A stretch of DNA of 64,000 nucleotides from Paraburkholderia sp. BL10I2N1 (GTDB lineage: Bacteria; Pseudomonadota; Gammaproteobacteria; Burkholderiales; Burkholderiaceae). This document shows positions 1-64,000 of the stretch, in pieces; the first letter of the stretch is position 1; every line of letters begins with the position of its first letter. The position numbers were made by a program, and so were the translations under genes. The stretch lies in assembly GCF_004361815.1 (NCBI RefSeq), contig NZ_SNWA01000001.1:2852001-2916000 (forward strand). Direction: 5' to 3'. A model generated the notes under the pieces. It did not search any database. It had not been told where the DNA came from and was given only the letters and a program-made list of their open reading frames with translations.

Positions 1-1615
1 CCACCAGGTTGGCGTCGCTATAGGCGCGCAGCGTCTTTTCGATCCCGCGATCGAAGTCCGGCGATACATAGTGAATGCCGCCCGTCGGCGTGGCGACGAG
101 CGTCCCGTCCCGCGCGACCAGCTGGCCGTCCTTGAACACATAGGCGGGCGACGTAAACATCCGCTCGCGATCCGGCTCGTCGCGATAGACGGCGATATCG
201 GCCGCCGCGCCTGCGCCGAGATGCCCGCGATCTTTCAGGCCGAGGAGCCGCGCCGGTCCGGCACGCGTGATGATCGCGATTTCGTACAGCGACAGTTCGC
301 GCTTCAGTTCGGGCAGGGCGCTGGCCACCTGGGCTTCTGGATGGAGCTTCGCGAGCTGCTCGTCGCGAAACGTCTTGTCCATCAGCAGGCGGATCAGATG
401 CGGGTAGCTCGTGAACGGACCGCCGTTAGGATGGTCGGTTGTCATCGACACGCGCCACGGGTCGTCCACCAGCAGGAAGATCTCGAGGCCGATGATCCAT
501 TGCAGCGCGTTCACGTAACTCTGTTCGCGATAGCGGAACGGCACGATGCCGCAGCCGGCATCGCATTCGATGTCGCCGACGATCCACTTGCGCGGTGTCG
601 ATAGCGGCGCGTTTTTGAACTGCATCATCGTGTCGCCGGACGCGGTGACGGTTTGTCCGAAGATGATCTGCCCGACGTCGATCGACACATTCGGCCGGGC
701 GTTCACCGCATCGGCAATCGCGCGTGCGCCTGACGAGAATTTGCGCGGACCTTCGACGCCGTAGCTATGGAACTGGATATGCGTGAGATGGATGGGGAGG
801 CCGTCGGCGGCGTCCATCGTGGCGATCGTCGAATCGATGTTGCCGGGCACGCCGAGATTGCTCGCATGCACATGCAACGGATGGGGCACGCGCAGTTCGG
901 TCAGCGCGCGCGACAGCGTGCGCAGCACCTCGCGCGGCGTAATGCCGTAGTGCACGTGGGCTTCGTCGACGTCGAGCGAACGCTGGTTGAACTTGAACGC
1001 CGAGATGCCGCCCGGATTGACCACCTTCACGCCGAGGGCCTTGCTCGCGCAGAGCGTCCAGCCGACATAGTCGCGCAGACGCTCGAAGTGGTCGCGCGCG
1101 GCAAGCATCTGCAGGAACAGTTCGTCGTTGCCGAGCATCACATAGGCGCCGTGGTCGATGATCGGCGTGTCGCCCATTTCGAGGTGCGTGTGGCGCGCGT
1201 TGGACGGCATCATCGCCGGCTCGAATGCCGCCGTGTAGCCCATTTCCGCGTAACGGTAGCCGGTCGCGAGCGTGCCCGGCGTACAGACTCCGCACGAAGG
1301 CAGACGCAGATAGCGGCCCGCGCTGTCCTGCACCCCTTCGTAAGCGGAATCGCGCACAGGGTCGCTGCGATGATCTTCGGGCAGCAGGAGGCGCGACAGG
1401 TTGGTCTTGCCGCCGCCGATGTGCGAATGCAGATCGATGCCGCCTGCCATCACGATCATGCCGGTGGCGTCGTATTCGTGATCGACCGTGACAGCGCTCG
1501 CGCTGGCCGGATCAGCGACGACGCGGCCGTCGCGAACGTACAGATCGCGGCGCTCGCCGTTCACGCTGTGGGTGGGGTCGTAGAGGATGCCGCCTTTCAG
1601 CCGGGTGAGGCTCAT
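1..1615 (-). CDS. fhcA: Formyltransferase/hydrolase complex subunit A, 3' end cut by window edge
   Basis: This is the zinc hydrolase subunit of the cytoplasmic Fhc complex, which releases formate from formyl-methylofuran at the end of the tetrahydromethanopterin (H4MPT) formaldehyde-oxidation route. The N-terminus is that of a FwdA/FhcA amidohydrolase: the metal-binding HxH is at residues 63-65, inside a GGIDLHSHIGGGK block. The 538 codons in the window leave only a short C-terminal piece outside, judging from the usual length of about 550 residues. The ATG overlaps the fhcB stop codon in an ATGA arrangement, which suggests translational coupling. fhcC and fhcD are expected just beyond the left edge (inference). 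Confidence 0.93.
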   Translation of the reverse strand, partial: MSLTRLKGGILYDPTHSVNGERRDLYVRDGRVVADPASASAVTVDHEYDATGMIVMAGGIDLHSHIGGGKTNLSRLLLPEDHRSDPVRDSAYEGVQDSAGRYLRLPSCGVCTPGTLATGYRYAEMGYTAAFEPAMMPSNARHTHLEMGDTPIIDHGAYVMLGNDELFLQMLAARDHFERLRDYVGWTLCASKALGVKVVNPGGISAFKFNQRSLDVDEAHVHYGITPREVLRTLSRALTELRVPHPLHVHASNLGVPGNIDSTIATMDAADGLPIHLTHIQFHSYGVEGPRKFSSGARAIADAVNARPNVSIDVGQIIFGQTVTASGDTMMQFKNAPLSTPRKWIVGDIECDAGCGIVPFRYREQSYVNALQWIIGLEIFLLVDDPWRVSMTTDHPNGGPFTSYPHLIRLLMDKTFRDEQLAKLHPEAQVASALPELKRELSLYEIAIITRAGPARLLGLKDRGHLGAGAAADIAVYRDEPDRERMFTSPAYVFKDGQLVARDGTLVATPTGGIHYVSPDFDRGIEKTLRAYSDANLV

Positions 1616-2973
1616 GGCACGCTCCGCCTTGCCTGTGCGAGCCGCGCGGACAGAAGGGCCGCAATGGTGGCCACCGTCGGAAGCTCGACCTTGCGCGCGG
1701 CGAAGAGCGGCACGACGACCGATCCATCGACGCGAAACAGATGCCCACTGCTATCGATCCCCGTTGTCGCAACCGGGATGTAGACGGCGGGCGCGCGGCG
1801 GTTGCCACCTGCGGGACCGCGTGCAAGCGCCGGGTGCCCCAGTACGATCACCGGCACGTCCGGATCGAGCGCCTCGGGAAGCGGCTCGGGGCCGAACGCG
1901 GAGACCCACAGCAAGGCGTCGATTGTCTGGTCCGCGAGCAGACGCGCTGTCCGATAACGGTAGGGATCGTGTTCGAGCGGCGGCTCGTCGGCGCGTCGGG
2001 CGGGCCTCGCGACACGCGTGCGCAGCGGGAAGCCTGACAGCCACGTGAGCGTCTGGTTGGCGCTCAACGCGCCGTCGTCGCCGCCGAGCGGGAGGCCGCC
2101 TGCGCGGGTCGTCCGGTTCACGGTCTTGATGATCCGGTTCAACGCCTCGATGAGCAGCGCCGCATGCGGACCGGTCAGCGCCGCCGGTTCGTAGACGAAC
2201 GCCGTATAGCGCGAGGCCGCCACCCGTTCGATCAGCAACGGGAGTTCACGGGCGATGCCGCTGTCGTCGCGCAGTGCCTCCACCGTGCGGCCTTCGAGCA
2301 GCGCCGACCAGAGCGCGAGGACATCGTAGAGGTCGGCGCCCGCGAGGATCGAACCGGTACTGGCCTGGGCGACGGCGGACGCCGCCGGATCGACCGCGCA
2401 GCCGACAAAGCACAACGCTTGCTGCCGGCTGGTTCCACCGAGCACGCGTTCGTAAAAGCGCGGATAGCGTGCCGATGGCTGGCACGCGAACACCACCACC
2501 AGGTCGGCGCGCGTGCGGACTTCCGACAGCGTGGTGAAGAACGCGCCGCGATCCTGCAGCGCGAGCGTCGAAGCGGCCAGCGCATCGCCGTGCAGATGGT
2601 CGAGGATGGCCCCGCAGCCCGAGGCCAGTTCGTACAGCGAGCGCATGCCGGCGATGTCCGTGGCGAGCCCGCCGAAGAGCGGCCGGCGCGCGTGCGCCAG
2701 GATCCCGGTGGCACGGGCCAGCGCACTATCGAGGTCGGTGTCCTGGCCATCGATCGCCGGTTTGCACGAGGCGTCGGCGGCGCCGTAGAGGGCGAGCGCT
2801 GCGGCAAGCCGCGGGCAGTCGGTGGCGGGCGCGCTCAGGCTCTCATCGGCGTGCAGGGTCGCCGCGATGTCATCGCAGTGCAGCGGGCAGAAAGGGCAAG
2901 TCCAGTCGGGCGTGACGAATACCGAGGTCCCCGCTTGACCGGCGCTCGACGAAAGAGTGGACGAACTGTGCAT
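1612..2973 (-). CDS. fhcB: Formyltransferase/hydrolase complex subunit B (FwdB-like)
   Basis: The product (453 aa) is the FwdB-like subunit of the Fhc complex. In methylotrophic bacteria this subunit is related to the molybdenum/tungsten formylmethanofuran dehydrogenase subunit but is thought to have lost redox catalysis. Near the N-terminus (about residues 26-33) there is a Cys-rich CPFCPLHCDD stretch reminiscent of the iron-sulfur motif of archaeal FwdB. The ATG at 2973 is the only reasonable start, but no Shine-Dalgarno sequence precedes it and a sigma-54 type element lies immediately upstream. It is the first gene of an fhcB-fhcA operon reading out of the window. Confidence 0.9.
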   Translation of the reverse strand: MHSSSTLSSSAGQAGTSVFVTPDWTCPFCPLHCDDIAATLHADESLSAPATDCPRLAAALALYGAADASCKPAIDGQDTDLDSALARATGILAHARRPLFGGLATDIAGMRSLYELASGCGAILDHLHGDALAASTLALQDRGAFFTTLSEVRTRADLVVVFACQPSARYPRFYERVLGGTSRQQALCFVGCAVDPAASAVAQASTGSILAGADLYDVLALWSALLEGRTVEALRDDSGIARELPLLIERVAASRYTAFVYEPAALTGPHAALLIEALNRIIKTVNRTTRAGGLPLGGDDGALSANQTLTWLSGFPLRTRVARPARRADEPPLEHDPYRYRTARLLADQTIDALLWVSAFGPEPLPEALDPDVPVIVLGHPALARGPAGGNRRAPAVYIPVATTGIDSSGHLFRVDGSVVVPLFAARKVELPTVATIAALLSARLAQARRSVP

Positions 2974-2984
2974 GGCCGCGATTC

Positions 2985-3000
2985 AGCAAGGACCATGCCG
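2985..3000 (-). promoter_or_regulatory. Candidate sigma-54 promoter of fhcBA
   Basis: On the minus strand the bases read CGGCATGGTCCTTGCT. The GG and GC doublets are exactly 10 bases apart, as required for sigma-54 (-24/-12). The match to TGGCACG-N4-TTGC is good, differing at the first T and at the C of CACG. The predicted transcript start would be near 2974, one base before the fhcB ATG, so the mRNA would be almost leaderless. That is unusual and lowers confidence. Other elements of the same shape precede pqqA, xoxF and nitB. Confidence 0.5.
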
Positions 3001-3174
3001 GTTGGGCGACGCGTCGGATCGTTCGATGTTGCGCGACCGGCGCACCCGGGCACAGCGATGGGAATAGCGGGGGCATCGCAGGGAGCTTGTAACGTCCCAC
3101 AGTGCCTCACGGAAAGCGCACAGGCCTCGGCGCGAGCGACGGGCACCGCGTGCAGCACAGTTTGTGCGTCAAGC

Positions 3175-3189
3175 TGAAACACTGTGTCA
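3175..3189. promoter_or_regulatory. Near-palindrome, candidate activator site for fhcB
   Basis: The sequence TGAAACACTGTGTCA is an inverted repeat with 7-base arms around one central base and one mismatched pair. It lies about 200 bases upstream of the predicted fhcB sigma-54 start, a normal distance for an enhancer-binding protein. The half-site TGACACA/TGTGTCA recurs upstream of xoxF and in the pqqA-cbbL gap. Assignment to the enhancer-binding protein encoded at 18571-20631 is inference. Confidence 0.4.
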
Positions 3190-3280
3190 CTTGCTGGTTA
3201 CGCGCTGCAACACCTCACCTTGCCATTACATTACGGCCGTCTCACGCCCCATCCACTGGCACGGATATTGTGTGGAGCGG

Positions 3281-4057
3281 CTACGTGCGAACAGCGGCTG
3301 GGACGTCGAGCCGTCGGTCGTGAAGCGCCGAGGCAACCAGCCACGCGGCCGCGCCGCTCTTCATGGCGGCAGCAAGGTCGGCGTGGCCGCGGATGCCGCC
3401 CGCGCCGATCAGCATGCGCTCGCCGGCTTTGACGCGGATCGCGGAGAAGGTCGTGAGATCGGGACCTTCGTAGGCGCCCACCTGATCGAGCGTCATCGCG
3501 ATGATGCGTGACGGCCACCAGGCGGTCGACTGGCTGCTGGCCTGATCGGCAGCCGGGCCGGCGAGCAGCTGGCCGGCGCGATGATCGAGCGACAGGATCG
3601 GCGCGAGACCTGCTGCTTCGGCGTCGTGCGGTGCAGCAGGGTCGCGCAGCGATTCGGTGCCGAAAACCGGCACGAGGGTGGCGGTGGAACAGCAGGGTGG
3701 CGCGACGGAGGGCCGGATGGATTCGATGTTCACGTGGATGCGGTCGAACAGGGCACGCACCGAAGCGAAGTCGGCAAAGCCGGCGTCGAGCCAGATTTCG
3801 ACGCCGACCTGGGTTTCAGAGAGACCGTTGCAGAGGACGGCCAGGGTTTCAGCGTGGTCGCCCTGCCGAAGGATCGCGTTGAGATCGGCGACGTACAGCG
3901 TACGGGTGCCGGTTGCGCAAAGGAGGGCACGGGCGACGGTGAGCGGATCGCTGCCGTCGCACAGCATCGACTGGACTGGCCGGTAGCGCGCCCGCTCGCC
4001 ACGCACGGCCCGCACGGCGTGGCCGTCGAGCAGATCGAGAACCGGTATCACCTGCAT
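3281..4057 (-). CDS. HisA/HisF-like TIM-barrel protein of the C1 island
   Basis: The protein (258 aa) resembles phosphoribosyl-formimino isomerase HisA: it begins MQVIPVLDLLDGHAVRA and ends with a GAGGIRGHADLAAAMKSGA phosphate-binding segment. HisA-like paralogues accompany methanopterin genes in methylotrophs. Because it sits between fhc and methylofuran genes, a role in cofactor synthesis is more likely than histidine synthesis, but the reaction is not known to me. The middle of the protein (about residues 110-170) is divergent. Its ATG lies only 12 bp from the divergent start of the next gene. Confidence 0.75.
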   Translation of the reverse strand: MQVIPVLDLLDGHAVRAVRGERARYRPVQSMLCDGSDPLTVARALLCATGTRTLYVADLNAILRQGDHAETLAVLCNGLSETQVGVEIWLDAGFADFASVRALFDRIHVNIESIRPSVAPPCCSTATLVPVFGTESLRDPAAPHDAEAAGLAPILSLDHRAGQLLAGPAADQASSQSTAWWPSRIIAMTLDQVGAYEGPDLTTFSAIRVKAGERMLIGAGGIRGHADLAAAMKSGAAAWLVASALHDRRLDVPAAVRT

Positions 4058-4069
4058 GGATGACTTTCC

Positions 4070-5146
4070 TTGATCAAACTATTTGTCTACGAGTATCTCA
4101 CCGGCGGCGGCATCGACCCGGACCTGGCTTGCGAAGGTAGCCTCGCCGATCTGAGCGCACTCATCGTCGAAGGCCGCGCGATGCGCGGCGCCCTGGTGGC
4201 GGATCTGCTCGAACTCGACGGCGTGGATGTGAGCTTCGCCGCTTCGCGCTTCGAGCGGGTCGATCCGGCGCGTGCCCACTTCATCGCCCGGCCCGGCGAG
4301 CCGATGATGCGCTTTGTCGAGCGCGCGGCGGCCGGGCACGATTATGCGTGGATCATCGCGCCGGAGTGCGACAGCCTGCTGCTGCAACTGCACGACGTGG
4401 TCGGCGCCAAACGGTGGCTGGGTTGTACGCGGCAGGCCATCAGCACGGCGTCGAGCAAGCGGGAGACCGCTGCGTGCCTGGCCGCGCGGGGCATCGTGAC
4501 GACCCCGGCGCTCCTGCCGCATGAGGCCGTGGCGCACGAAGGCAGCCACTGGGTCGTCAAGCCCGACGACGGCGCGGGCGGGCTGGAGACTTTCCTGTTC
4601 GACCGGCTGGACGACGCCTGCGCCGAGTACCACGCGCGCGCGGCGGCGGGGCGCAATCCGGTGCTGCAGGAATGGGTCGACGGAGAGCCGCTGAGCCTTT
4701 CGCTGATCTGCGGCGAGCACGGCGCCGAACTCATCAGCATCAACCGGCAGCAGATCGGTGTGGCCGAAGCCGCTGCGCCGGGTCATACGGAGCGCGTGGT
4801 CGAATTCAGCGCCGTCGAGGTCGATCAGATCGATCGTCATGGCGCACGTGGCCGTGTCCTCGAAGCGCTCGCGCAGCGTGTCGTCGCTGCGCTGCCTGGT
4901 CTGCGCGGGTTCGTCGGGATCGATCTGGTCTGGCATCAGCAGCGCGGCCCGGTCGTGATCGAGGTGAATCCCCGGCTCACGGCGGCGTATGCCGGGCTGT
5001 CCGCGCGCCTCGGGCGCAATCTTGCAGGATGTCTGCTGGCGGCGCATGGCGTGGTTTTGCCGCAGCGGCTTGCCGAAGTCGCGGCAGCAGCAGACCTGGA
5101 CCCTGGCGCCGTGGCGGTACGCATGTGCGGAGCATCGTCACGATGA
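4070..5146 (+). CDS. ATP-grasp ligase, MfnD-like (tyramine-glutamate ligase type)
   Basis: This 358-aa ATP-grasp protein begins with an FVYEYLTGGG segment typical of the family that includes archaeal tyramine:glutamate ligase MfnD. Further along are a VVKPDDGAGG segment (about residues 160-170) and the metal-binding VIEVNPRLTAAYAG near residue 300. The likely role is to make the gamma-glutamyl-tyramine part of methylofuran. It starts at a TTG with no clear Shine-Dalgarno sequence; the conserved N-terminus supports this start. Its stop overlaps the next gene in an ATGA arrangement. The substrate is inferred from family and context. Confidence 0.78.
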   Translation: MIKLFVYEYLTGGGIDPDLACEGSLADLSALIVEGRAMRGALVADLLELDGVDVSFAASRFERVDPARAHFIARPGEPMMRFVERAAAGHDYAWIIAPECDSLLLQLHDVVGAKRWLGCTRQAISTASSKRETAACLAARGIVTTPALLPHEAVAHEGSHWVVKPDDGAGGLETFLFDRLDDACAEYHARAAAGRNPVLQEWVDGEPLSLSLICGEHGAELISINRQQIGVAEAAAPGHTERVVEFSAVEVDQIDRHGARGRVLEALAQRVVAALPGLRGFVGIDLVWHQQRGPVVIEVNPRLTAAYAGLSARLGRNLAGCLLAAHGVVLPQRLAEVAAAADLDPGAVAVRMCGASSR

Positions 5147-6294
5147 CAGCCTCTCTTCCAGCGACAGCAGTCTGTCCGCCCCTCGATTCGTCCACCGCCG
5201 GGCCGGTGTTCGGCTGGGACGTGGGCGGCGCGCATGTGAAGGTGTCGATGGCGGATGCTTCGGGTTCACTGCTCGACGTCGCTCAATGGGCCTGTCCGTT
5301 GTGGCAGGGTCTGGAGCATCTGGAACGGGCGATCGACCTCGTGTTCGTCCGCTGGCCGGATGCGCGTGCCGCCTCGGCACGGCACGCGATCACGATGACC
5401 GGCGAGATGGTCGATCTGTTCGCCGATCGCGCCGAGGGTGTAAGCACGCTCACGCGTGCGCTTTCACAGCGGCTCGGCCCGCGCACGTTTTTCTTCGCCG
5501 GCGCACAGGGGTGGCTCGCGCCGTCGGCGTGCGCCGATGGCTGGCGTGCCGTGGCTTCCGCGAACTGGCTTGCCACGGCCGAATGGGTGGCTAGCCGCGT
5601 CCCCGATGCGTTGCTGGTCGATATCGGCAGCACCACCACCGACATCATTCCGGTCGTCTCCGGCCGGGTGGCCGCGAGCGGACGCAACGACGCCGACCGG
5701 CTTGTCAGTGGCGAACTCGTCTACCAGGGTGTCGTGCGCACGCCGCTGTGTGGCGTGGCGCAGCGCATCCGTTTCCGCGACCAGACAGCGAACGTGATGA
5801 ACGAATGGTTCGCGGCGACAGCGGACGTCTATCGCCTCACGGGCGAACTGTGGCCGCCGCACGACCAGCATGCCAGCGCCGATAACGGACCGAAGACCGA
5901 GGCCGCGAGCCGCGTGCGGCTCGCACGGATGATCGGCCGCGACGCCGCTGAGGCGAGCGACGCGGAATGGCTGGATTTCGCGCAGCGCTGGCGTCACGAG
6001 CAGTTGGCGACCATCGCGACGAATCTCGCACGGGTGCGCGCTGCGCATCCGGCACTATCGAGCGCGCCGCTGGTCGGCGCAGGATGCGGGCGCTTTCTCG
6101 TGCCGGCGCTGGCGCAGCAGGACGGCCGCAGCTATATCGATTTTGCGGCGCTCGCCGGCGTTGGGCAGGCGGGCGACGAATCTCGTGAATGGATCGCGAC
6201 CTGCGCGCCGAGCGTGGCGGTCGCCTTGCTGGCCGTGGCGGGCGCACGGCCCGACGCGCAGCGGGTTGCTGCGCCGGATCGACAAGCCCGGTAG
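5143..6294 (+). CDS. MfnF-like methylofuran biosynthesis protein (hydantoinase/oxoprolinase fold)
   Basis: The product (383 aa) belongs to the family annotated as H4MPT-linked C1 transfer pathway protein, homologous to archaeal MfnF, which joins the aminomethylfuran diphosphate to gamma-glutamyl-tyramine. An actin/ASKHA-like start (VFGWDVGGAHVKVSMAD, about residues 20-36) and a second nucleotide-type loop (LLVDIGSTTTDIIPV, about residues 155-170) fit the hydantoinase A/oxoprolinase N-terminal domain. The ATG at 5143 overlaps the upstream stop by four bases, so the two are probably co-translated. The MfnF reaction is inferred by homology. Confidence 0.8.
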   Translation: MTASLPATAVCPPLDSSTAGPVFGWDVGGAHVKVSMADASGSLLDVAQWACPLWQGLEHLERAIDLVFVRWPDARAASARHAITMTGEMVDLFADRAEGVSTLTRALSQRLGPRTFFFAGAQGWLAPSACADGWRAVASANWLATAEWVASRVPDALLVDIGSTTTDIIPVVSGRVAASGRNDADRLVSGELVYQGVVRTPLCGVAQRIRFRDQTANVMNEWFAATADVYRLTGELWPPHDQHASADNGPKTEAASRVRLARMIGRDAAEASDAEWLDFAQRWRHEQLATIATNLARVRAAHPALSSAPLVGAGCGRFLVPALAQQDGRSYIDFAALAGVGQAGDESREWIATCAPSVAVALLAVAGARPDAQRVAAPDRQAR

Positions 6295-6390
6295 CGAGTC
6301 ACGTCATGCAGCGCGGAAAGGAACGAATCACAGTGGGCCAGCGGAGCAAGGGTCTGTCGACGGGGTCGAACTGTAGTGAGGACAACGGTC

Positions 6391-6981
6391 ATGTGGGTGG
6401 TGAAAATCGGCGGAAGCCTCAGTCACGACCCATTGCTGCGCGAATGGCTGACGCAGCTTTGGGAACTGGGCGGGGGACGGGTCGTGATCGTCCCGGGGGG
6501 CGGCGATTTTGCGGACAAGGTCCGGCAGTACCAGAGCGAATGGCGCTTCGACGACCTCGCGGCTCACAACATGTGTCTGCTGGCGATGACGCAGTACGCG
6601 ATCCTGATGCAGGGCGTGCTGCCCGAACTGATGCTGGCGGCGAACGAGGATCGCATCCGCCGTGCGTTGCGTGAGGGTCGGGTGGCCGTTTGGGTGCCGA
6701 CCGGCCTGATGCGCGACACACCCGACAGCATGACCAACTGGGACACGACCTCGGACAGCCTCGCCGCGTGGCTGTCGACGACGCTCAATGCCGAGCGTCT
6801 GATGGTCGTGAAGTCGTGTCCGGTGGACGCGGGTGCGCCGCTCGAAACGCTGGCGGAGACGGGCGTGCTCGATTCAGGATTCGTGAACTACGTGAGCGAG
6901 GCGAACTATGTGGTCGAACTCTTCAACAAGGGCGACGTGGGCCTGATGCGAGACAGGCTGCTGCATGTGCCTGTTGCGTAA
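6391..6981 (+). CDS. Amino-acid-kinase family protein, MfnE-like
   Basis: The 196-aa protein has the amino acid kinase fold signature: VVKIGGSLS near the N-terminus and VVIVPGGGDFAD at about residues 30-42. The archaeal counterpart MfnE phosphorylates aminomethylfuran phosphate to the diphosphate used by MfnF. ATG 6391 is chosen over the in-frame GTG at 6376 because a GAGGA Shine-Dalgarno sequence lies eight bases upstream of it. It follows the MfnF-like gene by about 100 bases and ends the rightward methylofuran run. Function is inferred from family and neighbours. Confidence 0.78.
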   Translation: MWVVKIGGSLSHDPLLREWLTQLWELGGGRVVIVPGGGDFADKVRQYQSEWRFDDLAAHNMCLLAMTQYAILMQGVLPELMLAANEDRIRRALREGRVAVWVPTGLMRDTPDSMTNWDTTSDSLAAWLSTTLNAERLMVVKSCPVDAGAPLETLAETGVLDSGFVNYVSEANYVVELFNKGDVGLMRDRLLHVPVA

Positions 6982-7008
6982 TAGTCCGTTGAGTCCGTCG
7001 CCCCTGAG

Positions 7009-7034
7009 CCCGCGTTCCCTCAACCGCACGCGGG
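7009..7034. terminator. Weak hairpin between convergent genes
   Basis: A 7-bp perfect stem, CCCGCGT (7009-7015) and ACGCGGG (7028-7034), with a 12-base loop lies between the convergent ends of the MfnE-like gene and mfnB. There is no T-tract on either strand, so it is at best a weak bidirectional terminator. Confidence 0.3.
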
Positions 7035-7049
7035 CGGGCCGAGCAAGAC

Positions 7050-7751
7050 TTACGTCGCTTGAGCTTCATGCGGCGCGTGATGCAGCGCCTCCGCCCATTG
7101 CGCGACGTTTTTCGCGTTGAGACGTGCAGTGCGTCCTTCGTCGCACAGCGCCGCGCGAAAGCCCGCGAAGTCCGGCGCGAGTGCATGGATCTGCCCAAGT
7201 TGCGCCCACCCCAGCGACCCCGCGACACCCGTCATCGCGCCGTGTGCGCCGATCAAACCCAGGCAGTGCGCGAGCGTCGGCATGTCGACGCAATCGAACA
7301 GCGTGCGGCCGTTCTTGCTCGCCGTATCGAACACCATGCCGGCAAAGCCGAGCCCGGCGGCGTAGTCGACCAGATCGGCATCGATCCCTTCGTCGCTGAG
7401 CAGCACCGGCACCACGGTCGCCGGCAGGCTCGCCAGATGCGCGAGGCAGCGGCGCGCAGCCGGCCCCGGCGTCACGCCGACCTTGACGTAATCGACGCCC
7501 GCGTCGCTCACACGGATCACCCGCGTGGCGATGTCGTCGAGCGCCTCGGTCGGCACGTCGCCGATCGTTGCGCTGATCGGCTTGACCGGGTAGTGCGCCC
7601 GCAGCGCAAGGACGATCCGCGCGATCTCGTCGGCCGGCATGCCGCCGAGCGCGCCTTCGTCAGGCTCCTTCAGGTCGATGATTTCCGCCCCTGCCTGCGC
7701 GGCGTCGAACGCTTCATCGTGCGAGCGGACGCTCGCGAGCAGTGCGGTCAT
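7050..7751 (-). CDS. mfnB: (5-formylfuran-3-yl)methyl phosphate synthase
   Basis: MfnB makes the furan precursor of methanofuran/methylofuran from two glyceraldehyde-3-phosphate molecules. The 233-aa protein shows the family's (beta/alpha)8 barrel features: an N-terminal LLASVRSHDEAF, an IIDLKEPDEGALGG block with the conserved Lys and acidic residues, DYVKVGVTPG in the middle and a GMVFDTASKNG segment holding a second conserved Lys. It is encoded on the strand opposite to the MfnD/F/E-like genes and downstream of the DUF447 gene and pqqA. Confidence 0.9.
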   Translation of the reverse strand: MTALLASVRSHDEAFDAAQAGAEIIDLKEPDEGALGGMPADEIARIVLALRAHYPVKPISATIGDVPTEALDDIATRVIRVSDAGVDYVKVGVTPGPAARRCLAHLASLPATVVPVLLSDEGIDADLVDYAAGLGFAGMVFDTASKNGRTLFDCVDMPTLAHCLGLIGAHGAMTGVAGSLGWAQLGQIHALAPDFAGFRAALCDEGRTARLNAKNVAQWAEALHHAPHEAQAT

Positions 7752-7802
7752 GTCTGTCTCCAGAACGGATGGTTCATCGGGCGGCGTCGATGAATGACGC
7801 CG

Positions 7803-8402
7803 TCAGGCGGCTTGCGATGGATTCGACGGCTGGCTCGACAGCGTGGCGTCCGCGCGATAACGCGCGATCGCCGCCATGATCCAGTCCCATGCGACACGTT
7901 CATCATTGCCAGCGGTCTTGTCGACGGCGATCTGCAGGTACGCAATCTCGCGATCGATCTTGTCGGCGGGCAGCATGAAGAGCCGGCTCACGAGAATCGC
8001 GCCTTCGACCACGGCGGCCTGCGCGCGATTGAAGCCGGCAAACGGCGCGTGCATTTCCCGATGCACGCATTTCATCCGCAGGACGGGCCGCTCGCCGGTG
8101 TCGCGCACCTCGTCGAGTTCCAGCTCCGTGTGCGCGAGCGCGCCGTCGAGTCTCACACCGAAGACGCGGCTTGCGGGCAGCGTGGGCCAGTCCCACTTGA
8201 AGCCCGTGACACAGCCGGCAAACACGCGCACGTCAGTCGTGAAATTGATCACGGCGGCACGGGTTGCCAGGATATTGTCGAGCGTGGCGGAGGGGCGAAA
8301 CGGGGCGAGGATGGCGCGCTCCTCTTCGAAGCGCACGCCCATCGGTGCAATATGGGGCCGGCCATCACGCGCCGCAGTCGTAACGATCGTTTCGTGAATC
8401 AT
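7803..8402 (-). CDS. DUF447-family flavin-binding-like protein
   Basis: The 199-aa protein matches the DUF447 family, a split-barrel flavin-binding type fold that recurs in methanopterin gene islands. The N-terminal motif is MIHETIVTTA followed by RPHIAPMGV. ATG 8402 is preferred over the upstream in-frame start at 8444 because the conserved domain begins exactly there. Downstream comes mfnB after a 51-base gap, so the two are probably co-transcribed, possibly with pqqA. The biochemical role is not established; a redox or binding step in pterin or furan cofactor synthesis is plausible. Confidence 0.75.
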   Translation of the reverse strand: MIHETIVTTAARDGRPHIAPMGVRFEEERAILAPFRPSATLDNILATRAAVINFTTDVRVFAGCVTGFKWDWPTLPASRVFGVRLDGALAHTELELDEVRDTGERPVLRMKCVHREMHAPFAGFNRAQAAVVEGAILVSRLFMLPADKIDREIAYLQIAVDKTAGNDERVAWDWIMAAIARYRADATLSSQPSNPSQAA

Positions 8403-8468
8403 GGCGGGGAGCGCTGGTCGTTGCGGCGTGCTACCAGCCGGCAAATTTCGCTAGCGATTAGCAACGAA

Positions 8469-8501
8469 CCGCACGGCAGCCGCCCATGGCGGCTCGTGCG
8501 G
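8469..8501 (-). terminator. Hairpin after pqqA, possible attenuator
   Basis: An almost perfect hairpin lies two bases past the pqqA stop. Its outer stem is CCGCACG (8469-8475) with CGTGCGG (8495-8501), its inner stem AGCCGCC (8478-8484) with GGCGGCT (8488-8494), and the loop has three bases. There is no strong T-run. This is the position where partial terminators keep PqqA expression above that of downstream genes in known pqq operons. Confidence 0.5.
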
Positions 8502-8503
8502 GA

Positions 8504-8578
8504 TTAACGGGTGGCGATATACATCGTGATTTCAAAACCAAAACGCATATCGGTATAACTCGGTGTCGTCCACTGCAT
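8504..8578 (-). CDS. pqqA: PQQ precursor peptide PqqA (24 aa), no pqqBCDE nearby
   Basis: This short gene encodes [20 protein letters not shown] followed by IATR. It contains the diagnostic E-x3-Y (Glu16 and Tyr20), whose side chains are cross-linked and become the pyrroloquinoline quinone cofactor used by XoxF. A GGAGGG Shine-Dalgarno sequence precedes the ATG at a normal distance. The gene stands alone: no pqqB, C, D or E gene is present in this window. A sigma-54 type element lies about 90 bases upstream and a hairpin directly follows. Confidence 0.95.
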
Positions 8579-8667
8579 AGTCACCCTCCATGGTTGTAAC
8601 AACGGTCGGAGCCTTCGCAGCCCCAACGCCCCGAAGGGCGCCGGACCGCGTTAGCGTCCTGTGTCAC

Positions 8668-8682
8668 GCAAGCGTCATGCCA
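8668..8682 (-). promoter_or_regulatory. Candidate sigma-54 promoter of pqqA
   Basis: On the minus strand the sequence is TGGCATGACGCTTGC. It differs from the sigma-54 consensus TGGCACG-N4-TTGC at one base and has the required 10-base GG-GC spacing. The predicted transcript would begin near 8656, giving a leader of about 78 bases before the pqqA ATG. Confidence 0.65.
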
Positions 8683-8697
8683 GATTGCGCCGATTGA

Positions 8698-10458
<1,761 letters not shown>

Positions 10459-10495
10459 GCCACGTTCAACTCCACTGTCGAAAGAGAGGTCTGCC

Positions 10496-10924
10496 ATGCG
10501 AATCACCCAGGGCACGTTTTCGTTTTTGCCGGAACTGACCGACGAGGAAATCGGCCTGCAGATCGACTACGCCTTGCGCCAGGGCTGGGCATGTTCGGTC
10601 GAGTTCACCGACGACCCGCATCCGCGCAATACGTACTGGGAGATGTGGGGCCTGCCGATGTTCGACCTGCACGACGCAGCGGGCGTGCTGCAGGAGGTCA
10701 ATGCATGCCGCAGGTCATATCCGGAGCACTACATCAAGGTCAATGCATTCGATTCCGTGCGTGGCTTCGAGACGATGCGGCTCTCGTTCATCGTCAACCG
10801 GCCTGCTGTCGAACCGGGCTTCCGGCTCGAACGGCAGGAGGCAGAAGGGCGCGTGCAGCGTTACAGCATGAAGAGCTATGCCAGTGACCGGCCAGCGGGC
10901 GAGCGCTATGCGACCGGTAGTTGA
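10496..10924 (+). CDS. cbbS: RuBisCO small subunit, form IC
   Basis: The 142-aa small subunit starts [19 protein letters not shown] and has the long C-terminal beta-hairpin extension (about residues 105-142) typical of red-type enzymes. A GAGAGG Shine-Dalgarno sequence precedes the ATG. It lies 37 bases after cbbL and forms the L8S8 enzyme with it. Its TGA stop falls inside the first unit of an 11-bp tandem repeat. Confidence 0.96.
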
Positions 10925-10959
10925 CCCGTAGTTGACCCGTAGTTGACCCGTAGTTGACC
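10918..10959 (+). repeat. 11-bp tandem repeat across the cbbS stop
   Basis: The unit TAGTTGACCCG is repeated perfectly at 10918-10928, 10929-10939 and 10940-10950, followed by nine bases of a fourth copy ending at 10959. The first unit contributes the last codons and TGA of cbbS. Next to it, GGATTCGAACC (10960-10970) looks like the complement of a tRNA T-loop, without the rest of a tRNA. Confidence 0.9.
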
Positions 10960-11003
10960 GGGATTCGAACCAACGGTTTTGATGAACATAGAGGGAGATA
11001 ACG

Positions 11004-11984
11004 ATGTCCGTCGATGCTTCACTCGACCTGCCGCTGCACGAGCGGGCGGACGTGCCGGAAAGAGAGGAAGGAGAACGTGCGTCCACCGGGTCGCGTGTCG
11101 ATCTTGTCGGCCTCTTCCGCGAGTCGGGCATTGGCGATGTGCTGGCCGAGCTCGACCGCGATCTGGTTGGCCTCGCGCCCGTGAAAACGCGCCTCCGCGA
11201 AATCGCCGCTCATCTGCTCGTCGAGCGGGCGCGCGAGACGCTCGGCATCGCGAGCGGCGCGCCGACGTTGCATATGTGTTTTTCCGGCAATCCCGGCACC
11301 GGCAAGACGACCGTCGCGCTGCGCATGGCGGAGGTGCTGCACAGGCTTGGCTATATCCGCCGCAATCATCTGGTATCGGTGACGCGCGACGACCTCGTCG
11401 GCCAGTACATTGGCCACACGGCGCCAAAGACGCGCGACGTCCTCAAGCGGGCCATGGGCGGCGTGCTCTTCATCGACGAGGCGTACTACCTGTATCGCCC
11501 CGAGAACGAGCGCGATTACGGTCAGGAAGCCATTGAAATCCTGCTGCAGACGATGGAGAACCAGCGCGGCGATCTCGTCGTGATTCTGGCGGGCTACGAA
11601 TCGCGCATGGAGACCTTCTTTCAGAGCAACCCAGGCTTTCGTTCGCGGATCGCGCATCACATTACGTTTCCCGACTACGATGCCGCAGAGTTGCTGACGA
11701 TCGCCGAACGCATGCTGGCGACGATGCATTACCGCCTTGATGGCGAGTCGCGTCAGGCATTCGCCGATTATCTCGACCGCCGTATCCGTCAGCCGAACTT
11801 CGCGAATGCGCGCTCGGTGCGCAACGCGCTCGACCGCGCCCGCCTGCGCCAGGCGAACCGCCTGTTCGCCGACGCGATAGGAGGCGCTGGCGCCGCCGAT
11901 GCCGCGACGCTGACCCTGCTGTCCGCCACCGATATCCGCGCGAGCCGCGTGTTCGACGACACACCGCCGCCCGGGCCGACTTGA
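11004..11984 (+). CDS. cbbX: RuBisCO activase CbbX (AAA+)
   Basis: CbbX remodels inhibited red-type RuBisCO by pulling on the large-subunit C-terminus. The 326-aa protein has the AAA+ Walker A loop [10 protein letters not shown] (Lys101), Walker [13 protein letters not shown] and an arginine-rich sensor region near [15 protein letters not shown] Shine-Dalgarno sequence lies before the ATG. It follows cbbS in the order usual for form IC operons. Confidence 0.96.
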
Positions 11985-12014
11985 CTGCTGAATTGACCGT
12001 TTGAGGAGATCGCC

Positions 12015-13112
12015 ATGCAGGACGGACGAACCACGCTTTCGAAGTTCCTCATCAACACGCTTGACCGCAAGTCTTCTCCGATCGCGGCAAGCGGGCTGTC
12101 GGCCTTGCTCATCGATGTCGCCGCGTCGATCAAGACGATCTCGGCGGCGCTCACCAGGGGGGCGCTCGGCGGCAACTACGGCTCGGCGGAGACTGTCAAC
12201 ACGCACGGCGAGGAACAGAAGAAGCTCGACATCGCCACCAACGACATCTTCCTGCAGCACTGCGAGTGGGACGGCTTGCTCGCGGGCATGGTGTCGGAGG
12301 AAATGGACGAAGTCTATGCGATTCCCGACACCTGGCCGCGCGGGGAATACCTGCTGGCGTTCGATCCGCTCGACGGCTCATCGAATATCGACATCAACGG
12401 TGTTGTCGGTTCGATCTTTTCGGTGCTGCGCGTGACGGGCGAGCCGCACGACGCCGGCGTGAGCGACGCGGCGTTTCTCAGGCCTGGCCACGAACAGGTG
12501 GCAGCCGGCTACGCGATCTACGGGCCGTCGACGATGCTCGTCCTGTCAGTGGGTAACGGCACGCACGGCTTCACGCTGGAGCGGGACGTCGGCAACTTCG
12601 TGCTGACGCATTCCGATATCCGCATTCCCGAGGACAGTTGCGAGTTCGCGATCAACGCGTCGAACGAACGCTTCTGGGAGCCGCCCGTGCGACGCTATGT
12701 GCAGGAATGCAAGGACGGCCGCAGCGGTTGCCGCACGCGCGATTTCAACATGCGCTGGATCGCATCGATGGTGGCGGAGGTGCATCGCATCCTGATGCGC
12801 GGCGGCGTCTTCATGTACCCGCGCGATTTCAAGACCCCGGCGATGGAAGGGCGCCTGCGGCTCCTCTACGAAGCGAGCCCGATGAGCTTTCTGGTCGAGC
12901 AGGCAGGCGGCCTCGCGATCACCGGACGCGAGCGGATCCTCGATGTGGTGCCGCGCGCGCTGCATCAGCGCGTGCCGGTCATTCTCGGGTCGAAGAACGA
13001 GGTGGCGCGCATCGGACGCTATCACAGCGAGTATGACCGTGGCGCGGACAAGCCGTACACGTCGCCGCTCTTCAACGAACGCTCGCTGTTCCTGCCGGAA
13101 GCGCCGGCCTGA
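12015..13112 (+). CDS. cbbF: Fructose-1,6-bisphosphatase, class I
   Basis: This 365-aa class I enzyme hydrolyses fructose-1,6-bisphosphate (and often sedoheptulose-1,7-bisphosphate in Calvin operons). It carries the metal/substrate motif [14 protein letters not shown] and the C-terminal [15 protein letters not shown] segment with its conserved Lys/Arg surroundings. A GAGGAG Shine-Dalgarno sequence lies before ATG 12015. It sits between cbbX and cbbP, so its use in the Calvin cycle is clear. Confidence 0.95.
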
Positions 13113-13212
13113 CTGGCGCGTGAAGCATTGCGGACAGAGGCGACGCGGGCGCTAGGCACGCACGACGCACCCACTACGCACGCGTGAACAACAGGATCAG
13201 GGAGACAGCCCT

Positions 13213-14085
13213 ATGTCAGTCAAACATCCGATCATCGCGGTGACTGGTTCGAGCGGCGCCGGCACGACGACCGTCATGAAGAGCTTCACCCACATCTTCC
13301 GGCGCGAGCGCATCAACGCGCAGATCGTCGAGGGTGATGCGTTCCATCGTTACGACCGCGTGGGCATGCGCGAGGCGCTCAGGCAGAGCGAGCGCGACGG
13401 TGTGCTCAATTTCAGCCACTTCGGCCCGGAGGCGAACCTGCTGCAGGAACTGGAGTCTTTGTTCGCGAGCTACGGCGAAGCGGGTGCGGGCAAGTTTCGC
13501 CGCTACATTCACGACGACGCCGAGGCTGCCGCATACAAACAGGAGCCGGGCTCGTTCACGCCCTGGCTGGATATCGCCGCCGGCACCGACCTGATGTTCT
13601 ACGAAGGTCTGCACGGCGCGGCGGTTACCGACAACGTCGATATCGCAAAGCACGCGGACCTGCTGATCGGCGTGGTGCCGATCATCAATCTCGAATGGAT
13701 CCAGAAGCTGCATCGCGACCAGACTATGCGCGGCTATTCGCATGAGGCGGTCGTCGACACGATCCTGCGGCGCATGCCGGATTACGTGAACTACATCTGC
13801 CCGCAGTTCTCGCGCACGCACGTGAATTTCCAGCGCGTGCCGACCGTGGATACGTCGAATCCGTTTACCGCCCGCGAAATTCCGCAGCCGGACGAGAGCT
13901 TCGTGGTGATCCGCTTTGCGCGGCCGAAGGGCATCGATTTTCCCTACCTGCTGACGATGCTGCACGACTCGTTCATGTCGCGGCCGAATGTGATCGTCGT
14001 GCCGGGCGGGAAGATGGGTCTCGCGATGCAGCTCATCTTCACGCCGATGATCCTGCAACTGATCGACCGCCGCGCGCGGGCGTGA
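13213..14085 (+). CDS. cbbP: Phosphoribulokinase
   Basis: This enzyme phosphorylates ribulose-5-phosphate to the RuBisCO substrate. The 290-aa protein is the short bacterial class I type with Walker A TGSSGAGTTTV (residues 11-21), a VEGDAFHRYDR substrate loop and DLLIGVVPIINLEWIQK in the middle. Spacing to cbbF is 100 bases and a CAGGGAGA Shine-Dalgarno region precedes the ATG. With cbbL it is the second enzyme unique to the Calvin cycle. Confidence 0.97.
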   Translation: MSVKHPIIAVTGSSGAGTTTVMKSFTHIFRRERINAQIVEGDAFHRYDRVGMREALRQSERDGVLNFSHFGPEANLLQELESLFASYGEAGAGKFRRYIHDDAEAAAYKQEPGSFTPWLDIAAGTDLMFYEGLHGAAVTDNVDIAKHADLLIGVVPIINLEWIQKLHRDQTMRGYSHEAVVDTILRRMPDYVNYICPQFSRTHVNFQRVPTVDTSNPFTAREIPQPDESFVVIRFARPKGIDFPYLLTMLHDSFMSRPNVIVVPGGKMGLAMQLIFTPMILQLIDRRARA

Positions 14086-14151
14086 CGGTGGCGGGGACCG
14101 GGGCAAGGACAGAGTTGAGCATGACTCAGGAATCAACCGAAGGAGCGGACG

Positions 14152-15189
14152 ATGGCTTTCATCGCATTGCGTCAGTTGCTGGACCACGCGGCGGAGCATG
14201 GCTATGGCGTGCCCGCGTTCAACGTCAACAACATGGAGCAGATCCAGGCGATCATGCAGGCCGCCGAGTCTACCCGCAGCCCGGTGATCCTGCAGGCCTC
14301 GGCGGGCGCGCGCAAATATGCGGGCGAGCCGTATCTGCGTCATCTCGTGCTGGCGGCACTTGAGGCGCATCCCGATCTGCCGGTCGTGCTGCATCAGGAT
14401 CATGGCGCGAGCCCGTCGGTGTGCCAGCAGGCGATCCGCTCCGGGTTCACGTCGGTGATGATGGACGGTTCGCTGCTGCCCGACCAGAAAACCCCCGCGG
14501 CCTACGAGTACAACGTCGACGTGAGCCGTCGTGTGGTCGAGGCGGCGCATGCAGTCGGCGTTTCGGTGGAAGGCGAGCTTGGCTGCCTCGGCTCGCTCGA
14601 AACCGGCCAGGCGGGCGAAGAGGACGGCGTCGGTGCAGCAGGCAAACTGTCGCGCGACGATCTGCTGACCGACCCCGAGCAGGCCCATGCGTTTGTCGAA
14701 GCGACCGGCGTCGACGCGCTCGCGATTACCATCGGCACGTCGCACGGCGCGTACAAGTTCAGCCGCCAGCCGACCGGCGACATCCTCGCCATCGACCGCA
14801 TCGTCGAGATACACCGCCGGCTGCCTCAGACGCATCTGGTGATGCACGGCTCGTCGTCGGTGCCGCAGGAATGGCTCGCGACGATACGCGAGTACGGCGG
14901 CGAGATTCCCGCCACGTGGGGTGTGCCGGTGGAGGAGATCCAGCGTGGCATCGCCAACGGCGTGCGCAAGGTCAATATCGACACCGACATCCGCCTCGCG
15001 ATGACCGGCGCAATGCGACGCGCGCTGGCGTCCTCGCGCACGGAATTCGATCCGCGCCATGCGTTGAAGGCGGCCACGGCGGCGGCGCGCGATCTCTGCA
15101 TCGAGCGCTTCGAGGCGTTCGGCTGTGCCGGCCAGGCCGATACGATCAAGCCGCTGTCGCTCGACGCGATGGCGCGCCGCTATCACTGA
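14152..15189 (+). CDS. cbbA: Fructose-bisphosphate aldolase, class II (Calvin type)
   Basis: This 345-aa zinc-dependent aldolase condenses triose phosphates to fructose-1,6-bisphosphate and can also make sedoheptulose-1,7-bisphosphate. Family features visible are [12 protein letters not shown] near the N-terminus, the metal-binding [18 protein letters not shown], and [12 protein letters not shown] with its zinc-binding His. A GGAG Shine-Dalgarno sequence precedes ATG 14152. It is co-oriented with and 66 bases after cbbP. Confidence 0.95.
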
Positions 15190-15252
15190 GATCAGGGCCT
15201 AGAACAGGTCCCAGGTTGAGGACGCCCGGCTTCTGTCGGGAAGGAGAACACG

Positions 15253-15963
15253 ATGCGGGACTTTCTGATTGCGCCTTCGCTGCTTTCGGCCGACTTCGCA
15301 CGACTCGGCGACGAAACCGCCGCAGTAGTGGCGGCCGGCGCCGACTGGGTGCACTTCGACGTGATGGACAACCACTACGTGCCGAACCTGACGGTCGGCC
15401 CCCTCGTCTGTGCGGCATTGCGGCCGCACACGGAGGCCCCGCTCGATGTTCACCTGATGGTGAGCCCGGTGGATGCGCTCGTCACGGCGTTCGCCGAAGC
15501 GGGCGCCGACGTGATCAGCTTTCATCCGGAAGCGTCGCAGCATGTGCACCGCACGATCGCGCTGATCAAGGCATCGGGTGCACGGGCGGGGCTCGCCCTG
15601 AATCCGGCCACGCCGCTCGCGGTGCTCGATCATGTGCTGGAAATGCTCGATGTGGTGCTGGTGATGTCGGTGAATCCGGGCTTTGGCGGCCAGGCTTTCA
15701 TTCCGGGCACGCTGCAAAAGCTTGCCGCCTTGCGCGCACGGGTCGATAGCGTCATCGAGCGCACCGGGCGGCCGCTCCTGATCGAAGTCGACGGCGGGGT
15801 CAGGCAGTCGAACATCGCGGAGATCGCGCAGGCGGGAGCCGATGTGTTCGTCGCCGGTTCGGCCGTGTTCGGCGCCGACGACTATGCCGCGGCGATCGGC
15901 GCGATGCGCGCCGAACTGGCCTCCGTGAACGATCGCGTGCCGGAGCGTATGCTCGCGGATTGA
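15253..15963 (+). CDS. cbbE: Ribulose-phosphate 3-epimerase
   Basis: This enzyme interconverts xylulose-5-phosphate and ribulose-5-phosphate, feeding CbbP. The 236-aa TIM barrel shows the family signatures [39 protein letters not shown]-like [25 protein letters not shown] and EVDGGV. A GGAG-containing Shine-Dalgarno sequence precedes ATG 15253. It is the last recognisable Calvin enzyme; transketolase, GAPDH and phosphoglycolate phosphatase are not in this operon. Confidence 0.95.
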
Positions 15964-16000
15964 GACGGTGACGTTCGGCCGTCGATTTCAGGAGCGAAGC

Positions 16001-16552
16001 ATGGCTACGGAATCTCCCGCAGGTGAACTGGGCGTCGTCGCGCCCGCGTTCTCGCTGCCTGCCACTGACGGACGGACCTTGACGCTGGACGACGTGCGAG
16101 GCGAGCACGGTCTCGTGGTGGTGTTCATGTGCAACCACTGCCCTTATGTACAGGGCGCGTTGCCGCATCTTGTGCGCGATGCGCGCGAACTGGCGAAGCT
16201 GGGTGTCGGCGTGGTCGGCATCAGTTCCAACGACGCCGCCACGTATCCGGACGATTCGTTCGAGCGGATGGCATGGCTCGCTGCCGATCTGGGTTTGCCG
16301 TTTCCTTACCTGTATGACGAAACGCAGCAGGTGGCCCGTGCCTATGGCGCGGTGTGCACGCCGGAGTGTTTTGGCTTCGACGCGGGTCTGCGGCTGCGCT
16401 ATCGGGGGCGGGTCGATGCCTCGCGCAAGGAGCCGGTCGAAGATGCACCGCGTGAACTCTTCGATGCGATGCGTGAGATTGCGCGGGCGGGCGTGGCGCC
16501 GGAGCCGCAGTATCCGGCTTTCGGCTGTTCGATCAAGTGGAAGTTGGGCTAG
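16001..16552 (+). CDS. Thioredoxin-family (AhpC/TSA redoxin-like) protein
   Basis: The 183-aa protein has a peroxiredoxin/thioredoxin-like fold with a CNHCPYVQG redox motif at about residues 44-52 and a GVVGISSNDAATYPDD segment. ATG 16001 is chosen because GGAGCG lies seven bases upstream; an in-frame start at 15968 lacks this. It follows cbbE by 37 bases and probably shares its transcript. The substrate is unknown. It might keep Calvin enzymes reduced, but that is inference. Confidence 0.85.
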   Translation: MATESPAGELGVVAPAFSLPATDGRTLTLDDVRGEHGLVVVFMCNHCPYVQGALPHLVRDARELAKLGVGVVGISSNDAATYPDDSFERMAWLAADLGLPFPYLYDETQQVARAYGAVCTPECFGFDAGLRLRYRGRVDASRKEPVEDAPRELFDAMREIARAGVAPEPQYPAFGCSIKWKLG

Positions 16553-16573
16553 GCGCATCGGAGCGCGATGCGC
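16553..16573. terminator. Bidirectional hairpin after the cbb operon
   Basis: GCGCATCG (16553-16560) and CGATGCGC (16566-16573) form a perfect 8-bp stem with a five-base loop. It starts directly after the stop codon of the redoxin gene and lies between convergent transcripts. GAAAAG follows on the plus strand; there is no long T-run. Confidence 0.5.
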
Positions 16574-16583
16574 GAAAAGAGGC

Positions 16584-17996
16584 TCAGCGCTTCTTCCTTG
16601 CCGTCGTGCCCGGTGCATGCCAGGCGCTGAGATCCTGCTCGGGCCGGTCCACCTCGCACCCCCAGTCCAGCGGCTGATCCTGATCGAAGCGCTTGCCGAG
16701 CTGCCACGCGATTTCAGCGCGGGCAAGCTGAACGCCCATATAGAACGCGTGTCCGCCGTCGTTTTCCAGCTTCAGCCCCGGATACAGCGCAAAGGGATCG
16801 AGCGCGGTCTGATGTCCATCGCGGTTGTACACATGGATACCGTCCGCCGCGACCTGCACGCGGAAATTCGGATCGCGCACCGCCCCGGCAAGTTCTTCTA
16901 TTTCGCGGGCGTCGTACGGAAAAGGCCGCTTCGCATGCAGCGCGGAGAGATCCCCGGAAATGCCTTTCGGCAACACCTGTGCCTCGCGAGCCGCATGCAT
17001 CACGCGCCTGGCGAGGTCGGCTTCGCGCACGGCACGCCGCGCGTGCAGACTGACCGACGTAGTTAGTACCGCACTGACCCGCAACTCGGCCGCCATGCCA
17101 AGCAGTAGCGCGTTGATCCCGCTCGTATCGGCTTCGGTCAGCTCCGTGACGTTGCCGATACCCATCATGATGCCGATCTCCGGATACCGTTCGCGCAGCG
17201 CGACATAGCGGGCGATCGACGCGGCCAGTCCAAACGGAATCGGATCGAGAATCGGATCGGCGAGAAAGGCGCGGCCGCGTTGCGTCATCGCATCGATGGC
17301 GGCATCCAGCGAGGCCGGATCGCGCGGCTCACGCGCGACGAGGACCGGCGTCGACGGCACCTCATCCGCGATCCACAATGTATCGACGTTCAGGCTCATC
17401 AGGTAGTCGGCGCCTGCGCGGCCGCCGCGCACGAGTTCAGTCGTCTGCATCGAGTCGACGCTCACCCGGTAACCCTGCGCCTTCAACAGCTTCACCGCGT
17501 CTTCGAGATGCGGAAACGGCGTTTCCGGCAGACAGCCGATGTCGATCACATCCGCGCCCTGATCGGCATAAAGCCGTGCGCGCGCCTCGATGCCGTCGAG
17601 ATCGAGCCTCGGCGCATCGACGATTTCCGCGAAGATGTGCGTCTCATAGCGCGACAGATCAAAGTGCTGCGCCTCGCGGCCGAAGAACTGCGGCAGATCC
17701 TTGACCTCTTCGGGCCCCCGTTCGACGGGTACGCCATAGTGCGCGCTCAACGCGTCGAGATCGCCGCGGCAGCGGCCCGGTACGATCATCCGGGTCGCAA
17801 TGAGCGGCAGCGGTACGCGCCGGCGCACCAGCTCGGCGGTCATCAGACCCGCGACCTGCAGCCCGATTTCGCGGACCTCCCACGTGAAGGGAGGCACAAC
17901 CCCCGAGGCACTTCCCTCGATGGGGGCGATGCCTTCCAGCACCTGCTTCAGGCTTTTTTCGGCCAGTCTGCCGGTCAGGAAGACGATGTGGTCCAT
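16584..17996 (-). CDS. Dihydropteroate synthase-like protein of the H4MPT pathway
   Basis: The product (470 aa) matches the dihydropteroate-synthase-related family found with methanopterin genes in archaea and methylotrophs. An N-terminal domain starting MDHIVFLTGRLAEKSL is followed by a TIM-barrel DHPS-like half containing YADQGADVIDIGCLPE (about residues 165-180) and VSVDSMQTTELVRGG. ATG 17996 is preferred: it starts the conserved domain and overlaps the dmrB end by 22 bases. A longer in-frame extension would cover dmrB and is rejected. The role in H4MPT assembly is inferred; the exact reaction is not certain. Confidence 0.82.
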   Translation of the reverse strand: MDHIVFLTGRLAEKSLKQVLEGIAPIEGSASGVVPPFTWEVREIGLQVAGLMTAELVRRRVPLPLIATRMIVPGRCRGDLDALSAHYGVPVERGPEEVKDLPQFFGREAQHFDLSRYETHIFAEIVDAPRLDLDGIEARARLYADQGADVIDIGCLPETPFPHLEDAVKLLKAQGYRVSVDSMQTTELVRGGRAGADYLMSLNVDTLWIADEVPSTPVLVAREPRDPASLDAAIDAMTQRGRAFLADPILDPIPFGLAASIARYVALRERYPEIGIMMGIGNVTELTEADTSGINALLLGMAAELRVSAVLTTSVSLHARRAVREADLARRVMHAAREAQVLPKGISGDLSALHAKRPFPYDAREIEELAGAVRDPNFRVQVAADGIHVYNRDGHQTALDPFALYPGLKLENDGGHAFYMGVQLARAEIAWQLGKRFDQDQPLDWGCEVDRPEQDLSAWHAPGTTARKKR

Positions 17997-18574
17997 GCGA
18001 GCTTGAGGTCTGCCAGCCGTTGGTCGAGTGCCGCTCTGAGTTCGTCGAGCGAACGCGCTACTGTCGTGTGTTCGATACGCGTGAGCCGCTCGACGTTGTC
18101 GAGTTCGATCGTGCGGGGACGCACCTCGACCCATTCGTGCGGACTTTGCGTAATCACGCTCGGTGCCGTGTCGCATGCGAAAACGATGCCCGGTATGCAT
18201 TGCTTGCCGGCCTGCGCGTACAGGTTCGTCGGCAGCGTGTCGGAGATGCCGTATGCGCACTTCGCGACCGTGTTGCTCGTCGCGGGGGCGATCACGACGG
18301 TGTGGTATTGGCCGGTGTACAGCATGCCGACCGGCACGCTGCTCGCACTGTTGTCGCGTATCACCCGGAAATGCTCGCGCAGTTTCGGCACGGTCCAGCC
18401 ATAGAGCGGCAGCACTTCCTCGCCAGCCGCGGACAGAAACAGGTCCACGCCCGGCAGTTGCCGCGCCATGTCGATCGATTCCTCGAGCATGTGGCCCGAG
18501 CCGGTCACGCACCACGCGAATCGCGCGTCGGGCTTGAACTCGCCGAGCCGCCGGGCGGGCGTGGGTGTGCTCAT
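17975..18574 (-). CDS. dmrB: Dihydromethanopterin reductase (acceptor), DmrB-type flavoprotein
   Basis: This 199-aa flavoprotein corresponds to DmrB, which reduces dihydromethanopterin to H4MPT using FMN; the Burkholderia xenovorans homologue is known as a cage-forming enzyme. Visible features are FAWCVTGSGHMLEES at the N-terminus, TVVIAPATSNTVAKCAYGI in the middle and CDTAPSV near the acceptor site. It has a Cys-rich middle. The ATG at 18574 overlaps the upstream regulator stop by four bases, so it is translated from the same message. Confidence 0.88.
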   Translation of the reverse strand: MSTPTPARRLGEFKPDARFAWCVTGSGHMLEESIDMARQLPGVDLFLSAAGEEVLPLYGWTVPKLREHFRVIRDNSASSVPVGMLYTGQYHTVVIAPATSNTVAKCAYGISDTLPTNLYAQAGKQCIPGIVFACDTAPSVITQSPHEWVEVRPRTIELDNVERLTRIEHTTVARSLDELRAALDQRLADLKLAWTTSSS

Positions 18575-20631
18575 GCCTCGGGCGATGGGTCCGATCCGTC
18601 GTGCGACAGCCGGATGTGCAGTCTGTGCATCTTCCGGTACAGCGTGTTGCGGCTGATGCCCAGGCCCTTGGCGACGTTGCTGACGTTCCAGCGGTGCTCG
18701 TCGAGGAGCGCCAGCACGGTCTCGCGCTCCTTCAGCTGGATCGCGTTGAGGGCCGAGGTGTCGGCGTCGTCCGCGAGATGCGCGGCCTGAACCATGCTGG
18801 GTGCGCCCGATGGGCGCGTAGCCGGGGACGCACCCGTGCCATGCACGACCTCGGCGGGCAGATGCGAGCAGCGAATCTCCGCGCCGTCGCATAGGGCGAC
18901 CGCCATCTGCAGTACGTGACGCAACTGACGGATGTTGCCCGGCCACGCGTAGCTCAAGAGCGCATGCTGGGCCTCGGCGCTCAGCGCGGGCGGATCGTCC
19001 AGTTCGCTTTCGAGGATATGCTGCATCAGCGCGAGCGCGTCGGCCCGGTCGCGCAGCGCGGGCAGGTTCAGTTCGATGCCGTTGAGCCGGTAATACAGGT
19101 CCTCACGGAACTGGCCTGTCTGCACAAGTTCCATCAGATTGCGGTGGCTCGCGCTGATCAGCTGGAAATCGACCTTGATGGTGTTTTCCGTGCCGAGCGG
19201 CGTCACCTCGTGTTCTTCCAGCACGCGCAACAGACGCGCCTGCAGCGCCATCGGCATATCGCCGATCTCGTCCAGAAACAGCGTGCCGCCGTTGGCCTGC
19301 ACGATCTTGCCGCGCCGGCCTTCACGCTGCGCACCGGTGAACGCCCCGGCGCGGTAGCCGAACAGTTCGCTTTCGATCAGGTTCTCCGGCAACGACGCGC
19401 AGTTGACCGCGACGAACGCACCGGCGCAGTTCGGGCTGATGCTGTGCAGCGCGTTCGCGAAGACTTCCTTGCCGGTGCCGGTCTGTCCTTTGAGGATGAT
19501 CGGAATCTTGCGCTGGATCACGCGCGCGGCAAGCTGGATCTGCGAGGCCATGCCCGGATCGCCGAATTCCAGATGGGACAGCTTGTCGAGGCGGCTGGTC
19601 TGCTCGCGCGTATCGCGTTGTTTGACGGTTCTGTTGCGCGCCCCAGGTGAGACATCGCGCACGGTGGGGTCGGTCATCAGGATGCGCGTGGCGCTCGTCG
19701 CGGCGTCGCGCGGCGTTTGCGCGACGAGGAAAAAGCGGTTGTTCGCGTTCGCGCTATAGACCGTCACCGGATGGAACGAGCCGCGTATACTGCGCGCGAT
19801 CATGTCTTCGAGCGACGAATTGAATGCTTCTTCGATGCGCTTGCCCACTAGTTCGGTATGCGAGCGGAAGTCGAGCTGGAAGAGCGCGCTGCGGCTGGCG
19901 GCCAGCACCACACCGCTGTCGCTGACCGCGAGCTTACCTGCATGCAGCGTGCTCACGAATTCAGGGCGGCTATGGAAGTGGATCATGTTCGCGTGGCGGT
20001 AGCGCGCATCGATCAGGCGGTTTTCGATCATCTGCCGTGACATGCCGACGAGCACGAGCGAATGCTGCTGCAGGAGCTTCGAGCGGCTCGTGACATCGAG
20101 TACGCCGGCGATGACGCCGCGATCGTCGAAGATCGGCGCCGCCGAGCAGGTCAGCGACGTATAGCGCGAATAAAAATGCTCATGCTGGCAAACGGCAAGG
20201 CAGTCACGTTCGACGAGACAGGTGCCCATGCCGTTCGTGCCTGCTTCACGTTCGCTCCAGAGCGCGCCGACGCGCAGCCCGTCCGCGCCAATCGCCTCGC
20301 CGAACGGCACCGAGGAAACCTGGTGCACGATCACGCCTTCCGGGTCGACCAGCACGACCGCCAGTTCAGGGTCGGCGAGCTGTTGATACAGCGTGGTCAT
20401 TTCGAGCTTCGAGCAGGCGATCAGATCGCTGGCCGCTTCGCGGCGTGCCGCGAGTTCCTGCTGCGTGAGTATAGGCGGCGTCACGAAGCGGGCCGGATCG
20501 AGCCTGAACTCGTTCAGGCATCGCGCCCACGACTGCGCCACGGAATCACTGGTGGGGCGGGTGGCCAACTGGTGGTTGACGGTACTGAGCACTTCCCGAA
20601 CATGTGTATCGATGTCAGCAAGCGACGACAT
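18571..20631 (-). CDS. Sigma-54-dependent activator (AcoR-like: GAF, AAA+, Fis HTH)
   Basis: This 686-aa enhancer-binding protein has an N-terminal sensor part with a GAF-like region (about residues 75-230), a central AAA+ domain with Walker A GQTGTGKE, the sigma-54 contact loop GAFTGA (residues 429-434) and Walker B TLFLDEIGDMP, and a C-terminal Fis-type helix-turn-helix (VAKGLGISRNTLYRKMHRL). The architecture is that of AcoR-like regulators that sense small alcohols or ketones. It heads an overlapping operon with dmrB and the DHPS-like gene. Its targets may be the sigma-54 type promoters before fhcB, pqqA and xoxF (inference). Confidence 0.93.
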   Translation of the reverse strand: MSSLADIDTHVREVLSTVNHQLATRPTSDSVAQSWARCLNEFRLDPARFVTPPILTQQELAARREAASDLIACSKLEMTTLYQQLADPELAVVLVDPEGVIVHQVSSVPFGEAIGADGLRVGALWSEREAGTNGMGTCLVERDCLAVCQHEHFYSRYTSLTCSAAPIFDDRGVIAGVLDVTSRSKLLQQHSLVLVGMSRQMIENRLIDARYRHANMIHFHSRPEFVSTLHAGKLAVSDSGVVLAASRSALFQLDFRSHTELVGKRIEEAFNSSLEDMIARSIRGSFHPVTVYSANANNRFFLVAQTPRDAATSATRILMTDPTVRDVSPGARNRTVKQRDTREQTSRLDKLSHLEFGDPGMASQIQLAARVIQRKIPIILKGQTGTGKEVFANALHSISPNCAGAFVAVNCASLPENLIESELFGYRAGAFTGAQREGRRGKIVQANGGTLFLDEIGDMPMALQARLLRVLEEHEVTPLGTENTIKVDFQLISASHRNLMELVQTGQFREDLYYRLNGIELNLPALRDRADALALMQHILESELDDPPALSAEAQHALLSYAWPGNIRQLRHVLQMAVALCDGAEIRCSHLPAEVVHGTGASPATRPSGAPSMVQAAHLADDADTSALNAIQLKERETVLALLDEHRWNVSNVAKGLGISRNTLYRKMHRLHIRLSHDGSDPSPEA

Positions 20632-21004
20632 GGAGCGTTGTCTCCGTTGCGTCCGTTATCCGTGCGCGATGTTTCTCGAACGGTTGCGGCGCGTATATGT
20701 GTTTGTTTCCCCTCGGGCGCTGCGTCTTACAGGAGCACGCATGCGCTGCAATCGGGCCGCCCCTTGATCTGGAACGGACTTCGGGGCGGGCACAGACTCT
20801 CTCAAAACTCTACAACCGATGGCGCTGGTATTCAATAAATTAGAGGAATTAACGGAGCATTTGAGCCCGGATTTTGCTTCGCTGTGCAACAACCGTCGCG
20901 GGACGAACGAAAATGCCCACGTGTTGCGAATTCGGGACACTATGTGCATGGGAAGACGCCCCTGTTCAATCTGCCAGCCTGGCCGCCACGCGGCGGAGGA
21001 CCCC
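20632..21004. other. Divergent region between the sigma-54 activator and the folB-like gene
   Basis: These 373 bases hold divergent leaders for two genes. No -24/-12 element was found here on either strand. The stretch around 20840 is locally AT-rich. The reading frame of the folB-like gene stays open back to 20819, but a start there lacks a ribosome-binding site and conservation. Confidence 0.5.
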
Positions 21005-21532
21005 ATGGACCGTTTCGATGCGATTCGCCACAACGGCTTTTCTGCGGTTTCCGCCGCTTCCGATGCGGCAATGCAGCACGCTGCATTCGATTCTTCCGCC
21101 CGGCAGGCGAGCCGTGCGCCGATGGATATTGTGTATATCGAAGGATTCACGGGGCAGACAGTAATCGGCATCGATCATGGCGAATTGCACGCGCCTCAAC
21201 CGGTACGCATGAGTCTCGCAATCGGCGTGCCCGCGATTCGAGCCTGCACGACCGATCGCATCGAAGACACAATCAACTATGCTGCAGTGCGCGAAGCCCT
21301 GCATGGACTGCTTGCATCGCACGGCACGCAATTGCTCGAGGCGCTTGCAGAAAAGGTGGCGCAATTGCTGATCGCAGATTTCGGAGCGCACTGGGTGCGC
21401 GTTTCGCTCGCCAAGCCCGCCAAATTCGAGGACGTCGAATCAGTGGGCGTGCTCATCGAGCGGCGCCGCGATGAAACCCGTGCTGCCTATGCGACATGTG
21501 CTTCGCTTGGAGAAGGGCTGATTCCGAACTGA
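21005..21532 (+). CDS. FolB-like dihydroneopterin aldolase with N-terminal extension
   Basis: The C-terminal part from about residue 40 (MDIVYIEGFTGQTVIGI) is a FolB-type aldolase: it has DRIEDTINYAAVREAL, the conserved ALAEKVAQLLIADF helix with its catalytic Lys, and VSLAKPAKF. The first 39 residues are not conserved. ATG 21005 is chosen for the GGAGGA just upstream, but ATG 21122, at the start of the domain, is an alternative. In this island it probably makes 6-hydroxymethyl-dihydropterin for H4MPT rather than folate (inference). Confidence 0.78.
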   Translation: MDRFDAIRHNGFSAVSAASDAAMQHAAFDSSARQASRAPMDIVYIEGFTGQTVIGIDHGELHAPQPVRMSLAIGVPAIRACTTDRIEDTINYAAVREALHGLLASHGTQLLEALAEKVAQLLIADFGAHWVRVSLAKPAKFEDVESVGVLIERRRDETRAAYATCASLGEGLIPN

Positions 21533-21571
21533 GATCCGGCGGGTTTCACACAGGCGGCAAATCGCAAACAG

Positions 21572-21605
21572 GGAACGGCGGCGGTGCGGCGAATCACGCC
21601 GTTCC
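21572..21605. terminator. Hairpin between convergent genes
   Basis: GGAACGGCG (21572-21580) pairs perfectly with CGCCGTTCC (21597-21605), with a 16-base loop. It lies between the folB-like gene and the convergent small secreted-protein gene. No T-run is present, so termination strength is uncertain. Confidence 0.35.
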
Positions 21606-21637
21606 TGTCGCTGTCATTCGGCGCAAACGCGCGCCGG

Positions 21638-22051
21638 TCACTTCACCGCGGGCGCGCCCGTTGCAGCCTGTCTGGCGACGCCGCAGGCACGGTACGCCTC
21701 GGCCTGCAAGGTAAGGAACTTCTTCGTCTGGGCTTTCGCGCGATCGACCCGGAACTCGGCGCCGCCTTCACCGCCGAGCGTGGCGTATTTCGCAAACGTC
21801 GACTGTTCGACGAAATCGTCATAAGACAGGGCCTGCGCAATCCGGTCGATGACGCATGAGCATTTGTAGACGTTGACGAAGTCGTGCCCGTTGTCGTCCA
21901 TGCAGCTCAGCACGTATTCGACACGCCCCTGCGTCGGGTAGTCGTGACCTTGCGCCGGGTTGCCACCCGCAGCAGCATCTTCGGCCAGCGCCAGCGGCGC
22001 AGCCACGGCGAGGCAGGCGAATACCAGCAGCGTGCGACATCGTAGAGTCAT
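21638..22051 (-). CDS. Small secreted protein next to fae, function unknown
   Basis: This 137-aa protein has a clear signal peptide (about residues 1-23, ending ALA before EDAAAGG) and then four cysteines, in SCMDD, KCSC and YRACG. No known domain is recognised. It lies 182 bases downstream of fae on the same strand, at the end of the H4MPT operon run, so it may act in periplasmic C1 metabolism, for example with the XoxF electron chain. That role is a guess from location only. Confidence 0.7.
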   Translation of the reverse strand: MTLRCRTLLVFACLAVAAPLALAEDAAAGGNPAQGHDYPTQGRVEYVLSCMDDNGHDFVNVYKCSCVIDRIAQALSYDDFVEQSTFAKYATLGGEGGAEFRVDRAKAQTKKFLTLQAEAYRACGVARQAATGAPAVK

Positions 22052-22233
22052 GCCAGTGCCTCCGTTGGAGTGCGATGGTCGATCGGGACGAGGCGTGCGT
22101 GCAGCCGCCTCGCCGCTCGCCAGCGTCCCCTTACGCCCTCATGGGTCGCTTCATGCGGTGCTTCGTTCAGACGCTCAGCGGGCCTCGGGTCACACCGCCC
22201 GGAGGCCCCGCATCATGCCGCGAATCTGCCCGC

Positions 22234-22743
22234 TCAGTTAGGCGCAAACGGATGTGCGACCGTGGCCTTCTTCGCCACCACTTCCGCTGCATTCGGCTCC
22301 CCCGCTACCGCGCGCTGGATCGCTTCGCGCGTGGCCTTGTAGTTGAACTCCTGGATCTTCTTGTCGTCTTCGGCCTGCCAGTGAATGAAGACGCCGACGC
22401 AGACGAACAGGTCGTCGGCCTCGTCCTTCGGGATCGTCCCGTCTTCGACGCTGTCCGCTACCGCCAGCGCCACGGCGTGCTGTGCCGGACCGAACATCTG
22501 CACGGCCTGCTTGGCGCCCTTGATCGTCACCTTGTTGAACAGGATGGTATTGGGCTTGGTGAGCAGGTTCGGCGCAACGACGGCCAGCAGCGATGTAAAG
22601 CCGTCCTTGTTGTTGGTCAGCGCGTGGCAGAAGGCTGTCTCGGCAGCGGAGCCGCGCGGACCGATAATCAGGTCGATGTGGGCGACCTCGTTGCCGTCGC
22701 CGACCAGCGACTCTCCTACCATGACGCGGTTGATCTTGGCCAT
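22234..22743 (-). CDS. fae: Formaldehyde-activating enzyme
   Basis: Fae condenses formaldehyde with H4MPT to methylene-H4MPT, the entry step of the oxidation route. The 169-aa protein is full length and closely follows the classical sequence: [15 protein letters not shown] (with the conserved catalytic His22), [37 protein letters not shown] and VGVFIHW. A GGAGGAA-type Shine-Dalgarno sequence precedes the ATG on the minus strand. A 132-base gap separates it from the upstream gene, enough for its own promoter. Confidence 0.97.
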
Positions 22744-22875
22744 GCTGTTCCTCCAGTGGATGGGTATTCGATGTATGGGACTGCGGTCAACTCGCGACGC
22801 CGTGAGGACGGCCGCGCAAGAAAGGAATGAGCGGACTGCCTAACCCTGGTGTTCCTAACATGTTCCGTGCCAGAG

Positions 22876-23778
22876 TCAGATGCGTGTCGCCGACCGACCC
22901 GTTTGACTCCGTTCCAGCAGGTTCGCCACGAACAGGGTCGCGACAGTGAGATCTGCGCTCGTGCCAGGATTGATGCCGCGTGCCTTTAGCCCGGTGTCCC
23001 ATGCGGACAGACGCAACGCGTCGGGGACTTCGGCGGGACGGGTGAGCGCTGCGCGCCATTGTTGATGCCAGAGGCGCGCTTCGCGCGTGACACTTTGCGC
23101 CACCGTCTCACCGTGCTTGCGCACAATGTGCGAATCGGGCCAGCGGCCGAGAAACGTCAGAAACACATCGAGCGTCACGATGGCATCGAGCGTACGGGAT
23201 GGCCACCCGCGCACGGCGGCGAGGCCTGTGTCGAACACATCGCTAAAGCCGTTCGCGTACTGGCGCGCGATGCTGTCGCGCGGAGCGGCCAGCGTCATCG
23301 CGGCGCGCAGGTCGACGGAGGGCGCTGCGTGGACGCTTTGCTCGGGCGCATCGCCCAGGCCGCCGGGATTCGCGAGCGCGATGGCGCGATAGGCGGCGCG
23401 GGCGTCGTCGAGATCGAGGCGGGCGAGGACGCGTTCGGTGGCCGTATGCCACGCGGTGGCCGTGGCGGCGCAGCCAGGTTCGTCGAGCGCCGCAGCGAGC
23501 GGTCCGGCGAGCAGCACGATGCCGAGATTGGTATTGCAACCGACGGCCTTGCGGGTACGCGTCACCGCGTCGAGAATGCGCGCGCCCACAGGCGCACCCT
23601 GTATGAAGAGCGCGCCTGCCGCCGCCTCGGCACTTTCGATGAACTGCGCGGACGTCATGCCGTGCCCCGCACTATCGACGCTGACGTTGCCCGGTTTTGC
23701 CGTTTCGACGTCGAGGCGGCAGGCGTGCAGGAAGGCCTCGCGCGCGTCGGCGAGGAGCGGATTGTCAGCTGCCGGCAT
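22876..23778 (-). CDS. CitG-like triphosphoribosyl-dephospho-CoA synthase family protein
   Basis: The roughly 300-aa protein is all-helical and matches the CitG/MdcB family, with ETAKPGNVS near the N-terminus, NTNLGIVLLAGPL and a C-terminal ARGINPGTSADLTVATLFV. Family members in methanopterin islands are thought to serve cofactor synthesis, because H4MPT contains a ribosyl-ribitol side chain that needs phosphoribosyl transfer. No citrate lyase genes are nearby. ATG 23778 is used; a GTG two codons upstream is possible. It overlaps the next upstream ligase gene by about 14 bases. Confidence 0.8.
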   Translation of the reverse strand: MPAADNPLLADAREAFLHACRLDVETAKPGNVSVDSAGHGMTSAQFIESAEAAAGALFIQGAPVGARILDAVTRTRKAVGCNTNLGIVLLAGPLAAALDEPGCAATATAWHTATERVLARLDLDDARAAYRAIALANPGGLGDAPEQSVHAAPSVDLRAAMTLAAPRDSIARQYANGFSDVFDTGLAAVRGWPSRTLDAIVTLDVFLTFLGRWPDSHIVRKHGETVAQSVTREARLWHQQWRAALTRPAEVPDALRLSAWDTGLKARGINPGTSADLTVATLFVANLLERSQTGRSATRI

Positions 23779-24781
23779 GGCCACCTGCCAGTGGCAGCGC
23801 GACGGGCGGCGCGCAGGCCGCCGCGAGCTTGCGGTCCAGCAGGTCGTCGACCAGCGCCGCGGCGATATCGAGCCCGGTCACCGATTGGAGTCCGCGCCAC
23901 GCGGCAACGCCGTTGACTTCGAGCACCAGCGGACGGGTTGCGTCGTCGGGATCGGGAATCAGGTCGACCCCGGCGTAATCGAGGCCCAGTGCGCGGGTCG
24001 CACGCACCGCGCTGGCGGCGAGCGGCTCGTCCAGCGTCGCTGGCTGGCAGGCCGCGCCCTGCGCGAAATTGTGAATCCAGCCCTTGCCGCCGACGCGCCG
24101 CATCGCGGCCACCGCGCGTCCTCCGATCACGAGCACACGCCAGTCGAAACCGGTGCGCCCGCCATCGACATAGCGTTGTAGATACGCGACCTGCTGGTAC
24201 GTGCGCAGCGACGGCAGGGGCGTCAGCGTGCGGCTTGCCGCACCTGTGCCGCTGCGTGTGCGGGGCCGGCTCGCGCCGAGCCGCCGCAAGCCTTTGCCTT
24301 GCGAGCCGAACAGCGGTTTGAGGACGACCTGGCGGCCCGCCGCCGCCTCACGCATCAATACGCGCTGGGCAAACGCCGTCGATTCGCCGGCCCATGTAGC
24401 GGGCGTTGGGATACCGTGAAGGTTGAGCAGAAAGCTGGTCATCGACTTGTCGACACTGCGCTCGATCGCGCGCGCGTCGTTGTACACCGGCACGCCACAT
24501 TCGCGCAGCGCGTGCAGGATGCCGAGCCGCAGCGTGACCTGCTCGAACGTGCCGCCCGCGATGCCGCGCACGAATGCCGCGTCGGGCAGTGTGTGGCCGA
24601 AACCGGGCAGGGCGAGGCCGTACGGCGCCCAGCTGGTGTCGATGCGGCAATCGGCGAGATCGACGCAGCGAGCCTCGACGCGCCGCGCGCGGAAGGCTTT
24701 TTTCAGGCGCAAGGTGTGCCAGCCGGTTTCGTCGGTGATGATCGCGACGCGCAGGCCGGTGGCGGGCGGCGTCCCGATCAT
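23765..24781 (-). CDS. RimK-like ATP-grasp ligase (MptN-like)
   Basis: The 338-aa protein has the RimK/MptN-type ATP-grasp layout: an N-terminal Rossmann-like part, VVLKPLFGSQGKGL (ATP-binding loop, about residues 165-178), DWRVLVIGGRAVAAM and the metal site LVLEVNGVAAWRGLQ. MptN adds glutamate to the methanopterin side chain in archaea, so a glutamate ligase role on H4MPT is plausible. The start overlaps the mch stop by four bases (ATGA). Confidence 0.8.
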   Translation of the reverse strand: MIGTPPATGLRVAIITDETGWHTLRLKKAFRARRVEARCVDLADCRIDTSWAPYGLALPGFGHTLPDAAFVRGIAGGTFEQVTLRLGILHALRECGVPVYNDARAIERSVDKSMTSFLLNLHGIPTPATWAGESTAFAQRVLMREAAAGRQVVLKPLFGSQGKGLRRLGASRPRTRSGTGAASRTLTPLPSLRTYQQVAYLQRYVDGGRTGFDWRVLVIGGRAVAAMRRVGGKGWIHNFAQGAACQPATLDEPLAASAVRATRALGLDYAGVDLIPDPDDATRPLVLEVNGVAAWRGLQSVTGLDIAAALVDDLLDRKLAAACAPPVALPLAGGHAGS

Positions 24782-25800
24782 GGCGCACCCCATTGGGCTT
24801 GCAGGAGCGCTGCGTCGACCTTCCCGCCGTGATACGTCGCACCGCTTTCGAGGCTGCTGATCCACACCTCCGCAGGCGCGAAGAGCGCCGGATCGATCTG
24901 GTAGAAGTCGTAGTTGAAGGCGGTGAAGATATCGGCGAACGGCCGGCCGTAATCGCGCGCATTCGACGACGGCAGTTCAGTCGCCAGGCGTCGTGCAACT
25001 GCATCGTGTTTCACCGTCAGATGGACGCGGCCGCCGTACAGGATGGCGTCGTTGGTGCGTCCCATCGCGGCGATGCCGTCGGGCGCGGGCGGTGGCAGGG
25101 GAGCGCAGCCGCTGCCTTCGACGACCTCTGCCAGATCCACGCCAAGCACATGCGTCTTGTGCAGTGCAACCTCGACGACCCGTGCCACGACCTGCACCGT
25201 CCCCGCGACAGAGTGTGTCGGTGTGACAATCAGCGTGAGCCGTTCGGGCGTGAGCCCGCAGTCATTCACGACCTTGTCGACGATGACCTGCGGCGGCAGG
25301 CGGTCGACTTCCAGCACCAGCGCGCCATGATCGTGGCGGTCACGGTAGCCGAGTTCGGTGAACAGATCCTCCTTGCCGGCCAGCGCGCGCGCCGGGCCCG
25401 AACCCAGCGAGAAAAACTTCTTGCCGCCGGTCTGTTCCCGGGTCGCCGACAGGCTCCAGCCCGCGTACTGGCTGCCGAGGCAGGCAAGCACCGGGGATGA
25501 TGTCTGCACGTCGATCATGACGGGCCACAGAGGTGTGTTTTCCGCACTCATTCGCGTGCTGACGCGACCCAGACCGCCCATGCAGATCCGCGCGATCAGC
25601 ACGCCGGCGTCGAGGCTGCCGGGCGCGTCCACGCCGGCATCGGCGAGCACGGTTCCGGCTTCAGTGTGGGAGATGGCGATGCGCAGGCTCGCGGCTTCGT
25701 CAACGAGTTGCGTGACGAGCCGTTCGCTGAGCGCGTTCACGCTGAGGAGCGGCGTTTGCGCGATATCGGCGGCGTCAGCCGGGGAGGGTGATGACGTCAT
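24778..25800 (-). CDS. mch: Methenyl-H4MPT cyclohydrolase
   Basis: Mch converts methenyl-H4MPT to formyl-H4MPT in formaldehyde oxidation. The 340-aa protein carries the family motifs LSVNALSERLV, GRVSTRMSAENTPLWP, SGPARALAGKE and TPTHSVAGTVQVVARVVE. ATG 25800 starts within the end of the upstream ATP-grasp gene (26-base overlap); a longer upstream extension in this frame is only a shadow of that gene. It is the central gene of the leftward mtdB-ATP-grasp-mch-MptN-like-citG-like-fae run. Confidence 0.95.
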   Translation of the reverse strand: MTSSPSPADAADIAQTPLLSVNALSERLVTQLVDEAASLRIAISHTEAGTVLADAGVDAPGSLDAGVLIARICMGGLGRVSTRMSAENTPLWPVMIDVQTSSPVLACLGSQYAGWSLSATREQTGGKKFFSLGSGPARALAGKEDLFTELGYRDRHDHGALVLEVDRLPPQVIVDKVVNDCGLTPERLTLIVTPTHSVAGTVQVVARVVEVALHKTHVLGVDLAEVVEGSGCAPLPPPAPDGIAAMGRTNDAILYGGRVHLTVKHDAVARRLATELPSSNARDYGRPFADIFTAFNYDFYQIDPALFAPAEVWISSLESGATYHGGKVDAALLQAQWGAP

Positions 25801-27004
25801 GGGAGGGCTGGTGGCAGGTGTCAAGGCATTGCAAAAGGCACGCGTGCTGCAGTTCCAGCGCGTCGCGGACGGCGTCGATGGTGCGCGCGGTGACGACCAG
25901 CGTGCACACCGGCTGTCCCGCCTCGATGCGCGTGCCGGGTTGCGGCACGTCGCGGCAGGTAGGGTCTGCAAGGCAGGCATCGCTGAATGCGGGCGATACG
26001 GTGAACGCGTGCGGGGCGAACAGGAGGCGCTGGCCGGCGCGAAGCGCGGCGCGTGGCGGGCCCTCTCGCGGCAGCCGGCCATGCAGACAGGCATCGATGT
26101 GACAGGCGAGCAGTCCACGCGGCCACACGTCGGGCCAGACTGCTTCGTAAAGCGCCATCGTGGACGAAGGACGCGCATTGATTTCGAGTACCTGGAAGTC
26201 GTCGCCGTCGAGCAGGAAATCGATGCTGTTGATCCCCGTCAACCCCGTGCGCGCGACGATCGCGCGAATCGCCGCACTTAACTTCGCGGCAACTTCAGCG
26301 GATAGCTCGACAGGGCCGATCGAGCCCGCGTGCACAAAGGGCAGGTTGCCCATCGTCAACGTGAGCTGTTCCGCGAGGCCGATCACGGATGCCTGCAAGC
26401 GGGCGGCGACGAAGAGCGCAGACATCGGGCGCCCTGCTCCGATGCGTTGAAAATAGGCCTGCGCCGACGACGGCCAGGGAGACTGCAGGGCGGCCAGCTC
26501 GATATGCGTTCCGCCACAGCCGTCCGCGTGTTTGACGAGCCAGCCGTCCGGCTGCGCGGGGCGGGTCAACGACAGCTCGGGATGCGCGATGTCGAGTTCA
26601 TCGAGCAGCGGGAAAAAGCGCCGTGGGTCGCGCACGGCCGCTGTGGCCCCGGCGCTGTTGCCGATGAAGCGCGGCAGATGCGGCGCTTCGGACAGCGCCT
26701 GCGCGAGCGGCTCGAGTCCGCTGCCGACGATGAAGCCCAGCATGTGCGGCACGCGCGCGGTGCGTTCAAGCGCGTCGACCAGGCGCTCGCGATCGACAGC
26801 GAGGCCGTCCCCGCTGCCGATGTCGAACCACAGCCCGGAATGCTGCCGCGTATCGCGGTCGCCGAAAATGTCCATCGCGACCACATTCAGACTAGCCCGT
26901 GCGGCGGACTGCGCGAGCATCCGCGCCGACAGTCCGACGACCGCGACGAACGGCGCACGCGAAAACGCGAGGTGCGCGGGTTTCATGGCCGGCCCCGGCG
27001 ACAT
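25775..27004 (-). CDS. ATP-grasp protein of the methanopterin island
   Basis: This 409-aa protein is a third, more divergent ATP-grasp enzyme. The N-terminus has a nucleotide-like VAVVGLSARMLAQSAAR, the middle has WLVKHADGCGGTH, and the catalytic region GINSIDFLLDGDDFQVLEIN ends in a metal-binding Glu-x-Asn. The C-terminal quarter (about residues 300-409) lies beyond the ATP-grasp core. Such genes are regular companions of mch and mtdB in methylotrophs; the substrate is unknown. Start 27004 or 26986 (beginning MKPAHLAF) cannot be decided, since neither has a good Shine-Dalgarno sequence. Confidence 0.78.
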   Translation of the reverse strand: MSPGPAMKPAHLAFSRAPFVAVVGLSARMLAQSAARASLNVVAMDIFGDRDTRQHSGLWFDIGSGDGLAVDRERLVDALERTARVPHMLGFIVGSGLEPLAQALSEAPHLPRFIGNSAGATAAVRDPRRFFPLLDELDIAHPELSLTRPAQPDGWLVKHADGCGGTHIELAALQSPWPSSAQAYFQRIGAGRPMSALFVAARLQASVIGLAEQLTLTMGNLPFVHAGSIGPVELSAEVAAKLSAAIRAIVARTGLTGINSIDFLLDGDDFQVLEINARPSSTMALYEAVWPDVWPRGLLACHIDACLHGRLPREGPPRAALRAGQRLLFAPHAFTVSPAFSDACLADPTCRDVPQPGTRIEAGQPVCTLVVTARTIDAVRDALELQHACLLQCLDTCHQPSHDVITLPG

Positions 27005-27031
27005 GGCAGCGGGGGCGCAAGCGGGGCGGCC

Positions 27032-27958
27032 TCAGGCATGGCCGGAGGTGATTTCGCGCGCTTCGTCGAAGGCTTCGAGGAAGCCGAGATAGACCGGCTT
27101 GCCGCCCGTGCGCATCCGCACGAACAGACGATGCTCGACCTGATACTTGACGTTGCCAATCGCGAGTGCGCCGATGCCGATGGCGTCGGATCGCTTCGCG
27201 CCCGCAAGCGGTTTGCCATCGTCCATCACGTTGACACCCGCAATCCCTTCGGGCGGCACGGCGTTCACGTCGGCGGCGATCAGCAGGTGCTGCGCGTGCG
27301 CGAGATCGGTGGCGCTCATCACCTGCACGCCCGCCGCCGCGGTCGCGAAGACGATCTCCGCGTGCGCGAGCGCCGGGAGGAGTTCAGCAGGCGTGCCAGT
27401 GGCCACGCCCGCCGTCGCGATGTCGAAACGGCGATTGATCTCGTCGCTGACCTGCGTCGCGCGGGCGCGATCGCTATGGCTCGCGATGATCACCTCGGCG
27501 CCGAGCGTTGCCGCCATCGCCGCCGCCACGCGGCCCACCGCGCCCGTGCCGCCGAGAATCAGCACGCGCTTGCCGCCCAGCTCCGCGTGGTGTTCCTTCT
27601 TCAGGTGGTATTCGACCAGTGCAACCAGCGCCGCAGCCGTCGTGTACGAGCCGCTCGGGTCCGCGAAGACGGAGACCTCGAAGGGCGGCACCATCGCCTG
27701 GCGCGCGAGGTCGAGCATGTCGGCGGCGAGCATCACGTCGCGCCCGCCGATGAAAATGCCGGTGCGCGATACGCCCTTCGGTCCGCGCGAGAAGATCGCG
27801 TCCTGGGTCAACTGGACGACGCTGTCCCGGCCGACGTTGCAATACGGCACGACGATCTGATAGCCGGCGTCGGCGGCCATGTTGACGTCGAACGGGCTCA
27901 TCTGCGGCGTGGCCGTGAGCATGTGCAGGATATAAGGCCTTTCGGTGGCTTCGGGCAT
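27032..27958 (-). CDS. mtdB: NAD(P)-dependent methylene-H4MPT dehydrogenase
   Basis: MtdB oxidises methylene-H4MPT to methenyl-H4MPT. The 308-aa protein begins with the family segment YILHMLTATPQMSPFDVNMA and has a Rossmann loop VLILGGTGAVGRVAAAM (about residues 128-145) followed by a basic patch (SHSDRAR) suited to NADP. The C-terminal GIGALAIGNVKYQVE is conserved. It lies just upstream of the ATP-grasp and mch genes, with a 27-base gap to the former. Confidence 0.95.
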   Translation of the reverse strand: MPEATERPYILHMLTATPQMSPFDVNMAADAGYQIVVPYCNVGRDSVVQLTQDAIFSRGPKGVSRTGIFIGGRDVMLAADMLDLARQAMVPPFEVSVFADPSGSYTTAAALVALVEYHLKKEHHAELGGKRVLILGGTGAVGRVAAAMAATLGAEVIIASHSDRARATQVSDEINRRFDIATAGVATGTPAELLPALAHAEIVFATAAAGVQVMSATDLAHAQHLLIAADVNAVPPEGIAGVNVMDDGKPLAGAKRSDAIGIGALAIGNVKYQVEHRLFVRMRTGGKPVYLGFLEAFDEAREITSGHA

Positions 27959-28063
27959 GGCAATAGGCTCGTATAGGCTCGTTTCAGGTTGGCATCCGGC
28001 AAGACGGAACGTGCTTCGCGGGATGCGGTCTGCGTGCCGTGCGGCAAGGGCGCTTGCTGCGTT

Positions 28064-29107
28064 TCATCCGGCGTCCACCCCGAATTTCTGCAGATCGACG
28101 GCGCGCGGGGTGGCGCCACGATTGCGGCCGGTGACGATCGAACACACGATGCCGGGCTTGCCCCGCGTCGCTTCCTGCGCGGTCGCGAGCGCGCGGGCGG
28201 CATCCGCTGCACCCGGCACGAAGGCGAAACCGGTCGGTCCCCAGGATGTCTGCCCGATGCCGGCCGTCTGCCGGCTGGCCACCGCTTCGAGCGCGGCCGC
28301 GACAGCCGGGCTCGTGAAGACACCGCCTTGCACGGGCGCAAAGTATTCGCCGATGGTCTGCTGCAACTTGGTGATGCCGTCGGCGAAGGCGTCGAAATCG
28401 CTTTGCACGACGCCCGGCAGGACACGCATCAGCACGAGATGACAGAGATGGGCTGCCAGCGCCTGCGGGAACGGCGCCAGCGACGCCAGGCCGCGCCGCT
28501 CGTCGTCGCCGTGCAAGCCTTCGCGGGTCGTGTCGTCGACGAGCAGAATGCGCCACGCATCAGGGAACGGGTGACGGCACAGGAGCGGCGGCACGCTCGA
28601 GCGAAGCGCACCGCCTGCATCCACGACATGGCCGGGGCCGCCGTCAACCAGCAGGCCGCCGTAATCGAAGCCGAGCATGCCAATGCCGGAGCGCCTGCCC
28701 CGGCCGAGCAGTTGCGCGATTTCCGCACCCGATGCAGAGCGCCCGGCGAGGCTTGCGAACGCGGCGCCGACAGCGAGTGCGAGTTGAGTGCCCGAGCCTA
28801 GCCCGCTGTGGGCGCGCGGTGCGCGCAGCAGTTCAACCGCCACGGGCGGGCCGCCCCAGGCCGCCTGCAACTGTTCGAGATAGCGTTCGATGCGCGCGCG
28901 TTCCGCGTCGGTCCGCGTGCCCTCGATGCGCGTCTGTTCCGCGATCCGCATGGTGATCCGCGTGCCGCGTTCGTCGATGGTGAGGCCCACGCTGCCGAAA
29001 GGGCGCCCGAGCGAGCCGTTCGGATCGAGAAAGCCCAGATGCAGGCGTGCGGGCGCTTCGACCGTCACGGCCGACAGCGGCGCGAAGCTAGCGGAAGGGA
29101 TCTGCAT
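28064..29107 (-). CDS. mptG: Beta-ribofuranosylaminobenzene 5'-phosphate synthase
   Basis: This GHMP-kinase-fold enzyme joins 4-hydroxybenzoate or 4-aminobenzoate with PRPP in the first committed step of H4MPT synthesis. The 347-aa protein shows ARLHLGFLDPNGSLGR near the N-terminus, the GHMP-type glycine-rich loop RAHSGLGSGTQLALA and GRGRRSGIGMLGFDYGG. ATG 29107 starts directly before the conserved part. It lies between the carbinolamine-dehydratase-like gene and mtdB. Confidence 0.92.
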   Translation of the reverse strand: MQIPSASFAPLSAVTVEAPARLHLGFLDPNGSLGRPFGSVGLTIDERGTRITMRIAEQTRIEGTRTDAERARIERYLEQLQAAWGGPPVAVELLRAPRAHSGLGSGTQLALAVGAAFASLAGRSASGAEIAQLLGRGRRSGIGMLGFDYGGLLVDGGPGHVVDAGGALRSSVPPLLCRHPFPDAWRILLVDDTTREGLHGDDERRGLASLAPFPQALAAHLCHLVLMRVLPGVVQSDFDAFADGITKLQQTIGEYFAPVQGGVFTSPAVAAALEAVASRQTAGIGQTSWGPTGFAFVPGAADAARALATAQEATRGKPGIVCSIVTGRNRGATPRAVDLQKFGVDAG

Positions 29108-29274
29108 CGCGAGCGTTCCTCGTTCGCTGGTTCAGGGCCGTGACGCTGCACGGTCTTGGCGAGCCTGCGCCAGCGCGCGTCCCGCTTGCGCCGGCAAGCA
29201 GTCCAAGGCAAGAGCCGTACCAGATGCCTGTCAGGTGAGCACAGCGGCGCACGCGCGCGATTGCGCAGTCCGGT

Positions 29275-29661
29275 TCAGGTTTTCGGTGCGTCGTACTTGA
29301 TATAGCGGAAGCGCTGGTCGTCGGCGGGTGTGCCTTCCAGTGGGCCGCCTTCGCGGCCAGGCTGCCACTGGATGACCTCCTCGATCTTCGTGGCGAGTGC
29401 GAAGTCCTTATCGGTGATGCCTTTGGCCGTATGCGTCTTCAGCTTCACGATGACGAACGCATACGAGACGGTCAGGTCAGGATGGTGCCAGGCCGCTTCC
29501 GCCAGATGGCCCACGGTGTTGACCACCATCAGCGTGCCCTTCCAGCTTTCGGTTTTGTATTTGCGGCGCAGCCAGCCCTCTTCCAGATACCAGTGCTGTA
29601 GCGGACCGGTCAGGCGCTGCTGGATCTCCTCGTCGGAATAGACCTTTTCAGGTTGAGTCAT
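29275..29661 (-). CDS. Pterin-4a-carbinolamine dehydratase-like protein
   Basis: The 128-aa protein contains the dehydratase active-site pattern E-x3-H-H-P-D (EAAWHHPDLTVSYAFV, about residues 55-70), followed by a His and an Asp at family spacing (THTAKGITDKDFALA). Family members are often encoded with H4MPT genes, where they may act on the pterin cofactor rather than in phenylalanine metabolism. No phenylalanine hydroxylase gene is nearby. It is the first gene of the leftward run and is divergent from xoxF. Confidence 0.87.
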   Translation of the reverse strand: MTQPEKVYSDEEIQQRLTGPLQHWYLEEGWLRRKYKTESWKGTLMVVNTVGHLAEAAWHHPDLTVSYAFVIVKLKTHTAKGITDKDFALATKIEEVIQWQPGREGGPLEGTPADDQRFRYIKYDAPKT

Positions 29662-29702
29662 GGCAGGGCCTCCACATCGTCGGGTGAAACGTAAGGTAAG
29701 GC

Positions 29703-29721
29703 TGGCGCAGGCACTGCGCCA
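29703..29721. promoter_or_regulatory. 19-bp palindrome upstream of the dehydratase-like gene
   Basis: TGGCGCAG (29703-29710) and CTGCGCCA (29714-29721) are perfect inverted repeats around three bases. Read on the minus strand it also has GG-N10-GC spacing, a loose fit to a sigma-54 element ending about 46 bases before the ATG. It may be an operator, promoter or leader hairpin; the sequence alone does not decide. Confidence 0.4.
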
Positions 29722-29892
29722 AGGTCGTCAAGCCCGCAGTGACGTGGCCCCGACGCGCAAACGCGTCCTTGAGGGGTCATGGCGCCAGGCTCCACGGATT
29801 CCTGTCGTGTTGTGTTGTGTTGCGTCGCGGCATGGCAGGGTGGGTACGCCGTATGCGGGTGAGCAATCCGCCGCGGGCACGGTATCGTATTT

Positions 29893-29907
29893 GACACAGT
29901 ATGTGTC
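29893..29907. promoter_or_regulatory. Palindrome GACACA-GTA-TGTGTC upstream of xoxF
   Basis: This is a perfect 6-base inverted repeat around GTA, about 117-131 bases upstream of the start predicted from the -24/-12 element, the normal place for an enhancer-binding protein. It shares TGACACA with the fhcB palindrome and with the pqqA-cbbL gap. Binding by the 18571-20631 activator is inference. Confidence 0.5.
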
Positions 29908-29997
29908 GTAATCCGAATGATCGTGTCTCCGATCCGGACAATCCAGTTTTTATTTCGCGAGGCGTGGCCGACACCTGCGCCCGGCACGGCACATTCC

Positions 29998-30013
29998 GGC
30001 ATGGAATATGCAA
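29998..30013 (+). promoter_or_regulatory. Candidate sigma-54 promoter of xoxF
   Basis: CGGCATGGAATATGCA has the required 10 bases between GG and GC and shares the GGCATG core with the elements before pqqA, fhcB and nitB. A start near 30024 would give a leader of about 126 bases. The first base and the TTGC T are off consensus. Confidence 0.5.
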
Positions 30014-30149
30014 ACGCTCTTTACACGCATGAGCTTGGCAATGAATCAGGCGAAGCATGGTCGTTACCCGCATCGGACAGGCGCGTCCGGTGCGAGACGG
30101 TAGCGCGGTCATTCCCGAGTCGGACAGCTTCATCCAATCTGGAGGAGAC

Positions 30150-31967
30150 ATGAACTTACGCACCCTGGTTCTCGGACTGGCGGTGGTCGCGGCGACGGCC
30201 CTGAATTCCTTTGTTGCTCAGGCCGATTCACAACTCGACACGCTGATCAAGAACCCATCGAACTGGGCAGCTCAGGCGGGCGATTACTCGAATCACCGCT
30301 ATAGCCCGCTCAAGCAGATCAATGAAAACAACGTCGGCAAGCTGCAGGTCGCCTGGACCATGTCGACTGGCGTATTGCGCGGTCACGAAGGCTCACCGCT
30401 CGTCATCGGCGACACGATGTTTATCCACTCCCCGTTTCCTAACAAGGTCATTGCCGTCAATCTGAAGGACCAGACGTTCAAGTGGCAATATGAACCCAAG
30501 CAGGACGCGCAGGTCATTTCCGTGATGTGCTGCGACACGGTCAACCGGGGCCTCGCCTACGGTGACGGCAAGATCTTCCTGCAACAGGCGGATACGAAAC
30601 TCGTCGCGCTGAATGCGGAAACCGGCGAAGTCGTCTGGACTGCGCAGAACGGCAATCCAAAGGCCGGCGAGACCAATACCAACGCGCCGCACGTGTTCGG
30701 CGACAAGGTGTTGACCGGGATTTCCGGTGGCGAATTCGGCGTGCGCGGACGGCTCATCGCGTACGACATCAAGACCGGCAAGGAGGTCTGGAAGGCCTAC
30801 AGCACGGGACCGGACAGCGAGATGCTGCTCGATCCTGCCAATACGATGACGTGGTCGGACGGCAAGCTGGTGCCGATCGGCGCGGATTCGTCGCTGAAAA
30901 GCTGGAAGGGCGACCAGTGGAAACTGGGCGGTGGGACGACCTGGGGCTGGTACGCGTGGGATCCCAAGCTGAACCTGATCTACTACGGCACTGGCAATCC
31001 GGGTACATGGAACCCGACACAACGCCCCGGTGACAACAAGTGGTCGATGTCGATCTTCGCGCGCGACCTGAACACCGGAAAAGCGAAGTGGGTGTATCAG
31101 ATGACTCCGCACGACGAATGGGACTACGACGGGGTCAACGAAATGATCCTCTCCGATCTGCCCATCAACGGCAAGACGGTCCCGGCCATCGTGCACTTCG
31201 ACCGCAACGGCTTCGGCTACACGCTGAATCGCGAAACCGGTCAACTGCTCGTCGCGAGCAAGTACGACCCGGCGGTGAACTGGGCGGACAGCGTCGATGT
31301 GAAGACCGGGCTGCCGGTCCGCAACGCGACCTATTCCACGCAGAAAGCCGGTCCTGATCACAACGTGAAGGGCATCTGCCCGGCCGCGCTCGGTTCGAAA
31401 GACCAGCAGCCGGCGGCCTACGATCCGGCCACGAAACTCTTCCTCGTGCCGACCAATCATGTCTGCATGGATTACGAGCCGTTCGAGGTGGAATACGTAT
31501 CCGGTCAGCCATTCGTGGGCGCGACGCTGTCGATGTATCCGGGCCCGAACGAAAACGGCGCGATGGGTAATTTCATCGCGTGGGATGCGTCGAAGGGCAA
31601 GATCGCCTGGTCGAAGCCGGAGAAGTTCTCGGTGTGGTCCGGCGCGCTTGCCACCGCAGGCGGCATCGTGTTCTACGGCACGCTCGAAGGCTACATCAAG
31701 GCGGTCCGTATCAAGGATGGCAAGGAACTGTGGCGGTTCAAGACGCCGTCCGGGATCATCGGCAACGTGTTCACGTATGTGTATCAGGGCAAGCAGTACG
31801 TCGGTGTCTATTCCGGCATCGGCGGCTGGGCTGGCATCGGCATGGCGGCGGGTCTCGAGAAGCCGACGGAAGGCCTTGGCGCGGTCGGTGGCTATCGTGA
31901 ACTGGCGAAGTACACGGCGCTTGGCGGCACGCTGTTCGTGTTCGCCGTCCCCGGCGAGAAGGGCTGA
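30150..31967 (+). CDS. xoxF: Lanthanide-dependent methanol dehydrogenase XoxF
   Basis: This periplasmic PQQ-dependent enzyme oxidises methanol to formaldehyde. The 605-aa precursor has a signal peptide (about residues 1-25, ending VAQA). It carries the vicinal Cys127-Cys128 pair, and the catalytic region reads [11 protein letters not shown]: Asp325 is the catalytic base and Asp327 is the extra carboxylate that marks lanthanide-dependent enzymes (Ala in calcium MxaF). ATG 30150 follows a GGAGGAG Shine-Dalgarno sequence. xoxG and xoxJ follow. No mxaF is present in this window, so methanol oxidation here should depend on lanthanides. Confidence 0.97.
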
Positions 31968-32157
31968 TTGGCCGGACGGCAGGCAGCCGGCAACAGGTGC
32001 TGAAGACGACCGTCACGCTTGACGCTCCAGTCGCGGAGCGGTGGGCGGTGTCTTCGGCCTTGCAGTGTTTGAACGTTGTTTCGTTTCGCACGACGCTGCG
32101 CTCAAAGCCACAATTGAGCCGCGCGTGCGCGACCCATAACCCGATGGAGACGAATGC

Positions 32158-32571
32158 ATGAAAGGCCGATCACTTTTGCCATTCGCGATTGCACTGTGTG
32201 CGCTGCCCACAGCGTATGCCCAGACCAGTGTCGGGCAGATGAAGCCGGTAGCCTACCAGGTCGTCGATGGCAACAAGGTCGACAACGACACGCTGCAGGG
32301 CTGGAGAACATGGCGCGCGCTTGCCTGCGAACGTTGCCACGGAGCGAAGCAGGAGGGGCTCGTTGGCCCGTCGCTCGTCGATGCGTTCAAGACGCTCGAC
32401 AAGAACGAGTTTCATCGCACGGTGTTCGGCGGACGCGTGGACAAGGGCATGCCCGATTTCAGCTCGAGCACGATGATGCAGAAGAACTGGGAAAACCTGT
32501 ATGCGTATCTGAAGGGACGCTCCGACGGCAAGATCAACCCCGGCGACCTGCACGCGATCGATGCGAAATGA
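32158..32571 (+). CDS. xoxG: XoxG-type c-type cytochrome
   Basis: The 137-aa protein has a signal peptide ending about residue 21 (TAYA) and one haem c site, CERCH, near residue 58. The downstream MPDFSSSTMM supplies a possible axial Met. It is the expected electron acceptor of XoxF, sits 190 bases after xoxF and precedes xoxJ. A longer frame overlapping it on the plus strand is a shadow. Confidence 0.9.
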   Translation: MKGRSLLPFAIALCALPTAYAQTSVGQMKPVAYQVVDGNKVDNDTLQGWRTWRALACERCHGAKQEGLVGPSLVDAFKTLDKNEFHRTVFGGRVDKGMPDFSSSTMMQKNWENLYAYLKGRSDGKINPGDLHAIDAK

Positions 32572-32657
32572 CGTGCGGACGTGAGCCTGCGTCCGTATTG
32601 GTGATCTTCGCCGCTCATTGCATCCAGCGCCCGCGCCCTGTTCTTTCGGAGGTATCG

Positions 32658-33551
32658 ATGTCTGATCGCAATGCAAGTCTCGCCGGGTTCGTCCGTGCGC
32701 TCGCCGCGCTATGCTGCGCCGTTTTCGCGGCCCACTTCGCCTGGGCCGATCCGGCGTTGCCCAACAACGACGGCGCCGACGGCGTGCTGCGAGTCTGCGC
32801 CGACCCGAACAACATGCCCTTGTCGAACAGCAAGGGGGAAGGCTACGAAAACCGGATCGCGAGCCAGATGGCGAGCGATTTCGGCTACAAGCTGGAATAC
32901 ACGTTTTTCCCGCAGCGCATGGGTTTTGTCCGGCGCACGCTGCGCGACAAGGTGCCCGATACCCAGAACTTCAAGTGCGACCTGATCATCGGCGTACCGA
33001 AGGGCTATGACCTGACCGCGACGACACGGCCCTATCTGCATTCGACCTATGCGATGGTCTTCACAAAGCGGCCCGAGCTCGCGAACATCAATACGCCGGA
33101 CGATCTGCTGAAGCTTCCACCTGAAACGCTGCGGAAGCTGCGCTTCGGCATCTTCTCGCAGACGCCTGCCGTCGACTGGCTGCTCGGACATAACCTGATC
33201 GAGCAGGCTGTCTCGTACCAGGCGCAAAGCGGCGACCCGGCGGCCTTTCCCGGCGAGATGATCGAACACGATCTGGCAGCGGGCAATGTCGACGTCGTGT
33301 TCCTGTGGGGCCCGATTGCGGGTTACTTCGCAAAGCGTGCCGGTGACAGCGTGAGGCTCGTGCCGTTTCCGCCGACGCCGGGCATCCGCTTCGATTACGA
33401 GATTTCGATGGGCACCCGTTACGGTGAGAAGGCCTGGAAGGACAAGATCGACCAGTGGATCGGCTCCAACCAGGACAAGATCGACAGGATCCTCACGAGC
33501 TATCAGGTGCCGATCCTGCCGGTTACCGGCGCGACGGCCGCATCGCAATGA
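32658..33551 (+). CDS. xoxJ: XoxJ-type periplasmic binding protein
   Basis: The 297-aa protein has a signal peptide (to about residue 31) and a solute-binding-protein fold that starts LRVCADPNNMPLSNSKGEGYENRIA, as in MxaJ/XoxJ. XoxJ is thought to help activate or mature XoxF. ATG 32658 has a GGAGG Shine-Dalgarno sequence seven bases upstream. Its stop overlaps the next gene in an ATGA arrangement. No ABC transporter permease or ATPase genes are nearby. Confidence 0.92.
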   Translation: MSDRNASLAGFVRALAALCCAVFAAHFAWADPALPNNDGADGVLRVCADPNNMPLSNSKGEGYENRIASQMASDFGYKLEYTFFPQRMGFVRRTLRDKVPDTQNFKCDLIIGVPKGYDLTATTRPYLHSTYAMVFTKRPELANINTPDDLLKLPPETLRKLRFGIFSQTPAVDWLLGHNLIEQAVSYQAQSGDPAAFPGEMIEHDLAAGNVDVVFLWGPIAGYFAKRAGDSVRLVPFPPTPGIRFDYEISMGTRYGEKAWKDKIDQWIGSNQDKIDRILTSYQVPILPVTGATAASQ

Positions 33552-34339
33552 AGCGGGGGTTGTGGCTCGGCGCGATGCGTGGCGTGCGCATCGTGGCGGC
33601 GCTTGGCACACTCTGTCTCACGGGCATCGCGGGTGTTCCGGGTTGCGTCGGCGTGAGCGTCGCCGCCTCCACAGCGGGTGACGGGATTGCGCCGGCCGAG
33701 CGGCTCATTTTCATGACGACGCATCTGGAAGGTGTCGAACCGCAAACGGAGCTGGACTACGCGGTCGACTTTTCCGGACCGCCAGCCAAGTTGACCGACA
33801 CGGTTCGCGTGCTGGTGTTGAGTCCGGGCAACGGCAAGGGTGATGCGCGGATTACCGATCGCACCGGCAAGGTGGAGGTGCCGGGCGAGGGGTTGCCGTG
33901 CAATCCGGTCATTCTCTATTTTCTGGAGCACGATATCGCTGAAATGGAGCAGTTGACGGGCGGCCAACGGCGTTATTTTCAGCGGCGCGTCCGCCTCGCG
34001 CTCGCGGCGGGCCCGCCGCTGATGCCGGTCGTCGCACAGAGTGGCGGCAAGAGCGTGAAGGCGCAGAAGATCGTGATCCAGCCCTACGTCGACGATCCCA
34101 ACGCCGCGCGTTTCGCGCAGTACACGGGCAAGCGCTATACGTTCCTCATCGCCGATGCCGCCGTGCCGGGCCGTGTCATGCAGATCCGCACCGAAGTGCC
34201 GGGCGCAGGCAACGATTTCGCGCATCCGTTGCAGACTGAAACGTTGACCTTCGCTGGTGCGCTGCGCAGCCTCGCGCCCGACAAGCCGGGAGGGCCGCCG
34301 CCCGTCAGATCGCCGCAGGCGCCACGCGCCAGCCGCTGA
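33548..34339 (+). CDS. Exported protein of unknown function, coupled to xoxJ
   Basis: This 263-aa protein begins with a basic, hydrophobic export segment (about residues 1-35) containing a Cys in GVPGC, which could be a loose lipobox. No known domain is recognised. The rest looks like a mixed alpha/beta protein with PRSP-like proline-rich C-terminus. Its ATG overlaps the xoxJ TGA by four bases, so it is very likely translated with xoxJ and acts in the same periplasmic process. Function is unknown. Confidence 0.75.
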   Translation: MKRGLWLGAMRGVRIVAALGTLCLTGIAGVPGCVGVSVAASTAGDGIAPAERLIFMTTHLEGVEPQTELDYAVDFSGPPAKLTDTVRVLVLSPGNGKGDARITDRTGKVEVPGEGLPCNPVILYFLEHDIAEMEQLTGGQRRYFQRRVRLALAAGPPLMPVVAQSGGKSVKAQKIVIQPYVDDPNAARFAQYTGKRYTFLIADAAVPGRVMQIRTEVPGAGNDFAHPLQTETLTFAGALRSLAPDKPGGPPPVRSPQAPRASR

Positions 34340-34391
34340 GACGGCGCGTCGGGCGACCTATGCCTTTCTTTTCGCAACGTGGCCGCGCATC

Positions 34392-35393
34392 GTGAACTTC
34401 ATCCGCTCGCTGACATTGCGCCAGTTGCAGATCTTCGTGGTCGCGAGCCGCTATCCGAGCTTTGCGCGGGCGGCCGAAGAACTGCATCTGACTCAGCCGG
34501 CGGTGTCGATGCAGATCCGGCAACTCGAAGAAGCGATCGGACTGCCGCTCTTCGAGCGTGTCGCACGCAAGCTCGCACTGACGGAGGCGGGCGAGCGGCT
34601 GTCGCATCACGCGAGCCGCATTCTCGGCGAGATCAAGGATGCCGAGGACACCATGACCTCACTCACGCAGGCCGATAGCGGCTCGATCGCCGTGAGCATC
34701 GTCAGCTCAGCCACCTACTTTGCGCCGAAGCTGCTCGCACTGTATTCGCAGCTGTATCCGAAGGTCGATGTGCGCTTCTCGGTCGGCAACCGGGAAACGC
34801 TGCTGCGCCTGTTGCAGGATAACGCCACCGACCTCGCGATCATGGGCCGTCCGCCGCCCGAACTCGGCACGACGGCCGAGCCGCTCGCCTGGCATCCGCA
34901 CGTGATCGTCGCGCCGCTGTCGCATCCGCTGTGCGGTGCCCGCGGTTTCGATCTGCAGGAACTGGCGGGCGACACGTTCCTGCTGCGTGAACCCGGCTCG
35001 GGCACCCGCGCGGTGGTGGAACACACGTTCCGGCAGCATCTGTTCGTACCGGCGCGCACCGTGACGCTCGGCAGCAACGAGACGATCAAGCAGGCCGTGA
35101 TGGCCGGCATGGGGGTGAGCCTGATTTCGCTGCATACGCTGGCGCTGGAGTTGCGCACCGGCGAGATTGCGCTGCTCGATGTGAACGGCACGCCGATCGA
35201 ACGCACCTGGCAACTCGTGCATTCGCGTTCGAAGCAGTTGTCGCCGACCTGTCTCGCGTTTCGACGCTTCCTGCTGGAACATGCCGAACCGTTCCTCGAG
35301 AGCGAATATTCGCGCTTTGCGTTGCGGCCCTCGAAGAGCGCGGCCCTCAAGCGGGATGGCACGGGGGCAATCGATACGGGTGCGAGGAGATGA
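34392..35393 (+). CDS. cbbR: CbbR-type LysR regulator inside the xox run
   Basis: The 333-aa protein closely follows CbbR. The N-terminal winged helix reads LTLRQLQIFVVASRYPSFARAAEELHLTQ, split here as TLRQLQIF and SFARAAEELHLTQPAVSMQI, and the sensor half has NRETLLRLLQDNATDLAIMG and FLLREPGSGTRAVVEHTFRQ. CbbR proteins activate the Calvin operon and sense metabolites such as phosphoenolpyruvate or RuBP. The start is a GTG at 34392 that gives the conserved NFIRSLTLRQ N-terminus. It is 24 kb from cbbL and overlaps the next gene (ATGA). Confidence 0.85.
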   Translation: MNFIRSLTLRQLQIFVVASRYPSFARAAEELHLTQPAVSMQIRQLEEAIGLPLFERVARKLALTEAGERLSHHASRILGEIKDAEDTMTSLTQADSGSIAVSIVSSATYFAPKLLALYSQLYPKVDVRFSVGNRETLLRLLQDNATDLAIMGRPPPELGTTAEPLAWHPHVIVAPLSHPLCGARGFDLQELAGDTFLLREPGSGTRAVVEHTFRQHLFVPARTVTLGSNETIKQAVMAGMGVSLISLHTLALELRTGEIALLDVNGTPIERTWQLVHSRSKQLSPTCLAFRRFLLEHAEPFLESEYSRFALRPSKSAALKRDGTGAIDTGARR

Positions 35394-36334
35394 CCTGCGT
35401 GGCCGGGCGTGCGCTACGGCTTGTTTTGCTGATCGCGGGGCTTTTAGTGGCGTTTGCCGCGACAGCACATGCCGTCACTCCGTTGAAGGTCACGCAGATC
35501 GTGCCGGGGCTCTATGTGCATCGCGGACACGACGACGTCGCGACGCGCGCCAATGGCGGCGATATCGCCAATATCGGTTTTATCGTCGGGCGGCGCTGCG
35601 TGGCCGCGATCGATACGGGCGGGACGGCAGCCGAAGGGCGGGCGCTGCGTGCCGCGATCAGCGCGGTGACGCCCCTGCCGGTCTGCTATGTGATCAACAC
35701 CCATATGCATCCGGATCACATCCTCGGCAACGCGGCATTCAGGGGCGATCGTCCGCAATATGTCGGCAGCGCTGCGCTCGCCGAAGCAGAAGCGTCGCAT
35801 GCCGAGAGTTATATGCGCGTGCTGCATCGCGAACTGGGCGCGCTCGCGGATGGCAGTGAAATCATTCCGCCGACGCTTTCTGTGAACGGCAGCATGACAC
35901 TGGACCTGGGCGGGCGCGTATTGAAGCTTCAAACATGGAGGACGGCGCATACGAACAACGACCTGACGGTCTACGATGAGAGTAGCGGCACGCTATGGCT
36001 CGCGGATCTGCTGTTTGTGCAGTGCATTCCCGTCGTCGACGGCAGCGTGACTGGCTGGCTTGCCGATATCGCGACGATCCGCCAGATGAACCCGCGCCGG
36101 GTGGTGCCCGGCCACGGGCCGATCGATACTCCCTGGCGCGACGCACTCGACGCCGAAGAAGCGTATCTGTCAGCGCTGGCGCGGGATGTGCGTGCAGCAA
36201 TCAAGGCGGGGAAGACGATGCAGCAGGCGGTCGATACGATCGGGCTCGACGAACGCAAAAAGTGGCGCCTCTTTGATATCTATCATCAGCGCAATGTGAC
36301 TGCGGCGTATGCTGAACTCGAGTGGGACCCGTAG
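35390..36334 (+). CDS. Quinoprotein relay system zinc metallohydrolase 1
   Basis: This 314-aa metallo-beta-lactamase fold protein has a signal peptide (about residues 1-28, ending AHA). Its zinc site is visible: NTHMHPDHILGN (about residues 104-115), TAHTNNDLT, and VVPGHGP near residue 240. It belongs to the SoxH-related family found with PQQ dehydrogenases and a SoxYZ-like carrier. Its ATG overlaps the cbbR stop. The substrate is unknown; the family name reflects the conserved neighbourhood only. Confidence 0.85.
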   Translation: MTCVAGRALRLVLLIAGLLVAFAATAHAVTPLKVTQIVPGLYVHRGHDDVATRANGGDIANIGFIVGRRCVAAIDTGGTAAEGRALRAAISAVTPLPVCYVINTHMHPDHILGNAAFRGDRPQYVGSAALAEAEASHAESYMRVLHRELGALADGSEIIPPTLSVNGSMTLDLGGRVLKLQTWRTAHTNNDLTVYDESSGTLWLADLLFVQCIPVVDGSVTGWLADIATIRQMNPRRVVPGHGPIDTPWRDALDAEEAYLSALARDVRAAIKAGKTMQQAVDTIGLDERKKWRLFDIYHQRNVTAAYAELEWDP

Positions 36335-36358
36335 TGCGGGGAAGGACGGAGGGACATC

Positions 36359-37249
36359 ATGATTACTAAAGGAGCGGCCAGGCGGATGGTATTGCGAGGT
36401 TTGCTCGCGGCGGGCGGAACACTGGCCCTTTTGGCTACGTTTGCGATCCGTCCCGCGCATGCGGCGCAGCCCACCGATGACCCAGACAAAAATGCCCGCT
36501 GGCAGGACTTCCGGGAAGGGATGTTCAAGGGCCGGCCAGTCGATACGCACGGCGACGCCGTGATCAAGCTCGACGCGCCCGCGCGTGCCGCTGACGCCGC
36601 CGTGGTGCCGATCGCGATTGCCGCGCAGTTTCCGCAGACGCCATCGCGATACATCAGGAAGCTCTATCTGTTCATCGACGAAAATCCTGAGCCGTATGGC
36701 GGCTCGTTCGAGTTCACGCCGGACTCCGGTCTCGCGAGCCTCGAGACGCGCGTGCGTGTCGAGGACTACACATTTCTGCGCGTGATCGCGGAGACCAATG
36801 ACGGGCACCTGTACAGCGCGGTACGTTTCGTGAAGGCGTCGGGCGGCTGTTCGGCGCCTGCCGGCAAGGACGATGCTGCCGCCGAAGCAGATGCCGGCCT
36901 CGTGCGTCTGCAACCGCAAGGCAGGACGGTGTTCGGCAAGCCGCAACTCGTGCAGCTGATGGTGCGACACCCGAACCGCACCGGCATGGCGATGAACCAG
37001 GTGACGCGGCTGTATTCGTCGGCATACTTCATACGCAAGGTGCAGGTGACGTATGCGGACAAACCCGTGATGACCGCGAACGTCAATTTCTCGATCAGCG
37101 AGAACCCGAATTTCCGCTTTTACTTCACGCCGCGGGCGAATGGTGAGCTGAAGGCGCACATCGAGGACACGAAGAACCGGCAGTTCGAGGCTCAGGTTGC
37201 GATCGGCTCGCAGCCTGGCGCACAACAAACCACGTCGAAGACGCCTTGA
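36359..37249 (+). CDS. Quinoprotein-associated SoxYZ-like carrier protein
   Basis: This 296-aa periplasmic protein has a twin-arginine-like or Sec signal (about residues 1-35, ending AHA) and then a SoxY-like half with Cys164 in KASGGCSAPAG, the likely covalent carrier site, followed by a SoxZ-like half (about residues 185-285). Such fusions occur with PQQ dehydrogenases and the two metallohydrolases flanking it here. In Sox systems the Cys carries sulfur intermediates; what it carries here is unknown. The TGA overlaps the next ATG (TGATG). Confidence 0.87.
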   Translation: MITKGAARRMVLRGLLAAGGTLALLATFAIRPAHAAQPTDDPDKNARWQDFREGMFKGRPVDTHGDAVIKLDAPARAADAAVVPIAIAAQFPQTPSRYIRKLYLFIDENPEPYGGSFEFTPDSGLASLETRVRVEDYTFLRVIAETNDGHLYSAVRFVKASGGCSAPAGKDDAAAEADAGLVRLQPQGRTVFGKPQLVQLMVRHPNRTGMAMNQVTRLYSSAYFIRKVQVTYADKPVMTANVNFSISENPNFRFYFTPRANGELKAHIEDTKNRQFEAQVAIGSQPGAQQTTSKTP

Positions 37250-38205
37250 TGCGAATACGGTGGAAAGCGGCAGCGAGGCGCTGGACGCCGGCTGCGATCG
37301 CGATGCTGATGCTGGTGACGTCTGCCCGGCCCGTGTGTGCCGGACCCGGCGACATGCCGGTACCCGTCGCCGTGGCGCAGGGCGTGTACGTCATGCAGGG
37401 CAGCGGCGATGCGGTAGCGCCGGCCAATCGCGGCATCGTCGCGAACAATGGTTTCATCGTCGGCGCGAGTGGCGTGACCGTCATCGATACCGGTTCGTCA
37501 TATCGATACGGACGCGCCCTCATCGAGGCGATCCACAAGGTCACGCCGTTGCCGATCGAACTCGTGATCATCACGCATCAGGCTGCGGAGTTTGTGTTCG
37601 GCGCATCGGCGTTCCGCGATCAGGATGTGCCGATTCTCGCGCACAGGCGCACGGCGGAACTGATTCGCGAGCGCTGCGCGATCTGTCTCGCGAACCTGCG
37701 CCGGACGCTGGGCGAAGAGGAGATGGCCGGTTCACGCGTGACCGTGCCCGATCGCACGGTGGACGGCTCGACGCAGATCGAGTCGGGCGGCCGTCAGCTC
37801 GCGCTGCTGCATTTCGGCCCGGCAAGCACCCCCGGCGATCTGGCCGTGCTCGACGCGTCGACCGGCGTGCTGTTTGCCGGCGGCCTTGTCAGCGTCGGGC
37901 GGATTCCCGACCTGCGCAACGAGAACATTCCAGGCTGGCTCGACGCGCTGCAGCGCCTGCAGGCCGTGGATGCGCGCATCGTCGTGCCGGGCTTCGGGCC
38001 GCTCGTAGAGAAGCAGGACGTTGCGCAGACGGGCGTGTATTTGCAGCAACTGGATGCGGGCGTACGACGCGCCTTCGAGGCCGGTGTCGGCCTCACGGAG
38101 GCGACGCACAGCGTGCAAGTGCCTGACTTCAGCCGCTACAAGCACTATGCGGTGGCACAGCCGCAGAACGTCCAGCATCTGTATCTGAAACTGGAAGCGC
38201 AGTAA
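37249..38205 (+). CDS. Quinoprotein relay system zinc metallohydrolase 2
   Basis: This is a second, divergent metallo-beta-lactamase fold protein (318 aa) with a signal peptide (to about residue 28). The zinc motif is degenerate: the position equivalent to HxHxDH reads ITHQAAEFVFG, so the classical ligands are largely lost, while a later VVPGFGP replaces VVPGHGP. It may be a non-catalytic partner of metallohydrolase 1. The start overlaps the SoxYZ-like gene stop, implying coupled translation. Confidence 0.83.
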   Translation: MRIRWKAAARRWTPAAIAMLMLVTSARPVCAGPGDMPVPVAVAQGVYVMQGSGDAVAPANRGIVANNGFIVGASGVTVIDTGSSYRYGRALIEAIHKVTPLPIELVIITHQAAEFVFGASAFRDQDVPILAHRRTAELIRERCAICLANLRRTLGEEEMAGSRVTVPDRTVDGSTQIESGGRQLALLHFGPASTPGDLAVLDASTGVLFAGGLVSVGRIPDLRNENIPGWLDALQRLQAVDARIVVPGFGPLVEKQDVAQTGVYLQQLDAGVRRAFEAGVGLTEATHSVQVPDFSRYKHYAVAQPQNVQHLYLKLEAQ

Positions 38206-38331
38206 GGCGGTGAGCGTCGTCGCCACGCGCGGTTTCGTGGCGGGAAGGGCCGATAAACGAGCGAACGCGCGACACCTGCATCACGCTGTTTTTTGCAGCG
38301 GCTTCAATTCAACTTGCAAGGAGGCAACATC

Positions 38332-38640
38332 ATGGCAAAACTCGTCGTGCTCTATAAAAACCCGGCCGATCCGTCGGCATTCGATGACTACTACTTTTCG
38401 ACCCACGTGTACCTCGCGAAGAAGCTTCCCGGGCTGCAGCGCTATGAGGTCAGTTCCGGGCCGGTGAAGGACCTGCAGGGGCAATCGGCGTATCACCTCA
38501 TCGCGACGCTCGAGTTCCCTTCGTCGGAAGCCGTCAAGGAGGCGTTAAGCTCACCCGCAGGCAAAGCCGCTGCGGGCGATCTGGCCAATTTTGCTCAGGC
38601 AGGCGTCGAAATGCTCGTTATCGAAACGAAGGTCGTTTGA
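38332..38640 (+). CDS. EthD-family small protein
   Basis: The 102-aa protein is a ferredoxin-like-fold EthD family member: MAKLVVLYKNPADPSAFDDYYFSTHV matches the usual start (split here as MAKLVVLYKNPADPSAF and DDYYFSTHV). ATG 38332 has AAGGAGG seven bases upstream, one of the strongest Shine-Dalgarno sequences in the window. EthD proteins are small accessory or monooxygenase-like proteins of uncertain activity. It closes the xox run. Confidence 0.85.
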   Translation: MAKLVVLYKNPADPSAFDDYYFSTHVYLAKKLPGLQRYEVSSGPVKDLQGQSAYHLIATLEFPSSEAVKEALSSPAGKAAAGDLANFAQAGVEMLVIETKVV

Positions 38641-38702
38641 ACCCTCGCGCCGCCCTGCGGGTCGCCGTCGGGCGATATCGCGCGCTTCGACGCGTGGCCT
38701 GC

Positions 38703-38722
38703 GGCGCTTTGGCAAAAGCGCC
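38703..38722. terminator. Bidirectional hairpin at end of the xox run
   Basis: GGCGCTTT (38703-38710) and AAAGCGCC (38715-38722) form a perfect 8-bp stem with a GGCA loop, placed between convergent genes. The T/A bases at the top of the stem replace a free T-run, so strength is uncertain. Confidence 0.5.
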
Positions 38723-38744
38723 TTGCCTGCCCGCCTCGTGGTTC

Positions 38745-39662
38745 TCAGGGCGCGGCCGCCACCACGCCGACACTTGCGCCGACCACGAACAGGGTGCCGA
38801 GGAGTTGCAGCACCGTCATCGGCTGATGCAGCACGACAAAGCCGGCAAGCGCGCCGATCGCTGGCTCGACGCTCATCAGGATGCCGAACGACGAGGCCGG
38901 CATATGGCGCAGCGCGATCATTTCCAGCGCGTACGGCAACAGCGGCACCAGCACCGCGAGGCCGGCAGTCGCCGCGACCTGTGCGAGCGGCAGGTGGCCG
39001 CCGCTTTGCAGAAGCCCGAAAGGCGTTGCCGCGATGGCCGCCGCGATCAGTGAAACCGACAGCCCTTCGAGGCCGCTGAACATCGCGCCGGTTTTCTTCA
39101 TCAGCACGATATAGACGCCCCAGCCGGCGGCGGCGCCAAATGCAAGCAGGACGCCGAGCGGTTCACCGACCCAGCCCGCGCGATCGTGCGCGAGCAGCAA
39201 CACGCCGGCGAGGGCCAGCAGCGGCCAGAGCAGCGCACGCACGCGGCGCACGCCGATCGTGGCTACCGTGAGCGGCCCGAGGAAATCGATGGCAACGGCG
39301 AGCCCAAGCGGAATGCGCTGGATGGCGAGGAAGAAGCAGAGGGTCATGACGGCCATTGCGACACCCAGCACGCCAGCGCCAAGCCAGTGCTGGCGCGAAT
39401 AGGTGCGCACCTTGGGACGCACGATCAGCGCCAGCACGACTGCCGCCCAGCCAAGCCGCAGCCAGGTCGTGCTGAACGAGCCGAACGCATTCATCGTCGG
39501 CGCGGACAACGCCGCGCCGAACTGTACGCTCGACATCGACAGCACACACAGCAGGGCCGCATTGCCGGCTGCGCGCCCCGACATCGGCCCCGTCGGGGCA
39601 GTCTCGGGCTGTGGACTGGCGGCGGCCGGAAGCGGGGTCTCGGCCAGTGTCGTCTGTTTCAT
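38745..39662 (-). CDS. EamA/RhtA-type membrane exporter
   Basis: The 305-aa protein is a DMT-superfamily carrier with ten predicted membrane segments and two EamA repeats; members export amino acids or other metabolites. ATG 39662 is chosen because GGAAAG precedes it at seven bases; longer in-frame starts at 39674 and 39719 lack this. A LysR gene is divergent, the common regulator-transporter layout. The substrate cannot be read from sequence. Confidence 0.85.
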   Translation of the reverse strand: MKQTTLAETPLPAAASPQPETAPTGPMSGRAAGNAALLCVLSMSSVQFGAALSAPTMNAFGSFSTTWLRLGWAAVVLALIVRPKVRTYSRQHWLGAGVLGVAMAVMTLCFFLAIQRIPLGLAVAIDFLGPLTVATIGVRRVRALLWPLLALAGVLLLAHDRAGWVGEPLGVLLAFGAAAGWGVYIVLMKKTGAMFSGLEGLSVSLIAAAIAATPFGLLQSGGHLPLAQVAATAGLAVLVPLLPYALEMIALRHMPASSFGILMSVEPAIGALAGFVVLHQPMTVLQLLGTLFVVGASVGVVAAAP

Positions 39663-39740
39663 GTTGCTTTCCATGCGGCCGGTTTGGCGGTCGTTCGGGG
39701 TCTCGGGTGACGCCATCATAGCGGGCTACGTCGAAATAAA

Positions 39741-39759
39741 ATAAGCTGATATTTCTTAT
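39741..39759. promoter_or_regulatory. Candidate LysR binding site between exporter and regulator
   Basis: ATAAG (39741-39745) and CTTAT (39755-39759) are inverted repeats with nine bases between them, matching the T-N11-A layout of LysR-type sites. The position between divergent genes supports autoregulation and control of the exporter. It also argues for the regulator starting at 39782 rather than at 39758. Confidence 0.4.
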
Positions 39760-39781
39760 GGGCATATCAGGAACGTTAATA

Positions 39782-40687
39782 ATGCGAGACCTCGATAGCA
39801 CCCTGCTGCGCGCCTTCGTCACCGTGGCGGAGACCGGCGCAGTGAGCGCCGCCGCGATTCGCCTTGCGCGGACGCAGGCCGCAATCAGCATGCAGCTGCG
39901 GCGGCTGGAGGACGACCTTGGCCAGCGGTTGCTCGACCGTTCTCCGCGCGGCGTCCAGTTGACCGAGGCCGGACATCTGCTGCTGCCGTACGCACACACG
40001 ATACTCGGCGCGGGCGCCGATGCGCGGCGCGCGCTGAACGCGGGGCAGGTGGCGGGCACGGTGCGTCTGGGCATGCTCGAAGACATTGCGGTGGGTCGTC
40101 TGCCGCGCGCGCTCAGGCGGTTTTCCGCGGCGTATCCGCAGGTCGCGCTGGAAATCGTCGTCGATAGCAGCGCGGCGCTGTCGGCCCGGCTGGCCGAGGG
40201 CGAACTCGATCTGCTCGTGGGTGATCCGGCGATCGTCGCAGCCCCGCCGCTGATGACGTGGACGCAGCCGTTGTACTGGGTTGGCGCCCGCGGCTTCGTT
40301 CCTTCGCCCGACACGGCGCTCTCGATCGTCGCCTTCGGCGGCAGTTGCCTGTGGCAGCAACAGGTGCTGACGATCCTGCGGCGTGCCGGGATCGCCTGGC
40401 GAGTGGTGTGTACCAGCACCAGCCTGCCCGCCGTGCAGTCGGCGGTCGAGGCGGGGCTGGGTGTGTCCGTCCTGCTCGAGGGCAATATCCGCCACGAATC
40501 GATGCGCGTGCTGGGCCGCAACGACGGATTGCCGGATCCGCCCACCGCAGACCTCGGACTCTTCACGCGCGCCGCGCCCCACGCGCAGGCTGCCGCCGTG
40601 CAGACGTTGCAGACTTTCCTCTGCGAGGAACTGAATATTGGGTTGCCGGAGGGGCGCCTGGCTGAGACCTCGGCCGTGACGCCTTAG
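39782..40687 (+). CDS. LysR-family regulator, divergent from exporter
   Basis: The 301-aa protein has the LysR winged helix near the N-terminus (LLRAFVTVAETGAVSAAAIR) and a substrate-binding domain with the usual GLGVSVLLEG segment near residue 225. It probably controls the divergent EamA exporter. ATG 39782 is used; the in-frame start at 39758 would overlap the inverted repeat. Confidence 0.85.
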   Translation: MRDLDSTLLRAFVTVAETGAVSAAAIRLARTQAAISMQLRRLEDDLGQRLLDRSPRGVQLTEAGHLLLPYAHTILGAGADARRALNAGQVAGTVRLGMLEDIAVGRLPRALRRFSAAYPQVALEIVVDSSAALSARLAEGELDLLVGDPAIVAAPPLMTWTQPLYWVGARGFVPSPDTALSIVAFGGSCLWQQQVLTILRRAGIAWRVVCTSTSLPAVQSAVEAGLGVSVLLEGNIRHESMRVLGRNDGLPDPPTADLGLFTRAAPHAQAAAVQTLQTFLCEELNIGLPEGRLAETSAVTP

Positions 40688-40782
40688 ACCTCGGATTCGG
40701 TCGGTAAAGCGGGGATCCTGCAAATCGCGATCATGACCATGCGCCCTATGCCATTCGGTCAGGATTGGCGAGCCTCCAGCGA

Positions 40783-40850
40783 CGTGTGAAAATACACACG
40801 ACTACACACTTTTCTTTGATTTTCTTCGAGTGGTGTGTAGAATTACACAC
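40783..40850. promoter_or_regulatory. hicAB promoter with two palindromic operators
   Basis: Two related palindromes flank the promoter: CGTGTG-N6-CACACG (40783-40800) and GTGTGTA-N4-TACACAC (40833-40850). The second overlaps a good -10, TAGAAT (40838-40843), which follows TTGATT (40816-40821) by 16 bases. A HicB or HicAB complex bound here would block transcription, as expected for autoregulated toxin-antitoxin modules. Confidence 0.75.
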
Positions 40851-40868
40851 AAGACATGCGGAGGATTG

Positions 40869-41051
40869 ATGAATTCATCAAAGCTCATCCGGATGCTCGA
40901 AGAGGATGGGTGGAGAGAAGTGAGGATTACGGGCAGCCACCATCACTTTAATCACTTTTGGAAAAAGGGCCTGGTGACGGTTCCGCATCCGAAGAAGGAC
41001 CTTCCGGTCGGGACGGTAAAGAGCATCCTGAAAAGCGCCGGCCTTGATTGA
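40869..41051 (+). CDS. hicA: HicA mRNA interferase toxin
   Basis: The 60-aa protein has the HicA double-stranded-RNA-binding-like fold with a catalytic His in GSHHHF (residues 22-27). ATG 40869 follows a GCGGAGG Shine-Dalgarno sequence; longer starts add nothing conserved. It precedes hicB in the usual order. Local GC and codon use are clearly lower than in neighbours, suggesting recent acquisition. Confidence 0.93.
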   Translation: MNSSKLIRMLEEDGWREVRITGSHHHFNHFWKKGLVTVPHPKKDLPVGTVKSILKSAGLD

Positions 41052-41106
41052 GCGGCGGTTTTCACCGACACAGGATGCATTCGTAAATCGTAGCGGAGAA
41101 TCAGTA

Positions 41107-41508
41107 ATGGAATTTCCCATCGCTGTCCATAAGGACGATGGGAGTGTCTATGGAGTGACGGTTCCGGATATTCCGGGCGTCCATTCCTGGGGCGACACCA
41201 TCGATGACGCAATCAGAAACGCAAAAGCAGCAATCGTCGGACATGTCTCAACCCTGGTTGAACTCGGTGAAGACATGGGCTTTGCCTGTTCCACTGTAGA
41301 AGAACTGGTGGCAAAGCCGGAGTATGCAGGGGCTGTTTGGGCTCTTGTCGATGTCGATCTGTCACGGCTCGATTCAAGGCCGGAGCGGATTAACGTAAGC
41401 CTGCCACGCTTTGTATTACATAAGATCGATGCTTACGTTGAGGCGCGTCATGAAACAAGGAGCGGGTTTCTTGCGCGTGCAGCCCTGGAGGCGTTAGCGC
41501 ATAGCTAA
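41107..41508 (+). CDS. hicB: HicB antitoxin with ribbon-helix-helix C-terminus
   Basis: The 133-aa antitoxin has the degraded RNase H-like HicB domain (YGVTVPDIPGVHSWGDTIDD) and a C-terminal RHH DNA-binding segment (RINVSLPRFVLHKIDAYVE). ATG 41107 has GGAG ten bases upstream. It neutralises HicA and probably binds the palindromes upstream of hicA. Confidence 0.93.
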   Translation: MEFPIAVHKDDGSVYGVTVPDIPGVHSWGDTIDDAIRNAKAAIVGHVSTLVELGEDMGFACSTVEELVAKPEYAGAVWALVDVDLSRLDSRPERINVSLPRFVLHKIDAYVEARHETRSGFLARAALEALAHS

Positions 41509-41872
41509 CTCACTCCCAAAGGAGCGCGGTGGATTGAGGCATGTGATGCGTGTGAGGTCCGCTCAGGCGGGCCTTGCTTTATCCGGGACACACCGCAGCG
41601 CTACAAAGACGTCAGACGAAGCGGAGTCTAAACGCCCGGCGGTTTCAAAGTTGGTCCGCGCCAGTCCGAACCCTGTCGTTTTCCGTGTTCCGGCCGCCCG
41701 ATCAAGCAGGCGGCGCAGACTTCATGTACTGTATGGGTGTACAGTACAGGCCGACGGTCTGCCGACCCCAACCCCTCTGTGATGATCTGATCCGTTCGTG
41801 TGCGATGGCGGGTTTCAGGGCTGGGGGCCGGTGTGGACATCACGCTATAACCAACTGATTCGAAAGCACAAA
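41509..41872. other. Region between hicB and uvrA
   Basis: These 364 bases have no convincing gene. Short frames present have no homology features. The key element is the LexA box at 41727-41746. The region returns to the high GC of the host after the hicAB module. Confidence 0.55.
41727..41746. promoter_or_regulatory. LexA (SOS) box before uvrA
   Basis: TACTGTATGGGTGTACAGTA matches the CTGT-N8-ACAG box exactly and extends it symmetrically to TACTGTA and TACAGTA. It lies 50-150 bases before the possible uvrA starts, so SOS induction of uvrA is very likely. Confidence 0.85.
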
Positions 41873-44800
41873 TTGGCTTCCAACAATCTGATCCGCATTC
41901 GCGGCGCTCGCCAGCACAATCTCAAGAACCTCGATCTCGACCTGCGCACCGGCGAAATGACCGTTGTCACGGGTCCGTCGGGGTCGGGCAAATCGAGCCT
42001 CGTGTTCGACACGCTGTATGCCGAAGGGCAGCGACGCTACGTCGAAACTTTCAGTGCGTACGCGCGGCAATTTCTCGACCGCATGGACCGGCCGCAGGTC
42101 GACCGGGTCGACGGTGTGCCGCCCGCGATCGCAATCGACCAGACCAACCCGGTGCGCAGCTCGCGTTCAACAGTCGGCACGATGACCGAACTGAACGACC
42201 ATCTGAAGCTGCTCTACGCGCGCGCGGCCGAACTGTACGATCGCAAAACCGCACAGGCGGTGCGGCACGACACGCCGGAGACGATCTATGCCGACCTGAT
42301 GGCGCGCACCGCGGACCAGGATCCGCGGCTCGTCGTCACGTTCCCGGTCGAACTGCCCGAAACCGCGACCGATGCCGAAGTCGAGCAATGGCTCTCGGCG
42401 AGCGGCTATACACGTGTGCAGGCGCAGCGCGAGGTGGAGTCGCCCACCGGGCCGCGCAAGATGCTCGACGTGGTGGCCGACCGCTTTCGCCTGCAGCAGA
42501 CCGACAAGGTGCGCGCCGTCGAAGCCATCGAGGCGTCACTCAAGCGCGGCGGCGGCCGGGTGAACGTGTATGTGCTCCCGCAGGTGCCTGAGGAGGCCGC
42601 TCTGCCTCAGATCTGGCGCTTCTCGACCGGTCTGCACAACCCCGACAGCGACCTGCGCTATGCGGATCCGCAGCCGGCGCTGTTCTCGTTCAACTCGGCG
42701 TATGGCGCGTGCGAAACCTGTCGCGGTTTTGGCCGCGTGATCGGGGTCGACCTGGGGCTGGTGATTCCGGACGAGCGCAAGACCCTGCGCGGCGGCGCGA
42801 TCAAGACGATGCAGACGCCCGCCTGGAAAGAATGCCAGGACGACCTGATGCGCTACGCGGCGAAGGCCGGCATCCCGCGCGATACCGCGTGGGCGGAACT
42901 GTCGCAGGAGCAGCGCGACTGGGTCATCAACGGCTCGCCTGACTGGAACGGCAAGTGGCAGAGCCAGTGGTACGGCGTGAAGCGCTTCTTCGCGTACCTC
43001 GAATCGAAAGCGTACAAGATGCACATCCGCGTGCTGCTGTCGAAGTATCGCAGCTACACACCGTGCGATACCTGCGGCGGGGCGCGGCTCAAGACGGAGT
43101 CGTTGCTGTGGCGTCTCGGCACGAAGCCGAATGCCGATGCGGTGCTCGAGCCCGCGCAGCGCTTCATGCCGCGCGGCGTGGAGTGGACGCGCGCGCAGCT
43201 CGAAGCGTTGCCGGGCCTGGCCGTGCACGATCTGATGCTGCTGCCGATCGAACGCATCCGGCGCTTCTTCGACGGGATCACGCTGCCGAGCGCGCTGCTC
43301 GATGACGCGTTGAAGCTGCTGCTCGCCGAAGTGCGCACGCGGCTGAAATACCTGTGCGACGTGGGGCTCGGCTATCTGACGCTGGACCGGCAGAGCCGCA
43401 CGCTGTCAGGCGGCGAAGTGCAACGGATCAACCTGACGACGGCGCTCGGCACGTCGCTCACCAAAACCCTGTTCGTGCTCGACGAGCCCAGCATCGGGCT
43501 GCATCCGCGCGACCTGAACCGGATCGTCGAGGCGATGCATCGGCTGCGCGATGCCGGCAATACGCTCGTGGTGGTGGAGCATGATCCGTCCGTGATGCTC
43601 GCGGCGGATCGCCTGATCGATATGGGTCCCGGCCCGGGCGAGCGCGGCGGCACGATCATCTATGACGGCTTGCCTGACGACATCCGCTCGGCCGGCACGC
43701 TCACCGGCGAATATCTCGGTGGGCGTCGCCATGTGGCTGACGCGTCGCGCTGGTCGCGCCGTCCGGTCAAGGCGGACACGCCGCGCATCGTGCTGGAAGG
43801 CGCGCGCGAGCACAACCTGCAGGACGTGACGGTCGGGATTCCGCTGCAACGGCTCGTCTGCGTGACGGGTGTGTCGGGCTCCGGCAAATCGACGCTGATC
43901 CAGGATGTGCTGTACCCAGCGATGGCGCGGTCTCTCGGCAAGGCAACGGAGTCACCCGGTGCGTTCCGGCAACTCATCGGCGCGGAGCAGGTGAGTGACG
44001 CGGTGTTTGTCGACCAGTCGCCGATCGGCAAGACGGCGCGCTCCAATCCGGCGAGCTATGTCGGCGCTTTCGATGAGATCCGCAAGCTGTTCGCGAAGGC
44101 GCCGCTCGCGCTGCAACGTGGCTATACGGCGGGCATGTTCAGTTTCAACTCGGGCGACGGGCGCTGCCCGACGTGCGGCGGCTCCGGATTCGAACACATC
44201 GAGATGCAGTTCCTGAGCGACGTCTATCTGCGCTGCCCGGACTGCGACGGACGACGCTATCGTGCCGAGATTCTCGAAGTGAAGATCGAGCGCGGCGACC
44301 GTGCGCTGAACATCGCGGATGTACTGGATCTGACGGTCAGCGAGGCAGCCGCGTACTTTGCCGCCGACGCCGAAGTGCTGCGCGTGTTGCAGCCGATCGC
44401 GGATGTCGGTCTGGAGTACGTGAAACTGGGCCAGCCCGTGCCAACGCTTTCGGGTGGCGAGGCGCAGCGTCTGAAGCTCGCCGGCTTTCTCGCGGAAACC
44501 GCGCAGGCGCGAACGACGCGCGGCGCGAAGCCGGCCACCGCGGCCACTGCCGGCAAGCTCTTCATGTTCGACGAGCCCACCACCGGTCTGCATTTCGACG
44601 ACATCGCCAAGCTGATGCAGGCGTTTGGCAAGCTGCTGGCCGGCGGTCATTCGCTGATCGTGATCGAGCACAACCTGGACGTGATCCGCGCGGCCGACTG
44701 GCTGATCGACCTCGGTCCGGAAGGCGGCGACGGCGGCGGCCGCGTACTGTGCGCCGGCACACCCGACGAAGTGAAGCAATGCGACGAGTCGCACACCGGC

Positions 44801-47758
44801 CAGGCGCTGATTCACTACGACGAATCGATGGGCGTCGAAGTCGCATCCGCGTCGCAGGGCATCCCGCTGCAAACCGCGCTGAGCGCGGCGCGCGCGCGGC
44901 GAGCCGTCGAGGGCGAAGATGTCGTGCGTATCGTCAATGCGCGCGAGCACAATCTGAAGTCGCTCGACGTCGATATCCCGCACGGCAAGTTCAACGTGAT
45001 CACGGGCGTGTCGGGGTCGGGCAAGTCGACGCTCGCGTTCGACATCCTGTTTCACGAAGGCCAGCGCCGCTATCTCGAATCGCTGAACGCTTATGCCCGT
45101 TCGATCGTCCAGCCGGCAGGGCGGCCCGAAGTCGACGCCGTGTACGGCATTCCGCCGACGGTGGCCATTGAGCAGCGCCTGTCGCGAGGCGGGCGCAAGA
45201 GCACGGTGGCGACGACGTCCGAGGTGTGGCATTTCCTGCGGCTGCTTTACGTGAAACTGGGTCTGCAGCACTGCATCCACGACGGTACGCCGGTCACGTC
45301 ACAAAGCGTCGAATCGATCGCGGCGCAGCTGCTGCGCGATCACAAGGGCGAGCATGTCGGTCTGCTCGCGCCTCTCGTCGTCAACCGCAAGGGCGTCTAT
45401 ACGGACCTGGCGAAATGGGCGAAGGCGCGTGGCAATACCCATCTGCGTGTCGACGGCGAGTTTGTGCCGGTCGATCCGTGGCCGAAGCTCGACCGCTTCC
45501 GCGAACACACGATCGAACTGCCCGTCGCTGATCTCGTCGTGTCCGCCGATCACGAGGCGCAGTTGCGCCGCGCGCTCGACGATACGCTCGAACTCGGCAA
45601 GGGCATCATCCATCTGCTCGCGCCGCTCGACGGTCTGCACGACGCGTTGCACAACCGTCATCCGACCGCGCAGGTTGGCACGACCAAGGTGCTGTCGGTC
45701 AAGCGCGCCTGCCCGACTTGCGGGACGAGCTATCCGGAGCTGGACCCGCGCATGTTCTCGTACAACAGCAAGCACGGCTGGTGTACGACCTGCGTCGGCA
45801 CCGGCCTTGCGCTGACGCGCGAACAGCGCGCGGCGTACGACGACACGCTGCTTGTGGAAGACGGCCGCGGCCGTGAGCAGAGTCTGCCATCGGAGGAGCA
45901 GGAACCGGAAGGCGTCGGCGACGAGCCGTGCCCGGACTGCCACGGCACGCGCCTGAATCCGGCGGCGCGCGCGGTGACCTTCGACGAACATCCGATTGTC
46001 GACGTCGCGCAGTGGACGGTGTCCGATACCCGCCGCTGGATCGACGGGCTTCAGTTGAAAGGCCGCGATGCGGAGATCGCTCGTGACGTCGTAAGCGAGA
46101 TCGGCAGCCGCCTGCAATTCCTCGAAGAAGTGGGGCTCGGGTATCTGAGTCTCGATCGCGCGGCGCCGAGTCTGTCCGGCGGTGAAGCACAACGAATCCG
46201 TCTCGCGGCGCAACTCGGCAGTAACCTGCAGGGCGTCTGCTATGTGCTCGACGAACCGACCGTCGGCCTGCATCCGCGCGACAACCAGATCCTGCTGAGC
46301 GCGTTGCGCAAGTTGGGCGAGAAGGGCAACACGCTGGTCGTCGTGGAGCATGACGAGGATACGATCCGGCGTGCCGATCACATCATCGATATCGGCCCGG
46401 GCGCGGGCAAGCGCGGCGGGAGTCTGGTCGCGCAGGGGGGCGTCGCGGCCCTCGCGTCGCATGCCGATTCGCTGACCGGGCAATTTCTTGCGCAACCGAT
46501 CACGCATCCGTTGCAGCCGCGCCGGCCGGTCACGCCGCCACGCAGGAACGGTGCGGCCACGCCTGAAAACTGGCTGACCGTGCATGGCGGCAAGCTGCAT
46601 AACCTGCGCGATGTGACGGTCGGCATTCCGCTGGCGCGGCTCGTCGCGGTGACGGGCGTGAGCGGCTCGGGCAAGTCGACGCTCGCGCGCGACGTGCTGA
46701 TGGCGAACATGCTCGACGCGGTCGGCCGATCGGTGCTGTCGTCGCCGGCTACGAAGCGTGCGCGCAAGGCGGCGCAGCAGGATGAGCCGTCCACCAGCCG
46801 CCGCTCGAGCGTGCTGGCACGCAGTGCGCCGCGTCCCTCGCTGAATGTCACGCATGCCTGGCAGGGTTGCGATTCGGTCACCGGCTGGGAAACCATCGAT
46901 CGCGTGCTGGAGGTCGACCAGACGCCGATCGGCAAGACGCCGCGCTCCTGTCCGGCTACCTATATCGGCGTGTGGGACGCGATCCGCAAGCTCTTCGCCG
47001 ATACGCTCGAAGCTCGGGCGCGCGGCTATACGGCGTCGCGCTTCTCGTTCAACACGGGCGATGGCCGTTGTCCGGCGTGCGAAGGGCAGGGGGTGCGCAC
47101 GATCGGCATGAGCTTCCTGCCGGACGTGAAGGTGCCGTGCGACGTCTGTCATGGCCAGCGCTTCAACCCGGAGACGCTGGCGGTGACGTGGCGCGGCAAG
47201 AATATCGGCGACGTGCTGACGATGGAAATCGACGAGGCCGTCGAATTCTTCGCGCCGCTGTCGAACATCGCCCATCCGCTGCAATTGATGAAGGACGTCG
47301 GGCTCGGCTATCTGACGCTCGGCCAGCCTTCGCCGACGCTTTCAGGCGGCGAGGCGCAGCGCATCAAGCTCGTCACCGAACTGAGCAAGGTGCGCGACGA
47401 CATCACGCGCCGGGGGCAGAAGGCGCCGCATACGCTGTACGTGCTCGATGAACCGACGGTCGGATTGCATATGGCGGACGTCGCGAAGCTGATCCGTGTC
47501 CTGCATCGGCTGGTGGATGGCGGGCACAGCGTGGTGGTCATCGAACATGACCTCGACGTGATCGCAGAGGCGGACTGGATTATCGACCTCGGGCCGGAAG
47601 GCGGCGTGGGTGGCGGCGCGATTGTCGCCGCAACGCATCCGGAAGGGCTCGTGCAGGTATCGGCGAGTCATACCGGGCGCGCGCTTGCGCCGGTGCTGGC
47701 GCGTGAGAAAAGCGAGCTTGCCGCGTCGGAAGAGTCGGGGGCCGTCGGGATCGGATGA
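41873..47758 (+). CDS. uvrA: UvrA, double-length excinuclease subunit with four ATPase domains
   Basis: This 1961-aa protein carries two complete UvrA modules in one chain. Walker A lysines are at about residues 40, 672, 1051 and 1601; each module has its zinc-binding Cys pairs (for example CPTCGG and CPACEG) and LSGGEAQR signature motifs. Single UvrA is about 950 aa; Burkholderia also encodes a double form of about 1950 aa. It would act in nucleotide excision repair, with UvrB and UvrC elsewhere. The start is uncertain: TTG 41873 gives the conserved NLIRIRGARQHNL, while GTG at 41798 or 41831 would extend it. Confidence 0.93.
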   Translation: MASNNLIRIRGARQHNLKNLDLDLRTGEMTVVTGPSGSGKSSLVFDTLYAEGQRRYVETFSAYARQFLDRMDRPQVDRVDGVPPAIAIDQTNPVRSSRSTVGTMTELNDHLKLLYARAAELYDRKTAQAVRHDTPETIYADLMARTADQDPRLVVTFPVELPETATDAEVEQWLSASGYTRVQAQREVESPTGPRKMLDVVADRFRLQQTDKVRAVEAIEASLKRGGGRVNVYVLPQVPEEAALPQIWRFSTGLHNPDSDLRYADPQPALFSFNSAYGACETCRGFGRVIGVDLGLVIPDERKTLRGGAIKTMQTPAWKECQDDLMRYAAKAGIPRDTAWAELSQEQRDWVINGSPDWNGKWQSQWYGVKRFFAYLESKAYKMHIRVLLSKYRSYTPCDTCGGARLKTESLLWRLGTKPNADAVLEPAQRFMPRGVEWTRAQLEALPGLAVHDLMLLPIERIRRFFDGITLPSALLDDALKLLLAEVRTRLKYLCDVGLGYLTLDRQSRTLSGGEVQRINLTTALGTSLTKTLFVLDEPSIGLHPRDLNRIVEAMHRLRDAGNTLVVVEHDPSVMLAADRLIDMGPGPGERGGTIIYDGLPDDIRSAGTLTGEYLGGRRHVADASRWSRRPVKADTPRIVLEGAREHNLQDVTVGIPLQRLVCVTGVSGSGKSTLIQDVLYPAMARSLGKATESPGAFRQLIGAEQVSDAVFVDQSPIGKTARSNPASYVGAFDEIRKLFAKAPLALQRGYTAGMFSFNSGDGRCPTCGGSGFEHIEMQFLSDVYLRCPDCDGRRYRAEILEVKIERGDRALNIADVLDLTVSEAAAYFAADAEVLRVLQPIADVGLEYVKLGQPVPTLSGGEAQRLKLAGFLAETAQARTTRGAKPATAATAGKLFMFDEPTTGLHFDDIAKLMQAFGKLLAGGHSLIVIEHNLDVIRAADWLIDLGPEGGDGGGRVLCAGTPDEVKQCDESHTGQALIHYDESMGVEVASASQGIPLQTALSAARARRAVEGEDVVRIVNAREHNLKSLDVDIPHGKFNVITGVSGSGKSTLAFDILFHEGQRRYLESLNAYARSIVQPAGRPEVDAVYGIPPTVAIEQRLSRGGRKSTVATTSEVWHFLRLLYVKLGLQHCIHDGTPVTSQSVESIAAQLLRDHKGEHVGLLAPLVVNRKGVYTDLAKWAKARGNTHLRVDGEFVPVDPWPKLDRFREHTIELPVADLVVSADHEAQLRRALDDTLELGKGIIHLLAPLDGLHDALHNRHPTAQVGTTKVLSVKRACPTCGTSYPELDPRMFSYNSKHGWCTTCVGTGLALTREQRAAYDDTLLVEDGRGREQSLPSEEQEPEGVGDEPCPDCHGTRLNPAARAVTFDEHPIVDVAQWTVSDTRRWIDGLQLKGRDAEIARDVVSEIGSRLQFLEEVGLGYLSLDRAAPSLSGGEAQRIRLAAQLGSNLQGVCYVLDEPTVGLHPRDNQILLSALRKLGEKGNTLVVVEHDEDTIRRADHIIDIGPGAGKRGGSLVAQGGVAALASHADSLTGQFLAQPITHPLQPRRPVTPPRRNGAATPENWLTVHGGKLHNLRDVTVGIPLARLVAVTGVSGSGKSTLARDVLMANMLDAVGRSVLSSPATKRARKAAQQDEPSTSRRSSVLARSAPRPSLNVTHAWQGCDSVTGWETIDRVLEVDQTPIGKTPRSCPATYIGVWDAIRKLFADTLEARARGYTASRFSFNTGDGRCPACEGQGVRTIGMSFLPDVKVPCDVCHGQRFNPETLAVTWRGKNIGDVLTMEIDEAVEFFAPLSNIAHPLQLMKDVGLGYLTLGQPSPTLSGGEAQRIKLVTELSKVRDDITRRGQKAPHTLYVLDEPTVGLHMADVAKLIRVLHRLVDGGHSVVVIEHDLDVIAEADWIIDLGPEGGVGGGAIVAATHPEGLVQVSASHTGRALAPVLAREKSELAASEESGAVGIG

Positions 47759-47773
47759 GCTGGGAGAGAGGCT

Positions 47774-47804
47774 CGGGTCCGCGTTCTCTCTGAACGCGGA
47801 CCCG
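47774..47804. terminator. Strong bidirectional terminator after uvrA
   Basis: A 12-bp perfect stem, CGGGTCCGCGTT with AACGCGGACCCG, and a seven-base loop lie between the convergent ends of uvrA and acvB. The stem is long and GC-rich with T/A bases at its top. Confidence 0.7.
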
Positions 47805-47822
47805 GCTTGAACAGGCGGGGAC

Positions 47823-49241
47823 TTACTTCGTGTTGCAACCCGCGGCCGGTGCGCCGCCAGCCGGTGCCTTCGTTGCATCGCATTCGCGCGAGGCGATCTG
47901 CCGCCGCCAGTTATCGAGAAGCGAGTTCGCGAGGCTGCTGTAGTCGCGGCCGAAGTGATGGCCGCCGGCCGTGCGCAGCACCGTCACACCCGACTTCGCG
48001 AGCGTCGGGCACAAGGTATCTTCTTCGTCTTCGCCGTACACGCACTGCACGATTCCCGGCGGCACTTTCGACACCTCCGGCAACGCAGGCAGCGCTTCGT
48101 TGCTGGCGGGCATGCCGAGCCAGCCGGTCACGCGAATCTGGAAATCAGCCGAATGGGCAAACCCGAGCAGCGCCATCTGCGAGACCTTCGCGCGCAAGGC
48201 TTCGGGCAAACGGTTGTACGCGAAAGGCATCACGTCAGCGCCGAACGAATAGCCGATCAGCGCTACCTGCCGTGTGTGCCAGCGCGACCCATAGGTTTCC
48301 AGCACCCGGGCGAGATCGTGGCTAGTCTCCTGTGGCGACTTCGTGGCCCAGAAATAGCGCAGGCTGTCCCAGCCAACCACGGACACGCCCTGTTTCTGCA
48401 GGGCTTCGGCGATGCTCTTGTCGAGGTCGCGCCAGCCGCCGTCGCCGGATATCACGACCGCAAGCATGTCGGTGGGATGAGCGGCGGGCAGTTCGATCAA
48501 AGGGAGATCGGACACATCCTGTTCGCTCGCTTCGTGCATACGCAGGTGCGAACCGAGCAAGGTGACCATCGCATCGGCGCTCGACGTGTCCGGCGGCAGG
48601 CGCCGCACGGCGACGGGCTTGCCGCCTGCGGGCGTGGGTGTCCTGACGGCGTCGGCAGTCGTCGCGCCGATTTCGACGAACCCAGGCAGGCCGTTGCCCC
48701 GGCTGATCGTCGGATCGGGAGGGCAGGGGTTGAAGCGTGCATCCAGTTGCGCGTCTGGATCGATCGATGCCGCGCCCGAGAGCGTGTTCGACGGCGCCTG
48801 CGCGAGCATCTGCGTCGCCAGAATGCCGCCCTGGCCCGTGCCCGCGACGATCGGCAGGAAATAGCGGCTCGACTGCACCTCGCGCTGCAACTGGTGGCTC
48901 ATCGCTTCCGCGTCGCCGACCAGGTTGCGGCAGGTTTCCTTGCGCGTGGCGGGCATCCCGGCGTAGCGCTCCGTATCGACGCCGACCACCATCGCGCCAT
49001 GGCGCGCGAGCGCGTCGGCGGCCTGCTGGTCGGTCGGGCGCCAGCCGCTGCGACCGGAAAACAGCACGACAAAGCCGCGCATCTCGCCTGTCGGCCTGGT
49101 GACGACCACGTTGCCGTAGCGCCCGCCGGATACAGCGCTCGTCGCGAGATCAGTAGCAACGACAGCGTGCGCCGACGGCAGCGCCGCAGCGAACAGGCCC
49201 GTCGCCAGGCTCAGGGCCAACAATACTTTCAACGATTTCAT
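47823..49241 (-). CDS. acvB: AcvB/VirJ-family lysyl-phosphatidylglycerol hydrolase
   Basis: The 472-aa periplasmic protein has a signal peptide (to about residue 26) and two alpha/beta-hydrolase-like halves. The second has the VirJ nucleophile loop IGYSFGADVMP (Ser in GYSFG). AcvB hydrolyses lysyl-phosphatidylglycerol made by MprF, limiting its level. Its ATG overlaps the mprF stop (ATGA), so the pair is one operon, as in other proteobacteria. Confidence 0.9.
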   Translation of the reverse strand: MKSLKVLLALSLATGLFAAALPSAHAVVATDLATSAVSGGRYGNVVVTRPTGEMRGFVVLFSGRSGWRPTDQQAADALARHGAMVVGVDTERYAGMPATRKETCRNLVGDAEAMSHQLQREVQSSRYFLPIVAGTGQGGILATQMLAQAPSNTLSGAASIDPDAQLDARFNPCPPDPTISRGNGLPGFVEIGATTADAVRTPTPAGGKPVAVRRLPPDTSSADAMVTLLGSHLRMHEASEQDVSDLPLIELPAAHPTDMLAVVISGDGGWRDLDKSIAEALQKQGVSVVGWDSLRYFWATKSPQETSHDLARVLETYGSRWHTRQVALIGYSFGADVMPFAYNRLPEALRAKVSQMALLGFAHSADFQIRVTGWLGMPASNEALPALPEVSKVPPGIVQCVYGEDEEDTLCPTLAKSGVTVLRTAGGHHFGRDYSSLANSLLDNWRRQIASRECDATKAPAGGAPAAGCNTK

Positions 49242-51874
49242 GAACGCCAGCCTTCGGCGAGAAGTGACAGGTCGGCGAGCGTCAGCACGACGCCCACCGA
49301 GCCCGATGCGGCCAGATAACGCGGCTCCCAGTTGGGCTGGAATTTGCTCTTGAAGCCTCGCAGGCCGCGGAAGTTATAGAAGCGCCCACCGAAACGCCAC
49401 ATCAGGCTGGCGAAACGGTGCCACGGTGAAGCCAGCGGCGTCGGATTCATGCCCGAGAGCGGCGCCATGCCGAGGCTCAGGCTGCGAAAGTTTTCCTGCT
49501 TCAGATACAACGCCAGCTTGGTGAACAGATATTCCATCGCATAGGGCGACGCGCTCGGCACATGGCGCATCACGCCGACAGTCGCATCGATGTTCAGATC
49601 GGTCGTCATGAACGTGACGAACGCCACCGGCGTGTCCTGCTGACGGACCAGCATGACGGACTGTGCCGAGAGATAGTCGTCGGTGAAGGCGGCAACCGAG
49701 AAGCTCTTTTCCTTCGCGGAGCGGCTTTCCAGCCACGCGTCGGAGATGCCGCGCAGCACCGGCAGCAGTTCGGGTACGAGCGACGGCTTGAACATTTCGA
49801 CAGTCAGGCCGTCGCGCTCGCCGCGTTTGAGCGCGTAGCGCAGGTGGGTGCGGTGTGCGCCGGCCAGTTCGAAATCGCTTAGCACGAGGCGCGCTTCCTC
49901 GCCGAGCTTCATCAGCGTGAGGCCGGCGTCGAGATAAAGCGGCAGGGCGTCCGCGCGGACCTGGTAGAACGCGGCGCGGCCGCCGTGTGCATGGGCGAGC
50001 GCCATGAACTCGCCGATCAGTTCGACCCATTCCTCGCGCGGACCTACAGGATCGTGCAGGGCGGCCCAGGTACGGCCATGCTTGGCGTACATCAGGAATG
50101 CTTCGCGCGATTTCGAGAACAGGAAGCTCTTGTCGCCCATCAACGCAAGCCCGGCGTCGCTGCGCTCCTGCGAACGGACGATCTTCGCAGCGTCGGCGAG
50201 GTCGCCCGCCGGCGGCTCGACAAAGCGGCCCGCAGCCGGCCGCAACAGTTGCCAGAACGCAATCGTGGCGGCGAACAGGCAGGCGCTCAGCGTCGCGCGA
50301 AGCGCACGCGGCGCGCGCTCGTCGAAGGCGAAGTTCCACCACAGATCGCGGCTGTACTGCACATCGCGAAACGCGAAGAACAGGATCCATGAAGCGACGA
50401 TCATCACGATGCCGACCGACACCAGCCAGGTCAGCGTAAAGCGCTCGCTGAAGAGCGATGACGAACGGTTGAAGCGGTGGCGCGTCGTCGCGAGCAGCGT
50501 GATCAGCACGCCGAGGACGCCGGCTTCGACGAACGCGAGACCCTTCGTCAGCGACAGCGCAAGGCTCACGACGGCCAGCAGCATCGTCAGCCACCACGCC
50601 GCATCGAGCCGGCGCAGCAGCCCGCGCGCGACGAATAGCAGCAGTACGCCGAGCAGGCTCGCGAGCAGTTGCGAGCTTTCGAGCACCCACAGCGGCACGA
50701 CGGTCTGGAGGATGGCGAGACGGCGTCCGAAGGCCGGCGTCGCGCCGGAGATCACCAGCATGCCGCCGACCGCAAAGGTGACGATGCTGAGAAACAGGGG
50801 GACGAGCTGGGTGATGTCACGCGAACCGCGGCCCGCGAAGCGGGCCTTGAGCGCATGCCCTTCGAAGCCCGCCAGCAGCGCCGACGACACCAGCAGCGGC
50901 ACGCCGAAATAGATCACGCGATAGGCGAGCAGGGCGGCGACCATCGCCGGCGTCTCCACACTGCCGCCCAGCGCGAACACCATCGACGCTTCGAACACGC
51001 CGAGGCCGCCGGGCGTGTGGCCGATCATGCCGAGCAGCATTGCGGCCGAGAAAATCGCGACGAACTGGGCGAAGCCTACGTCGGCATGCGGCAGCAGCGC
51101 CCAGAGCGCGACGCTGGCGGCGGCGACATCAAGTGCGGCGAGCCACAACTGGTCGAGCAGATCACGGCGGGCGGGCACATCGAGTGTGAGCCGGCCGAGG
51201 CGGATGGACCGCGAAGTGGGGCGGCAGCAGGCAACCAGCAACGCCAGGGCAACCACGATCGCCACGCCCCCGCCGATCAGCGGCACGGTCGTGACATGGG
51301 TCATGTGACTCAGGGCGGGCGCGTCGAACAGCATACCGAGGCCGGCGAGGAGCACGAGCGAAAGCCCGAGGGTGACGCTGGTGAAGAGCGTGAGGCGGCC
51401 GACCTGCGCGGGCTTGATGCCGGCGGTGCCGTACACGCGGCAGCGCACCGCGCCTCCGGTCAGTGCGCCGAAGCCGGTAGCGTTGCCGAGCGCGGAACCG
51501 ACTGTCGCGCCGATCCACAGCGTGGGGCGCGGCACCTTTGCGCCGATCGAGCGCAATCCGACCGCATCGCGGGCGACCAGGACGACATAGCTGAAGGCAG
51601 TCGCGAGCAGTGACGTGGCGAGCGCCTGCGGCGTCAACTGACGCAGGCTGTAGACGACGGAGCGGTAATGAATGGTCTGCGAGAGGTGCTGGAAGACTGT
51701 CAGCACGATTGCGCAGACCACGAGGGCTAATACCGGAACTGCCAGGCGCCGCAGCGGCAGCGCCTTGAATCGTTGAATGTTGAAGGCCCAGCCAGGGATC
51801 GCCGGGCGCCTTGCCGTACCTTCTTGCACCATGTCGGTGCTGGCCGACCCACCTTTTGAACCATTACCGCGCAC
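49238..51874 (-). CDS. mprF: Lysylphosphatidylglycerol synthetase/flippase
   Basis: MprF attaches lysine to phosphatidylglycerol and flips it outward, reducing surface charge and resisting cationic peptides. The 878-aa protein has an N-terminal flippase of about 14 membrane segments (for example GHTPGGLGVFEASM) and a C-terminal cytosolic synthetase domain (about residues 540-870), with DKSFLFSKSREAFLMY and SLGMAPLSGMNP. The start is GTG 51874 or ATG 51832; the former has GGGGTA upstream. It is followed by the overlapping acvB. Confidence 0.9.
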   Translation of the reverse strand: MRGNGSKGGSASTDMVQEGTARRPAIPGWAFNIQRFKALPLRRLAVPVLALVVCAIVLTVFQHLSQTIHYRSVVYSLRQLTPQALATSLLATAFSYVVLVARDAVGLRSIGAKVPRPTLWIGATVGSALGNATGFGALTGGAVRCRVYGTAGIKPAQVGRLTLFTSVTLGLSLVLLAGLGMLFDAPALSHMTHVTTVPLIGGGVAIVVALALLVACCRPTSRSIRLGRLTLDVPARRDLLDQLWLAALDVAAASVALWALLPHADVGFAQFVAIFSAAMLLGMIGHTPGGLGVFEASMVFALGGSVETPAMVAALLAYRVIYFGVPLLVSSALLAGFEGHALKARFAGRGSRDITQLVPLFLSIVTFAVGGMLVISGATPAFGRRLAILQTVVPLWVLESSQLLASLLGVLLLFVARGLLRRLDAAWWLTMLLAVVSLALSLTKGLAFVEAGVLGVLITLLATTRHRFNRSSSLFSERFTLTWLVSVGIVMIVASWILFFAFRDVQYSRDLWWNFAFDERAPRALRATLSACLFAATIAFWQLLRPAAGRFVEPPAGDLADAAKIVRSQERSDAGLALMGDKSFLFSKSREAFLMYAKHGRTWAALHDPVGPREEWVELIGEFMALAHAHGGRAAFYQVRADALPLYLDAGLTLMKLGEEARLVLSDFELAGAHRTHLRYALKRGERDGLTVEMFKPSLVPELLPVLRGISDAWLESRSAKEKSFSVAAFTDDYLSAQSVMLVRQQDTPVAFVTFMTTDLNIDATVGVMRHVPSASPYAMEYLFTKLALYLKQENFRSLSLGMAPLSGMNPTPLASPWHRFASLMWRFGGRFYNFRGLRGFKSKFQPNWEPRYLAASGSVGVVLTLADLSLLAEGWRS

Positions 51875-52013
51875 TTGCTTACCCCGTTGAAAGCTGTCCG
51901 CACTATAACGGCAAGCTTTCCCATTACTTGATCAGCAATTGAACGGATTGGTGCATGAATTGGTTGACATCAGCGTGCTGCGAATTACGATTTTCTGACA
52001 GCACGCGGGCGGG

Positions 52014-52439
52014 TTAGTGTGCCCCTTCGCCGTGCAGCTCGAGATGACGCTGGATCGCCCGGGCGTCGAGTTTGGAGATATCCGCGCCGATTTCCTCGTA
52101 CACCATCTTGCGCGTCTCGTCGCTCAGATGGCGGCGCAACAGGCCGAGAAACTTCGGCTCGACTGCGATGCGCAGCCGCTGGTAGCGCTGGTGCATGCGG
52201 CCCTGTTCAAGATACTCACAGAGCATGCGGGCGAACCTGTCGCGTGCTGCGTCGTCCGGCGTGGTGGCTGCCGGCATCGCGTCGCGGCCGGAGTCTCCGT
52301 TGCGCAATTCGGGGTCACGCGTGCGGGCCTGGGGATCGGCGAAACCTTCGATCTCGCGCAGATCCAGCTTGAGACCGGGGGTTTCAAAGATACGGGCGCG
52401 GTTACCGTCGGCGACAACAACCCAGGAAGTGCTGGTCAT
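52014..52439 (-). CDS. Host-attachment-type protein
   Basis: The 141-aa protein matches the family 'protein required for attachment to host cells' (baeRF-like): it begins TSTSWVVVADGNRARIFE and has a charged C-terminus. The role is not understood; Agrobacterium mutants gave the name. ATG 52439 is chosen because it starts the conserved domain and has a GGAGGAAAG Shine-Dalgarno region; a longer upstream frame is not conserved. Confidence 0.85.
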   Translation of the reverse strand: MTSTSWVVVADGNRARIFETPGLKLDLREIEGFADPQARTRDPELRNGDSGRDAMPAATTPDDAARDRFARMLCEYLEQGRMHQRYQRLRIAVEPKFLGLLRRHLSDETRKMVYEEIGADISKLDARAIQRHLELHGEGAH

Positions 52440-52714
52440 GGCTTTCCTCCTTTGATGCCTGGATGCGGGCGCCACGGCGGAGTGCGCGGAGGCGCTCCTT
52501 GAACAATACTCGCCATCAGGTCGGTGTGCCCGTATTTCACCCGAGGTGTCCGCGATCGGGGGAGCACGCTGAATGCCCCGCGGCTGAATGAAGCGGCCGC
52601 TACAATGCCACGACCCTCTGCCCGCGCCGCGCATCAAGAAGCCGGTGGCGGGGTTCAGATAAGCGGCGTCCCTGCGCGTGGCACGCGCATCGATCACGCG
52701 GGCCGCGCGTACTT

Positions 52715-54106
52715 TCACATCACCGCGGAATGCAGATGATGGGGATGGTCGAGGGTCTCGGCGATGAGCCGCAACGCCTCCTCGCACTCGTCGCGGTTTT
52801 TCGAGCCGCCGAGGCACACGCGCACCGCATTCGGCGGATTGCCATCGGTTGAAAACGCAGCGCCCGCGACGGCAGCGATGCCCTGATTGCGCAGTTGCAA
52901 TGCCAGTTCGGAGGAACTCCAGCCACCTTCGGACGGGATCGGCAGCCACAGATGAAAGCCGTCCGGATGGGCGTCATAGGGACACGCGCCCAGCACGCGC
53001 GACGCGATCGACTGACGCGCTCTCGACTCACTGCGAATCGCTTCGAGCATGTCGTGCGCGGTGCCATCGATCAGCCACTGGGTCGCGAGCGACACCGTAT
53101 ACGGACTTGCCATCACAGTGGTCGCGCGCAAAGCGCCAGCAAGACGTTGCGCCTGGCGCGGCGTTGGCGCATGTAGGTACGCGACTCTCAAGCCCGCGCC
53201 CAGGCTCTTCGAAAGTCCCGTCACATACCAGGTCAACTCGGGCGCGAAGCGGGCCAGCGCGTCAGGTGCCTGTTGCGGCAGCATCGCGTAGGCGTCGTCT
53301 TCGATGATCGGCACGTTGTAGCGCAGCGCCACGTCGGCGAGTGCCTCGCGCCGCTTGTGCGTGAGGGTCAGCGTGCTCGGGTTCTGCAGTGTCGGATTGC
53401 AGTAGAAGGCGGCGGGTTTGTCGGTCTTGCAGAGCGCTTCGAAGGCGTGCGCGAGCGGGCCTTCATCGTCGCGGGCGAGTGCCTGCAGGCGTACACCGAG
53501 TTGCGCCGCAATCGCCTTGATGCCCGGATAGGCGAGCGTATCGAGGCAGATCATCGCGCCGGGCCGTGCCAGCTGCGACACGAGCGCCACCAGCGCACTA
53601 TGGATGCCTGGACAGACCAGCACGTTCTCCGCATCGGCGTCGGGCAAACGGCGTTTGAGCCACCCGGTGCCGGCGGCCTTGTCGGCGGAGGTGCCGCCGA
53701 AATCCTGATAGCGCAGCAGCCGGTAGGGGTCGGTCTCCGCCATCAAACGCGCGGCCGATTCACGCAGGCGCGCAGCGTAGTCAGCGGGCTCCGGCGGCGT
53801 GTTCATCGACATTTCGATGCTGCTGCCGCCAGTAAGCGGCAACGTCGGCGCGCGCCCGCGCACGAACGTGCCGCTACCGGCCCGCGAATCGAGCAGGCCG
53901 CGCTTTCTCGCTTCGGCGTACGCGCGCGCGACGGTCGTGTAGTTCAGATCCAGTTCGCTGGCCAGATCGCGCAGACCCGGAAGGCGATCGCGCGGACGCA
54001 GCCGCCCGGTGGCCAGATCTTCCTCGATCAGTTCCGGAATGGCCAGATAAGCCGGCTTGCGCATATCGGCCAGTCGTTTGATCCAGTGATGAATCGCGTT
54101 ACTCAT
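52715..54106 (-). CDS. MocR-type regulator (GntR HTH plus aminotransferase fold)
   Basis: The 463-aa protein has an N-terminal GntR winged helix (LPGLRDLASELDLNYTTVARAYAEA split as RDLASELDLNYTTVARAY) and a PLP-dependent aminotransferase-like domain with a likely PLP lysine in WYVTGLSKSLGAGLR. MocR proteins sense PLP or amino compounds. It is divergent from the Nit1C cluster and could regulate it, but MocR targets are often nearby exporters or PLP genes, so this is inference. Confidence 0.88.
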   Translation of the reverse strand: MSNAIHHWIKRLADMRKPAYLAIPELIEEDLATGRLRPRDRLPGLRDLASELDLNYTTVARAYAEARKRGLLDSRAGSGTFVRGRAPTLPLTGGSSIEMSMNTPPEPADYAARLRESAARLMAETDPYRLLRYQDFGGTSADKAAGTGWLKRRLPDADAENVLVCPGIHSALVALVSQLARPGAMICLDTLAYPGIKAIAAQLGVRLQALARDDEGPLAHAFEALCKTDKPAAFYCNPTLQNPSTLTLTHKRREALADVALRYNVPIIEDDAYAMLPQQAPDALARFAPELTWYVTGLSKSLGAGLRVAYLHAPTPRQAQRLAGALRATTVMASPYTVSLATQWLIDGTAHDMLEAIRSESRARQSIASRVLGACPYDAHPDGFHLWLPIPSEGGWSSSELALQLRNQGIAAVAGAAFSTDGNPPNAVRVCLGGSKNRDECEEALRLIAETLDHPHHLHSAVM

Positions 54107-54214
54107 GATTCTGTTTCGGTCTGGTGTGAATTAAATAAAGCCTATCACGCGCACATAATAAAAATAAACATGATTGCATTCATTGATCGCATTGATCGTA
54201 TTTCGTGAACCACT

Positions 54215-54262
54215 GCACCATGCCGGTACGCATGCACCACGAACAGGGCACGCGTATGGTGC
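54215..54262. promoter_or_regulatory. Two NtrC-like enhancer sites
   Basis: GCACC-ATGCC-GGTAC (54215-54229) and GCACG-CGTAT-GGTGC (54248-54262) each match the NtrC pattern GCACC-N5-GGTGC with one mismatch. Their centres are 33 bases apart, three helical turns, similar to the paired sites at glnA. They lie about 160-200 bases upstream of the predicted sigma-54 start. Confidence 0.6.
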
Positions 54263-54396
54263 GGCAAGGCCGGAGGGCGTGCTCGCGCGGCATGCCTGAA
54301 GCGTCACGCAACCTTCACGCCAGCATTTTTTTCGGCTCGCTTTCCGAATGATCGTCTGCTTGATCGGCAATTGATTGCATTTGCGAGGGCTATCAG

Positions 54397-54412
54397 TGGC
54401 ATGGCAAATGCA
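54397..54412 (+). promoter_or_regulatory. Sigma-54 promoter of the Nit1C cluster
   Basis: TGGCATGGCAAATGCA fits TGGCACG-N4-TTGCA with two mismatches and exact GG-N10-GC spacing. The start would be near 54423, 60 bases before the nitB ATG, which has GGAGAG upstream. With the NtrC-like sites it points to nitrogen control. Confidence 0.72.
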
Positions 54413-54482
54413 TTATCTCTATCGCCGCTAAAGTAAATCTAAATCCATTGATTTAATCTGCTCAATTTAAAAGGAGAGTGCC

Positions 54483-54965
54483 ATGCCGGCCGTCAATAAA
54501 CCGAAGCACGAGAAAGGCGATTACCTGGTCGATTACGAGGAGAAAGTCTTCGAGGACGTGAAGGCGGAGCCGGGAGAGAAGGCGCTCGTCACGTTCCACA
54601 CGGTCGCGTTCGAGGGCTCGATCGGCTTCGTCAACCTGTTGCAGGCGACGCGGCTGCAACGCAAGGGCTTTGAGACGTCGGTGCTGCTGTATGGGCCGGG
54701 TGTCACGCTTGGCCTGCAGCGCGGCTTTCCGACGCTCGGCGACGAGGCGTTTCCGGGCCACCTGAACTTCAACAAGCAACTGATCAAGTTCATGGAAGAG
54801 GGCGGCAAGGTCTACGCGTGCCGTTTCGCGCTGCAGGCCCTGTACGGTCACGGCGAGGCATCGCTGATCGAGGGCATCCGTCCGATCAGCCCGCTCGACG
54901 TGCTCGACATCCAGCTTCTGCATCGCAAGGACAACGCGCTGATCATCCACACCTGGACGGTCTAG
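54483..54965 (+). CDS. nitB: Nit1C protein, MSMEG_0572/Sll0783 family
   Basis: The 160-aa protein is the small conserved first member of the Nit1C cluster, family named after MSMEG_0572 and cyanobacterial Sll0783 (nitrogen-starvation responsive). It shows [21 protein letters not shown] and [17 protein letters not shown], somewhat like DsrE-fold proteins. Its role is unknown; nitB is highly induced during growth on cyanide in Pseudomonas fluorescens. GGAGAG precedes the ATG. Confidence 0.93.
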
Positions 54966-54986
54966 ACAAAGGGGCGGGCCTTCACC

Positions 54987-56033
54987 ATGTCTGAGAAACG
55001 CATCGTCCGGGCGGCGGCCGTGCAGATTGCACCGGATTTCGAACGCATCGACGGCACGCTGAACAGGGTCTGCGAGGCCATCGACCGCGCGGCGCGCGAA
55101 GGCGTGCAACTGATCGTGTTCCCCGAGACCTTCGTGCCGTACTACCCGTACTTTTCATTCGTGCGGCCGCCGGTGGCATCGGGAGGCGACCACATGAAGC
55201 TGTACGAAGAAGCGGTGGTGGTGCCCGGTCCTGTCACGCAGGCGGTCGCGGAGCGCGCGAGATTGCACCGGATGGTGGTTGTGCTCGGCGTCAACGAGCG
55301 CGATCACGGCAGCCTGTACAACACGCAGCTGATCTTCGATGTCGATGGGCAACTGCTGCTCAAGCGCCGCAAGATCACACCGACGTTCCACGAACGGATG
55401 ATCTGGGGGCAGGGCGACGCGGCCGGCTTGAAGGTGGTGCAAACGGCGGTCGCACGGGTCGGCGCGCTCGCCTGCTGGGAGCACTACAACCCGCTCGCGC
55501 GCTATGCGTTGATGACGCAGCACGAAGAGATTCACTGCAGCCAGTTCCCCGGCTCGCTGGTGGGGCCGATTTTCGCGGAGCAGATCGAGGTCACGATCCG
55601 TCATCACGCGCTGGAGTCGGGCTGCTTCGTCGTCAACGCGACGGGCTGGCTGACAGACGCGCAGATCGAATCGGTCACCCCCGATCCGAATCTGCAGAAG
55701 GCGCTACGCGGCGGCTGCAACACGGCGATCGTCTCTCCGGAAGGGCAGCACCTGGCCGCGCCGTTGCGCGAAGGCGAAGGCATGGTGATCGCCGATCTCG
55801 ACATGGCCTTGATCACGAAGCGCAAACGGATGATGGATTCGGTCGGTCACTACGCGCGGCCGGAACTGCTGAGCCTCGCCATCAATGATCGGCCGGCGTC
55901 GACCGTTTCGCCGATGACGGGTGTCCCAGCGGTCGCCAGCATTGCGACCGGCATCGATCTCAACTCAACCCAGGAATGGCGCGATGAACTCCAGCGAGAC
56001 ACTGCCGGCCGCAAGCCGGCAATTGATGACTGA
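54987..56033 (+). CDS. nitC: Nit1-branch nitrilase of the Nit1C cluster
   Basis: This 348-aa carbon-nitrogen hydrolase has the catalytic triad Glu47 ([13 protein letters not shown]), Lys129 ([14 protein letters not shown]) and Cys163 (LACWEHYNP). Nitrilases convert nitriles to acids plus ammonia; NitC is required for growth on cyanide as nitrogen source in Pseudomonas fluorescens, but its true substrate is not settled. It lies 21 bases after nitB and overlaps the radical SAM gene by 50 bases. Confidence 0.95.
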
Positions 56034-57096
56034 ACTGCAGTCGGTCGGGCTGCGGCTCGCCGATCCTGATGCAGGCGTCGCCAGCCGGCGCGGCGGCGCG
56101 GGTCCGTCCGATCACAAGGCGGTGACAGTCGACGGCGTGACGATCATGGTGCCCGTGCATACGAACACGGCGTGGCACTCGCCCTTCGTTGCGGCAACGC
56201 CGGATGCGGGCGGCGCGAGCGCCTTGATGCGCGGCACGATCCCGATCGCGAGCATCAGCTTTCCGAAGGCGCCGCGTTTCTACGCGATGCAGACGCTCGA
56301 TGGCGTGCCGTACTCGCACATCGCGACGCTGCACAGTGCCGACGTACTCGCGACCACCGTGCTGCAGACGTGCATCCGCTACGAGAGCCGCCGCAAGTCG
56401 TGCAGGTTCTGTGCGATCGGGCAATCGCTGGCAGCAGGCCGCACGATTGCGCGCAAGACGCCCGAACAGCTTGCCGAAGTCGCGCGCGCGGCAGTCTTGC
56501 TCGACGGCGTCAAACATATGGTGCTGACGACCGGAACGCCAGCCACCAGCGATCGCGGCGCGCAGATACTGTGCGAGAGCGCGTTCGCGATCAAGGGCGC
56601 CGTCGATCTGCCGATCCAGGCGCAATGCGAACCCCCCGACGACGACCGCTGGTTCGCGCGCATGAAAGCGAGCGGCATCGATACGCTGGGCATGCACCTC
56701 GAAGTGGTGACGCCCGCCTTGCGCGAACGCATCATGCCCGGCAAGGCGAGCGTGCCGCTGTCGCGCTACATGGAAGCGTTCAGGTCGGCGGTGGCCGTGT
56801 TCGGCAGAGGGCAGGTCAGCACCTACATACTCGCGGGACTCGGCGATTCAGCCGAAGCGATTCTCGCGATGTCGCGCACTTTGATCGACCTTGGCGTCTA
56901 TCCGTTCGTCGTGCCGTTCGTGCCGATCAGCGGCACGCCGCTCGAAGACCATCCGGCGCCTTCGCCCGAATTCATGAAATCGGTGTTGCAACCGCTTGGC
57001 GCGATCCTCGGCGCGGCGCGGATGCGCTCCAGCGAGATCAAGGCGGGCTGCGGCAAATGCGGCGCGTGTTCGTCGCTGTCATCGTACGAGGTGTGA
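55984..57096 (+). CDS. nitD: Radical SAM protein, MSMEG_0568 family
   Basis: The 370-aa radical SAM protein has an unusual cluster motif: Cys130-x9-Cys140-x2-Cys143 ([16 protein letters not shown] region) instead of Cx3Cx2C. A second Cys set (C356, C359, C362 in CGKCGACS) near the C-terminus could hold an auxiliary iron-sulfur cluster. The reaction is unknown. ATG 55984 lies inside the end of nitC. It is part of the conserved Nit1C operon. Confidence 0.93.
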
Positions 57097-57098
57097 TC

Positions 57099-57659
57099 AT
57101 GCTGGCCGAAGCGATAGACCTCGACGCGTTGCCGACAGCCTGGACGGCGAGCGAATACCGGATCAAATGGACGACCTTGCCCTGGGAAGCCGATCAGGCG
57201 TTCAGGCTGCGGCGCGCGGTGTTCTGCATCGAGCAGGGAATCTTCGTCGGCGATGACCGCGATGCGACGGACGAGCGCGCCCAGCAACTGGTTGCCGTCA
57301 GCTGTATCGCGGGGATGCCGGAGCAGGTGGTCGGCACGGTGCGCATTCATGAAGATGAACAGGGCGTCTGGTTCGGTTCGCGGCTGGCGGTGCATGCGGC
57401 GTACCGAAGGCACGGCAAGATCGGTGCGACGTTGATCCGGCTTGCGGTCAGCAGTGCGCACGCGCTCGGTTGCGAGACCTTCCTCGCTCACGTGCAGAGC
57501 CAGAACGTGCCGCTCTTTCGCGCGCTGCACTGGGATGTGCTGGCCGAAGAGATGCTGCTTGGACGTCCCCATCATTTGATGCAGGCGCAGCTCGATCACT
57601 ATCCGCCCTGTGCGACGCCGCGCAGTGGTTTCGTGACGCACTCGCGGAGCGCGTCGTGA
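57099..57659 (+). CDS. nitE: GNAT N-acetyltransferase, MSMEG_0567 family
   Basis: The 186-aa protein has a GNAT fold with the acetyl-CoA loop VHAAYRRHGKIGATLIRLA (about residues 95-113) and IKWTTLPWEADQAFRLRR before it. The acceptor is unknown. Start ATG 57099 is two bases past the radical SAM stop. Its stop overlaps the next gene in a GTGA arrangement. Confidence 0.92.
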   Translation: MLAEAIDLDALPTAWTASEYRIKWTTLPWEADQAFRLRRAVFCIEQGIFVGDDRDATDERAQQLVAVSCIAGMPEQVVGTVRIHEDEQGVWFGSRLAVHAAYRRHGKIGATLIRLAVSSAHALGCETFLAHVQSQNVPLFRALHWDVLAEEMLLGRPHHLMQAQLDHYPPCATPRSGFVTHSRSAS

Positions 57660-58642
57660 GCGTCGCCGAACTTGTCGCCAGCCTGCGGGAGAGCCGCGGC
57701 TTCATGCACAAGACCGATATCGTCGATGTGCTGTCTTCGCTTGCGCGGGGCTTGCCAGGCGGCGCCGACGATCTGAAACAGGCAGTCGCCGTGGGTGACG
57801 ATTGCGCGGCCATCGCCGATGGCGACGGATATCTGCTGTTCGCGATCGAAGGCATGGTCAGCGATTTCGTCGAGGCGATGCCCTGGTTCGCCGGCTATAG
57901 CGGCGTGATGGTCAACGTCAGCGATATCTATGCGATGGGCGGTAGACCGATTGCTGTCGTCGATGCGCTGTGGAGCGACGGCATCGGCGCGGCAGGGCAG
58001 GTCCTGGCGGGTATGGCGGCTGCATCGGTGGCGTATGGCGTGCCGGTTGTCGGTGGGCACACGAATACGCGCAGCGATCAGGCGCAACTGGCCGTGTCGA
58101 TACTGGGGCGCGCCAGTGCGTTGCTGTCCAGCTTCAACGCGAAGCCGGGCGATCGCCTGATGATGGCAGTCGACCTGCGTGGCAGGTTCGAGGAACCGTA
58201 TCCGTTCTGGAATGCGTCGGTGGGTGCACCGGCGACGCGTCTGCGTGCGGATCTGGAACTACTGCCCGAACTGGCGGAAAGCGGTCTGTGCGATGCCGCC
58301 AAGGACATCAGCATGGCCGGTACGCTCGGCACCGCGTTGATGCTGCTCGAATGTTCCCGCATGGGTGCGCGAATCGATGTCGACCGCATACCAAAGCCGG
58401 AAGATGTCGCGCTCGCCCGCTGGGTGACGGCGTTTCCGAGTTTCGGCTATCTGCTCTCTGTGCGAGAGCACCATGTCGCGCAGGTGCAGGAGCGCTTTGC
58501 CGCGCGCTCGCTTGCGTGCGCGGTGATCGGCACGGTCGACGAATCGTGTGAAGTCATCGTGCATCGTGGAGACGATGCTGCCGTGCTTTGGGATTTCGGG
58601 CGTGAGCCCTTTATCCTCACGCCCCAAGGAGGCAGGCGATGA
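57656..58642 (+). CDS. nitF: AIR synthase-like protein, Sll0787 family
   Basis: The 328-aa protein resembles PurM/HypE ATP-dependent enzymes: AVGDDCAAIADGDGYLLFA, VNVSDIYAMGGRPIAVVDAL and GGHTNTRSD give a nucleotide- and metal-binding layout. It likely activates a carbonyl oxygen by phosphorylation, but the substrate is unknown. The GTG start 57656 overlaps the upstream TGA, and its stop overlaps the glycosyltransferase start (ATGA). Confidence 0.9.
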   Translation: MSVAELVASLRESRGFMHKTDIVDVLSSLARGLPGGADDLKQAVAVGDDCAAIADGDGYLLFAIEGMVSDFVEAMPWFAGYSGVMVNVSDIYAMGGRPIAVVDALWSDGIGAAGQVLAGMAAASVAYGVPVVGGHTNTRSDQAQLAVSILGRASALLSSFNAKPGDRLMMAVDLRGRFEEPYPFWNASVGAPATRLRADLELLPELAESGLCDAAKDISMAGTLGTALMLLECSRMGARIDVDRIPKPEDVALARWVTAFPSFGYLLSVREHHVAQVQERFAARSLACAVIGTVDESCEVIVHRGDDAAVLWDFGREPFILTPQGGRR

Positions 58643-59814
58643 ACCTCAGTTCGCTTCACATCGCGTTGCTGACGCATTCAGTCAATCCGCGTGGCGGTGT
58701 CGTGCATACGCTGGAACTGGCAAACGCGTTGACGGCACACGGCCACGACGTCACGGTATTCGCGCCCGCCGCAGCCGGAGAAATGTTGTTTCGTGAGCCT
58801 CCATGCCGCGTTGTTCTCGCGCGGGTTACGGGTTCCCAGGCAAATACGGTCGAGATGGTCGATGCGCGCATTCGCGCCTTGAAGGAAGCGCTGCGCGATT
58901 CGTCGTCATTTGATGTGCTGCATGCGCAGGACAGTATCAGCGGAAACGCGCTCGCGGAGCTGAAAGAGGAGGGGGGGATCGAGGGATTTGTGCGCACCGT
59001 TCACCACCTGGATCACTTCGACAATCCGCGTCTGGCCGCGTGGCAGGTGCGCGCGTATCGCGATGCGGATAGCGTGCTGTGCGTCAGCGACACGTGGACT
59101 GCGGAAATGCAGCGCACGTATGGAATCGATGCGGTGACCGTACCGAATGGTGTCGATACCACGCGCTTTTGCCCGGACGTTTCCGGCGAGGCTGACGACG
59201 CCACGTGCACGCGCATAGGCGTTGATGGTTCGCCGGTCGTTCTGGCGGTGGGCGGCATAGAAGCGCGCAAAAACACGCTTGGGCTGCTAGACGCATTCGC
59301 TCTTGTGCACAGGAAGCTGTCGCGCGCGCAACTCGTGATTGCAGGTGGCGCCAGCCTGCTCGATCACAACGCGTATGCCGATCGTTTCATCCAGCGAGCA
59401 GAGGAGCATCGGCTTTCGACAGGACCGTACGAAAACATCGTTGTGACAGGCCCGCTCAGCGACTCTGCAATGCCCGCGCTTTTTAGAAGTTCGGATGTGC
59501 TGGCGATGGTGTCTCTGCACGAAGGCTTCGGACTGGTCGTGCTGGAAGCGCTTGCGTGCCGTACGCCCGTGGTTGTATCGGACATCGCGCCGTTCAACGA
59601 ATACCTCGACGACAGCACCGCCTGCTGGGCAACGCCGACCGACGCCCATTCGATGGCGTCGGCGCTGATGCGCACGATCGACGGCAGCTTCAAGGCCGAC
59701 TTCGCTCGCGCTGTGCCTGCGCTGCTCGCGCGTTTCAGCTGGGACGCGAGCGCGCGCCGTCACGTCGACGTCTATCTCAGCTATCTGTCGAAACAATCTC
59801 TGGCGATTCTCTAA
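58639..59814 (+). CDS. Glycosyltransferase, MSMEG_0565 family
   Basis: This 391-aa GT4-type (GT-B fold) enzyme has an N-terminal half with NPRGGVVHTLELANALTAHG and a C-terminal nucleotide-sugar site with EGFGLVVLEALACRTPVVVS, which holds the E-x7-E pattern. It suggests that the Nit1C product or an intermediate is glycosylated. The ATG overlaps the nitF stop by four bases. The sugar donor is unknown. Confidence 0.92.
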   Translation: MNLSSLHIALLTHSVNPRGGVVHTLELANALTAHGHDVTVFAPAAAGEMLFREPPCRVVLARVTGSQANTVEMVDARIRALKEALRDSSSFDVLHAQDSISGNALAELKEEGGIEGFVRTVHHLDHFDNPRLAAWQVRAYRDADSVLCVSDTWTAEMQRTYGIDAVTVPNGVDTTRFCPDVSGEADDATCTRIGVDGSPVVLAVGGIEARKNTLGLLDAFALVHRKLSRAQLVIAGGASLLDHNAYADRFIQRAEEHRLSTGPYENIVVTGPLSDSAMPALFRSSDVLAMVSLHEGFGLVVLEALACRTPVVVSDIAPFNEYLDDSTACWATPTDAHSMASALMRTIDGSFKADFARAVPALLARFSWDASARRHVDVYLSYLSKQSLAIL

Positions 59815-59823
59815 GGAGCGCTC

Positions 59824-60108
59824 ATGCCTGTCATGCACTTCCGGATTCGATGGCCCGATGGCAACGAAGCGAACTGCTATTCGCCGTCGCAAGTCATCAG
59901 CGATTTCTTCGTCCCAGGCACGGAGTACCCGCTCAACGATTTCGTCGACCGCTCGCGTCAGGCCTTGGGCATTGCGTCCGAACGCGTGCGGCAGAAGTAC
60001 GGCTATGCCTGCTCGGCGGCCATGGACCAGCTTGAGCAGATCGAACGCGATGCGGCACGGTTCGACGATAGGCCCGACGCGACGGTCAAGGTCATCGAGT
60101 TCAGTTGA
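59824..60108 (+). CDS. Small Nit1C protein, MSMEG_0570 family
   Basis: The 94-aa protein begins MPVMHFRIRWPDGNEANCYS, the mark of the MSMEG_0570 nitrogen-starvation family. It has a conserved Cys and ends in VKVIEFS. It lies nine bases after the glycosyltransferase with GGAG upstream. Function unknown. Confidence 0.9.
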   Translation: MPVMHFRIRWPDGNEANCYSPSQVISDFFVPGTEYPLNDFVDRSRQALGIASERVRQKYGYACSAAMDQLEQIERDAARFDDRPDATVKVIEFS

Positions 60109-60182
60109 AACGTTAAACCCGGCCCGCCCTGGCGGATGTATCGCACATGCAAGGCGGGCATTCCCGAATGCAAGGACGCATC

Positions 60183-61484
60183 ATGTCGAAGACGAAACAC
60201 CACCTGGCTTCTCAGCCCGCCACCAACGGGCACTACAGCGTGATTGTCGTGGGCGGCGGGCAGGCGGGGCTGTCGGTCAGCTACTACCTGGCGCAGCACG
60301 GCATCGATCATCTGGTCATCGAGAAAAACACGGTGACGCACACATGGCGCCACCAGCGCTGGGATGCGTTTTGTCTCGTGACTCCGAACTGGCAATGCGC
60401 GTTGCCAGGCCATCCGTACCGCGGCGACGATCCACATGGATTCATGAAGAAGGATGAAATCATCGCGTATCTCGATGGCTTCATCGCAATGGTGAACGCG
60501 CCCGTGATCGAGAACACCGAAGTCAAACGCGTGAGGCGTCTGGAAGACGGCCGCTATGGCGTCTCGACGACACAGGGCGACTTCATCGCCGATCAGGTGG
60601 TGGTGGCTTCGGGCGGCTATCACACGCCGATCGTGCCGCGTATGGCCGAGCGCCTGCCGTCGCATATCGTGCAGATGCAGTCGTCCGAATATCGCAATCC
60701 CGAGACATTGCCCGATGGGGTGGTGCTGGTGGTCGGCTCCGGCCAGTCCGGTGCGCAGATCGCCGAGGACCTGCACCTCGCGGGACGCAAGGTGGTGCTC
60801 GCCGTTGGCGAAGCGCCGCGCTGTGCGCGCTTTTATCGAGGACGCGATGTGGTCGACTGGCTCGCGGACATGCAGTACTACGACATGCCGGTGGAAAAAC
60901 ATCCACTACGCGAAGGTGTGCGTGACAATACCAATCACTATGTCACCGGACGCGACGGCGGACGCGATATCGATCTGCGCAAATTCGCTTCCGAAGGCAT
61001 GGAACTGTATGGTCGCCTTGAAGACCTGCAGCGGGGCGTGCTGCATTTCGCACCGAACCTCGCAATCAATCTCGACGATGCAGACCGCACGTACAACAGC
61101 ATCAACGCCAGTATCGACGCATTCATCAACCGCAGCGGTATCGATGCGCCGGCGGGTAGCGCGTATGAAGCGATGTGGCGGCCCGCAGCCGAGCGCACGA
61201 CGCTCGATATGGCCACAAGCGGCATCGCTGCGATCATCTGGTGTATCGGTTTTACGCCGGACTTCAGCTGGATCGATGCGCCGGTCTTCAACGGGCGGGG
61301 CTATCCGGCGCACGTGCGCGGAGTGACACCGCTCGGCGGTCTATATTTTGTCGGGCTGCCGTGGCTGCATACCTGGGGATCGGGGCGCTTTTCCGGCATT
61401 GCGCGCGATGCCGATCATGTCGTGCAGGCGGTGCTCGCGCATCGACGCAAGCGAACGATGTGCGTGGACACGGTCGCAGCCTGA
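60183..61484 (+). CDS. Flavin-dependent oxidoreductase, MSMEG_0569 family
   Basis: The 433-aa protein is like class B flavin monooxygenases. The FAD loop VVGGGQAGLSVSYYL lies near residue 20 and the NADPH loop VVGSGQSGAQIAEDL near residue 185. ATG 60183 (beginning SKTKHHL) is used, though in-frame starts at 60147 and 60168 exist. It closes the Nit1C cluster and may catalyse an N- or C-oxygenation, perhaps making a nitrile-related intermediate (inference). Confidence 0.92.
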   Translation: MSKTKHHLASQPATNGHYSVIVVGGGQAGLSVSYYLAQHGIDHLVIEKNTVTHTWRHQRWDAFCLVTPNWQCALPGHPYRGDDPHGFMKKDEIIAYLDGFIAMVNAPVIENTEVKRVRRLEDGRYGVSTTQGDFIADQVVVASGGYHTPIVPRMAERLPSHIVQMQSSEYRNPETLPDGVVLVVGSGQSGAQIAEDLHLAGRKVVLAVGEAPRCARFYRGRDVVDWLADMQYYDMPVEKHPLREGVRDNTNHYVTGRDGGRDIDLRKFASEGMELYGRLEDLQRGVLHFAPNLAINLDDADRTYNSINASIDAFINRSGIDAPAGSAYEAMWRPAAERTTLDMATSGIAAIIWCIGFTPDFSWIDAPVFNGRGYPAHVRGVTPLGGLYFVGLPWLHTWGSGRFSGIARDADHVVQAVLAHRRKRTMCVDTVAA

Positions 61485-61542
61485 ACCGCGCATCGAATCG
61501 TATCAATCGATCGGTGGGTGGTGTGGGCGCTGCGCGTTCTGC

Positions 61543-62232
61543 TTACGCGCTCGCCGTCTTCGCTCCGCACGCGCGAATCACGAGCGCGACGACTTCTTCG
61601 GTCGCGACGTCGAAGGCCTTTTTCGACAGCGCGCGCTTGCCCGCGAGCGCTTCGATCTGCGCGTCGAAGTCCGCGTAGTGCTGGGTCAGTGCCCAGATCA
61701 TGAAGAGAAAAGTGCGGGCGTCGAGCGGGGCGAGCAGGCCTCGCGCAATCCAGTCGTTGATCACGACGACACGCGTTTCCATCCACGGCTTCACGCGTCC
61801 CGCCAGGATGTCCTGCATGTGCGTTGCGCCGTGAATGATCTCGTTCGCCCATACCTTCGAGCCGAGCGGACGCCGGCGCGACAACTCCATCTTTGCGCGT
61901 ACATAGCCGCCAATCGCTGCGACGGGATCGTCGCTGCAGTCGAACGTATCAGCGGCGCGATACCACTCCTCGAAGATATCGTCGAGCACGCGCCGGTAAA
62001 GATCGAGCTTGGTCGGGAAGTAGTAATGCAGGTTGGCTTTCGGTAAGCCTGCGCGTTCCGCGATCATCGCAGTGCTGGTGCCTTCGAGCCCGCGTTCCGC
62101 GAATACCGCCTCGGCGCACGCCAGCAGATGCGCCTCGTTCGTGTTGCGAATGTGGGCCTTGCGCCGCCGCATTGGCTTCGTCGTTTCTTCGTTTGCGCCG
62201 GCTATGACCGGCGTATCGTCGTCTTTCATCAT
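61543..62232 (-). CDS. TetR-family regulator with RutR-like C-terminus
   Basis: The 229-aa protein has a TetR helix-turn-helix (TSTAMIAERAGLPKANLHYYF) and a C-terminal domain of RutR/YcdC type. RutR senses uracil or thymine, so it may control the divergent carbamoyl hydrolase gene and pyrimidine breakdown. It is convergent with the Nit1C cluster and divergent from the hydrolase. Confidence 0.88.
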   Translation of the reverse strand: MMKDDDTPVIAGANEETTKPMRRRKAHIRNTNEAHLLACAEAVFAERGLEGTSTAMIAERAGLPKANLHYYFPTKLDLYRRVLDDIFEEWYRAADTFDCSDDPVAAIGGYVRAKMELSRRRPLGSKVWANEIIHGATHMQDILAGRVKPWMETRVVVINDWIARGLLAPLDARTFLFMIWALTQHYADFDAQIEALAGKRALSKKAFDVATEEVVALVIRACGAKTASA

Positions 62233-62601
62233 CGGCCTCGCCTGGCTCAGGAGCCCTCAGTCGCCGCGTCGCGCCTCATTGTAGTCGTATTGCGGCACGC
62301 GACGCACGGCCTGTCTCATCCACCGAATGCGGCGTACCGCACGCATGTTGCGGTGCAATGGCACGCTTTTCGCTCATACGGAAGTCATTGAAATATCTTT
62401 ATTAATCGTCTACAACCTGTCCAATCGGACAGGATTGGTGAAGCAGGCAATCGAACCGTATCGACGACCGGGCGCCGGCGTAAGTGGTATGCACCGGCCA
62501 CGGGCGCCACGCCCCAAAACATGTCGTCCGTGCACCGCATCTGCGCCACGTTGTCCTGCGTGTGTGTATGGATAGCCCGATTCGCGTGAGGAGAGAGACT
62601 G
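62233..62601. other. Divergent region between TetR-like regulator and hydrolase
   Basis: These 369 bases have no gene. They contain a sigma-70-like promoter and nested palindromes at 62388-62438; the remainder, including a leader of about 175 bases before the hydrolase ATG, shows nothing identifiable. Confidence 0.55.
62388..62438 (+). promoter_or_regulatory. Promoter with nested-palindrome operator for the hydrolase
   Basis: TTGAAA (62388-62393) and TACAAC (62411-62416) are 17 bases apart. Overlapping the -10 and start are two perfect inverted repeats that share bases: CCTGTCC-N4-GGACAGG (62416-62433) and CCAATC-N6-GATTGG (62421-62438). This is a typical TetR-type repressor site, so the TetR-like product probably represses the hydrolase. 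Confidence 0.65.
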
Positions 62602-63870
62602 ATGAACGCAGTGACGGACAAAGGACTCGACGTGTCGATCAAGGTGAACGGTCAACGTCTGTGGGACAGCCTGATGACGATGGCGAAGATCGGCGCGACG
62701 CCGAAGGGTGGTGTGTGCCGGCTTGCCTTGACCGATCTCGACCGGGAAGGGCGTGACCTGATCGTGAGCTGGGCGAAGGAAGCAGGGTGCACGGTCAGCA
62801 TCGATCAGATGGGCAATGTGTTCATGCGCCGCGCAGGCCGCAATGCGGCGGCGTTACCGGTGATGACCGGCTCGCACGCCGATTCCCAGCCCACGGGTGG
62901 CCGGTTCGACGGCATCTACGGCGTGCTGGGCGGGCTCGAAGTGATCCGCAGCCTGAATGATCACGGGATTGAAACCGAGCACCCGGTGGAAGTTGTGATC
63001 TGGACCAACGAGGAGGGCTCACGTTTTGCTCCGGCGATGGTCGCCTCCGGTGTGTTCGCAGGTGTGTTTACCCTGGAATATGGTCTGTCGCGAAAGGACG
63101 TCGACGGCAAGACGATCGGCGAGGAGCTCAGGCGTATCGGCTACGCGGGCGATGTTCCATGCGGTGGACGACCGATTCACGCGGCGTTCGAACTGCACAT
63201 CGAACAGGGGCCGATTCTCGAAGCGGAGCACAAGACGATCGGGGTTGTGACCGATGCGCAGGGTCAGCGCTGGTATGAAATCGTGTTGACGGGACAGGAG
63301 GCGCATGCAGGGCCGACACCCATGCCGCGTCGGCGCGATGCGTTGCTCGGCGCATCGCGTGTGGTCGATCTCGTCAACCGCATCGGCCTGAATCACGCGC
63401 CGTTCGGCTGCGCGACCGTCGGCATGATGCAGGTGCATCCGAACTCACGCAACGTGATTCCGGGGCGCGTGTTCTTCACAGTCGACTTCCGTCATCCGGA
63501 CGATGCCGTGCTGAAGGAAATGGATGCGGAGTTGCGGGAGGGCGTCGCGTGCATTGCCGGCGAAATCGGTCTTGAAACGCAGCTCGAGCAGATCTTTTAT
63601 TACGCACCGGTCGCGTTTGACACGGCCTGCGTCGAGTCGGTCCGTGCGGCGGCTGTGCGCTTCGGCTACCCGAGCCGCGACATCGTGTCGGGCGCAGGTC
63701 ACGACGCCTGTTATCTGTCGCAGGTCGCGCCGACGTCGATGGTATTCGTGCCATGCGTCGACGGGATCAGTCATAACGAAATCGAGGATGCCACGATCGA
63801 ATGGATCGAGGCGGGCGCTAATGTCTTGCTGCACGCGATGCTCGAGCGAGCGTGCGAGCCTGCTTCATAG
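62602..63870 (+). CDS. N-carbamoyl amino acid/beta-ureidopropionase-type amidohydrolase (M20)
   Basis: The 422-aa metalloenzyme has M20-family metal ligands in GSHADSQPTGGRFDG (His and Asp), WTNEEGSRF (Glu pair), FELHIEQGP (His) and GISHNEIED (His). Members hydrolyse N-carbamoyl amino acids, beta-ureidopropionate or allantoate. With the RutR-like regulator, a beta-ureidopropionase role in reductive pyrimidine breakdown is favoured, but the substrate is not fixed by sequence. GAGGAGAG precedes ATG 62602. Confidence 0.87.
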   Translation: MNAVTDKGLDVSIKVNGQRLWDSLMTMAKIGATPKGGVCRLALTDLDREGRDLIVSWAKEAGCTVSIDQMGNVFMRRAGRNAAALPVMTGSHADSQPTGGRFDGIYGVLGGLEVIRSLNDHGIETEHPVEVVIWTNEEGSRFAPAMVASGVFAGVFTLEYGLSRKDVDGKTIGEELRRIGYAGDVPCGGRPIHAAFELHIEQGPILEAEHKTIGVVTDAQGQRWYEIVLTGQEAHAGPTPMPRRRDALLGASRVVDLVNRIGLNHAPFGCATVGMMQVHPNSRNVIPGRVFFTVDFRHPDDAVLKEMDAELREGVACIAGEIGLETQLEQIFYYAPVAFDTACVESVRAAAVRFGYPSRDIVSGAGHDACYLSQVAPTSMVFVPCVDGISHNEIEDATIEWIEAGANVLLHAMLERACEPAS

Positions 63871-63987
63871 CCCCGGCATTCTGCGTTAAACGCTCTTCTG
63901 CAAGCTTTGTTGGACCCGCTGCTCCGGCTTCGCGACAGGCGATGCCGGCTGGATTCGTGCTGTCTCTCTTCTCGTGAAGGAACGCGC

Positions 63988-64000
63988 ATGGCTACGAAAG
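63988..64000 (+). CDS. Start of next gene, cut by window edge
   Basis: ATG 63988 with GAAGGA seven bases upstream starts a frame reading Met-Ala-Thr-Lys before the window ends. Too short to identify; position suggests a partner of the hydrolase. Confidence 0.4.

Follow-up and report, generated by a model that had tools for sequence, protein, structure and literature searches.

A Nit1C gene cluster of Paraburkholderia sp. BL10I2N1 with a divergent MocR-type regulator and a candidate sigma-54 promoter

The Nit1C cluster and its distribution

The window analysed here, a 64,000-nucleotide stretch of contig NZ_SNWA01000001.1 of Paraburkholderia sp. BL10I2N1, contains a complete betaproteobacterial Nit1C cluster at 54483-61484, in which eight genes follow one another on one strand without interruption:

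54483..54965, plus strand: nitB, MSMEG_0572/Sll0783 family (TIGR04044, 286 bits)
54987..56033, plus strand: nitC, Nit6803-family nitrilase (TIGR04048, 584 bits; cut-off 502.6)
55984..57096, plus strand: nitD, MSMEG_0568-family radical SAM protein (TIGR04043, 597 bits)
57099..57659, plus strand: nitE, GNAT N-acyltransferase (TIGR04045, 243 bits)
57656..58642, plus strand: nitF, AIR-synthase-like ATP enzyme, GTG start (TIGR04049, 482 bits)
58639..59814, plus strand: GT, MSMEG_0565-family GT4 glycosyltransferase, optional member (TIGR04047, 503 bits)
59824..60108, plus strand: nitG, MSMEG_0570 family (TIGR04042, 137 bits)
60183..61484, plus strand: nitH, MSMEG_0569-family flavin-dependent oxidoreductase/monooxygenase (TIGR04046, 683 bits)

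All eight products, the glycosyltransferase (GT) included, score above the curated NCBIfam cut-offs of the Nit1C families, and the profiles recover each of the seven core genes (nitB, C, D, E, F, G and H), in agreement with the sequence-only reading of this DNA, which had described a complete eight-gene Nit1C. The overlaps of 50 bases between nitC and nitD, of 4 between nitE and nitF (given the GTG start) and of 4 between nitF and GT, as well as the 2-base gap between nitD and nitE, are also as that reading gave them. For nitF, where the first ATG lies at 57704, the GTG start is favoured because the protein then scores 482 bits instead of 467 against TIGR04049 and spans profile positions 2-316 of 318. 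The nitB-nitH core is complete in 15 of 15 further Pseudomonadota loci fetched around NitD; hence, the grouping is not due to chance, and the proposal that the cluster be read as one pathway is supported. The eight genes earlier delimited at 54483..61484 thus stand, but that delimitation left out the regulator and promoter region at 52715-54482, which belongs to the same unit. A TetR gene at 61543-62232 (match above 60 bits in one of the 15 first loci) and an M20-type hydrolase gene at 62602-63870 were considered as cluster members and dropped.

The window holds an intact copy of a cluster already known since 2005, when Nit1C, with its glycosyltransferase insertion in Burkholderia, was described (Podar et al., PMC1199592). 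The genes, their order and the position of GT between nitF and nitG are those of Burkholderia/Rubrivivax Nit1C, from which the window does not differ in its structural genes. Besides soil bacteria, Nit1C is carried on Klebsiella plasmids, and it has been reported in print from cyanobacteria and mycobacteria. A search of 50,697 phage records returned no NitB match at E 1e-5.

Optional and accessory genes

The glycosyltransferase is an optional member of Nit1C. It is missing in 6 of the 15 first loci, and it is present in 55 and absent from 41 of 96 loci carrying nitB and nitH, a set made up of the window, the 15 first loci, 7 plasmid loci and 73 of the 80 scan loci, which are the best 80 of 569 and make the set lean to the window's relatives; the other 7 scan loci lack nitH and are left out. 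One of these copies (L077) is a remnant, and the count becomes 53 of 93 once the duplicate pairs (L045/L084, L046/L060 and L054/L058) are reduced. In a family set of 150 genomes, 27 of them with nitB, GT is found in 14 of the 27, and the remaining 123 give no match at E 1e-60.

These counts bear on the sequence-only reading, under which the pathway makes a nitrogen-rich metabolite, glycosylated and acetylated, and the nitrilase takes this or a cyanide adduct as its substrate. The window does encode both a glycosyltransferase and a GNAT enzyme, but 'glycosylated' cannot describe the core product, since GT is missing from so many Nit1C loci, and one would not, a priori, expect cells starved of nitrogen to make a product rich in it. 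'Acetylated' is less certain: accessory genes of the relatives point to a propionyl/methylmalonyl supply. In the same 96 loci (including 73 of the best 80 of 569), nitH is directly followed by an LnmK-like gene in 37 (37 of 93 without duplicates), by a methylmalonyl-CoA mutase gene in 28 and by a PrpE-like ligase gene in 3; the window has none of the three. Paraburkholderia fungorum (L053) is one relative with both LnmK and the mutase. Among the gene families that recur in the flanks, the mutase was the one brought out, in 26 loci, by a first unsupervised survey, and LnmK and the ligase were recognised from annotated plasmid loci. Taken as a whole, the glycosylated, acetylated, nitrogen-rich product seems to us very improbable. 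We found no paper naming any two of LnmK, Pnap_2097, TIGR04099 and Nit1C together, and no report in the openly readable literature of the optional GT and the additions after nitH.

The regulatory region

A regulator gene and several putative sites lie upstream of nitB:

52715..54106, minus strand: MocR-type regulator gene, divergent from nitB, with GntR HTH and class I aminotransferase domain
54171..54202: three TGATYG repeats close to where mocR begins, read from the sequence as a candidate operator for MocR autoregulation
54214..54230: NtrC-like site, 10/12 against the consensus TGCACC-N5-GGTGCA
54247..54263: second, weaker NtrC-like site, 9/12
54347..54380: direct repeats TGATCG / TGATCGGCA / TGATTGCAT with a period of 11-12, candidate MocR operator
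54397..54412, plus strand: candidate sigma-54 (-24/-12) promoter TGGCATGGCAAATGCA, 11/12

The regulator matches both Pfam GntR (PF00392) and Aminotran_1_2 (PF00155), the MocR/GabR architecture; regulators of this type usually respond to amino acids. With at most 11 candidates scored per genome, full-length matches of at least 49% identity occur, among the best matches listed, in exactly 27 of the 150 family genomes, the same 27 that carry nitB, and there they sit on the nitB contig. On the strength of this co-occurrence we assign the divergent MocR to the Nit1C cluster, to which, as judged by its distribution, it belongs. Residues K300 and R429 are kept in 92 of 92 aligned sequences, K300 being, by its position (compare Lys302 of EnuR), the putative PLP lysine. 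The nearest NCBIfam model is EhuR for all three Nit1C MocR proteins examined (window, Klebsiella and Acetobacter), in each case below its cut-off (396 bits against 480 for the window). Among the loci searched, NitA-like genes adjoin nitB in Acinetobacter (L139) and in L049.

For the sites we assumed a sigma-54 consensus of GG-N10-GC in a TGGCAY-N5-TTGCW context and compared 96 upstream regions (the window, the 15 first loci and the 80 scan loci), a set that again leans to the window's relatives. A sigma-54 site of at least 10/12 is found in 92 of these 96 regions, which include the best 80 of 569 (89 of 93 without the three duplicate loci), and one of at least 11/12 in 88; four loci (L036, L074, L108 and L119) score below 10/12. 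Mononucleotide shuffles, a mild control, reach a score of 11 in 2 of 1920 cases, and 200-mers drawn at random from these loci do so in 23 of 1920 (at least 11), a number that may include true sites. The TGATYG motif is likewise enriched upstream of nitB against the same mild control. NtrC-like sites are not universal: they reach at least 10/12 in 28 of the 96 regions (including the best 80 of 569), many of them in Burkholderiaceae, against 105 of 4800 Markov shuffles, and at other gap lengths in 0-6 of 96. The nitB gene appears to have a conserved sigma-54 promoter, direct repeats of 11-base period and, in part of the loci, NtrC-like sites. Nitrogen control is supported. The sequence-only reading had missed the MocR regulator and the sigma-54 promoter, as well as the lipoyl-synthase likeness of the radical SAM protein described below.

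The window's MocR gene and promoter depart from the statement, in the accessible part of PMC1199592, that there are no conserved regulator sites and no between-species conservation outside Nit1C. The nitABCDEFGH cluster of Pseudomonas oleovorans CECT 5344 (PMC11049912) shares the seven structural genes, and its sigma-54-dependent control via NitA is in print; there, however, the divergent regulator is NitA and the accessible text lists no GT, whereas the window has MocR in NitA's place. A second likeness, one of position, is to the MocR repressor of the cio/nit4 region of CECT 5344 (PMC8567248), which is also divergent and adjoins a nitrilase-bearing, cyanide-related cluster but belongs to cio, the cluster to which mocR is assigned in PMC11049912, PMC8567248 and PMC5333837. 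The main text of a MocR regulon survey (PMC5320631), in its accessible part, gave no match for nitrilase. In the openly readable literature we found no report of a dedicated MocR for Nit1C, of a conserved sigma-54 promoter with repeats at nitB, or of the two arranged together.

The enzymes and competing readings of the pathway

Four residues of NitC (E47, K129, E136 and C163) are kept in 95 of 95 sequences; E47, K129 and C163 form the catalytic triad, and NitC is by its profile score a subfamily-1 (Nit6803) nitrilase with this triad intact. This conservation favours a catabolic reading, by which NitC would free ammonia from cyanohydrins or other nitriles by hydrolysis, while the rest of the cluster makes or safeguards the conditions for this, such as a carrier molecule and redox balance. 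The link to cyanide drawn earlier is in print: Nit1C is reported to be essential for growth on cyanide in P. oleovorans CECT 5344 and P. fluorescens NCIMB 11764, and NitC hydrolyses a cyanohydrin (PMC11049912). NitC also serves 3-cyanoalanine assimilation in CECT 5344 (PMC8567248), and Nit proteins are induced by a cyanide residue or 3-cyanoalanine (PMC8567248, PMC5333837). This literature on cyanide growth concerns Pseudomonas. On the other hand, the radical SAM protein, ATP enzyme, acyltransferase, glycosyltransferase, LnmK and mutase would be superfluous for hydrolysis, and the cluster on a Rhodococcus plasmid has B, D, E-F, G, H and GT, with a different C-N hydrolase between nitH and GT, but no nitC match at E 1e-3. 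In Mycobacterium smegmatis, moreover, the gpr cluster (MSMEG_0565-0572) comprises the window's families by NCBIfam naming, GT included, and is induced by nitrogen starvation, under GlnR as opposed to sigma-54/MocR; peroxide resistance and biofilm are the phenotypes studied there, with no involvement of cyanide (PMC6039565). The sequence-only reading had left the peroxide phenotype out of account. We hold the catabolic reading to be possible, if somewhat unlikely.

Since both the GNAT and the AIR-like part are named MSMEG_0567, they are fused in M. smegmatis, and NitE and NitF are fused in a Rhodococcus as well. The Asp/Gly residues conserved across the superfamily are also retained in NitF: counted from the ATG, D32, D74, G79, G80 and H119 occur in 90 of 90 sequences. 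The fusion and these residues would suit an ectoine-like route, in which NitE and NitF yield a cyclic amidine by N-acylation of a diamino acid and ATP-driven ring closure, NitD performs non-sulfur radical chemistry and MocR senses an N-acyl diamino acid. The below-cut-off EhuR matches point the same way, as does EnuR, which binds alpha-acetyldiaminobutyrate through its PLP-Lys302 (PMC8739950). This route nonetheless lacks a diaminobutyrate gene among the eight and leaves the seven NitD cysteines and the LnmK/mutase module unexplained, and we judge it quite improbable.

Seven cysteines of NitD are invariant in 94 of 94 sequences: three in a CX9CX2C motif, one at C215 and three (C356, C359 and C362) in a C-terminal CxxCxxC; the last four are candidate ligands of an auxiliary Fe-S cluster. 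The predicted model resembles lipoyl synthases most: LipS2/LipA are the nearest characterised sequence family and the nearest solved folds, and share the extra C-terminal cysteines (PMC9585515). Unlike LipS2, NitD has CX9CX2C instead of CX3CX2C, and its LipS2 profile score of 43.8 bits lies below the cut-off of 270. No paper on MSMEG_0568 was found in the literature search, nor any report of the lipoyl-synthase likeness or of the seven cysteines in the openly readable literature. NitB has a single invariant cysteine, Cys113 (96 of 96), no Pfam match and no significant sequence match in the PDB (a DsrE chain at E 0.82); a weak profile match to DsrE (hhalign E 5e-4, probability 31%) aligns Cys113, and a DsrE-like fold is possible. 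NitG, with C18 in 85 of 87 and C63 in 87 of 87 sequences, gives a confident predicted model with no PDB match.

Proposed function

Our preferred reading, tentative at a probability of about 0.38, is that Nit1C is an operon which, under nitrogen shortage, makes a small redox metabolite bearing sulfur and an acyl group, with hydrolysis of a nitrile or cyanide as one step or a side use. Its control part (sigma-54, NtrC and MocR) is, at sequence level, well supported; the chemistry of NitB-NitH and GT we infer. Transcription of nitB would start from the sigma-54 promoter, probably activated by NtrC, with the dedicated, PLP-lysine-bearing MocR sitting on the adjacent direct repeats and its ligand being an amine-plus-carboxylate compound, most likely an amino-acid-like substrate or intermediate of the pathway itself. 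NitE would transfer a short acyl group to the nitrogen of an amine, NitF would use ATP to activate the resulting amide (for cyclisation or dehydration), and NitD would insert sulfur from an auxiliary [4Fe-4S] cluster on Cys215/356/359/362, with NitB possibly as its sulfur carrier. NitH would provide an oxidation step, NitC would hydrolyse a nitrile intermediate or cyanide adduct with release of ammonia, and GT would decorate the product in the window's lineage.

The literature covered names no product for Nit1C. A further proposal is that the product constitutes a new class of redox metabolite, made under nitrogen starvation by a lipoyl-synthase-like radical SAM enzyme and bearing sulfur, a propionyl or other short-chain acyl group and, in some lineages, a sugar; the use of cyanide would then be explained by its nitrile intermediate or adduct, and MocR would sense an amino acid of the pathway at the sigma-54 promoter. 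Stated in full, this is unlikely. Under the preferred reading the product would have its role in redox protection, and the use of cyanide would follow from the nitrile step, so that growth on cyanide and resistance to peroxide, which have been studied apart, may be joined in one testable scheme.

Gene content and distribution of the cluster

The window adds one more copy to a known kind of cluster, Nit1C. Such clusters have been described since 2005; those of Burkholderia and Rubrivivax carry a glycosyltransferase gene between nitF and nitG, and parts of that study report no conserved regulator sites and no conservation outside the cluster (PMC1199592). The eight genes proposed by the sequence-only reading were borne out at 54483-61484, uninterrupted and on a single strand, and each of the eight proteins scores above the curated cut-off of its NCBIfam Nit1C family. 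The figures of that reading for the overlaps (50, 4 and 4 bases) and for the 2-base gap also hold, provided that the GTG at 57656 is the start of nitF, as the profile score indicates (482 versus 467 bits). The RutR-like TetR gene and M20-type hydrolase that follow nitH (61543-63870) are not judged part of the unit.

The host genome (9.2 Mb, 4 contigs) also encodes a single additional, stand-alone NitC relative (455 bits, under the 502.6 cut-off). At 2453-10219 of locus L050 (C1:3033000-3048000 of the same genome) lies a second subfamily-1-like nitrilase, 53% to NitC, followed downstream by genes for an alpha/beta hydrolase and an NmrA-like protein; this group resembles the post-transition nitrilase groups, which the pertinent sections of PMC1199592 had from environmental DNA only.

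The NitD family (TIGR04043) cut-off was passed in 16 of 398 Pseudomonadota genomes, including that of the window. In stretches of 16-18 kb round NitD in the other 15, nitB, C, D, E, F, G and H were present without exception, the glycosyltransferase in nine, and a gene resembling 52715-54106 adjoined nitB in 14. Two NitB peptide patterns, run against a collection of species genomes, yielded at least 569 loci, of which the best 80 were retained. The set used below for accessory genes comprises 96 loci with both nitB and nitH, including the window, scan loci and seven plasmid loci; seven scan loci without nitH were left out.

Several variants were observed. Caballeronia sp. dw_19 carries, besides a complete cluster (L082), a reduced nitB-nitE-nitH-LnmK-mutase unit (L064, 9989-15523), where nitC, D, F and G, like the MocR gene, were looked for and not found. 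Two Massilia loci (L106, L114) are rearranged, with mocR, nitE and nitH upstream of nitBCD, nitF and nitG. A Rhodococcus plasmid (L142, 9225-16866) combines nitB, nitD, a fused nitE-nitF, nitG and nitH with another C-N hydrolase and a glycosyltransferase, and nitC was not found there at E 1e-3. NitD occurs in 513 records of the plasmid collection (373 Klebsiella, 30 Escherichia); the one Klebsiella record examined (L138) has the MocR gene and a PrpE-like ligase. In a pseudomonadotal locus (L025, 1351-3888), a NitD-like radical SAM domain (CX9CX2C) is fused to a DASS sodium:sulfate/anion symporter; L025 alone was scanned, L021 and L032 resemble it by eye, and similar matches are numerous within one family.

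A probable MocR regulator at a predicted sigma-54 promoter

The gene divergent from nitB (52715-54106) encodes a MocR protein with a GntR DNA-binding and an aminotransferase domain. Full-length matches of at least 49% occur in 27 of 150 family genomes, exactly the 27 with nitB, and always on the nitB contig, within half a kilobase in 26 and about 4.5 kb off in the other (G483). The next-best full-length match in these genomes, among the matches listed, is 41%. One case differs in kind: a fragment of a second Nit1C-type MocR gene in the host genome (C1:706438-707019; 71% over residues 269-462, with a TAG), probably a relic. Among the best 80 of at least 569 scan loci, the gene is present in 77 and missing from L064, L105 and L119; in L109 and L128 it lies downstream of nitH. 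An Acinetobacter locus (L139) and L049 have a NitA-type sigma-54 activator in its place, MocR being absent. The presumed PLP lysine K300 and R429 are kept in 92 of 92 aligned sequences, and their equivalents in related regulators read amine and carboxylate. EnuR is described as binding PLP (parts of PMC8739950).

The region 5' of nitB in the window contains:

Candidate regulatory elements upstream of nitB (window coordinates)
54171-54202, second repeat group
54214-54230 and 54247-54263, NtrC-like sites
54347-54380, direct repeats
54397-54412, sigma-54 -24/-12 element

The -24/-12 element (median position -83 from the start codon) scores at least 11/12 in 88 and at least 10/12 in 92 of a separate set of 96 upstream regions, and 11 was reached by 2 of 1920 in a shuffle control. 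Beside it, TTGATYGCA recurs as direct repeats with a period of 11 bases; 46 of 81 less redundant upstream regions contain TGATCGCA on one strand or the other, versus 0.5 expected, and successive TGAWYG motifs are most commonly spaced by 11 bases (71 times), then by 4 (29 times). NtrC-like sites with the correct gap are over-represented, not universal (28/96). Sigma-54 control, already published for NitA-type Nit1C, is found here in the MocR type. The pairing is unusual, because MocR proteins as a rule work at promoters of the sigma-70 class; the EnuR promoter is of this type (PMC8739950, in part). In the simplest mechanism, NtrC would activate and MocR would gate near the promoter. In P. oleovorans CECT 5344 the cio/nit4 cluster is under repression by another MocR protein (sections of PMC8567248), a possible parallel. 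We regard the regulatory part of the scheme as likely.

Accessory modules and the putative product

An LnmK-like gene lies directly 3' of nitH, on the same strand, in 37 of 96 loci (estimated distance -56 to +29 bases), followed in 28 of these by a methylmalonyl-CoA mutase; in L108, Klebsiella L138 and Acetobacter L140 a gene for a PrpE-like AMP-forming ligase takes its place. LnmK converts methylmalonyl-CoA to a propionyl carrier in leinamycin biosynthesis. All three LnmK-like proteins scanned pass TIGR04099 and both mutases scanned their equivalog cut-off; the Klebsiella and Acetobacter ligases come closest to propionate-CoA ligase, with 491 and 527 bits against a cut-off of 955. Of the 150 family genomes, 15 match TIGR04099, 13 of them above its cut-off, and 14 match the glycosyltransferase family; all of these are among the 27 nitB genomes, with none in the 123 family genomes without nitB. 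Mutase, LnmK and propionate ligase all point to a propionyl/methylmalonyl unit. None of the three is encoded in the window, whose acyl donor would therefore come from central metabolism.

NitB has a single invariant cysteine (96/96), which a weak profile alignment places at the DsrE-family cysteine; its counterpart in gpr, the mycobacterial cluster, was termed DsrE-like (PMC6039565, in part). NitE and NitF form a single protein in Rhodococcus, which suggests consecutive steps. Conserved acidic and Gly residues are retained in NitF, whose nearest outside family is methanogenesis marker 2, itself uncharacterised. Two cysteines are conserved in NitG, whose structure is modelled with confidence; no solved relative of it was found.

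Parts of the published work tie cyanide use as nitrogen source to Nit1C by Pseudomonas genetics (PMC11049912, PMC8567248), and link gpr under nitrogen starvation to peroxide resistance and a raised NADPH/NADP ratio, single-gene complementation being unsuccessful in a preliminary trial (PMC6039565); the authors of PMC3901256 ascribe, in the portion concerned, a redox-balance role to the Synechocystis NitB, Sll0783. It seems likely that Nit1C is biosynthetic, and a sulfur step is an even bet. The whole scheme, a nitrogen-controlled operon for a small sulfur-bearing, acylated redox metabolite, with nitrile or cyanide hydrolysis as one step or side use, remains tentative (probability about 0.38). 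What is added to the known cluster is its regulation, the accessory modules of its relatives and the resemblance of NitD to lipoyl synthases, and these three additions convert the question of the Nit1C product into specific experiments.
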